28,578 nucleotides of DNA, taken from the IMG/VR virus record IMGVR_UViG_3300045912_000185, positions 1 through 28,578 of that record; one strand, written 5' to 3'. The stretch is from a virus. The position numbers and the translations under genes were made by a program. How positions within the stretch are numbered: position 1 is the stretch's first letter; every line of letters begins with the position of its first letter. The notes beneath the pieces are model-generated. The model was not told the DNA's origin, ran no database searches, and saw only the letters and a list, made by a program, of their open reading frames with translations. This document shows positions 1 to 28,578 of this stretch, one piece after another.

Positions 1-269
1 CCAAGCACATTGCCGTCCAGTTCAAAGCGCACATCATCGTCATCGAGCGTATCGAAAATGCTTTTGAGGATTGCGTAATTGACACAGACTGCATTGTCCC
101 CGTGATTGCCGACTTGGACGGTGAACTCAAGGTTTGTTGCCGTAATTGCAACATCCTCTTCGGATTGAGCCGGCGTCAGTTTCACGTTTTGGATGATGGA
201 CAGTGGTGATTTGGTGTTGACCACCTTTGCCATCAGACCCAAATCTCGTTTGATAGCAGAACCATTCAT
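1..269 (-). CDS. dnaN: DNA polymerase III beta sliding clamp, N-terminal part
   Basis: Partial gene: it starts here and runs off the left edge, so only 89 codons are visible. The translation begins MNGSAIKRDLGLMAKVV and continues with a pattern typical of domain 1 of bacterial beta clamps: a helix, a short strand containing SPLSIIQNVKL, then ITATNLEFTVQV (compare the usual 'atdle..i' strand), a conserved glycine-rich turn, and VNYAILKSIFDTL. The family forms a ring on DNA that tethers the replicative polymerase. A strong AGGAGG lies 7 nt before the ATG at 267-269. It sits downstream of initiator and helicase-loader genes, which supports a replication role. The identification rests on the N-terminal domain only; whether the clamp is full length cannot be seen. 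Confidence 0.75.
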   Translation of the reverse strand, partial: MNGSAIKRDLGLMAKVVNTKSPLSIIQNVKLTPAQSEEDVAITATNLEFTVQVGNHGDNAVCVNYAILKSIFDTLDDDDVRFELDGNVL

Positions 270-325
270 GTTTAGCCTCCTGTTTTGAATGTTAAGAAAT
301 GTTTGTTTGAGCGTTTTTTTAACGT

Positions 326-529
326 TCAGTCCATATGTTTTTTGGCGTCAAATGAGTGTTCTGAAGTGTTCTCAATCATATTCAAAGTTTCATATATGAT
401 TGAATAAAACGGCTTAAATTTCGATTTTTTTGGCAAAGACGATATTTGTATCGGCTTTGCGTAGAAAGGCGTCTTCTTGACCGATTTAGACGCCAAATTT
501 TTGAAATTTAAGCATCGTCTTGAACCCAT
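326..529 (-). CDS. Small basic protein of unknown function
   Basis: A 67-residue protein beginning MGSRRCLNFKNLASKSVKK. The open frame continues further upstream to 688, but the internal ATG at 527-529 has an excellent ribosome site (CGGAGGTCAAAAA before ATG), so I choose it. The upstream extension overlaps the frameshifted CPxC gene and reads as a shadow. The protein is rich in lysine and arginine in its first 40 residues, has one cysteine near the start, and ends in a polar tail (ENTSEHSFDAKKHMD). No family is recognised. It overlaps the end of the preceding frame by 22 nt and is 56 nt upstream of the clamp gene, so it is probably cotranscribed with the replication genes. Nucleic-acid binding would fit its charge but is only a guess. 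Confidence 0.5.
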   Translation of the reverse strand: MGSRRCLNFKNLASKSVKKTPFYAKPIQISSLPKKSKFKPFYSIIYETLNMIENTSEHSFDAKKHMD

Positions 530-719
530 TTTTTGACCTCCGGTTTTTGGGGTTTGAGACCGTTGCATTTTGGGCATCCGTCCATCGTTGCATCGCCGCG
601 AAGATGGGTCTGCCAGAGCAACCAAGCCAGCACGGTTTGGTCTGCATTTGCGCCGTAACGCTTCAGAGCGCGCGCACGTACCTGTCATGCAGGAGTTTGC
701 CTTCAGGACACATCGCCAT
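508..719 (-). pseudogene. Small CPEG/CPKC cysteine protein with an apparent frameshift
   Basis: Translation starts at the ATG at 717-719 behind a strong GGGAGGTAACG ribosome site and reads MAMCPEGKLLHDRYVRAL, then meets TGA at 663-665. A second frame picks up at the same place and reads LKRYGANADQTVLAWLLWQ and onward through GCPKC to a TAA at 508-510. Joined, they make a coherent protein of about 69 residues with CPEG near the start and CPKC in the second half, a layout seen in small phage zinc-binding or hypothetical proteins. The break falls in a (GC)4 run at 668-675; removing one CG pair restores DRYVRALKRYG. It overlaps the helicase-loader gene by 17 nt. It could be a sequencing or assembly error, a slippage mutation, or recoding; no classic slippery heptamer is present. 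Confidence 0.55.
668..675. repeat. (GC)4 dinucleotide run at the frameshift point
   Basis: Eight bases of alternating GC lie exactly where the small CPxC protein changes frame. Loss or gain of one CG pair would switch the downstream 160 nt between open and closed. Such runs are prone to replication slippage and to consensus errors. Confidence 0.6.
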
Positions 720-1311
720 CGTTACCTCCCGATTGTTGTTTCTTGACCGCCTGCCCGATGGTCATTGAGCCGCTGATTTGTGCGGTAATTTCGCCCGCTT
801 GCAGTAGTCTCTCGACCGTCTGCCCAATGGTCAATGAGCCGCTGATTCGTCTGGTCGTTTCCGGGAGCATTTTCTGTTCGTTGGCGGCGCGGTCAACGAG
901 TTGCTGATAAATCTGGTCAAACCGTTTGCGCACGAACGGCAGTTGTTCGTAATCGGTGTGACAGATTTCACGCCAGCCGGTCAGGACGGCGGCTTCCTGC
1001 ACAATCGGGTCGTCAAATTCCGGCGGGTAGTATGCCCCGTAGGTTTCTGCACGCCTCATGACCAGACCCCAAGCCTCGTCAGGTAGCAAATGTGGCGTAG
1101 TTTTGAGCGAAAGTGCTTTTTCCCGTAGTTCTGCCGGCTTGGGAAACCACTTGCTTTCTGCCAGCAATTGCCAGCCGGCGGCTTGGAGTATCTGGTCGTC
1201 AATGTCTTCGAGAACGACGTGATAGACTTTGACCAGCGTTTCCGTCAGCTCGACAGAATGCACTTCGCCGAAAACTGCAAGGATTTTGGTTACGGTGTCA
1301 AGAGTTGCCAT
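703..1311 (-). CDS. Replicative helicase loader-like protein (G39P type)
   Basis: A 202-residue protein from the ATG at 1309-1311, which has GGAGGGCAAAACA in front; a longer start at 1350 lacks such a site. The first 70 residues are helical, with LDTVTKILAVFGEVHSVELT then WQLLAESKWFPKPAELREKAL. The last stretch, tryptophan-phenylalanine-proline followed by a helix, resembles the 'fPsiaEi' region of the loader/inhibitor of phage G40P helicase and other phage helicase loaders. Such proteins deliver the DnaB-type helicase to the initiator complex. The C-terminus carries a 23-residue repeat, ISGSLTIGQTVERLL then ISGSMTIGQAVKKQQ. The gene directly follows and overlaps the DnaD-type initiator by 14 nt, the classic order for such a pair. 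The family call is inference from pattern and context. Confidence 0.55.
   Translation of the reverse strand: MATLDTVTKILAVFGEVHSVELTETLVKVYHVVLEDIDDQILQAAGWQLLAESKWFPKPAELREKALSLKTTPHLLPDEAWGLVMRRAETYGAYYPPEFDDPIVQEAAVLTGWREICHTDYEQLPFVRKRFDQIYQQLVDRAANEQKMLPETTRRISGSLTIGQTVERLLQAGEITAQISGSMTIGQAVKKQQSGGNDGDVS
742..848 (-). repeat. Duplicated 69-nt segment in the helicase-loader gene
   Basis: Two near-identical stretches, 742-779 and 811-848, are offset by 69 nt, so they stay in frame with a 23-residue period. They encode ISGS(L/M)TIGQ(T/A)V twice at the C-terminus. Most differences are single substitutions, which suggests an old tandem duplication kept under selection. Confidence 0.7.
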
Positions 1312-2104
1312 TGTTTTGCCCTCCAAGAATTTTGCGAACGACTTCGGCATTTTTCTCGTGGACTTGTTGACGCTTTGACGGACGTGAATGATTGTGTTGT
1401 TTTTTGGGCGCGCGGAAACCGTTCACCTTCCAGTTTTTGAGAATGCCCTCGACATACCTCCAGTTTCGCGCGTTGGAGATTGCCGCTTCGCTGATGGCGG
1501 CGGTGACCCAATCTACGCCGTAGTCATCTACGGCGGCGATGACCTTCTCCGAAATCAAAGGCGTCATGGGCCCAATCTCTTTGTGGTATGCCTGAAATGC
1601 CTGTTGCACTTCCGGCGAAACTTGCGAATTTGCCGCGTCGTCCTTAACAACAACAACAACTTTATTAATATCTGTATTCTTAATATCTTGGTAACGATTT
1701 ATGTAACGATTCGTTACATGATTCGTTACATCTTTCGTTACATTTTCTCCTTCAGTTTTTGCATTTTCCATCGCCAATTTTTTAACATTTCGATAACGTC
1801 TCACCCGTTCGGCGGTGCTTGATGCGCGTTGGCGTTCGGCGAAATTCGTCACAACCCATCTCTCAATTTCAGGGTCAAAATGGACGATGCCGATTTCCGA
1901 CAGGCACTGGAGCTCGTGTTGCAACTGGTCGTGGTTTATGTGGAGTATCCACCCCATCTGCTGGAGAGGGGGCAAGACGCCCCCTCTCCGTTCAATGCCA
2001 GCAAGAAGGAATAGCTCCACCATGCGTCTCCAGAGTGTGTCGGACAGCACGCCGACTTTACTGTCTGTAAGGATTTCATGGTAGAGTTTTATCCAGTGCA
2101 TCAT
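1298..2104 (-). CDS. Phage replication initiator with DnaD-like domain
   Basis: A 268-residue protein. Residues 1-95 look like a winged-helix replisome-organizer domain (WIKLYHEILTDSKVGVLS, then LWRRMVELFLLAG and PLQQMGWILHI), as found in phage initiator proteins. A polar linker (about 100-160) follows. Residues about 163-230 match the DnaD/DnaB_2 pattern: VQQAFQAYHKEIGPMTPLI, then VIAAVDDYGVDWVTAAI and NWRYVEGILKNW. Such proteins bind origin repeats and recruit the helicase loader. The linker residues VTKDVTNHVTNRYINRY are encoded by copies of the same CGTTACA repeat that forms the large array at 2973-3129, as in lambda O where the origin lies within the initiator gene. The start overlaps the stop of the preceding gene (ATGA), with GGAGAG upstream. 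Confidence 0.75.
   Translation of the reverse strand: MMHWIKLYHEILTDSKVGVLSDTLWRRMVELFLLAGIERRGGVLPPLQQMGWILHINHDQLQHELQCLSEIGIVHFDPEIERWVVTNFAERQRASSTAERVRRYRNVKKLAMENAKTEGENVTKDVTNHVTNRYINRYQDIKNTDINKVVVVVKDDAANSQVSPEVQQAFQAYHKEIGPMTPLISEKVIAAVDDYGVDWVTAAISEAAISNARNWRYVEGILKNWKVNGFRAPKKQHNHSRPSKRQQVHEKNAEVVRKILGGQNNGNS
1690..1742. repeat. Internal iteron cluster within the initiator gene
   Basis: Three direct CGTTACA copies begin at 1712, 1724 and 1736, spaced exactly 12 nt. One inverted copy (TGTAACG, 1702-1708) and one imperfect inverted copy (GGTAACG, 1690-1696) sit beside them. An AT-rich stretch with TTATTAATATC and TTAATATC lies next to it at about 1655-1690 and could serve as an unwinding element. 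The same heptamer forms the large array 1.25 kb away. I infer binding sites for the initiator encoded here. Confidence 0.7.
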
Positions 2105-2376
2105 TGCGCTCTCTCCAAATATCCAATCAGGATGACGTTCTGGTTGATGAGCTCTGCGCCGGCATCCACTTGCCGTTGCAGGTATCGTTCCGCCATTTTC
2201 TGGATGATGCGCTTGAATGGATTGCGGAATTTCATCTCCTTCAGGTCATTCAGCAAGGTCAGGTTCAGCATGTACATCTCGTGCAAGTCCTGAATGGATG
2301 TACCAGATTTAGCCTGAAACAGGTAAATGATTGACAGAAGGACATATATGGGGTATCGCATAATGACGTATTTCAT
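2101..2376 (-). CDS. Small membrane-anchored protein of unknown function
   Basis: A 91-residue protein beginning MKYVIMRYPIYVLLSIIYLF. Residues 4-21 form a hydrophobic segment that would serve as an N-terminal membrane anchor or uncleaved signal. The rest is helical and charged (LNDLKEMKFRNPFKRIIQKM, then YLQRQVDAGAEL). GGAGG sits 4 nt before the ATG, inside the end of the upstream gene, and the stop overlaps the initiator start (ATGA). It therefore lies in a translationally coupled chain between a lipoprotein and the replication initiator. No family recognised. A membrane tether for replication or a superinfection-exclusion role would fit, but neither is shown. Confidence 0.6.
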   Translation of the reverse strand: MKYVIMRYPIYVLLSIIYLFQAKSGTSIQDLHEMYMLNLTLLNDLKEMKFRNPFKRIIQKMAERYLQRQVDAGAELINQNVILIGYLERAQ

Positions 2377-2864
2377 GTTTCCTCCACACGATTGACATCA
2401 ATCATCGGTGCAAGCGGGATGATGAGAGGGGTAATCAGTGACCGTGAACCGCTGGTGATGACCGCGGCACAGTACGACAAGAGAAACTGCGTCCACGTCA
2501 GCGGAACGTCATTGGGGGTGATTTTGGCAAAGCCATTCTTCTCGAGCTGGAAGATAAAATCGGCGGCAGTTTTCACGGACATTCCATTGCCATTGCCCAT
2601 CGCCGCAAGAACCTCACGCGGTTCGCCGGCTTTGGAGACCACGGCGAAGGCGTACCCGCTTCCCTGTTGCCACATATAGACCAGCAACTGTTCGCTTTGC
2701 CAGATTGCCGTTCCGACATCGCCGCGCATTGCGGCTCTCATCCCGGACAACGTGTGATAGAAGTCCACCGGTGAGATGCCGCCTTGCGTTGCGCCGAGTG
2801 GAACGCACGCGGTGTTGGACGCCAACACCATCAGAACCAAAAAGATTTGTACCAACCGTTTCAT
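2373..2864 (-). CDS. Putative lipoprotein
   Basis: A 163-residue protein starting at the ATG at 2862-2864, which follows GGAGGTAGAAACA; a longer frame reaching 2948 has no comparable site. The N-terminus MKRLVQIFLVLMVLASNTAC is a textbook signal peptide: two basic residues, a hydrophobic core, then a cysteine at residue 20. The lipobox is unusual because asparagine occupies position -3. The mature part has YHTLSGMRAAMRGDVGTAIW, a central section with alternating helix and strand, and a hydrophobic C-terminal stretch (SLITPLIIPLAPMI). No family recognised. It is the first gene after the iteron array and overlaps the next gene by 4 nt. Phage lipoproteins often block superinfection; that is inference from type, not from homology. 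Confidence 0.6.
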   Translation of the reverse strand: MKRLVQIFLVLMVLASNTACVPLGATQGGISPVDFYHTLSGMRAAMRGDVGTAIWQSEQLLVYMWQQGSGYAFAVVSKAGEPREVLAAMGNGNGMSVKTAADFIFQLEKNGFAKITPNDVPLTWTQFLLSYCAAVITSGSRSLITPLIIPLAPMIDVNRVEET

Positions 2865-3145
2865 TGTTTCTACCTCCGATTCTTTAACATTTGATTTTGT
2901 GTTTTCTTGCTGACACTGATTCGTGAAAATGGGGTGCGTTTTCTGCACATTTTGTGTTGAATGTGTGAATCATGTAACAAAACATCGTTACACATTCGTT
3001 ACATAAATCGTTACACATTCGTTACATAAATCGTTACACATTCGTTACATAAATCGTTACATTAAATGTAACGTTTCGTTACATCATTCGTTACATTAAA
3101 TGTAACGAATCGTTACATTAATCGTTACATTGTTAAGGTGCAAAA
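2865..3145. other. Non-coding region containing the probable replication origin
   Basis: About 280 nt without a gene, between the lipoprotein start and the recT terminator. The right two thirds hold the CGTTACA iteron array. The left part (2865-2970) holds only the ribosome site of the lipoprotein gene and A-rich sequence on the minus strand; I could not find a convincing -35/-10 pair. Iterons next to a DnaD-type initiator gene are the standard layout of a theta-type origin. Confidence 0.55.
2973..3129. repeat. CGTTACA iteron array
   Basis: Eleven direct copies of CGTTACA begin at 2986, 2997, 3009, 3020, 3032, 3043, 3055, 3077, 3089, 3111 and 3123. The spacing alternates 11 and 12 nt, with two 22-nt gaps. 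Inverted copies (TGTAACG) sit in those gaps at 3067-3073 and 3101-3107, and a partial inverted one at 2973-2978. The first six copies form a 23-nt higher-order unit repeated three times. Spacing near one helical turn places the sites on one face of the DNA, as in initiator-binding arrays. Confidence 0.9.
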
Positions 3146-3179
3146 AGAGTGCCACGTGAATCAAATCACGTGGCACTCT
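3142..3179 (-). terminator. Rho-independent terminator after recT
   Basis: Perfect 14-bp inverted repeat: 3146-3159 pairs with 3166-3179 around a 6-nt loop. Read on the minus strand, it begins 2 nt after the recT stop and is followed at once by TTTTT. It separates the recombination gene from the origin and replication genes. Confidence 0.9.
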
Positions 3180-3181
3180 GA

Positions 3182-3979
3182 CTATTTCTGTTCCTCACCG
3201 AACAACTGTTTGATTGCCTCTTCAGCGGTCAGGTGTACTTCCGGCTCTTCGGGAGTTGGGGTCACTTCATCGGGCGCGGGTAATTCGGCGGCAATGCGCG
3301 CGGTCAGACTTTGGCTTTCATCCTCATCACTGACATCATCGTCATCGTACAAATTCATGACCGACATGGGCCCGTATTTCAGGAGCTTGCGAAGTACAGT
3401 CTTTCGCGCCATTTCATCGAAATTTGTAGTCCAAGCACTATCCGGCATACCCCACGACTTGGAATACTTCTTGGCGTGTTCCTTCACCTCGTCTACGGTC
3501 ATATAGACTGTCTTTTCGAAGCCGTTGACGAGTTTGAAGAATCCGAAATAGCCAACGGTTTTCGTCCCTGGGCGAATACGCCGGAAATTGTGCAGACCCG
3601 TCTTGATGTCCAGCGTAATCTCCACCCCGTCATCGAGAACAGCATCGTTGATGTATCGGTATTGGTTTGTCCGCAATGCTAACTGCATTAATCCCTTGTA
3701 CCCTATTATCAGCGTGCATTTATTCTTGTACGGGACAAGGTATGCCTGTCCCGTATTCGGATTTACGGACAGTCGAAGGGTTGCGGCGTTCAGCGCGGAC
3801 GCGATGATGCTTTGTGGCTCACATTGCTGGAGACGCGGGTTCTGCGCCGCCTGTAAAAGAACATCCGCAATGTACGCATTGGCGTTTCCAGTACCAACGA
3901 TGGAGGCGAACCGTTCCCGTATCTCCAAACTGTTGGCATACTTTTTCAAAACCATTTGATTGTTCTGGTTTTCAGCCAT
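3182..3979 (-). CDS. recT: RecT-family single-strand annealing recombinase
   Basis: A 265-residue protein that matches the RecT pattern along residues 20-210: FASIVGTGNANAYIADVLL, NPRLQQCEPQSIIASALNAA, LRLSVNPNTGQAYLVPYKNK, then LIIGYKGLMQLALRTNQ, VGYFGFFKLVNGFEKTVYMT and WTTNFDEMARKTVLRKLLKY. RecT proteins coat single-stranded DNA and anneal it to complementary strands, usually with a partner exonuclease (RecE type). The C-terminal 55 residues are acidic (DDDDVSDEDES and a proline/glutamate stretch), a common feature of the family. The AAGGA before the ATG is reasonable. No exonuclease is seen beside it in this window. A hairpin terminator follows the stop immediately, so the gene forms its own short unit, possibly controlled from the palindrome upstream. 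Confidence 0.93.
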   Translation of the reverse strand: MAENQNNQMVLKKYANSLEIRERFASIVGTGNANAYIADVLLQAAQNPRLQQCEPQSIIASALNAATLRLSVNPNTGQAYLVPYKNKCTLIIGYKGLMQLALRTNQYRYINDAVLDDGVEITLDIKTGLHNFRRIRPGTKTVGYFGFFKLVNGFEKTVYMTVDEVKEHAKKYSKSWGMPDSAWTTNFDEMARKTVLRKLLKYGPMSVMNLYDDDDVSDEDESQSLTARIAAELPAPDEVTPTPEEPEVHLTAEEAIKQLFGEEQK

Positions 3980-4017
3980 CTTTCAGTTCCTTTCTTTTTT
4001 ATGGGGATTGTGTCTCT

Positions 4018-4056
4018 TTTATACGTCAAAATAAGTTGTTAACTTAATTGACGTAT
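4018..4056 (-). promoter_or_regulatory. Candidate recT promoter overlapped by a palindromic operator
   Basis: An inverted repeat has 9-bp perfect outer arms, ATACGTCAA (4021-4029) and TTGACGTAT (4048-4056), and an inner TAAGTT/AACTTA pair. On the minus strand TATAAA (4018-4023) could be a -10 box, with a weak TTAAGT (4042-4047) 18 nt upstream. A repressor bound to the palindrome would cover both. The palindrome is clear; the promoter is weak. Confidence 0.4.
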
Positions 4057-4060
4057 GTAA

Positions 4061-4094
4061 GGATTATCAGATGACAAACGTCACGTTATAATCC
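4061..4094 (-). terminator. Imperfect hairpin at the end of the lysis operon
   Basis: GGATTAT (4061-4067) pairs with ATAATCC (4088-4094), and TGAC/GTCA pair within it, leaving a symmetric 4x4 internal loop. The stop codon of the holin-like gene lies in the stem. There is no good T-tract after it, so termination is uncertain; it could also be an operator. Confidence 0.3.
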
Positions 4095-4430
4095 TTTCGT
4101 AAGGCTGAAAATAACCAGTGCTGATAATATGGATAGTGTCATTTTCAGCATTTCCAGACCGACACGCTCCCATAATGAGTTCCGTTTCTCTTCCTGCTTC
4201 CGCGTTTCCTCCAAATGACCATCGAGTGTCTTACTCACATCATCTACCCGCTCCTCGATGCGCTCAACAGACGCTTGCAGTTCGCTATCGCACGCTTCGC
4301 GCTCTTTTTCCAGCCGGTCAATTCGCCCAATAAGACCCTCCTTACCATTCCCTTCCACGAGTTTTATCAGGCGTTCCACCTTGTCCACAAGCAGTATCAA
4401 TGTCTCTCTTTCGTTTTGCGGTGTTGCCAT
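4086..4430 (-). CDS. XhlA-like holin or lysis accessory protein
   Basis: A 114-residue protein. Two adjacent ATGs are available; the second (4428-4430) is 6 nt from AGGAG and the first only 3 nt, so I take the second. Residues about 8-85 are a long heptad-rich, highly charged coiled coil (LLVDKVERLIKLVEG, then IGRIDRLEKEREACD and VERIEERVDDVSKTL). Residues about 92-111 form one hydrophobic segment (LEMLKMTLSILSALVIFSLT) ending in KGL. A coiled coil followed by one C-terminal membrane span is the layout of XhlA-type hemolysin/holin-associated proteins. It lies directly downstream of the endolysin, which supports a role in lysis. It could instead be an unrelated membrane-anchored coiled-coil protein. 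Confidence 0.6.
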   Translation of the reverse strand: MATPQNERETLILLVDKVERLIKLVEGNGKEGLIGRIDRLEKEREACDSELQASVERIEERVDDVSKTLDGHLEETRKQEEKRNSLWERVGLEMLKMTLSILSALVIFSLTKGL

Positions 4431-4481
4431 CATGGTCTCCTGATTCGCCTCATCTTTCTACGGTTCAGCCATTGAAGAAAT

Positions 4482-5231
4482 TTATTGTTTTCCTTCGATG
4501 ATGCTTTCGATTTTTGCGATGCGTTTTTCAAGTTCTTCAATTCGCTCCTCAATCGTTGGTTTGCTTTCTTTCACCCTGCCAAAATACTCATTGACCGCTT
4601 TTTCATCTCCATTCCAGCGGTTGTAATCCTGATGCTGTTTGTCTGTACTGGCACAGAACGCCCGGCATTTGTCACCGGTCTGGTGAATCAGCCATGTGCT
4701 TGCGCCTTTGGGTAATACAGGCGGGCCCGGGTGCTCGTCCGCATAAATGCTTCCCGGCTTCGGTTTGAGATATTGCGCAAGCCACAGGTGCATCTTCGGC
4801 AAGTTACGGAACAAAAGACGGCGCTGGATGAATTCTGCTCGGCTGTACAGAATGGGAAGCATCCCTGTATTGCGCTCAAAAATTTGGGCAATGTCGCTCA
4901 CGGTCTTGGTGTACTTCAGAAGACTGGCGTCATGCTCCACCTCAACGTCCAGAACAAAACGGTCATGTTCATCGTATTTTCCCAAATGAGTAAAGAAATT
5001 GTCCGCCTGTTTGGTTGCGTCTTCATTGGGATAGACGACATGATACGCCATCCGGTTGTATCCGCGCTTTCCCGCTTCCGCCCAATTGGCGGCAAAGAAC
5101 GGGTCACGATACGCCCATGAGATTGTGCAACGAAATGCAATGAATGTCACTCTTGGTATGTGCGCATCCACCGCATCCCACCTCAAAAATCCATCATACC
5201 TCGATACGTCAATACCAAATGCTCTCTCCAT
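4482..5231 (-). CDS. Endolysin, GH25 (Chalaropsis-type) lysozyme
   Basis: A 249-residue protein. Residues 4-210 follow the GH25 fold: FGIDVSRYDG at the start with D8, an internal AYHVVYPNEDATKQADNFF, the catalytic strand RFVLDVEVEHD with D95 and E97, then ILYSRAEF, LWLAQYL and a C-terminal WLIHQTGDK strand. The enzyme cleaves the beta-1,4 bond between N-acetylmuramic acid and N-acetylglucosamine in peptidoglycan. There is no signal peptide, so release would need a holin, and a holin-like gene follows 51 nt downstream. Instead of a familiar wall-binding domain, the last 28 residues are a heptad coiled coil (IEERIEELEKRIAKIESII). The start has AAGGAGACGGCT in front. Confidence 0.92.
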   Translation of the reverse strand: MERAFGIDVSRYDGFLRWDAVDAHIPRVTFIAFRCTISWAYRDPFFAANWAEAGKRGYNRMAYHVVYPNEDATKQADNFFTHLGKYDEHDRFVLDVEVEHDASLLKYTKTVSDIAQIFERNTGMLPILYSRAEFIQRRLLFRNLPKMHLWLAQYLKPKPGSIYADEHPGPPVLPKGASTWLIHQTGDKCRAFCASTDKQHQDYNRWNGDEKAVNEYFGRVKESKPTIEERIEELEKRIAKIESIIEGKQ

Positions 5232-5243
5232 AGCCGTCTCCTT

Positions 5244-6044
5244 TTACAACATATTGAACCTCATCCAGTGTACTGACATAATGGTTGTTCCCGGCACAAC
5301 CCGACAACAGGCAAGGAAGCCGATATGGGTCGGCGTCATAAATGACGAAAGATTATAGTCTACGAGTAAAGGGCAGATGAAACCATCATAGCCGTAGCCG
5401 TAAGTATATCCGGTTGATTTTTTGGCGATGTATAAATAGGGATGAAAATATTGTGTTTCACCCTGACTTGACGGAGCGCTATTCCAAGATGTTGGTGAGT
5501 TCCAATTCTCTATATTAATCTGGATATTCGTATTGTTTCTATGATTCATAATCATCGTGAGTTTCCCGCTGTTCTGGTCGTAAAGCGCAAGCGCAGCCGA
5601 TGTCCAGTCGCTTGTTGTCCCTCTTGTGGTCGCCGCCATACCCACTTTGGCGTAGCATTCCCAATATCCAGAAGGTATCGGTTTAGCCACGCCACGAAAT
5701 TGCATAGTGTCATTCCCGTCTACCTTCATCACCAAAGCACTTTTCTCAACCCATTGCGTGAAATTGCTACTGCCGTTGATAGTTATCCAAGAAGATGACA
5801 GGTTATCATCAAATTCTTCGTTGTATTGCGATGCCGGCCACAAAGCCCTTGCATCAATGCCAACGTCAATTCCGCCACCGCCAATGTCCCATGACCAACC
5901 AGCAGACGTGTACATTCCTATTTTTCCTGTGTCCGTAGCATAGGCAATCATGCCCTCAATCGGCGATGGAGTTGCTTCTATCTGTGATTGGGTGGCTTTG
6001 TAGAGTACACCGGGTTTCCCTAATTGTTGGTCATTCGCTTTCAT
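5244..6044 (-). CDS. Virion appendage protein, lectin-like
   Basis: A 266-residue protein from the ATG at 6042-6044, which follows CGGAGAAATGGT and overlaps the previous stop (ATGA); an in-frame start at 6080 has no such site. The N-terminus (KANDQQLGKPGVLYKATQSQ, then SPIEGMIAYATDTGKIGMYT) resembles the short beta segments that open many phage fibre or receptor proteins. After a glycine hinge (IGGGGIDVGI), residues about 85-266 look like a jelly-roll or concanavalin-like beta-sandwich: ALVMKVDGNDTMQFRGVAKP, then GYWECYAKVGMA, SAALALYDQNSGKLTMIM, ending PGTTIMSVHWMRFNML. This fits a receptor-binding or surface-exposed tail protein. The family is not certain. Confidence 0.6.
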   Translation of the reverse strand: MKANDQQLGKPGVLYKATQSQIEATPSPIEGMIAYATDTGKIGMYTSAGWSWDIGGGGIDVGIDARALWPASQYNEEFDDNLSSSWITINGSSNFTQWVEKSALVMKVDGNDTMQFRGVAKPIPSGYWECYAKVGMAATTRGTTSDWTSAALALYDQNSGKLTMIMNHRNNTNIQINIENWNSPTSWNSAPSSQGETQYFHPYLYIAKKSTGYTYGYGYDGFICPLLVDYNLSSFMTPTHIGFLACCRVVPGTTIMSVHWMRFNML

Positions 6045-6427
6045 ACCATTTCTCCGATTTTCCAATTTCTTTTTATCCAATACTCCACCTGCAAACCCGT
6101 ACCAGTGACCCTCGTTTCGACTAATTCTCTATACTCAACCTGTAGACCAATGGCAGTAACGATTTTTGTGTTGGGTATCTCGCATTCCACTTGAATACCA
6201 ATGGCGGTAAGCATTCTGGTATCCGGTGGCTTGTATTCAAATTGAATGCCCGCACCGGTGACCCTCGTTTCAAGTGGTATATCATGCTCGACCTGTACAC
6301 CTGTACCAGTAACCCTCGTTTCAAGTGGTGGCTTATGCTCGACCTCAACACCCGCACCGGTGACCCTCGTTGCCAGCGGGACATCGTGTTCAACTTCAAC
6401 ACCGGTTGCGGTTACACGTCTGGTCAT
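6041..6427 (-). CDS. Tandem-repeat virion protein (RVTGxGVxVEH repeats)
   Basis: A 128-residue protein made of seven consecutive 16-17-residue units. Consensus: T-R-V-T-G-x-G-(V/I)-(Q/E)-V-E-(H/Y)-x-x-P-L-E. The first four are close copies; units five and six drift (MLTAIGIQVE, IVTAIGLQVE) and the seventh returns to consensus before a short basic tail (KRNWKIGEMV). Alternating small and beta-branched residues with a turn at each VE(H/Y)xxP suggest stacked beta strands. It is coupled by ATGA overlaps to appendage genes on both sides, so it is probably a virion or fibre component, or a spacer between them. Similar VTxxGVxVEY repeats occur in other phage structural genes as I recall, but no function is known to me. 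Confidence 0.6.
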   Translation of the reverse strand: MTRRVTATGVEVEHDVPLATRVTGAGVEVEHKPPLETRVTGTGVQVEHDIPLETRVTGAGIQFEYKPPDTRMLTAIGIQVECEIPNTKIVTAIGLQVEYRELVETRVTGTGLQVEYWIKRNWKIGEMV

Positions 6428-7404
6428 TTAGACATAATCCCCACTTGTAAGTTGTTAATGTCGTCTATCGTCCAATCGTTCGATGTCGCCGGATTTTTTG
6501 TGTATTCATTGCCATAGTAATTGACGTAGTTCGTAGTCAACGGGGTGTCGCTTGCCATCCAGTACTCTTGTGAGTTGGTTTTCAATCCAATATTGATTGA
6601 CGCCAAATCCGATGATGTCTTCTTCGCTCTTGCGATTGCCCATACTCGTTTGATAATCGAATTGGACGGCAACGACCAGTTTTCCAGATTGTATAAATCT
6701 TTCTGGTTTGTAGTGTCTGTGGTGACGTAATCCGTGTCGTCATTCGCCGGGAAACCCTCGTCAACACACTCGTAGTTATTGCCGCTGGATGGCGTCCATT
6801 GGTTTGTATCTCCATTGGCATTGGGTTTTAGCAGAACGATTCTGCCATCGCCGCACCACGAATTGTCTTCCGAACCGTTGGTGTCGTTAATCGCAATATC
6901 GTCCCAATATGTGACGTTCGCTTTGTTGGTGAAGGCTATTCGTAAAATTCCAGTACGATTGTTGGGATTGGTGTTACCAGTGTATTGAAGTACTAGATTC
7001 CCGTCCATCTTGACTTCCACGACACCATTTGACGTACCAAGTTTAAAGTGTACTTCCATTAAGTACCAACGATGGTTGAGATAAAGAGTTGAGTTGGATG
7101 CTACGGTTGTTCCTTCAATCCATATTGAATTTGCATGAGCTCTAATTATCGAATTGTTTGAATAGTTATAGTGAGCTTCGATGTAAGGAAGATTGCCCAG
7201 GTCGGATGACGCGCTATATACTGCGGCGCGGACATAAACTTCCTGTAAAGTACCAACGTTTTTTATATTGGCATAGCTAAAATCTGTCCAGAACGATGCC
7301 ACCCCGCTTCTTGCTACGGCTGTTGAAACATGTGCCGCATAATACCAATCATCCCATACTTCCATCGTCCGTTCTTCCGCTCCAGTTGTGAATAACCTTG
7401 CCAT
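6424..7404 (-). CDS. Virion appendage protein with concanavalin-like domain
   Basis: A 326-residue protein. Residues about 1-180 have the strand order and motifs of a LamG/concanavalin-like fold: EVWDDWYYAAHVSTAVARSG, YVRAAVYSASSDLGNLPYIE, then RWYLMEVHFKLGTSNGVVEV, KMDGNLVLQYTG, and YWDDIAINDTNGSEDNSWCG. The second half (RIVLLKPNANGDTNQWTPSS, then NLENWSLPSNSIIKRVWAIA and WMASDTPLTTNYVNYYGNEY) is a second beta-rich domain often joined to the first in phage tail or capsid-decoration proteins. Such domains bind carbohydrate or host surface. AAGGAGGATAAAG precedes the ATG, and the gene overlaps its downstream neighbour by 4 nt. Role assigned from fold and position. Confidence 0.65.
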   Translation of the reverse strand: MARLFTTGAEERTMEVWDDWYYAAHVSTAVARSGVASFWTDFSYANIKNVGTLQEVYVRAAVYSASSDLGNLPYIEAHYNYSNNSIIRAHANSIWIEGTTVASNSTLYLNHRWYLMEVHFKLGTSNGVVEVKMDGNLVLQYTGNTNPNNRTGILRIAFTNKANVTYWDDIAINDTNGSEDNSWCGDGRIVLLKPNANGDTNQWTPSSGNNYECVDEGFPANDDTDYVTTDTTNQKDLYNLENWSLPSNSIIKRVWAIARAKKTSSDLASINIGLKTNSQEYWMASDTPLTTNYVNYYGNEYTKNPATSNDWTIDDINNLQVGIMSK

Positions 7405-7415
7405 CTTTATCCTCC

Positions 7416-8498
7416 TTATCTGTACACAATTGTTACGACCAGATTGTCGCCGCCGTACGTTCCGCCGGCTTGGTCTATATCAACTGTAATGTATTGATTC
7501 GCATCCCATTCAAACGTTTGTAATGCGGTAGAAGACCCACTGGTCTGACCGCTGACAATACGTGGACGATTTTGTGCCTCGAAGATGCTCGTGCCATTGA
7601 TGTTCACGTCCACAATCAAATCGCCACCAGCTGGTGGTGCTCCCACGTTGAGATATACACCATACAAGGTGCGCTTTCTCCCGGTTCGGTTATAAATACG
7701 CAATACACCCGTTTCTAATTCAACCGTTCCCTCTTTGGTGAAATAAATTTGCTGGTAGGGTGTTACTGCCGTTGAATCAATTTGACCAATCGCAATCACA
7801 ACTGCCAATTGTGACGCGCCGGTGGCTACCTCGTCAATGTCAAGGCGTAATACATCGCCGGCTTGCAATCCGATAATATCCGGTGTAGCCGATACCACAC
7901 CATCAGCATCGTTGTAGGCAATGGTAGGTCTTGCGCTTTGTGCCGTGAAAATGGTTGTCCCGTTCTTGTGAATATCTATGATGGTCGAACCGCTTGTCCC
8001 GGTTGTTTTGCAGAACGCATAGACACTTGCAATGGCACAATCACGCGGCACGGTGTAATAGGCAACTCCTTCAGTGGCTTGCAATGCGCCATCCACCCAA
8101 AAGGAAATGTCTGCGCCGCCGCCGCCAAGTCCATCGTGTGTGTGGTCTCCGGGAGCCACTTTTCCGCTTTCCATCCCAATCCGGTCTTCAGCCACCAAAT
8201 CACCGTATGCGCTGAAGCGGTCACTACTCAATGTCCCCGCATTGATGTTCGAAGCATTCCGATAAAAACTTCCATGCTCACCATCGAGTTTATCGGCATC
8301 CCGATAATACTCGCCATGATGACCGTCCAGTAAATCGGCGTTCAAACCAGTGACGACACCGGCATTATTCAGCGTGTCTAAAGCCTCACGTCCTTGTGAC
8401 CACAGGATAAAAAACTTCTGCCGCAATTCCTCCATTTCCCTGTTGGTCAGGTCACGGCGTGCCAAATCCTTCAACAGAGAAATGATGTCGTCTATCAT
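7416..8498 (-). CDS. Tail fibre protein with LDG and GDHTH motifs
   Basis: A 360-residue protein. Residues 1-45 are helical (DDIISLLKDLARRDLTNREM), probably a trimerisation or attachment segment. Residues 50-90 contain two tail-fibre repeats, LLDGHHGEYYRDAD and KLDGEHGSFYRNAS, followed by NINAGTLSSDRF and the motif GDHTHDGLGGGG at 117-128, all typical of phage tail fibres. The C-terminal part holds two related beta domains, about 131-240 and 250-360, each with a strand like (I/V)D(I/V)xxNGT(T/S)IFxAQ then RPxI, so they look like an internal duplication. The fibre likely contacts the host. The start overlaps the stop of the nuclease-like gene by 4 nt. Confidence 0.75.
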   Translation of the reverse strand: MIDDIISLLKDLARRDLTNREMEELRQKFFILWSQGREALDTLNNAGVVTGLNADLLDGHHGEYYRDADKLDGEHGSFYRNASNINAGTLSSDRFSAYGDLVAEDRIGMESGKVAPGDHTHDGLGGGGADISFWVDGALQATEGVAYYTVPRDCAIASVYAFCKTTGTSGSTIIDIHKNGTTIFTAQSARPTIAYNDADGVVSATPDIIGLQAGDVLRLDIDEVATGASQLAVVIAIGQIDSTAVTPYQQIYFTKEGTVELETGVLRIYNRTGRKRTLYGVYLNVGAPPAGGDLIVDVNINGTSIFEAQNRPRIVSGQTSGSSTALQTFEWDANQYITVDIDQAGGTYGGDNLVVTIVYR

Positions 8499-8920
8499 AA
8501 TGGCTTCCCCACGCGAAACGTGACCACCCGTATCGCATCGTCGAGTGTAGGAATTTCATAATCCCAAATGACGACATATTCGGAATATTTGTCCGCCAGA
8601 AAGGCATCGTCAATAAATTCCTTCTCATCGTTGGAGTGCCAGTATTTTCCCTTGACCGATATAAAACAGGGATGTGGCTTATAAACGATAATATCCCCCA
8701 CATACCCGCCGGGAAAATCTCTTCCGCCGAACATGCTTTGTTGGATAGAAATATCTTCTGGTTTGTATCCCAACTGCAATAACGCAAGATAGACCAGTTG
8801 CTCCGGTTTAGTCGTTCCCGGATAATTCATAGGGGATATGTCTCCCGATTTTATGGCGGGTGCTGGTTTTGGCGTACCTTTCGCCTTCCGTTTCGTTGGA
8901 AACTGATACGGTTTTAGCAT
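8495..8920 (-). CDS. Vsr/DUF559-like PD-(D/E)XK nuclease
   Basis: A 141-residue protein. After a basic N-terminal tail (PYQFPTKRKAKGTPKPAP), the core runs KPEQLVYLALLQLGY with E40, GGYVGDIIVY with D76, then CFISVKGKYWHS with K90 and H95, and FLADKYSEYVVIWDYEI. This order matches Vsr-like endonucleases, where an acidic residue precedes a strand ending in G-x-(Y/F)-W-H and a later helix-strand 'L...GyxVlriwexEi'. The usual acidic residue before the lysine is a serine (SVK), so catalysis is unproven. It overlaps the giant tail gene by 7 nt and the fibre gene by 4 nt, an odd place for a nuclease. It may be packaged or act on incoming or competing DNA; this is inference. Confidence 0.6.
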   Translation of the reverse strand: MLKPYQFPTKRKAKGTPKPAPAIKSGDISPMNYPGTTKPEQLVYLALLQLGYKPEDISIQQSMFGGRDFPGGYVGDIIVYKPHPCFISVKGKYWHSNDEKEFIDDAFLADKYSEYVVIWDYEIPTLDDAIRVVTFRVGKPL

Positions 8921-11900
8921 ACGTTATCCAGCTCCAGTCCTTGCAACACTATCCTGCGCTCTGCCGCAAACGAAACGTAAATCAATGCGTCAATCCTGAA
9001 ATCGTACGCATTGTGCGGCACATAATCAAAAATACTTGAATTGAAACCAACCATGATTTGCGGTTCTGCCTGCTGGTTGGGGTCTGGTGTCCATGTGTCC
9101 ACAAATGAAACTTCACGGGTCACCGTTCCGCCAACAAGGTCAGGACTTAAATCCTCTCTCCATCGAGGGTCACCCATCAGATTATTATTGCGCACCCACA
9201 AATTGGTGATTTGGCTTCCTACACCAAACGTTCCCCATGTGGCAATCACTCGATTGCTGATTTTTCCTCCCCAATTCAACAATCCCGTATTTTTGAATTT
9301 CATCCGGCTGTGCGCCGCCCAAAATCCTAACAGATAATCTGTTCCGGCAGTACCACCCCATCCAGACAATGTAAATTCACGCCGACATCGCCAATTACTT
9401 ATCCGTCCCCATACACCATAATCCGTATAACCCCACGAGAATTGAACCCCTTCCACAACGTCCCAAGCATCATGGATGGGGTCATTACTGGTCTCAATGG
9501 ATTGTGGTCTGAACGGCGTCCCAATAATATGCACACCAATCGAGTAAATACGAGTTGGCGCAATCGTCTCTAGATAGCCTGTGCGGACATTCGGGTTTGT
9601 CACAGGATGTTTTGTCCCGACTGCTACAATGTTGCCAAGACGGTCATAAGCACGCACCTCGTAAAAATCATCATCAGTTGTCTCTGTCCAAACGTCATTG
9701 ATTAACTTGTACCATGTGCCGGTAATCCGATATGTCGTCCGATGCGTGTGTTGCGGCGTGCGCAACACTGCTTCCAGCGGGACACGATAGGTGGTAACCT
9801 CATCCGGCTGAATGGTGACATTCATGGTGAAGTTGTGGTTGCTGTTCGCCGGTGCATTCAATGGACAAAATTCGCCTACTTCCAACGGTTCGTCCGGCGG
9901 TTCTTCCACACCGCGAATAGTCATCTGTGCGTAATGCACTTCACGCCCTTCAAGGGTCAATTCCAGCGGGACAACACCGGGTCGTTCAATGACCACCTCA
10001 CGGTTATCCCACAAATCAAAATGGCATCGCATCTGCAACGGGCGGACTGTCCTCGCCCAATAATTAATCAGATTGGAAATCTCCTCACTGTCCGGGATTG
10101 GCTCATGTGTTCCGTCTCGTGTATATCCAATGTCCTTGATTCGGAAGGCGATTTGCCAGCTCTCTGCATCGTCATCCCTGCTGATGTAATTGACCGTATA
10201 TCCTTCCAGAACCGGCGTGCTATCCCCATCGCCAATCAACAGGAATAGGAAACGTATTCTTCGCCCAATGGCGTCCAGCGTGATATGGTTTGTGTATCCA
10301 CTGGAAACTTCCCCTGCAAATGTCCAGCGTGAAGCAGTGTTGTCATTGTCGTATTCCTCACCGTTCGACAGTTGGTAATAAACGCGGATACGTCTGCTTG
10401 GCGATAAATTGGATGCGAAGATACTGATGAAGTCCCACCATTTTTGGGGTAGTAACCGCCCGGTGTCGTACCATCCAGAGATAAACCATCCATCATATTC
10501 AATCCTGTTTGTCTGGTCATAACGTGCATCTTCGGTATAATCCCAAGCCCGTGACGTGTGGGTGTAATGCAGTCCATTGCGGTCTCCGAACCATATGAAA
10601 TCCATCTCGTCTTCGAGACGTTGATAAAACGCGGCTTTCATGCTGTTGCCTAGACCGGTAAATGCCATCGGATGCCATCCGCCTTGACGATAAAGAAACG
10701 CACCGCCTTCGGCTTCTGTACTGTACTCGCCGCGCATTCCACCATCTTTGACAATTACCAGACCACCAACCAGCGCAAGATTGTCCATTACCAACCCATC
10801 GTATCGCGCTGGAAGCCCATAATCCCGTTCGGGCCCGAAGTTCTCCACAAGATTGTTGTAAAGCCGCTGGACACGATTACCAAATGGGAACACCAGATAG
10901 GGCGGCAGGATTGCCGGACGCCGCCCCGTGTTGAGTGTCCATTGGCTTTCCATGTCAATAGACACCTTGTCAGGAACGCCGTTGCGCACCATCCAGATAC
11001 TATCCATTGCGGTTACGACAAATTTGCCATCGTACTCAATCCCGCCGGTCAGGTCTTCGAAATTATCCAAGCCAATATTGATTTCCGTACCCCACGTCAA
11101 ATTCGTTCCCCATGACACGGCGGGAGCTTTGGCGATAAATCCATTCCCATTGACGATTTTGTACAGAACCGGGCCCTCTACTTGGTCAAAAGCCTGAACC
11201 AGAAAATTTGCGCCCGGTAAATCGCCACTCTGATTCTCGTTGGCGAAATGACGTACCCATTCGCCACCTTCTAAACTCTCGTGCATCCGTTTGATTTGTC
11301 GGGTCGAACCCAAAGCAAAATAGACGGTCTCCTCACGAACGGTTTCAGCATCCTGCACATCGGCTTCAAAGTCTGGATTGACTGTAATCTTTGTCCAGTA
11401 CGGCGAACCGTGAATCACATACCAGTTGCTGTTGGTCAGTGCCTGTGTCCACGGGCGGTCAACGGTCAGTGTCGTGGCGGTGTTCCCGACAATCCTTCTC
11501 CATCCCAAGCGTGCATCATTCAGGACAACGATTGCTCCTACCCATTGATTCGGTATCCAGTTCTTACTGCTATCTACAACCAGTGTTGTATCGGAACTGT
11601 TATCACATGCGCCACGGTCACCATTCAGTAAAAGCGTCTTGCCGCTGACTGCGTACGTGCCGCGTCTGTATCGGAAGAAAATCCAATCCTTTGCGTTCTC
11701 ATCGCTGAAAATCGTAAATAATGGCGGATATGCCGATGACGTTGCCCATGCTGAACCATTGTAGTATTGGGTCGGATAATTCGAGTTTTGTACGGTGGCG
11801 ATTTGGCATGTGTTCAGCGCAGAGATGACGTACCAAAATTCGGCTTGGGCATATTCAAAGATAAACTGATACATCTCACTGCCCAAAGAAACATCGGTGA

Positions 11901-12480
11901 TGGTCACCGATGTTACTTCTGAACCGATATTCCCTGCGTTATCTGTGTGAACTGTCAGGGTAAAAATGTTGTCCGTAAATGTCCGTAACAGAACTTCGAC
12001 ACCCCGAATAGGATGATTGGCGTTTGCCTTGAACGCAAATTTGTGATTGACCGGCAATTCCAGCCACGTGATTGGCTTCTGAACACTATCCCAATTTCCA
12101 GTCCGTTTGGGAAATTCTGTGGTTGCGCGGAACACTCTTGGCGCAAGCATCATCCGTTCTGGTACAACACTCCACACGCGCTTCCCCATAAAATAACGTG
12201 TGGCATCCTTGTCGCCATTCATCTGTCCCAATCCACCAGACCAATCCCGTCTTGAAAATTCTCCATACGGCGGCTTCTTGGTACTGTAATCCCCACTCCC
12301 CATGTTGACCCGCAACGTTCCAGTCGGATAACCGGAATAACGAATAGCACTAATGGATGGTGTCCCTTTCTGGTCAACCGGATTGAAACCTAATGTCACC
12401 TGCTCCCCATTCTGGTTGTATCCCGTCAAGGAAAGCAGATGGGTGGGTTCTCGTTCATCGGGGTCAACACGGATTGCCAT
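8914..12480 (-). CDS. Large tail structural protein (putative tail hub/nozzle)
   Basis: A 1,188-residue protein, the largest after the polyvalent gene. The ATG at 12478-12480 follows GAGGTGGTAATC; an in-frame GTG lies three codons upstream. The sequence is beta-rich throughout, with no signal or membrane segment. Residues about 350-700 show propeller-like repeats with many W and G residues (VQAFDQVEGPVLYKIVNGNG, DGLVMDNLALVGGLVIVKDG, MDFIWFGDRNGLHYTHTS). The middle contains YDTGRLLPQKWWDFISIF, seen in phage proteins that report positions along a shaft or tube. The C-terminal part has more beta domains (EFTLSGWGGTAGTDYLLGFW). It is 2 nt after the connector-like gene. With no tape measure or tube in the window, a short-tail hub or nozzle is the best guess. 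Confidence 0.55.
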   Translation of the reverse strand: MAIRVDPDEREPTHLLSLTGYNQNGEQVTLGFNPVDQKGTPSISAIRYSGYPTGTLRVNMGSGDYSTKKPPYGEFSRRDWSGGLGQMNGDKDATRYFMGKRVWSVVPERMMLAPRVFRATTEFPKRTGNWDSVQKPITWLELPVNHKFAFKANANHPIRGVEVLLRTFTDNIFTLTVHTDNAGNIGSEVTSVTITDVSLGSEMYQFIFEYAQAEFWYVISALNTCQIATVQNSNYPTQYYNGSAWATSSAYPPLFTIFSDENAKDWIFFRYRRGTYAVSGKTLLLNGDRGACDNSSDTTLVVDSSKNWIPNQWVGAIVVLNDARLGWRRIVGNTATTLTVDRPWTQALTNSNWYVIHGSPYWTKITVNPDFEADVQDAETVREETVYFALGSTRQIKRMHESLEGGEWVRHFANENQSGDLPGANFLVQAFDQVEGPVLYKIVNGNGFIAKAPAVSWGTNLTWGTEINIGLDNFEDLTGGIEYDGKFVVTAMDSIWMVRNGVPDKVSIDMESQWTLNTGRRPAILPPYLVFPFGNRVQRLYNNLVENFGPERDYGLPARYDGLVMDNLALVGGLVIVKDGGMRGEYSTEAEGGAFLYRQGGWHPMAFTGLGNSMKAAFYQRLEDEMDFIWFGDRNGLHYTHTSRAWDYTEDARYDQTNRIEYDGWFISGWYDTGRLLPQKWWDFISIFASNLSPSRRIRVYYQLSNGEEYDNDNTASRWTFAGEVSSGYTNHITLDAIGRRIRFLFLLIGDGDSTPVLEGYTVNYISRDDDAESWQIAFRIKDIGYTRDGTHEPIPDSEEISNLINYWARTVRPLQMRCHFDLWDNREVVIERPGVVPLELTLEGREVHYAQMTIRGVEEPPDEPLEVGEFCPLNAPANSNHNFTMNVTIQPDEVTTYRVPLEAVLRTPQHTHRTTYRITGTWYKLINDVWTETTDDDFYEVRAYDRLGNIVAVGTKHPVTNPNVRTGYLETIAPTRIYSIGVHIIGTPFRPQSIETSNDPIHDAWDVVEGVQFSWGYTDYGVWGRISNWRCRREFTLSGWGGTAGTDYLLGFWAAHSRMKFKNTGLLNWGGKISNRVIATWGTFGVGSQITNLWVRNNNLMGDPRWREDLSPDLVGGTVTREVSFVDTWTPDPNQQAEPQIMVGFNSSIFDYVPHNAYDFRIDALIYVSFAAERRIVLQGLELDNVC

Positions 12481-12482
12481 GA

Positions 12483-13244
12483 TTACCACCTCGCCAAAAC
12501 AGGTTCTCTATCCATCAACTTGGGTCTGCGATGGTTCATTTCAAGGAATTTACTCATGTAGTAATTCAGCATTTCGCTGGTCGTTGCTTCATCGCGTCCC
12601 ACCTTGTATGTCCGCCACAATAAAATGTGCATACAGGCGGCAACGGTCAGCAATTCAAAATCAATCTGTGGTTCTATCAGGTCAGTGGGATTTGCCGGAA
12701 TGATTGGCGCACGAACGTAATGCAGTCGTAGGGTCTGGTCGGGTGTTGGCTCATCGGCGAAAACAAGATTATTCTCCAGTATTCTCCAATGACTGATGCG
12801 CCTGGCATTGCCATCCTCGTCCACAACTTCTACCCGCCGCACATCCTCACAACCGGTTGGGATAGGATACGATAGTGTATCCGCCACGGTGGTAATCGTT
12901 TCGTTGACCGACATACGATAACCGACATCGTGAAACGCCTGCCATACACCGCGCTGAATCACATCCAGCGGAAATCGCGGGCCCGATGCCGTGAAACTCG
13001 TTCCAGACGAAACCGATACACCAATGTTCGCAAAGGTGAATGTCTGTGTGGCAGAGTTCCAGTTGTCAATGGTGACCATCACCGGCGATGACAGGTCAAT
13101 GAATAACACACCGGTATTGTAGTACCCGTTTGGCTCAACGATATGGCTGGTGGTCAATGTCGTGTTCGAACCACCCGTAGAAACACCAGAACGAGTATCG
13201 CCCAAACGATTGGCAATTGCCTTGCATAAGTCGTAAAGGTTCAT
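12483..13244 (-). CDS. Head-tail connector or tail adaptor protein
   Basis: A 253-residue protein beginning [18 protein letters not shown]. Residues 1-90 include a beta insert ([17 protein letters not shown]). The rest has the helix-strand order found in phage neck or tail-adaptor proteins: [20 protein letters not shown], then [32 protein letters not shown], and a terminal helical bundle ([38 protein letters not shown]). The motif of a strand ending LRLHYVRAP followed by a helix with 'A..hLL.r' is common in short-tailed phage adaptors. It lies just upstream of the large tail protein and downstream of capsid genes, which agrees. It overlaps the preceding gene by 4 nt. Confidence 0.6.
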
Positions 13245-13414
13245 TTGCCTTTGCCCTTGCCTTTGCCCTTGCCTTTGCTCTTATTTTTGTCTTTGCTCAT
13301 GCCGGCTTCATTCATGGCAATAGCCACGGCTTGGTCTCGTTTGTAACCGGCTTTGATAAGTTCGGCGATATTCTCGCTGATAACCTGTTTGCTTTTACCT
13401 TTCTTCAGCGGCAT
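13241..13414 (-). CDS. Small lysine-rich phage protein (MPLKKGKSK family)
   Basis: A 57-residue protein. It begins [20 protein letters not shown] and continues with [18 protein letters not shown], then ends in a basic tail [12 protein letters not shown]. The first 38 residues match a small phage protein type that often starts MPLKKGKS and contains 'QAVAIAL..AGKS'; its function is unknown. GAGGTCAAC lies just before the ATG at 13412-13414, and the stop overlaps the next start (ATGA). The long KGKG tail comes from a hexanucleotide repeat. It lies between two morphogenesis genes, so a role in head or DNA packaging is possible. Confidence 0.8.
13245..13282 (-). repeat. Hexanucleotide repeat encoding the KGKG tail
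   Basis: About five units of AAGGGC/AAAGGC on the coding strand encode Lys-Gly pairs at the end of the small basic protein. Expansion or contraction keeps the frame, so tail length could vary between relatives. Confidence 0.7.
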
Positions 13415-13427
13415 GTTGACCTCGCTT

Positions 13428-13727
13428 TCAGGGGGAATAATTATCTACGGGTTCGACAACATACCCCAAATCCCGAACGATTGGGATGATGTCTGGTGCT
13501 TTCTCTTCCGACAAAAACGCTTCGCCATTCTTGAACATCAGACCGACAAATTCACCGCTGATGGGTTGCGGCGTGCGAACGATAAAACCGTTGATGCCGG
13601 TTTTCTTGCCGCGCTTCTCCAGTTTTGCGGTCAGTTCTTCGACTTCCCTTTGTAATCGTTGTTTCTCCAACGTTAAGTCGTTGATTTTGTCGTACAGTTC
13701 TTGGATTTCTAAATCACTGATTGCCAT
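13428..13727 (-). CDS. Small coiled-coil protein in the morphogenesis operon
   Basis: A 99-residue protein from the ATG at 13725-13727, preceded by AAAGGAGCGTAGAT; a start at 13811 has no such site. Residues about 3-42 form a coiled coil ([20 protein letters not shown], then [15 protein letters not shown]). A compact domain follows: [35 protein letters not shown], and [18 protein letters not shown]. The family is not recognised. It overlaps the FmdB-type gene by 14 nt and sits between it and the small lysine-rich gene, so it may be a structural or assembly accessory. It could also be a regulator. Confidence 0.6.
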
Positions 13728-13986
13728 ATCTACGCTCCTTTTCATAAGTTTCACGTTCTGCTTCGGCGCGTGCCGGGTCTCGTTTATTCTTGAGATAATG
13801 ATAAATCTCACGCGCCTTTCGTTGTCCGGTATCAGTTATCTGCACATGATAGGCAAAGGGTTGCGGAATGCGCCGGACATCACTGCCCCCGCAACGTGGG
13901 CAAGAGACCTGAATCACCTCCTTCATCCTTGCGTGAACAGAAAACTTATCGTCACAATTCTCACACTGATACACATATATCGGCAT
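13714..13986 (-). CDS. FmdB-family zinc ribbon protein
   Basis: A 90-residue protein. Residues 1-45 match the FmdB-type zinc ribbon: MPIYVYQCENCDDKFSVHAR, with cysteines at 8, 11, 29 and 32 (CENC and CPRC), then GGSDVRRIPQPFAYH. Such ribbons bind a zinc ion. The rest is a helical, highly charged tail (KNKRDPARAEAERETYEKER). FmdB-type proteins are common in bacteria and in some phage genomes, with no firmly known phage function; they are often annotated as regulatory. Its ATG overlaps the stop of the glycosyltransferase by 1 nt, and its end overlaps the coiled-coil gene, so it belongs to the head-tail operon. Confidence 0.8.
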   Translation of the reverse strand: MPIYVYQCENCDDKFSVHARMKEVIQVSCPRCGGSDVRRIPQPFAYHVQITDTGQRKAREIYHYLKNKRDPARAEAERETYEKERRYGNQ

Positions 13987-14687
13987 TATGTTTCGTCACC
14001 TCCACGATATGAGTAAATAAAGAACTCCCGTAAGCCAATGGTCACATTGTCCCCGGCAATATGTCCAGTATGAACCGCATAATTGACATAAATCGGGAAG
14101 CCGGCTTCTTTGACCTTACGGCAGAACCAAAAATCCTCACCAGCGCTTGGCGGGTGAGTAACCTTGTAATGCGGCGGTTCAATCGCTTGCAGAACGTCTT
14201 TGCGTATCAACACAAAGTGACTACCACAAGCGTCCACTTCCTCAACGACATCTTCTTCGAATATTGGCGGAACCCATGTTTCATCACTTGGCTCGTATTT
14301 ATTCTGCAATGCCACTTCAATCACACGTTCTGAAGCGTGTTTGAACGAGTAGTAGGCATCGCCATTCTCGTCCACCCTGTCCAGTGTTCCTGCAAACGGA
14401 ACGGTTGGAAATCGTCTCTGATAAACAACGGCACTGACCACAGGAAGATTGAGGTGTACCAAACGCTTCAGCGCGTCAGGATGCCACGATGCGTCTGAAT
14501 CGTGCATCAGCAGGAAGTCAAAATCGTTTTCTAACGCATATTCAACGATTTTATTTCTAGCAATATCAATGGGAAGACCGCGTACACAATACCAGAAAGT
14601 AGGAAAATCCGTAGCAGTTCCCCACAATGACCTGACATAATCAAGGGGAAAGTCTCGTGTCGTTGGAACACCAAGCATGACACGCAT
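13986..14687 (-). CDS. GT-A type glycosyltransferase
   Basis: A 233-residue protein from the ATG at 14685-14687 after GGGAGGTGTTT; the longer frame to 14735 runs through a hairpin and is not used. It begins RVMLGVPTTRDFPLDYVRSL, then reaches FDFLLMHDSDASWHPDALKR, where D63-S-D65 is the DxD motif that binds the metal and nucleotide sugar. VVSAVVYQRR, CGSHFVLIRKDVL and GEDFWFCRKVKEAGFPIYVN follow; E184-D185 and H206 fit the catalytic and metal-binding end of GT-A folds. It transfers a sugar from an activated donor. Lying between head and tail genes, it may decorate virion proteins, although host wall or DNA are also possible targets. Confident as to fold, not acceptor. Confidence 0.8.
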   Translation of the reverse strand: MRVMLGVPTTRDFPLDYVRSLWGTATDFPTFWYCVRGLPIDIARNKIVEYALENDFDFLLMHDSDASWHPDALKRLVHLNLPVVSAVVYQRRFPTVPFAGTLDRVDENGDAYYSFKHASERVIEVALQNKYEPSDETWVPPIFEEDVVEEVDACGSHFVLIRKDVLQAIEPPHYKVTHPPSAGEDFWFCRKVKEAGFPIYVNYAVHTGHIAGDNVTIGLREFFIYSYRGGDET

Positions 14688-14702
14688 AAACACCTCCCAA
14701 TC

Positions 14703-14737
14703 GGTTGGGCAGGTCGGGGGGCGCGACCTGCCCAACC
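14703..14737 (-). terminator. Strong hairpin between cement gene and glycosyltransferase
   Basis: Perfect 14-bp stem: GGTTGGGCAGGTCG (14703-14716) pairs with 14724-14737, with a 7-nt G-rich loop. It lies 10 nt past the stop of the capsid cement gene and ends 15 nt before the next start. No T-tract follows, so it is probably an attenuator or an mRNA stabiliser that raises expression of the capsid genes. Confidence 0.55.
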
Positions 14738-14747
14738 ATACCAGTAA

Positions 14748-15140
14748 TTAACTCCAGTTGGTTTTGCGGGTGTACTCGAAGCCCGGGTTGGGAACAATGC
14801 CCGCATAGACACCGGTGTAATTCTTGGTTGTAGCAGTTACCACCAGCTCAATCTTGACATAGTTCTTGCCCGGCTTGACCGGAAACGGCACAATAAACTC
14901 CGCACCGCCCTTGACCGTTTTAGAAGGCCCGGTCGAGACCAGCTGGTAAGTTGTGCCGTCTTCGGAGATGTACACGCGCGGTTGCATGGTGTCGTCGGAT
15001 GCGTAGGCATCGGCTACGACAACACGTGCGGCTAACCCGGCACGAATGCCACCATACACCAGAAGTGCCGTAGAAGACACGTCCTGGGTAACGGTTGCAT
15101 TCTCCAAGACCATTAAATCTTTATCGAACACATGGGTCAT
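14748..15140 (-). CDS. Bbp16-like capsid cement/decoration protein
   Basis: A 130-residue protein. It begins THVFDKDLMVLENATVTQDV and is beta-rich: LVYGGIRAGLAARVVVADAY, PRVYISEDGTTYQLVSTGPS, then YVKIELVVTATTKNYTGVYA. The same pattern is seen in capsid decoration (cement) proteins of the Bordetella phage Bbp16 type, which sit on the surface of HK97-fold capsids and strengthen them. It directly follows the major capsid gene with 11 nt between them and has a GGAGGTGACACC-type site for the gene before. The family assignment rests on pattern and on the standard place beside the capsid gene. A hairpin follows it. Confidence 0.65.
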   Translation of the reverse strand: MTHVFDKDLMVLENATVTQDVSSTALLVYGGIRAGLAARVVVADAYASDDTMQPRVYISEDGTTYQLVSTGPSKTVKGGAEFIVPFPVKPGKNYVKIELVVTATTKNYTGVYAGIVPNPGFEYTRKTNWS

Positions 15141-15151
15141 GGTGTCACCTC

Positions 15152-16156
15152 CTATTCAGTCCATCCGGCAAGGTTCTTCAGGTTGCGGACGCGGACAATG
15201 CCATATCGCCCGAAACTTGCAATGCCGTTCCACCAGTCAATGCGCATCATCTTGGCGGGACGTGCCTCCATCTCACCGCCATTCAGCGGGTCGTAGGGGT
15301 CGAACTGGTTCTTCTGAATACCATACACACCGTCTTGGGTGTTGATGGATATTAGATAGAAACTCATGGCAACGTTGGATGCCGTGCCATCGGGTTCGTT
15401 TTCGGGAATAATCTCGGTGGTTCGGTCTTGCAGTAAGCCAACGTCAATGAACTTGACACCGCGATAACTCACCTCTTCACGCCCGTAATTGTCACGGGTT
15501 ACATCCAGATAGTTGCCGTAGCCCTGTAGGAGTGCCAAAACCCGTGAGAAACCGATGATGAACGATTCGTTGCACAGGATGGCATTGACATTCCCCTTAT
15601 TGCAGTATCGCCAAGCCATGTTGAAGGTGTTGATGAATTTGCGCGCATTGGCGGCACTTGCAGTTGGGTTAAGCGCGGCGGCTGAAGAGCCACCAAGCCA
15701 GATGGTTTGACGCGATGGCATAGCCGCCACACGCTTTTTCAAACCGTTGAAGCCTTTCGGGTCAACCGCAACGTCACCGTTAATCAGGTAATTGTTCCAC
15801 GTGATTGCCATGCTTTCCAAACGCCCATCCACTTGCGTTTTGATGGGGTCAACGACGACGTTGCTCAAACCTTCAAGGACTTTATCGAACACAATATCCC
15901 CACCGAAGCCGTAGAGATGCTCGAACCCGTCGCCAAGTTGTCCATCTTGTGCGGCAGGATAACCCTCGTTCACCATACGGAACGCACCACCAGTGGGTAA
16001 TTTCTCCCACCATAAGGCGCGCACCTCCAGTGCCGACACGTTCTCGAAGGGAAGCATTTCCCATAGTTTCACGTGCCGAACGAGTTGCATCCCGATATAT
16101 TTCTTCAGCGGGTCTTTCTCAAGTTGCGCTACTTGCGCTAACGTGATACCCGACAT
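15152..16156 (-). CDS. Major capsid protein (HK97 fold, Bbp17-like)
   Basis: A 334-residue protein from the ATG at 16154-16156 behind AGGAGGTAGATAATC. The sequence matches the capsid subunit of Bbp17-type phages: TLAQVAQLEKDPLKKYIGMQ, then LRALWW-type core residues around VSALEVRALWWEKLPTGGAF, VFDKVLEGLSNVVVDPIKTQ, a long helix with ARKFINTFNMAWRYCNKG, a NAILCNESFIIGFSRVLALL core, and MMRIDWWNGIASFGRYGIVR near the end. The order scaffold, capsid, cement is the usual head operon. It builds the icosahedral shell around the packaged DNA. Length is normal for the type. Confidence 0.88.
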   Translation of the reverse strand: MSGITLAQVAQLEKDPLKKYIGMQLVRHVKLWEMLPFENVSALEVRALWWEKLPTGGAFRMVNEGYPAAQDGQLGDGFEHLYGFGGDIVFDKVLEGLSNVVVDPIKTQVDGRLESMAITWNNYLINGDVAVDPKGFNGLKKRVAAMPSRQTIWLGGSSAAALNPTASAANARKFINTFNMAWRYCNKGNVNAILCNESFIIGFSRVLALLQGYGNYLDVTRDNYGREEVSYRGVKFIDVGLLQDRTTEIIPENEPDGTASNVAMSFYLISINTQDGVYGIQKNQFDPYDPLNGGEMEARPAKMMRIDWWNGIASFGRYGIVRVRNLKNLAGWTE

Positions 16157-16158
16157 GA

Positions 16159-16830
16159 TTATCTACCTCCTGATTTGATTTTCTGCTTTGCCAGTTCCCA
16201 AATTTGGTCTGGGTGTTTGACACCGGCAAGAGGGTCTGCCGCTGGTTGTGTGCCAACGGTAATCGGCAGCCCGCCTGTCGGCTTTGAAGCGGAGGTACGT
16301 TCTGACTTACTTTGCGCGGCTTTGATGACATTCACCAGTAATTCGGAAGGTGTCTTGGATTGCGCAATGATAGCCGCTTCTGGGTCTGTGTCGTCAATCG
16401 TCACGCCAAAGTGTGTCAGTATTTTGGCAACCGCATCCTGCATCACGTCTTGGGATTGTCCAACCGGTTTATCCGTCTGCCCACTAGCCGGAACACTTGA
16501 TTGGGTTTGCTCCTCTCGTCTTACCTGCTCTTCAGCCTTTTGGCGTAGTTTCTTCTCAACGTCCGGCGTCATTTCCTGCCCAATGTCTCTGAAAGCAGAT
16601 GAGAGTTCCTCAAAACGCTGGTTGATACGGTGCATCATTTTGTCACGTGCGCTCTGTTGACGCTTATCGTACTCGCTCAAGGCGTTTGTGATGGCGTCTG
16701 GTAGAACTTGTTTGACAACTTCTTGCACACGCTGGAGAATAACATCCGCGCCGCCATCCACAGGCTGTTGCTGTGAATGGTTTTCGTTGGGCTGGGCTTG
16801 TCCCACTAGGTCTTGAATATTATCTGTCAT
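16159..16830 (-). CDS. Capsid scaffolding protein
   Basis: A 223-residue protein. It is hydrophilic and helix-rich with no cysteine: VILQRVQEVVKQVLPDAITN, DKMMHRINQRFEELSSAFRD, then a Q/E/R-rich coiled coil (EKKLRQKAEEQVRREEQTQS). A second helix pair (MQDAVAKILTHFGVTIDDTD, then AIIAQSKTPSELLVNVIKAA) and a C-terminal basic end (AKQKIKSGGR) follow. These are hallmarks of scaffolds, which guide capsid assembly and then leave. It is 2 nt upstream of the capsid gene and has a very strong AGGAGGAGGT site, in line with high expression. No protease domain is evident. Confidence 0.8.
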   Translation of the reverse strand: MTDNIQDLVGQAQPNENHSQQQPVDGGADVILQRVQEVVKQVLPDAITNALSEYDKRQQSARDKMMHRINQRFEELSSAFRDIGQEMTPDVEKKLRQKAEEQVRREEQTQSSVPASGQTDKPVGQSQDVMQDAVAKILTHFGVTIDDTDPEAAIIAQSKTPSELLVNVIKAAQSKSERTSASKPTGGLPITVGTQPAADPLAGVKHPDQIWELAKQKIKSGGR

Positions 16831-16847
16831 ACCTCCTCCTAAACTTT

Positions 16848-16875
16848 ATTATAACCATTCTCTACTTTTATTCAA
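16848..16875 (-). promoter_or_regulatory. Candidate promoter for the capsid operon
   Basis: On the minus strand a TATAAT (16848-16853) lies 16 nt from TTGAAT (16870-16875). The -35 overlaps the stop of the giant gene. Transcription would begin at about 16841, right before AGGAGGAGGT, giving a very short leader. The match is good but the leader is tight. Confidence 0.45.
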
Positions 16876-19800
16876 TAGTTGGCAGAACCGCATTGTCAAT
16901 CCAATCTTCCAGATTGCCCCACGGCTCTCCTAAACTGCGCCAAATGCGTTCGATTTCTAATCGCGCTCCCGGTAATAACGCCTCTCTACGATACTTCAAT
17001 GCGTACAACTGCATAATCAATCCTCTGGAGAAGCGTCTTAACTCGCTTGGCGTCAGATACGGACGCGCCGGCTTCGGCGATACACTTCGTGATGTTCCTC
17101 CTGTGCCTGTTCCTGTGCTGGTTCTTCCACCTCCTCTTTCTCCTAAAATACTCCGTGCTAAACTTTCGTCTGTCAAAATGTACGGTGCGGCTTTGGGATA
17201 TTGCGCCGCGAAATTGCGCTGGAACTCCCAATACTGTTCCAGTTCAGGATGCGCCGCTCTGAATGCACGCCGTTGCTGTTGCGGCAATGCGAAATAACGC
17301 TCCTGCAACTGGAAGATGTCCGGGAATAATTCGTCCCTCATCGCACGGTACATATAAACATACTGCTGAATTTCAGCAGGCAGACCGGCTAACCGATTAT
17401 TCTCGCCAATAACATACGGAATAATCTCTGGGTTTTCAGCAAGATACTTGTTCTGCCAACGAATAAACTCTTCGTTGTTCTCCGGTTGCTTCTCGAATAA
17501 AGCCCGCAAGGGGTCTGTCTGTTGCGGCGTCTCGCTCCGCGGGAACAGTCTATCGCGCTCTTCATAGTACTGCTTCACCTTCGCTCGCACATTTTCGGGA
17601 AGCCAATTTATCTCCATCTTTGCATCATGGACATTCTCCAATGGCTTTTCCCCTAACGTGTTCGCCCACAGTGCTAACGTATCGGTGTCAATACTGCCGT
17701 ACGAACGTGTCTTCTTATCCAAGAATAACTCGGTGAACTTGTTTCCAGCCATCTGCTTGAACATACGCTGGGAAGCCGGGTCGAGGTCAAGGTATCGTTC
17801 CCAAATTCTCGAAATCAGGAATGCACGCAGTCGGCTTTGCGGGTTTTTCATCGCCATTCGCCGCGCATCATATTCAGGATATTTCTCCCAAAACTTGTTC
17901 ACCGCTTGCGTGTCACCCTTTTCCTGCGCCTCATACGCTTTGGTCAATTCGTTCTTCAGCGCACGCATTTCGGCTTCGCCTTCCGGGAAGATGTCCAGTG
18001 CTACACCAGCACCAAGCATCCGTACGAAACCGGTTTGCGATACGCGCCGTTGTGCTTCTTCGAATGCTTCTCCTTTCCGCTCAATCATGGCACGAATGGC
18101 GGTCTGCTCATCCAGAAGACCATCCGCAACCATGTTGGATAATTCACGGTCAACACGATAATCTTCCCAACGGTCAATCTTGGGCAAGCCGGTGGCTGTT
18201 CTCACAAGACCTTCGATGTTGATGCCACGCGGGCCCCCAATGCCAAGCGCACCAGTAATGTTCTGGATGGTTCTGGTCAATGGCATTTGACCAATGCGTT
18301 CCGGTGTTCCCATTGCATACTGATACGCAATGCCAATCGGCAGACTGGGCCCGTAAATGCTGAACAACATATCGGCACTATTGCGATATTCTCGTTCGGT
18401 CTCATTCTCCGCCTGTGCGTACGCTCGCTTCCAGATGGGCGTATTCCGCTTCCGCAAGGCTTCCTGTAATTGCGCATCGGTGATTTCCTCGTTGTCACGC
18501 ATCTCTTTCAAGATGCTCTCTGTCTTGCGTATCAGCATGTTGCGCTCTTCGGCGATTTCTACAAACGGTGTCGCCAATTGCAGGAACGGGAATATCTGCC
18601 TGTATGGGTCAACATATCCATACTGACCCATCCACTCCGGCAGGAACGGCAACGGAATAGGTACTTTCCCTTTCAATCGTTGCGGGAAGCCATCCTTTTC
18701 CTCGCGGCGGGAAGCCATGCGCATCAGACGGTAGTAATTCGCCAAGATGGACGGCTTGTTCGCCATGCGAAGCAACCAGTTTATCATCGTGCGGGTGTAC
18801 CAGAACTGGTATGGGAACACCGCCGATAGCAACGTATCGTAGCCATGCCGTCTGTCGTAATTCAGCAAAGCGAAATCACGGCGGGTTTCACCCCAACGGA
18901 TTGCGCCCATTCGAGTATCCGCAAGATTGGAGTACACACCACCCAAGTATCGCCATAAATTGTCTTCGGTCTCTTTCGGAATGCGGACGCCGCCGGCTTT
19001 CTCTGGACTGAACGCATCCAATGCCCGGTTTTTGGCTCTGTCCAGAATTGGCAACACATCTCGCAATGTGCCTTCCAGCATCGCATCACGCATGGGCGCG
19101 TCTCTCATGCTATCGTATGTGCCTAATGGCGCGCCGACTGCATCGGCTACTCTTGGCTGTTCTCCGGCTGGTTGCTCTCCGGTTGGCTGTTCTCCAACGG
19201 GTTCTCCAACGGGTTGTTCTCTGACTGGTTGCTCTCCGAAGAGTTCGGTGATGGGTTCTCCGGCTGGCTCTGGCTGTCTTCCAGCGGTACTGTCCATGAC
19301 CTCACCAACGGGCGCAACGGGGGCAGTTTCTGCGGGTGGTTCTGTGACGGTTCGTGCTGTTTCTCTTGGTACATCTTGTATCACCTCAAATCGCACATTG
19401 TTTCTGGATGCCGCCGCATCGAACAAATCTTGCTTGCTTATCCTGCCAACGTCAAACATGGTCATCTGGTTTGCTGGCGGCTGTTTCAATGCCATGTCTA
19501 CATACGTGCGGATAACCGCATCCAGCTTGCGTGTCTCACGTCCAACATCGTCAATCATCTTGACTAAACTGCGCTGAAAGCCGGTCAGGTCATCGGTTGG
19601 GAACAACGTGGCTTGGCTCAAAAATTCCTTGACGGACATGCCCTGTTGCTTCAGTCTGGCTATCACGTCCACCGCGGCACTCAAATCATTGGCAATGCTG
19701 TATTCTGGTGAGACCACACCCATCCCGATTTGCGCTTCCAAATTCGCCATTGCTGGAAGCGTGCGGAATAACACGCTTTGCAGGGAACGGATGCTCACGT

Positions 19801-22800
19801 CTAGACTTTCGGAGAATGCGGTAATCAATCTCGCGCCGGCTTCATTGGCATAAACCCGCGCAAACATGGCATTGATGATGCGCTGGGCTCCAACAGAAGA
19901 CAATCTGCCGCTTGCGTCCATCATCGAAGCGCGTTCGTTGTCTGGCAACTGTTGAACGAAACTGCGCACAAAATCGGCATTCTTCGAGGATGCGATAATC
20001 GGGACAACCTCATTGACGTTCTCCGGGAATTGGATATTCTTCAATGCTTCGTCACTGATAAATTTCGCATCCTGTAATGCCTTTTCGGCAGGTGACATTG
20101 CCATCACTGCGATTTGATTGGCTTCACGTGCAAATGCCGCCCGGTCAACGTCATCCTTCCGTACTCGAACCAATATCGGATTTTCTATTCCGCTAATGTC
20201 TATGCCTAGCTCTTGGGCGCGCATTGCCAAAGCATTTTGATACTGTTGCCATTTATCAGGATAATTCTCCTTTGCAAAGCGTAATGCCATTGCACGTCCG
20301 TTCCCGCTCTCAACAACGAAATCGGGCCCGACAATTATGGGGCCCCGGTCAATATATGGACTGTCATTCAGCAATTCGCCTGGGCTTAATTCGGACGCAA
20401 TGCGATTAACTTGGTCACGGCTTGCGGCGCGTCCACGAACACGCGGTTGCAGTTCGCTGGGATACGCTGGATTTTCGCTGAAATTATCCAGATGGCTGAT
20501 GACCAACTGGTCAAGCGGGACAACCTGATATTCAAAGTGATACACCTTATTCACGTCTTGACCACGTGCCGTAGTCAGCCGCGATGCCTGTTCTGGTTGT
20601 GGAACTTCCTGCCGCAACACCGGCACTTCAGGTTGGCTCATCAGGTCATGAACGTATGTGGCGTTCTCAAATTCCTTGTCAACCTTTGTCTTGGGCAGTC
20701 CATACGGTTCTTCAGACAACCACTTGTCGAACACCGAACGGATGTTTTCGTCCAGTACAATCGGTTCTCCTCCCGATATGATGTTGCGAATGCTCTTGTA
20801 AATATCCAGTAGCCATCGTTTGAACTTCTCAAAGATAGACTTCATGCGATGATTGGGTGCTTTCCCTTCGGCAAGATATTTCTCGAATGCCGTTGCAAAT
20901 AATTCTTTCTCTCTTCGATGGGTGCGCGTGCCATACTGCCATCCTTCGGGAAGGTCTTCAATCTGGTAGACGCTTTTCAACCAGCGTTCGACTGCGGCAA
21001 TATCGTCCTTTGGAAGCATGGTCAGGAACGAGTGCGCCGTTTCGTGGACGAGTGTAGAAATGTCTCCACTTTGCTTGAAGATGGTAATCAACGCCTTACC
21101 ATCTTTCATGAATTGCGTCATACCTTTGGGAATGTCCTCGTCTGCCGGTCTTCTGCTGAAGAGTGGCTGTCCTTCCAGCACGCTCCTGCGCATGGCATCG
21201 GTAATGGGGACGAACAGGAACTCGTTTGGTTCTCCCGGCAAATACATTGCTTCTGGCTCAACGCCCCATTTCTTCACATAGTCTTCGATTTTACGCGGCA
21301 GAATTTCATCGTAGAACTTCTTCAATCCACCGTGCGTAGTGTCGTAGGAAAGCCGGTTGAATGTTATGTTGCCTTCTTTCAAGAGACGATTGATATGTTC
21401 CAGCGAAAATTCTCCATCCACAAGCGATTTATTTAGCCTGTCATGCAAGACTTGTGCGGCATTTTCCACTGGAAGACGAACATATTCACTGAAAAGATAC
21501 TCGTATCCTTCATCAGGTGTGTACACGTAGTATTCCAGTTTATGAAAACCGTCCCCTGTGTTCCGTATTTCAATTTTCTCTATTGGAACGGCATATCTTC
21601 TGGTATGAACATCACCGCTTGCTATAAGAATGCCATCCATTTTCCGTTCGGCGGCGTAGTGAAGCATCCGCTTGAACGCCAAAATATCCCATTTCTTCGC
21701 AAATGGCATTTCTTGGTAGCCAAATTCCCGCAATACCTTATCTGCCATTTGCGGTGATGTTTTTGTTTCTTTATCCGCTTCGAACTGTTTTTGCTTTTTA
21801 CGTAGCTCTTCGAAGAAGTCACTTTGGATTTCATCCACGTAAAGTACGCGCTCGCCGGTGTCTAATGTCAGTTCTTTGGTTCGTGCATGGGCAACTATGC
21901 CGTAATCTTCAAAATGCGTAGAACGATAAATAGCAGTTCTCGCATCTGGCATTTTTTCTTTTTCATAAGTTATCTTGAAAATATTATCTGGCTTTTCCGA
22001 ACTTCGAAATCTCAATTCGACTTTTCCATCCGGTTCGACTTTGTAGTCTATAAAGTTGTCAATCCCGCGGTAATCAAACATCTCTTCAATGTCGGCTCTC
22101 AAATCGGCAATAGTAGACCTTCTTGTAAAACTTTGTACTGTAACACCATCCCTTTCTAAACTAGCAGTTACCCGATAATTATCTCTCATAAACACAGGTA
22201 CAAGCAGAAACTCACGATAATTTTTCCCACTGCCGTATTTCAATTCGGAGAACTTCGGCATAAACTTTTCATATTCTGTTTTGCCAAAACCCATCTTTTC
22301 TTCTCGAAGTTTTCTCCAGACCGTGGGTCTTTCTTCTATAATTTCAGGATTTTTCTCCTTCAGAGACTGCATAATGGCGTCCACTTGCTGGACTAACTTT
22401 TCTAATTTTTTCTCCGTCAACCCCTCTATTTTTGTCAATGTAGCCAAATCGACAGAGTTTCTTTGCAGATACTCCATCAGCTCTGCTTTTGTGACGTAAT
22501 CTTTTCGGGCAATATATTCGTCCAATCCCGTCCAAAGCATTTCTTCTCGTGGCACACCACGCTTTTTGAGATAACCCAAGAATTGCCCGCTGGACATGCG
22601 CTCCTGCGGCATGGTCTCCACTGCCCTGAAAGTCGGAGAATAGTACCAGCTCGCCGGCTCATCCGGCGATTTTCTGCGCTGGAACAACGGCAAACCCTCT
22701 TCTACGCTTTCTCTCATTTCCGGCGTGATGGGGATTTTTATCAGGTCAACCTTGCCCAACTTTTCCGTTTTTACGGTTTCTGTTTCGGGAATAACATTCC

Positions 22801-25800
22801 ATTTTTTGAATAACTTTGTAGCCACACTCTGGACAATTTTGTCGTAGAAATAGACCAGACCGGGATTTTCTGTAATGACAACGCCATTATCCTTTGGTAG
22901 TTTTATTGTGACAGTCAGATAATTGAAGTAGTCCGCTTTTCCTTCCGTATATTTTCCGCTTTGTAATTGTTTGACCAATGCGTCTAAAATCTGGTCAATC
23001 ATGTGTTCGTGCGGAATGTATTCTTTCAGCTGGTTTTTGAGGAAGGCACGATGTTCAGGATTGTTGACCAGCGTGATTGCCATGTTCGTTTCCGGGTCAG
23101 AAGGTAAGTAATTAACCCTTCCGTATCCGAATATTCCTTTGGAATAGTCATCATCCACAAGAAGCTGGTACAGATACGGCGCATTTTTGGCAATCATTAT
23201 TTCTATTTTTTCAGGCGATTTCTTTGTGTTGTAATACAAGGCGGCGTTCATTACGCCGGACGGAAGGATAAAGTAGTCTGCATCAGTGGCTTTAACGGCA
23301 TAGTGCAACGCTCTTTTGAGACCAAGTTCAACCCATTTCTTGGTATCGCTGAATGGAAAATCATTCACAAAAAATCTAAATGCCGCTCTTGGTGCGTCTA
23401 GGAATAAGTCACTATCGTTTGTAAATAACACAATTTTCTTTCCATATACGACATAGTTGATATTCCAATTCTGTAGGGTATTTTCAATCACTTTAAGCGG
23501 GTCATTTTTGAAAGTTTCTATGTCGTCCCGACTTACTTTTAGCCCTGTTCTGACACCGTTGTAGTACACATCATATTCAGGGGGCAAATTTTTCGGTACA
23601 TTTTCCACTGCCCCTCCAATAGAAGTGTAATACGTCAATCGGAAACTGATTTTATTTGGGTCAATTGGCTCAATGTCTGGCGGCAACGTGTCTTCTGCGC
23701 TAATAAATTCCAATTTTTTCGCTTGGAATAAATCGCTTTGAATTTCCTCTGCAAAGAACGCTTTTTTGCCGTTCTTCGTTCGGATTTTCCCTCCGCGTAC
23801 GTGTAAGAACGGGAGTGGTTCATTCTTATCGAGAAGTCTGTCTGCCCAATAACCCGCTTTTCTCCAATGAGTTCCTGCCACATCCGACCAGGCGTTTCTC
23901 AAGTCGATATTTAATCGTGCTGATGCTAAAAGTTCTCTATTTGTATAAACTTCAATCAGCCTTCCGTCTTTGGATGTTCTCCATTCGACATCCAGTTTTT
24001 CTCCATGCAAGCGCGCCCAACGTTCTTTTTGGCGTACGGCTGTCCGTAAAAGTTCAAGTGCTTCTAATTTCGTGACATCGTACGGGTTTTCTGCAAATAC
24101 TCTTGCGTCACCGGCTACAGACCACGTTCTTCCTTGATGTTTATTGAGTAACAGTAACTCAACGTAATCCCCGCCCCACTTTGCAACGTAACTATACTCG
24201 CCGTATATGGGCTTTCCGCTTTCTCTAATGTCTGCGATTTTCTCTTTCTCTCTGGCAAAACGTTTGGCACGAGTGTAAAAGGTTTTGACGTCCGGGTATC
24301 TATATTCAATTTCATCCCGCAACCATTCACGGGTGAAGAGGTGGTCGTCATCGAACAGGTCAAAAACTCCAGACCAGTAAATTTCGTTCTCGCTGACACC
24401 GCGCCCAAGTAAATATCGTTTCCACTCTTTGATTGTCGCTTTATTGACGCGCGCCTTGTCAATCTCCTCCAATAACTTGGATGAATACCACTTATTGCCA
24501 ACACGTTGGAATAATGGCTGACCCGCAAGAATATCAGCTCTCATCCGCGGGTCATACAAATTCATCACCCACGCCCCGGGCTCCCATAAAAACGGAAGGG
24601 CATCTTCTTTGTATTGGAACGCCTTGCCCCACTTCTTCAGGTACTTGTTGGCAGTGGCAATCAATCGTTCATCATAGAACTTTCCAACACCAGCATTGGC
24701 GGTTTTCAGCATCTCTTTGTCAACGTCTATGAGAATTTGTCCTTCATCGGCTTTTTGCATAACATGCTCTGTTAATTTTTCGCCGATATAACTTGGCAAT
24801 TCCCTGTAAGTATTTACTCTTTCTATTTCGTTCTTTCCTTCTGTTGGATAGATTAGCAACGTAACTGATTTTGTAAAGTCTGGTTTTCCTGTTCCGTCAT
24901 CTTCAAATGTAACTTGTAGTCTTTCAATCCCCTTTGATAAATCCCATCGCTCCTCATGAACTTTGCCCGGAGAAATAGCAATCATGCTGTACCCTTCTTC
25001 AATTGCATAACGCAACATTCTCTTTATAGCCAATTCATCCCAATTCTTGCTGAAAGGAGCCGGCGGTACTTTATTTTCAACTTGCGCTATCCATAATGCG
25101 ACATATCTTGGCAGTATTCCAGTTTCTTGGTATCTCTCAAAATCACCGCTGTCAATTTGTGTAATCGCTAACCCTCGTTTGTCGAGAATGGCATAAATGC
25201 GTTTTTCTCCTAATGTATCGCCTGTATCTACAATTTTATAGCCTTCCGGCAAAGTTCTATCGAGCTCCCCAAAATAACCATACCTCCGCCCTGCTTGATG
25301 CCAATCACTTTGAATCTCGTCTATGTATAAAATCGTACGTCCTGCATGTTGAAAACCCGCATAACGAACGTGAACAATCGGATTGAGTTCAGACCAATGC
25401 GGACTTTGATAAACATAATTACCAAGTATAAAATTTCGTATTGCTTCATGAGGCGTCTTGTCCACCTCATAAACCGTGCCATAATATTTATCTCGAATGG
25501 CGTATCCCCCTTTAAGTACATTATCAGGCACTAACTCGACATCTGGCGGAAGAGAATCAGTGTAATACAATGGCAATTGTAGTAAAAGCTCATTATATCC
25601 AAGAAATTTTTCACGTAAATCAGCAGAGTCTTTTCCTATCCTTATTGTTTCCCTATAAGTACTATATGGTTCGTATTTAGGAGAATATTTTCTCCGTATA
25701 GAGAAGTCCTTTACGCTCATTACTTGTGTGGCTTCCGTTTCAAGATAATCAATCAAATCTTGTTTCGTCACCACCTCATTGCCTTTGCTGGCAAGATAAT

Positions 25801-28567
25801 TCGAAAGACCCATCCAGCGAAGCTCTTCATCCTTCACCTGCGCGCTTTTCAGAATGTTTAGCCATTGATTCGCCGGTGCTTTCTCAACTTTTGCCCCCTC
25901 AATCGCCTGTTGCGATTTCAAGTAATACCATTGACTACTTACGTAACGGGACTGTTTCAAATCCTCTTCGTCAACCGGTAAATCCTTGTACTGGATAATA
26001 AATCTTTCGTAGAACGCATCCGGTGTCGTGTTGTATTCTCTTGCGTAATGGCTCGCCATCGCATCCCAAATCTTCAGCATGGCATCGGCTTGCTCTAACG
26101 CTTTCCGCTCGTCTCTCATCCGCTCCGTGAGAAACTCCAGAACCCCTTGATAAGCCACCTGTCGGGCATACTCCGGCTCATCTGCCCGCGCCAAGACATC
26201 ATTCATGTTCAGCTCAATCACGCGCGCCATCTGTTCTGCCTGTTGCATCCAATTGCCTTGCGCAAGCGGTTCGGACGGCGGTTCTGTCGTTTCTCCTTCC
26301 ACCTTCTCCAGAGAGTATGTGGAACGGTCATACTTCATAAAATTCGGGTCGGCGTTTCGTTGCGCCTCGGACGCCTTCAATACTTGATATACATCCTCAA
26401 TAGACGGGATGTCGCTCAACTTCCCAACGGCATAGTGCATCATCATTCCGGTATATCGCTCGATTTGCCCGGTCTCGCTGTTTTTCATGGTCAGTGTGCC
26501 ATGCAACACCCGTTCCTGAATTTGCTTGGCGTAATTTTCGGCGTCCTTTTTCTTCTCGAAAATCGCCGCAAATTCATCACCACCAATCCGATATAGACTG
26601 ACACCTAAACTGTCCGCCACATCCCCAATGTACTGAATGTATGCGTTCCCAACCAAATCACCAAATTTCTTATTGGTGAGATGCAGACCGCGCAAATCAA
26701 ACGCAATAGTCCAGTATGACTTCGGCTTCTTTGCCCTTTTATTCTGCTCCGCCAATTTCTCAAGGTCTTTTATCATCCGCCCTTTGTTGCGGAAACCGTA
26801 CGTATCATGGTCGGCTTCAAAATCTCTGCTCTCCAACGCCCGCGCCATATACACCGCTTGCTCGGACAATGCGTCTTTCGGCATTTGCCCAACGTCTTGA
26901 AGCGGCGCAATGTCATAACCGGCATTGAATCGGTCAATCCGTTTCGTTTTCTTTTTCTCTTGAATGGCGCGCAATAAGACCGGAACAGTAATATCTTTGA
27001 TGCTCCGAACGTATTCATATTGTGCATAGGCTCTCACGAAATTAATCAAATGCTGTTCAGAACCTTTCAACGGTCTGCCTTGCGCATCCACCTGTCTGAA
27101 TTCTGGTAATTCCTGTGCAACCAGTTTCCAGATAATTTGCTCTTGCCGTCTTTGCTCTTCAAATACGGCATCGTATGGTTGCGATGGAACGTATGTAGAC
27201 TGCGGCTTTTCTTCTGCCGGCTTGACCTCCGCCGTTTCGGCTACGGGTTGTGCCTGTTCGGTCTGCGCCCGTGTTTCTGGTCTCAAATTTAATTCCGGCT
27301 TTTCCAGTGACGTGCTTCCCACCGCATTTCGATTGGACGTGTCCAGCAGTTCGGCAATCAAAGGCTGATAAATCGTCTGATAGAATATCTGATTGATTCT
27401 TTCCCTTTCGCGGACTGCAATCCGATGAATGGGAACGCCCTGATTCAGCTCAAGGATTCTCTGCTTCACCTCCGGTTCGAGTAAATCGCCCCACTCATCC
27501 AGAAACTCTTGCGGGATTTGTCCTTCCCGGAAGAGTAACGTTGCTTGTTGCGTGCGGCGGCGAACACGTTGTACGCTTTCACGCCAACGCATCGCATCCA
27601 GATAGGCTTGTGGGTCACCATTCATCTGTTGCTGATACTGCCGTGCAAACGACTTGTTCAGACTGTCTTGTAGCAAATCTTCGGCAAGTATCATGAAGCG
27701 ATACTCTCTGGCAACTTGGGCATTCACTTCTTCCCAAGCCGTAGCACGCGCTTCGGCGCGCATGTTTTCCGGCATCGTTTCATCCGCATCAATTCGTTCA
27801 ATGACGCTCCAGTAGTTATCAAACGCATCCTTGCGTGTCTGATAAAAATTCCGGTAGGTGGCGTAAATATTCAGCAAGGTGGTTTCTGCGCTAACGTATT
27901 CCGGGCTTGCCTCCTCCGCGCCAAGTCCCTTGAAGATGCCCAACCACGTTGCCCCTTCCTGATTTTGGTACAACGTCCAGAAAGCATCTTGCTGTTCAAA
28001 TAATTTGCGCCATTCTCTTGCGCGTTCTGCACCGGTTAAATTGCGGATTTCTTCGGCACGCATCTCCATCTGGAACATGTGATTCAGCCACACTTCGGCA
28101 AGCATGGACGTTGCTCTATCGGCTTCATCCAGCACCGCTTGTGTCTTCTCCACATGCGCTTTTTGTGCGGCTTCCTCCACCCGCCCTTCAATGTTGCGCA
28201 TTGTCTCATTGACCAAATCACGAACCAAACCACTGCGCGCTCTTTCAAATACATCTGCAATGTCTTGCTTCGAACGTGCATTGCGCAACCCCTCATCCAA
28301 CTCATCGTACATTTCGGGGAAATGCTGTTTCAAGAAATTCCGTTCTTGCCGGGTCAGAACATCGTCAAGCGAACGGGTGTCAATCTCCTTGAAAATCTTC
28401 CTCTCAATCGCTTCTTTGCTCATTCCGCTTTCGATGGCGCGCTTCACCTTGTCCGCAAGACCGGGCTTGACCGTATCCAGCGCAAGGCGAAGTTCATCGC
28501 TCATCCGCTCAAAGGCAACACCTTCTCGCCATGCGTTCTTGAAATACTCATCTATGCCATTTATCAT
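16868..28567 (-). CDS. Giant polyvalent virion protein: GGDEF, triple EIQSD modules, zinc metallopeptidase, ParB
   Basis: At least 3,899 residues. The first ATG seen (28565-28567) has no ribosome site and the frame is open to the window end, so the true start is probably upstream. Order: helices 1-425; P/E-rich linker about 426-466; GGDEF domain about 586-745 with D624, N632 and GGDEF at 662-666; three modules with EIQSD at 1084, 1608 and 2246, each closed by G(Q/L)PLF(Q/S)R at 1349, 1958 and 2466; HETAH peptidase at 2508-2512 with likely third ligand E2555; DdrB-like ParB domain about 2680-2960 with SGNGR at 2754-2758; GEQP-repeat linker about 3110-3138; C-terminal region about 3160-3899 with aromatic amphipathic segments. 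Such polyvalent proteins are packaged in the virion and injected to disarm the host. It lies directly upstream of the scaffold gene. Confidence 0.85.
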   Translation of the reverse strand: MINGIDEYFKNAWREGVAFERMSDELRLALDTVKPGLADKVKRAIESGMSKEAIERKIFKEIDTRSLDDVLTRQERNFLKQHFPEMYDELDEGLRNARSKQDIADVFERARSGLVRDLVNETMRNIEGRVEEAAQKAHVEKTQAVLDEADRATSMLAEVWLNHMFQMEMRAEEIRNLTGAERAREWRKLFEQQDAFWTLYQNQEGATWLGIFKGLGAEEASPEYVSAETTLLNIYATYRNFYQTRKDAFDNYWSVIERIDADETMPENMRAEARATAWEEVNAQVAREYRFMILAEDLLQDSLNKSFARQYQQQMNGDPQAYLDAMRWRESVQRVRRRTQQATLLFREGQIPQEFLDEWGDLLEPEVKQRILELNQGVPIHRIAVRERERINQIFYQTIYQPLIAELLDTSNRNAVGSTSLEKPELNLRPETRAQTEQAQPVAETAEVKPAEEKPQSTYVPSQPYDAVFEEQRRQEQIIWKLVAQELPEFRQVDAQGRPLKGSEQHLINFVRAYAQYEYVRSIKDITVPVLLRAIQEKKKTKRIDRFNAGYDIAPLQDVGQMPKDALSEQAVYMARALESRDFEADHDTYGFRNKGRMIKDLEKLAEQNKRAKKPKSYWTIAFDLRGLHLTNKKFGDLVGNAYIQYIGDVADSLGVSLYRIGGDEFAAIFEKKKDAENYAKQIQERVLHGTLTMKNSETGQIERYTGMMMHYAVGKLSDIPSIEDVYQVLKASEAQRNADPNFMKYDRSTYSLEKVEGETTEPPSEPLAQGNWMQQAEQMARVIELNMNDVLARADEPEYARQVAYQGVLEFLTERMRDERKALEQADAMLKIWDAMASHYAREYNTTPDAFYERFIIQYKDLPVDEEDLKQSRYVSSQWYYLKSQQAIEGAKVEKAPANQWLNILKSAQVKDEELRWMGLSNYLASKGNEVVTKQDLIDYLETEATQVMSVKDFSIRRKYSPKYEPYSTYRETIRIGKDSADLREKFLGYNELLLQLPLYYTDSLPPDVELVPDNVLKGGYAIRDKYYGTVYEVDKTPHEAIRNFILGNYVYQSPHWSELNPIVHVRYAGFQHAGRTILYIDEIQSDWHQAGRRYGYFGELDRTLPEGYKIVDTGDTLGEKRIYAILDKRGLAITQIDSGDFERYQETGILPRYVALWIAQVENKVPPAPFSKNWDELAIKRMLRYAIEEGYSMIAISPGKVHEERWDLSKGIERLQVTFEDDGTGKPDFTKSVTLLIYPTEGKNEIERVNTYRELPSYIGEKLTEHVMQKADEGQILIDVDKEMLKTANAGVGKFYDERLIATANKYLKKWGKAFQYKEDALPFLWEPGAWVMNLYDPRMRADILAGQPLFQRVGNKWYSSKLLEEIDKARVNKATIKEWKRYLLGRGVSENEIYWSGVFDLFDDDHLFTREWLRDEIEYRYPDVKTFYTRAKRFAREKEKIADIRESGKPIYGEYSYVAKWGGDYVELLLLNKHQGRTWSVAGDARVFAENPYDVTKLEALELLRTAVRQKERWARLHGEKLDVEWRTSKDGRLIEVYTNRELLASARLNIDLRNAWSDVAGTHWRKAGYWADRLLDKNEPLPFLHVRGGKIRTKNGKKAFFAEEIQSDLFQAKKLEFISAEDTLPPDIEPIDPNKISFRLTYYTSIGGAVENVPKNLPPEYDVYYNGVRTGLKVSRDDIETFKNDPLKVIENTLQNWNINYVVYGKKIVLFTNDSDLFLDAPRAAFRFFVNDFPFSDTKKWVELGLKRALHYAVKATDADYFILPSGVMNAALYYNTKKSPEKIEIMIAKNAPYLYQLLVDDDYSKGIFGYGRVNYLPSDPETNMAITLVNNPEHRAFLKNQLKEYIPHEHMIDQILDALVKQLQSGKYTEGKADYFNYLTVTIKLPKDNGVVITENPGLVYFYDKIVQSVATKLFKKWNVIPETETVKTEKLGKVDLIKIPITPEMRESVEEGLPLFQRRKSPDEPASWYYSPTFRAVETMPQERMSSGQFLGYLKKRGVPREEMLWTGLDEYIARKDYVTKAELMEYLQRNSVDLATLTKIEGLTEKKLEKLVQQVDAIMQSLKEKNPEIIEERPTVWRKLREEKMGFGKTEYEKFMPKFSELKYGSGKNYREFLLVPVFMRDNYRVTASLERDGVTVQSFTRRSTIADLRADIEEMFDYRGIDNFIDYKVEPDGKVELRFRSSEKPDNIFKITYEKEKMPDARTAIYRSTHFEDYGIVAHARTKELTLDTGERVLYVDEIQSDFFEELRKKQKQFEADKETKTSPQMADKVLREFGYQEMPFAKKWDILAFKRMLHYAAERKMDGILIASGDVHTRRYAVPIEKIEIRNTGDGFHKLEYYVYTPDEGYEYLFSEYVRLPVENAAQVLHDRLNKSLVDGEFSLEHINRLLKEGNITFNRLSYDTTHGGLKKFYDEILPRKIEDYVKKWGVEPEAMYLPGEPNEFLFVPITDAMRRSVLEGQPLFSRRPADEDIPKGMTQFMKDGKALITIFKQSGDISTLVHETAHSFLTMLPKDDIAAVERWLKSVYQIEDLPEGWQYGTRTHRREKELFATAFEKYLAEGKAPNHRMKSIFEKFKRWLLDIYKSIRNIISGGEPIVLDENIRSVFDKWLSEEPYGLPKTKVDKEFENATYVHDLMSQPEVPVLRQEVPQPEQASRLTTARGQDVNKVYHFEYQVVPLDQLVISHLDNFSENPAYPSELQPRVRGRAASRDQVNRIASELSPGELLNDSPYIDRGPIIVGPDFVVESGNGRAMALRFAKENYPDKWQQYQNALAMRAQELGIDISGIENPILVRVRKDDVDRAAFAREANQIAVMAMSPAEKALQDAKFISDEALKNIQFPENVNEVVPIIASSKNADFVRSFVQQLPDNERASMMDASGRLSSVGAQRIINAMFARVYANEAGARLITAFSESLDVSIRSLQSVLFRTLPAMANLEAQIGMGVVSPEYSIANDLSAAVDVIARLKQQGMSVKEFLSQATLFPTDDLTGFQRSLVKMIDDVGRETRKLDAVIRTYVDMALKQPPANQMTMFDVGRISKQDLFDAAASRNNVRFEVIQDVPRETARTVTEPPAETAPVAPVGEVMDSTAGRQPEPAGEPITELFGEQPVREQPVGEPVGEQPTGEQPAGEQPRVADAVGAPLGTYDSMRDAPMRDAMLEGTLRDVLPILDRAKNRALDAFSPEKAGGVRIPKETEDNLWRYLGGVYSNLADTRMGAIRWGETRRDFALLNYDRRHGYDTLLSAVFPYQFWYTRTMINWLLRMANKPSILANYYRLMRMASRREEKDGFPQRLKGKVPIPLPFLPEWMGQYGYVDPYRQIFPFLQLATPFVEIAEERNMLIRKTESILKEMRDNEEITDAQLQEALRKRNTPIWKRAYAQAENETEREYRNSADMLFSIYGPSLPIGIAYQYAMGTPERIGQMPLTRTIQNITGALGIGGPRGINIEGLVRTATGLPKIDRWEDYRVDRELSNMVADGLLDEQTAIRAMIERKGEAFEEAQRRVSQTGFVRMLGAGVALDIFPEGEAEMRALKNELTKAYEAQEKGDTQAVNKFWEKYPEYDARRMAMKNPQSRLRAFLISRIWERYLDLDPASQRMFKQMAGNKFTELFLDKKTRSYGSIDTDTLALWANTLGEKPLENVHDAKMEINWLPENVRAKVKQYYEERDRLFPRSETPQQTDPLRALFEKQPENNEEFIRWQNKYLAENPEIIPYVIGENNRLAGLPAEIQQYVYMYRAMRDELFPDIFQLQERYFALPQQQRRAFRAAHPELEQYWEFQRNFAAQYPKAAPYILTDESLARSILGERGGGRTSTGTGTGGTSRSVSPKPARPYLTPSELRRFSRGLIMQLYALKYRREALLPGARLEIERIWRSLGEPWGNLEDWIDNAVLPTIE
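19150..19250 (-). repeat. GEQP/GEPV tandem repeat linker
   Basis: Short near-identical 12-15-nt units encode GEQP, REQP and GEPV pentad-like repeats at about residues 3107-3139 of the giant protein. They give a flexible acidic, proline-rich link between the ParB-like domain and the C-terminal region. Confidence 0.75.
21152..25855 (-). repeat. Three copies of the EIQSD module inside the giant gene
   Basis: Three long, diverged protein-level repeats: residues about 905-1355 (24503-25855), about 1372-1964 (22676-24454) and about 1985-2472 (21152-22615). Each has a helical lead-in with a W-x-G motif (W918, W1398, W2012), a (D/E)EIQSD motif, a following W/E-rich 'P(F/A)..W..LA.KR(M/A)L.YA' helix, a GKFYDE or GLKKFYDE segment (clear in copies 1 and 3), and a closing G(Q/L)PLF(Q/S)R motif. 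Divergence shows that the duplication is old. Confidence 0.8.
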
Positions 28568-28578
28568 GGCAATTTCGC

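Follow-up and report, generated by a model that had tools for sequence, protein, structure and literature searches.

CGTTACA boxes inside and upstream of a phage DnaD-like initiator gene as candidate initiator sites

Replication origins that lie inside an initiator gene are known from a few phages, and their repeat sequences are unrelated. In phage lambda, ori is described, in the available part of one source, as a set of iterons and an AT-rich tract in the middle of gene O (PMC7466680). Bacillus phage SPP1, according to the available part of another, has two sets of repeats that gp38 binds, the first within gene 38 and the second between genes; its origins consist of direct repeats plus an AT-rich region, and oriR has been proposed as a fork barrier in the switch to concatemer replication (PMC6316719). 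No description of the word reported below, or of origins in the initiator family that carries it, was found in the open-access literature, as far as its text was available.

The window analysed here is a whole IMG/VR record, a fragment of 28,578 bases. It contains 17 exact copies of CGTTACA, counted on both strands, against 3.13 expected, with 13 of them at 2986-3129 in an intergenic region and four at 1702-1742. The latter, which form the second-densest place for this word in the record, fall within the gene of a DnaD-like initiator.

Two clusters of boxes in the window

The intergenic array (2986..3129) comprises 13 exact boxes, 11 in forward orientation (at 2986, 2997, 3009, 3020, 3032, 3043, 3055, 3077, 3089, 3111 and 3123) and two inverted (at 3067 and 3101), preceded by a one-mismatch inverted copy, TGTTACA, at 2973..2979 on the minus strand. 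When this 157-bp region was modelled by 5000 first-order Markov samples, no 7-mer was present more than 9 times, compared with 13 in the array. The repeat array that an earlier note had described from the letters of the window is thus real, with its eleven forward copies and with inverted copies in two gaps. The alternation of 11 and 12 nt in that description holds for the first seven forward boxes (steps 11, 12, 11, 12, 11, 12) but not for the later ones, which are separated by steps of 22, 12, 22 and 12; the inverted boxes occupy the 22-nt gaps, and a final forward pair closes the array. The alternation arises largely because a 23-bp unit with two boxes is present in three exact tandem copies (2984..3052), followed by two 34-bp units (3052..3119), each forward-inverted-forward and alike in 30 of 34 letters when compared by eye. 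With 10.5 bp to the turn, a 23-bp unit makes approximately 2.2 turns, so that helical phasing is looser than the suggestion of close to two turns for each pair implies. With a mean step of about 11.5 bp, the boxes are not all kept to one face of the helix.

All genes around the array are on the minus strand. As the earlier note had placed it, the array lies between recT and the replication-gene operon. The RecT-family annealing protein (3182..3979, minus strand; match 3.3e-43) is followed by a terminator, a 14-bp hairpin and then a T-run (3146..3179, minus strand; z -6.4), just upstream of the array. Beyond it comes an ORF for a probable small lipoprotein (2373..2864, minus strand), assigned by inspection, in which an ATG at 2864 behind GGAGG is favoured over a GTG at 2948 and for which family and profile searches gave no convincing family. 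A small ORF of 91 aa (2101..2376, minus strand), for which profile searches gave no family, overlaps both of its neighbours by a few bases, and is followed by the DnaD-like initiator or helicase loader (268 aa; 1298..2104, minus strand). The gene that overlaps the initiator gene (703..1350, minus strand) has a weak P-like helicase-loader match (phrog_9804, E 0.0037), and a beta-clamp-like gene begins at the edge of the record. Elsewhere in the fragment, a single ORF of 3899 aa (28567-16868, minus strand), upstream of the capsid region, accounts for about 41% of the sequence. A search by capsid protein returned no close relatives, and a CGTKACA cluster was present in none of 16 RecT relatives.

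The second cluster (1690..1742) has exact boxes at 1702 on the minus strand and at 1712, 1724 and 1736 on the plus strand, with a near copy, CGTTACC, at 1690 on the minus strand. It corresponds to residues 121-139 of the initiator, and because these codons belong to a disordered stretch, it is the linker that encodes the array. Among synonymous-codon shuffles of the initiator gene, 14 of 20000 reach four exact boxes. Its inverted-forward-forward step recurs from the later portion of the intergenic array, with offsets of 9 and 12 between 6-bp cores in both, and 50-bp stretches across the two clusters are 58-76% AT, the boxes being AT-rich in their own right. The distance of 1.25 kb that had been given between array and DnaD-type gene needs correction, as about 0.87 kb separates the array from the start of the initiator gene at 2104; the figure matches the distance to the in-gene boxes at 1690-1742, which the earlier description did not include.

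The initiator and its relatives

In the predicted structure (mean pLDDT 74), the initiator is composed of a winged helix (residues ~9-92), a basic helix (97-117), a disordered segment (121-159) and a DnaD-like domain (164-228). By computation from the residue numbers, the basic helix, which contains the tail ERVRRYR, is encoded at 1754..1816 on the minus strand. The C-terminal domain matches DnaB_2 (PF07261; 1.2e-10) and phrog_186 (8.4e-24), phmmer gives matches to solved DnaD chains, and Foldseek returns the DnaD model 9a5c first (E 4.5e-4), together with MarR/GntR/MntR-type winged helices at weak E-values. On the basis of this C-terminal DnaB_2/DnaD domain the protein is a DnaD-like helicase loader, with loading activity predicted. 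In the Pfam search it passes the cut-off for DnaB_2 only, and Phage_rep_org_N (PF09681) is unmatched. An hhalign comparison of the window-type N-domain profile with the Phage_rep_org_N type gives 98.5% (E 2.7e-15, 104 columns), and by these profiles the window initiator is a relative of that family, not a member.

The raw abundance of the word was considered as evidence and rejected: the triple CGTTACA pattern is found in at least 119 IMG/VR stretches and the reversed word in at least 120, with 94 for CGTGACA. Among the matches listed, the reversed-word loci are 12+12 coding repeats in 116 of 120 cases, and 83 of 120 have a GNVTGNVT/GNVYGNV protein. Boxes in both orientations are found near one another in 56 of 119 CGTTACA loci and 46 of 94 CGTGACA loci, compared with one of the 120 listed reversed-word loci; CGTGACA, which was picked as a control, behaves like a related iteron. 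With HMMs for the N-domain, the array is in, or at most 78 bp from, a matching ORF in 35 of 119 CGTTACA loci and in one of 120 reversed-word loci among the matches listed. CGTTACA loci had supplied part of the sequences behind these HMMs, and the decisive test is therefore a sample selected by protein. Among the listed control loci for the reversed word, L248 alone has the array in an initiator, and it seemingly has its own, different iteron word.

For the protein-selected sample, an N-domain alignment of seven CGTTACA-bearing initiators was used to retrieve the best 80 of 532 confirmed loci, of which 55 were non-redundant and 52 remained after removal of three seed contigs. In these 52 genes from the best 80 of 532, words containing CGTTAC top the ranking against synonymous-codon shuffles, with AACGTTA, ACGTTAC, GCGTTAC, CGTTACA, AGTAACG and CGTTACC among the leading over-represented 7-mers. 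At least three copies of CGTTAC occur in 38 of the 52 (4.75 when shuffled), and at least three of CGTKAC in 42 (7.75 when shuffled). Codons 120-159 hold 208 of the 230 CGTKAC matches in this same set. Boxes are found on both strands and in varied codon phases. Clusters of at least three CGTKAC are inside the gene in 42 of these 52 loci and outside it, in 277 kb, in one, L349, where the cluster is just upstream of the initiator start.

Individual relatives show a range of arrangements. A full-length homologue of the window initiator (L093; 32% identity, E 1.7e-35) has four exact boxes in its 15-kb locus, against 0.28 expected, all at the same place in its own initiator gene, although this locus was found through the word and is not an unbiased case. 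L128 has the DnaD domain in common with the window (41%), a different N-domain and another repeated word, with the repeats judged by eye; as far as sequence comparison goes, it is a natural swap in which the DnaD domain is kept while N-domain and repeats are other. In two of the loci with an intergenic array, it lies 7 bp after a protein that matches Phage_rep_org_N in L435 (6.3e-8), and is found overlapping and adjoining such a protein in L459 (5.3e-18), and these arrangements support a reading of the boxes as probable initiator sites. CHPC642 and Taranis, with Phage_rep_org_N initiators, have other words, and the L491 protein, similar by eye, is without the word. A CGTKAC cluster of three was present in none of 34 Chloroflexota DnaD loci (4 loci and 30 from 174 matching genomes of 301 searched), which are mostly matches to the C-terminal domain only.

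Intergenic CGTTACA arrays are also found beside terminase genes (the L009 group, L020, L022 and L048), primases (L013 and L053) and a regulator (L081), and because similar arrays adjoin terminase genes, the word alone is not diagnostic. The L009 group consists of related phages with an intergenic array of 5-9 boxes (L009, L026, L028, L029, L033, L038, L058, L061, L063, L069, L074, L077, L078 and L086); in L009, their annotated representative, the array adjoins a terminase-large-subunit-like gene. A single Pedosphaera MAG contributes 13 of the 46 genome matches of the 11-nt pattern (L424, L429, L438, L439, L444, L445, L448, L450, L461-L463, L467 and L468), in the form of a dispersed repeat on many scaffolds with a recurring box layout of the 9/41/11/11/20 type. 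In a Selenomonadales MAG (L443:2539-2793), about 20 CGTTACA boxes within 255 bp follow an unassigned 489-aa gene, with an AbiEii-type gene as the nearest on the opposite flank.

The basic tail and the word

The word changes together with the basic tail that follows the winged helix: tails of the form RVxxHR accompany CGTTAC, RKQ accompanies CGTGAC, and RLAKQ accompanies GTCAATGAC. The window tail, ERVRRYR, is of the CGTTAC type. When word-bearing genes are compared with wordless ones, the conserved columns that drop are nearly all in this basic stretch. Among the genes from the best 80 of 532 loci, at least three CGTTAC are found in 33 of 37 with an R[VI]xx[HYFW][RK] tail and in 4 of 15 in which the motif is absent, although this is not an independent test, as the motif was first noticed in the rows scored. 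Genes with RKQ-like tails (L361, L385, L418 and L419), and L421 with IRKENER, have 2-5 CGTGAC each, and those with RLA[KQ]Q tails (L362, L367, L352 and L386) have two GTCA[AT]TGAC each. In loci selected by DNA, with initiators of window or Phage_rep_org_N type, the RV tail is present in 17 of 26 of the CGTTACA set and 0 of 13 of the CGTGACA set, some of the rows classed as other being mislocated tails. The link extends to the distant window-type branch, where ERVRRYR of the window aligns with ERIRRYR of L093 and ERVQRYR of L449.

In a tree of the domain without its tail, the tail labels and the word labels each need 14 changes, and neither is clustered. Across independent supported pairs on the tree, the two labels change in concert in 5.5 of 8 cases and in opposition in 0.1, a marginal result (median p 0.06; reverse 0.03). 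Since the tail lies next to the linker, recombination of both as a cassette could link them without recognition, but the link recurs in the distant window-type branch. It is tentatively proposed that the basic helix behind the winged-helix domain sets the iteron word in the linker of the same gene, as a general tail-to-word code. A code in which RVxxHR reads GTTAC, RKQ reads GTGAC and RLAKQ reads GTCAATGAC, with tail and word switched jointly as a cassette on an otherwise unchanged domain, is conceivable but falls short of being probable, and the window may, with the same reserve, be a two-site instance of it. If the tail sets the word, protein sequence could serve to predict the origins of many uncultured phages.

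Roles of the two clusters and comparison with known origins

Homology, enrichment in the protein-selected sample and protein-DNA covariation support the boxes as initiator sites, and both clusters are most likely, with good confidence for a sequence-based reading, bound by the phage's own DnaD-like initiator. The earlier proposal of a dedicated initiator-binding origin is well supported for the binding sites, but not for a dedicated origin at the intergenic place: initiators of this family typically have the origin within their own gene, and the window has boxes there too. GC skew, for which a minimum elsewhere was to have counted against the array, is approximately zero up to 3 kb and negative beyond, and does not decide the origin because the record is a 28.6-kb fragment and not a complete genome.

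The full explanation, in which one initiator acts at both clusters, with an origin in the gene and a second site in the intergenic region, is probable. The winged-helix N-domain and basic helix (ERVRRYR) would read the GTTAC-cored box, and several initiators would assemble side by side on boxes that are 11-12 bp apart or face to face. The DNA would then be opened, and the C-terminal DnaD domain would help to load the helicase at the adjoining AT-rich stretch. The in-gene cluster would be an origin of the lambda-O or SPP1-oriL type, and the larger intergenic array, in front of the replication operon, would be a second site at which this initiator reaches higher occupancy. As to which site fires, the intergenic array may act as main or second origin, in the manner of SPP1 oriR, and possibly also shuts down its own operon.

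Because the tightly packed operon behind the intergenic array has the initiator among its genes, an autoregulatory operator or an SPP1-oriR-like second site would fit just as well, and these close rivals are not mutually exclusive. It is rather unlikely that the array is mainly an operator through which the initiator, or another phage regulator, turns the operon down while replication starts only from the in-gene boxes. Such a role would suit its position in the sole long gap upstream of the overlapping ORFs (2373-2864, 2101-2376, 1298-2104 and 703-1350), after the recT terminator, and has a parallel at L349:2942-2990, where three perfect TGTAACGTTACA palindromes, a possible autoregulation site, lie 17-59 bp upstream of the initiator start besides the in-gene boxes. 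A second remote array is absent from all 29 other records that have an array in the gene (a match in 29 of 30 searched, many of them fragments); these 29 manage with in-gene boxes alone, and with pairs of boxes in one place only they make a second site unusual. However, thirteen boxes over 144 bp exceed the needs of a simple operator, and a search for sigma-70-like promoters over 1500-3400 of the minus strand gave none, a result that may depend on the host.

Other binding proteins were weighed against the background of the WalR-type operator (TGTWAH-N5-TGTWAH), OmpR-family spacing and the MtrA motif. Binding by a host response regulator of the OmpR/PhoB type and WalR kind would fit the 11-bp steps, but the 12-bp steps and the inverted boxes do not follow the pattern, and boxes inside initiator genes that covary with the initiator's tail make this reading improbable. 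A partition centromere, to which a ribbon-helix-helix or ParB-like protein would bind, would have a precedent in L432. There, five boxes at steps of 11, 12, 11 and 12 lie between the gene for a KGGVGKS-motif protein and that for an RHH protein, after which comes a TrwC relaxase; such a centromere is scarcely credible here, as a search among 10 window proteins gave no partition gene. The same small weight is given to a packaging signal of the pac or cos region, for which the arrays beside terminase genes in L009, L020, L022 and L048 would speak, since the neighbours in the window are recT and the replication operon, with no terminase nearby among 10 window proteins scanned.

With the boxes read as probable sites of one initiator in two places, the window can be set beside the phage origins already described. 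The iteron sequence of lambda differs from the word in the window. The lambda ori and the in-gene cluster have in common that the repeats are inside the initiator gene; in lambda each iteron is an inverted repeat, as the available part of the source has it (PMC7466680), whereas in the window the boxes are of 7 bp and a further array is intergenic. Lactococcal phage r1t and Bacillus phage Palmer have 11-nt repeats in the initiator gene, like the window, but their words are of the GGAACC and AACAAGC types, and a CGTNACA cluster is absent in all eight comparison loci of this set. The likeness to SPP1 is one of anatomy, with sites approximately 13 kb apart in SPP1 and 1.25 kb apart in the window: in both, going by the available part of the SPP1 source, one repeat cluster is in the initiator gene and one is non-coding, as with oriL and oriR (PMC6316719).

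Follow-up and report, generated by a model that had tools for sequence, protein, structure and literature searches.

The window, by which I mean the whole stretch of 28,578 nucleotides analysed here (IMG/VR virus record IMGVR_UViG_3300045912_000185), carries on its minus strand a giant gene followed by head genes (Table 1). The giant product is very large and combines unrelated enzymatic domains: a GGDEF domain, a ddrB-ParB domain that matches DdrB of phage P1, and a region with a metallopeptidase-like HETAHSF motif that is 37–47% identical to other giant proteins. On this domain content, it is classified as a DdrB-type polyvalent protein. Its reading frame is still open at the edge of the window, and the protein of its closest relative, locus L097, has approximately 925 extra residues upstream; the gene may therefore continue past the window.

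Table 1. Features of the giant gene and of the adjacent head genes in the window.
Feature	Position	Strand	Basis or remark
Major capsid protein (MCP) gene	15152..16156	minus	phrog_212, E 6.3e-31
Scaffold-like gene, directly downstream of giant gene	16159..16830	minus	inferred from position and sequence character
Giant polyvalent-protein gene	16868..28567	minus	3899 aa, reading from ATG at 28567
C-terminal region, residues 3136-3891	16895..19162	minus	lineage marker common to L097 and other loci
ddrB-ParB domain, residues 2674-2804	20156..20548	minus	PF18763, E 4.5e-27
HETAHSF metallopeptidase-like motif region, residues ~2551-2620	20708..20917	minus	motif in sequence; phrog_9880 at 2493-2617
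GGDEF domain, residues 578-745	26333..26836	minus	Pfam PF00990 above gathering score; AlphaFold2 model; Foldseek PDB
C-terminal helix of GGDEF domain, residues 722-739	26351..26404	minus	E734 for conserved Lys; R737 kept
RIGGDEF signature, residues 660-666, intact	26570..26590	minus	sequence and column counts
GDLVGN, residues 636-641, GHxxGD counterpart	26645..26662	minus	column counts versus giant relatives
DLRGLHLTN, residues 624-632	26672..26698	minus	column counts versus 63 giant relatives

The MCP gene lies two genes downstream of the giant gene, beyond a scaffold-like gene for which the searches gave no strong family match. The same order, giant gene, small gene and MCP gene (phrog_212), is found in L097, with TerL upstream as well, and a DNA-ejection-type gene stands upstream in locus L033. 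A sequence-only reading of this DNA had placed the domain in a phage virion protein; the ddrB-ParB domain, the size and the nearby MCP gene support a polyvalent phage protein encoded among head genes. A processed form of P1 DdrB is packaged in the head (PMC5512222). Gene order and family membership thus suggest that the giant protein is probably carried in the virion and injected with the phage DNA.

Residues 586-745 had been read as GGDEF-type from the letters of the sequence, and both profile and fold comparisons confirm this. hmmscan of the full-length ORF matched Pfam GGDEF (PF00990, gathering cut-off 23.8 bits) over residues 592-716 (E 3.6e-6, 27.3 bits), and the excised region scored 33.3 bits (E 5.1e-8). 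The match to NCBIfam TIGR00254 was below its cut-off (24.1 versus 37.4 bits), and PHROGs of unknown function also match the region (phrog_14602, E 6.7e-8). Structure prediction, proposed with that reading as a check, gave no other fold: the AlphaFold2 model of the domain (mean pLDDT 83, pTM 0.77, core blocks 87–98) displays the GGDEF topology, and each of the 50 best matches that Foldseek listed from the PDB is a GGDEF protein (best E 3.3e-8). Taken singly, GGDEF proteins share little identity with it (about 13–38% over partial lengths), as might be expected if the string GGDEF had arisen by chance in an unrelated fold. The Pfam E value of 5e-8, the colinearity of the motifs, the predicted topology and the presence of GGDEF proteins only among the listed Foldseek matches make such a coincidence barely conceivable, and I consider it ruled out computationally. 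On profile and model evidence, residues ~578-745 are assigned to the PF00990 superfamily as a GGDEF domain.

The residue assignments made earlier hold (D586, T589 and N594; D624; N632; G636 and G640; R660 to F666), as do the departures then listed: D637 and N641 replace the H and D of GHxxGD, R626 and K633 stand where D+2 and D+9 are lost around N632, and the I-site RxxD, expected five residues before GGDEF, is absent, residues 653-656 reading SLGV. The window copy retains the metal aspartate D624, the base-contact residue N632, and D664 and E665 of the signature, which fits the consensus [GAS]G[DE]E[FY]. The guanine-contact pair (N335 and D344 in PleD) is incomplete, since N632 is kept while the Asp is replaced by N641, which is also not the Ser of Hypr enzymes at this base-selectivity position. 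Two substitutions that the sequence-only reading did not include abolish the phosphate-binding lysine pair: H629 replaces the Lys of DxDxxK and E734 the C-terminal Lys, positions occupied by Lys in 59 and 62, respectively, of 63 giant relatives. I take these lysines to be K332 and K442 in PleD numbering. Overall, the window copy departs at 5 of 12 positions, the maximum among the giants, its nearest relative L097 departing at 4; by this count it is the most degenerate GGDEF among the giants examined. The searches turned up no near relative of this particular domain.

The relatives on viral contigs were reached with profile queries; direct scans of viral contigs, whether queried with the domain or with the long protein, gave nothing. 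The sample comprises 63 giant ORFs (811–5995 aa) with distinct GGDEF domains, whose signature is mostly YHISGDEF. All six core residues are kept in 55 of them; D624, N632 and GDEF occur in all 63, and position 641 is Asp in 56, Asn in six (including L097, L090 and L042) and Thr in one. At 17 loci the same protein contains an inorganic pyrophosphatase domain, usually adjoining the GGDEF domain; a search of the window protein for this domain was negative. These counts indicate that the GGDEF module is far commoner in giant phage proteins than thought, and that its active site is usually intact. Where loci have the C-terminal region of the window protein in common, the module is an occasional plug-in, being present in 4 of 31, two of which have odd A-site loops (RADEF and GTSGDEF). 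None of the matches listed from isolated phages has the giant form.

In a phylogenetic tree, a branch with SH-aLRT 96 divides 65 of the 66 giant rows and the window from the sampled bacterial cyclases, a separation that depends on the sample because the clade was gathered with queries from that same clade. The window row has a long branch (2.09), and grouping it with L097 (SH-aLRT 88) is not a firm placement. As judged from this tree, the window domain and nearly all the giants form one phage-specific GGDEF clade.

The reading I favour, with moderate confidence, is that a DdrB-like polyvalent head protein here contains a GGDEF module, of the palm-fold nucleotidyl cyclase type, and that the window copy is crippled or merely binds nucleotides. 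The protein would be packaged and then injected with the phage DNA. Most members of the clade, having kept the diguanylate-cyclase residues, would synthesize a cyclic dinucleotide, of which c-di-GMP is the simplest candidate, once inside the cell just infected, some with a pyrophosphatase domain on the same chain. The window copy, on a degenerate branch, would synthesize little or no c-di-GMP, since the metal acids are kept while the full base- and phosphate-binding set is not, and any role left to it would be to bind nucleotides or to exert residual activity. The proposal that an injected GGDEF domain makes c-di-GMP or another signal therefore fares differently at the two levels. Cyclic dinucleotide synthesis is plausible for the wider clade, given the conserved catalytic residues and the frequent proximity of a pyrophosphatase domain, whereas a normal diguanylate cyclase is improbable for the window copy, which has Asn for the base-contact Asp and has lost both phosphate-binding lysines. 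Against a crippled domain, however, D624, D664, E665 and N632 are all intact, residues that a domain devoid of all activity would not have to retain.

The same intact residues could mean that the window copy is an active cyclase with an altered substrate or product, N641 shifting base choice so that it makes a signal other than c-di-GMP, or a decoy against a cyclic-nucleotide defence. All the metal acids, and E665, are retained; the Asn at 641 recurs in the six giants mentioned above; Hypr GGDEF domains have Ser at this position and a relaxed purine choice (PMC6456294); and in mCpol the Ser/Asn position alters the product ratio (PMC12657218). Replacing the Asp by Ser nevertheless killed activity in four of five canonical enzymes (PMC6456294), and H629 and E734 occupy positions where nearly all the giants keep lysine. 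An altered product is therefore possible, but on the unlikely side.

It is unlikely, too, that the module is a mere vestige, gained by recombination and now decaying as part of a folded chain with no nucleotide role. The large number of departures in the window copy, the rarity of the domain within its C-terminal lineage and the disrupted A-site loops at two loci would all fit such a decay. Neutral decay, however, does not favour the exact retention of RIGGDEF, D624 and N632, and the domain still scores above the Pfam cut-off.

Most of the means known by which phages counter defences based on nucleotide signalling are signal-removing enzymes or sponges. A virion protein that imports a signal-making domain would, if real, be the opposite move. 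A bolder proposal is that phages commonly rely on injected domains to synthesize cyclic dinucleotides: across a large clade of virion polyvalent proteins, intact SGDEF/GGDEF domains, often with their own pyrophosphatase, would produce a signal at DNA entry, and the Asn-641 members would yield another product, blinding or saturating defences that use cyclic nucleotides; I regard this as distinctly unlikely in its full form. What is new here is the wide occurrence of the module, its conserved active site and its frequent pyrophosphatase neighbour, which make the import of a signal-making domain testable in intact members. The window's copy indicates that the module can also degenerate.

Several kinds of GGDEF protein invite comparison. 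The domain resembles the bacterial diguanylate cyclases PleD, DgcB and WspR in fold, metal acids and GGDEF signature, but it lacks the I-site, has altered base and phosphate contacts and falls in a separate clade of the tree; moreover, no sensory or response-regulator partner domain was recognised in the window protein. It is related to Hypr GGDEF domains (GacA, Bd0367) and mCpol (Panoptes OptS), palm-fold cyclases in which a base-contact residue affects product choice. It differs from Hypr by Asn in place of Ser, and membership in mCpol is rejected, since mCpol is nearly devoid of the GGDEF motif (PMC12657218).

Stand-alone GGDEF proteins are encoded by Yuavirus-like Pseudomonas phages, Bordetella phages MW2, CN1, CN2 and FP1, and Bacillus phages G and SP-15. 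The Pseudomonas and Bordetella proteins are, among the matches listed, the nearest isolated-phage matches to the giant clade, and fold comparison matches those of G, SP-15 and CN1. These proteins differ in being the products of short separate genes rather than parts of a giant virion protein, and are therefore presumably made after infection, not injected. In a tblastn search of isolated phages with the domain, matches were confined to fecal scaffolds labelled "Bacteriophage sp." and to Acinetobacter records. These were not taken as phage relatives: the four scaffolds read encode membrane-anchored or EAL-fused, bacterial-looking proteins, and host genes lie on the Acinetobacter contig. Plasmid matches, mostly generic rhizobial GGDEF-EAL proteins, were set aside.

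The closest parallel by description is with the GGDEF domains of polyvalent proteins (e.g. Acetonema longum prophage WP_004096050.1), likewise found in very large multidomain phage proteins with other enzymatic domains and predicted to be injected. Iyer et al. 2017 described them, called them not very widespread and proposed interference with host nucleotide responses (PMC5512222), so that neither this kind of finding nor the idea of interference is new. The present set differs from theirs in comprising 63 giant ORFs, mostly with the SGDEF signature, and in including, in the window, a copy with a degenerate active site.

A GGDEF fold had been assigned to this domain residue by residue in the sequence-only reading, and the assignment is correct. 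The AlphaFold2 model, whose input included 40 related phage sequences, has a mean pLDDT of 83 and a pTM of 0.77, and every PDB match listed by Foldseek is a GGDEF protein (best E 3.3e-8 among the matches listed; entries with a single domain give a target TM of about 0.7). Pfam GGDEF scores 27.3 bits on the whole protein and 33.3 bits on the excised region (cut-off 23.8), while the match to the NCBIfam GGDEF model falls under that model's own cut-off, which is consistent with a divergent member of the family.

No close phage homologue of the domain was found by tblastn in the isolate collection. Profile-based scans of IMG/VR returned short stand-alone proteins and one giant in the first round, six loci when queried with this first giant's domain, and 150 stretches encoding relatives in a further scan; 79 loci were retained. 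The comparison set comprises 63 ORFs of >800 aa with distinct domain sequences (the giants); IMG/VR supplied 60 of them and bacterial genome bins the other three. YHISGDEF is the signature in most of the 63. In a 105-row tree, the window copy and the giants, L019 excepted, group away from the sampled bacterial cyclases (SH-aLRT 96), a separation to be read with care since the bacterial rows were fetched by a phage-clade query. The window copy, on a long branch, joins its nearest relative, L097, at SH-aLRT 88. A separate stand-alone phage family (about 150-180 aa, motif 2 of the (D/T/N/A)xLH type, signature YRIGGDEF) forms its own supported group in the same tree (SH-aLRT 99).

Roles of the active-site positions follow PleD and the GacA structure. 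None of the 63 giants varies at the metal Asp D624, at N632 or in GDEF; Asp occupies position 626 in 60, Lys occupies 629 in 59 and 734 in 62, and position 641 carries Asp in 56 giants and Asn in six. D624, N632, D641, D664, E665 and K734 occur together in 55/63. The window copy differs at R626, H629, D637, N641 and E734, that is, at five of 12 positions, the highest count among the giants. In the GacA structure, Asn339 and Ser348 touch the base and the motif Asp374 binds magnesium; since the same work assigns [G/A/S]G-type signatures to active enzymes, SGDEF alone is not a loss (PMC6456294).

At 17 loci, two with identical sequence, an inorganic pyrophosphatase domain (InPase, PF18823) lies in the same protein as GGDEF, 13-396 residues away (median 33), ahead of it in some proteins and behind it in others. 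A random-placement test of this closeness gave a combined p of 3e-8, the true significance being lower because several of these proteins are closely related. GGDEF chemistry releases pyrophosphate, so that a pyrophosphatase close by fits an active cyclase. InPase was not found in the window protein, nor in any of 34 control ORFs of its C-terminal lineage, which is not a general control.

That lineage shares residues 3136-3891 of the window giant. Most of its loci are without GGDEF, which was found in 4 of 31, a lower bound because some loci are truncated (L192 is on the same contig as L097); the A-site loop has inserted residues in two of the four copies. In this lineage, then, GGDEF is an optional module that often departs from the typical form.

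The simplest reading for the clade is an injected cyclase that would make c-di-GMP or a related molecule as infection starts. For the window copy, the favoured reading is that synthesis is weak or lost and nucleotide binding possible; altered-site GGDEF domains can retain other activities.

The record, an entire IMG/VR entry of 28,578 bases, is probably a fragment. Because the giant ORF's frame does not close by the window edge, and residues 929-1243 of the 4836-aa L097 protein align with its residues 4-311, the gene may extend past that edge. At L097, TerL is followed by the giant gene, a small gene and the phrog_212 MCP gene. The window giant also contains three copies of an EIQSD-motif domain of about 300 aa; in the set, 15 proteins have matches to it, the window giant among them. 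This domain matched no Pfam family, and a fold search of the PDB with its AlphaFold2 model (pLDDT 77, pTM 0.67) found nothing at E <= 0.001; the model possibly represents an undescribed fold.

Coordinates of features in the window and of stand-alone family members at related loci
Feature	Position	Strand	Remarks
Beta-clamp N-terminus (DNA polymerase III), likely	3-269		cut by window edge; under Pfam cut-off
TCGTTACAY array	1701-1743, 2985-3130		sixteen copies vs 0.34 expected by chance; iteron-like or operator array adjoining RecT gene; four copies inside DnaB_2-type gene
RecT recombinase, likely	3182-3979		
GH25 endolysin, likely	4482-5231		
51-bp tandem repeat x3	6249-6403		in ORF 6041-6427; encodes repeated VTGxGVQVEHD-like peptide
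Glycosyltransferase-like gene	13986-14735		directly downstream of capsid genes
Major capsid gene	15152-16156		downstream of giant gene; phrog_212, E 6e-31
Scaffold-like gene	16159-16830		downstream of giant gene; assigned by position and sequence character only
GGDEF-bearing ORF	16868-28567	minus	3899 aa
EIQSD-motif domain	24503-25423	minus	residues 1049-1355
EIQSD-motif domain	22676-23821	minus	residues 1583-1964
EIQSD-motif domain	21152-21940	minus	residues 2210-2472
Stand-alone YRIGGDEF family	near 10001		L008, L010, L011, L012, L016, L017
Stand-alone YRIGGDEF family	near 2445		L014

With a ddrB-ParB domain (E 4.5e-27) homologous to phage P1 DdrB and a HETAHSF metallopeptidase-like motif, the window giant is a polyvalent protein as defined by Iyer et al. 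2017 (PMC5512222), and by analogy with that family it would be packaged and injected. That paper already describes both GGDEF and InPase in polyvalent proteins, proposes that the GGDEF domains interfere with host nucleotide responses, and suggests that InPase may remove pyrophosphate left by nucleotide-processing reactions; no mention of GGDEF-InPase adjacency was found in the passages covered. Relative to the open-licence PMC literature (later work may exist elsewhere), what is new here is the abundance of the domain, its SGDEF-type conservation, its pyrophosphatase neighbour and the degenerate window copy.
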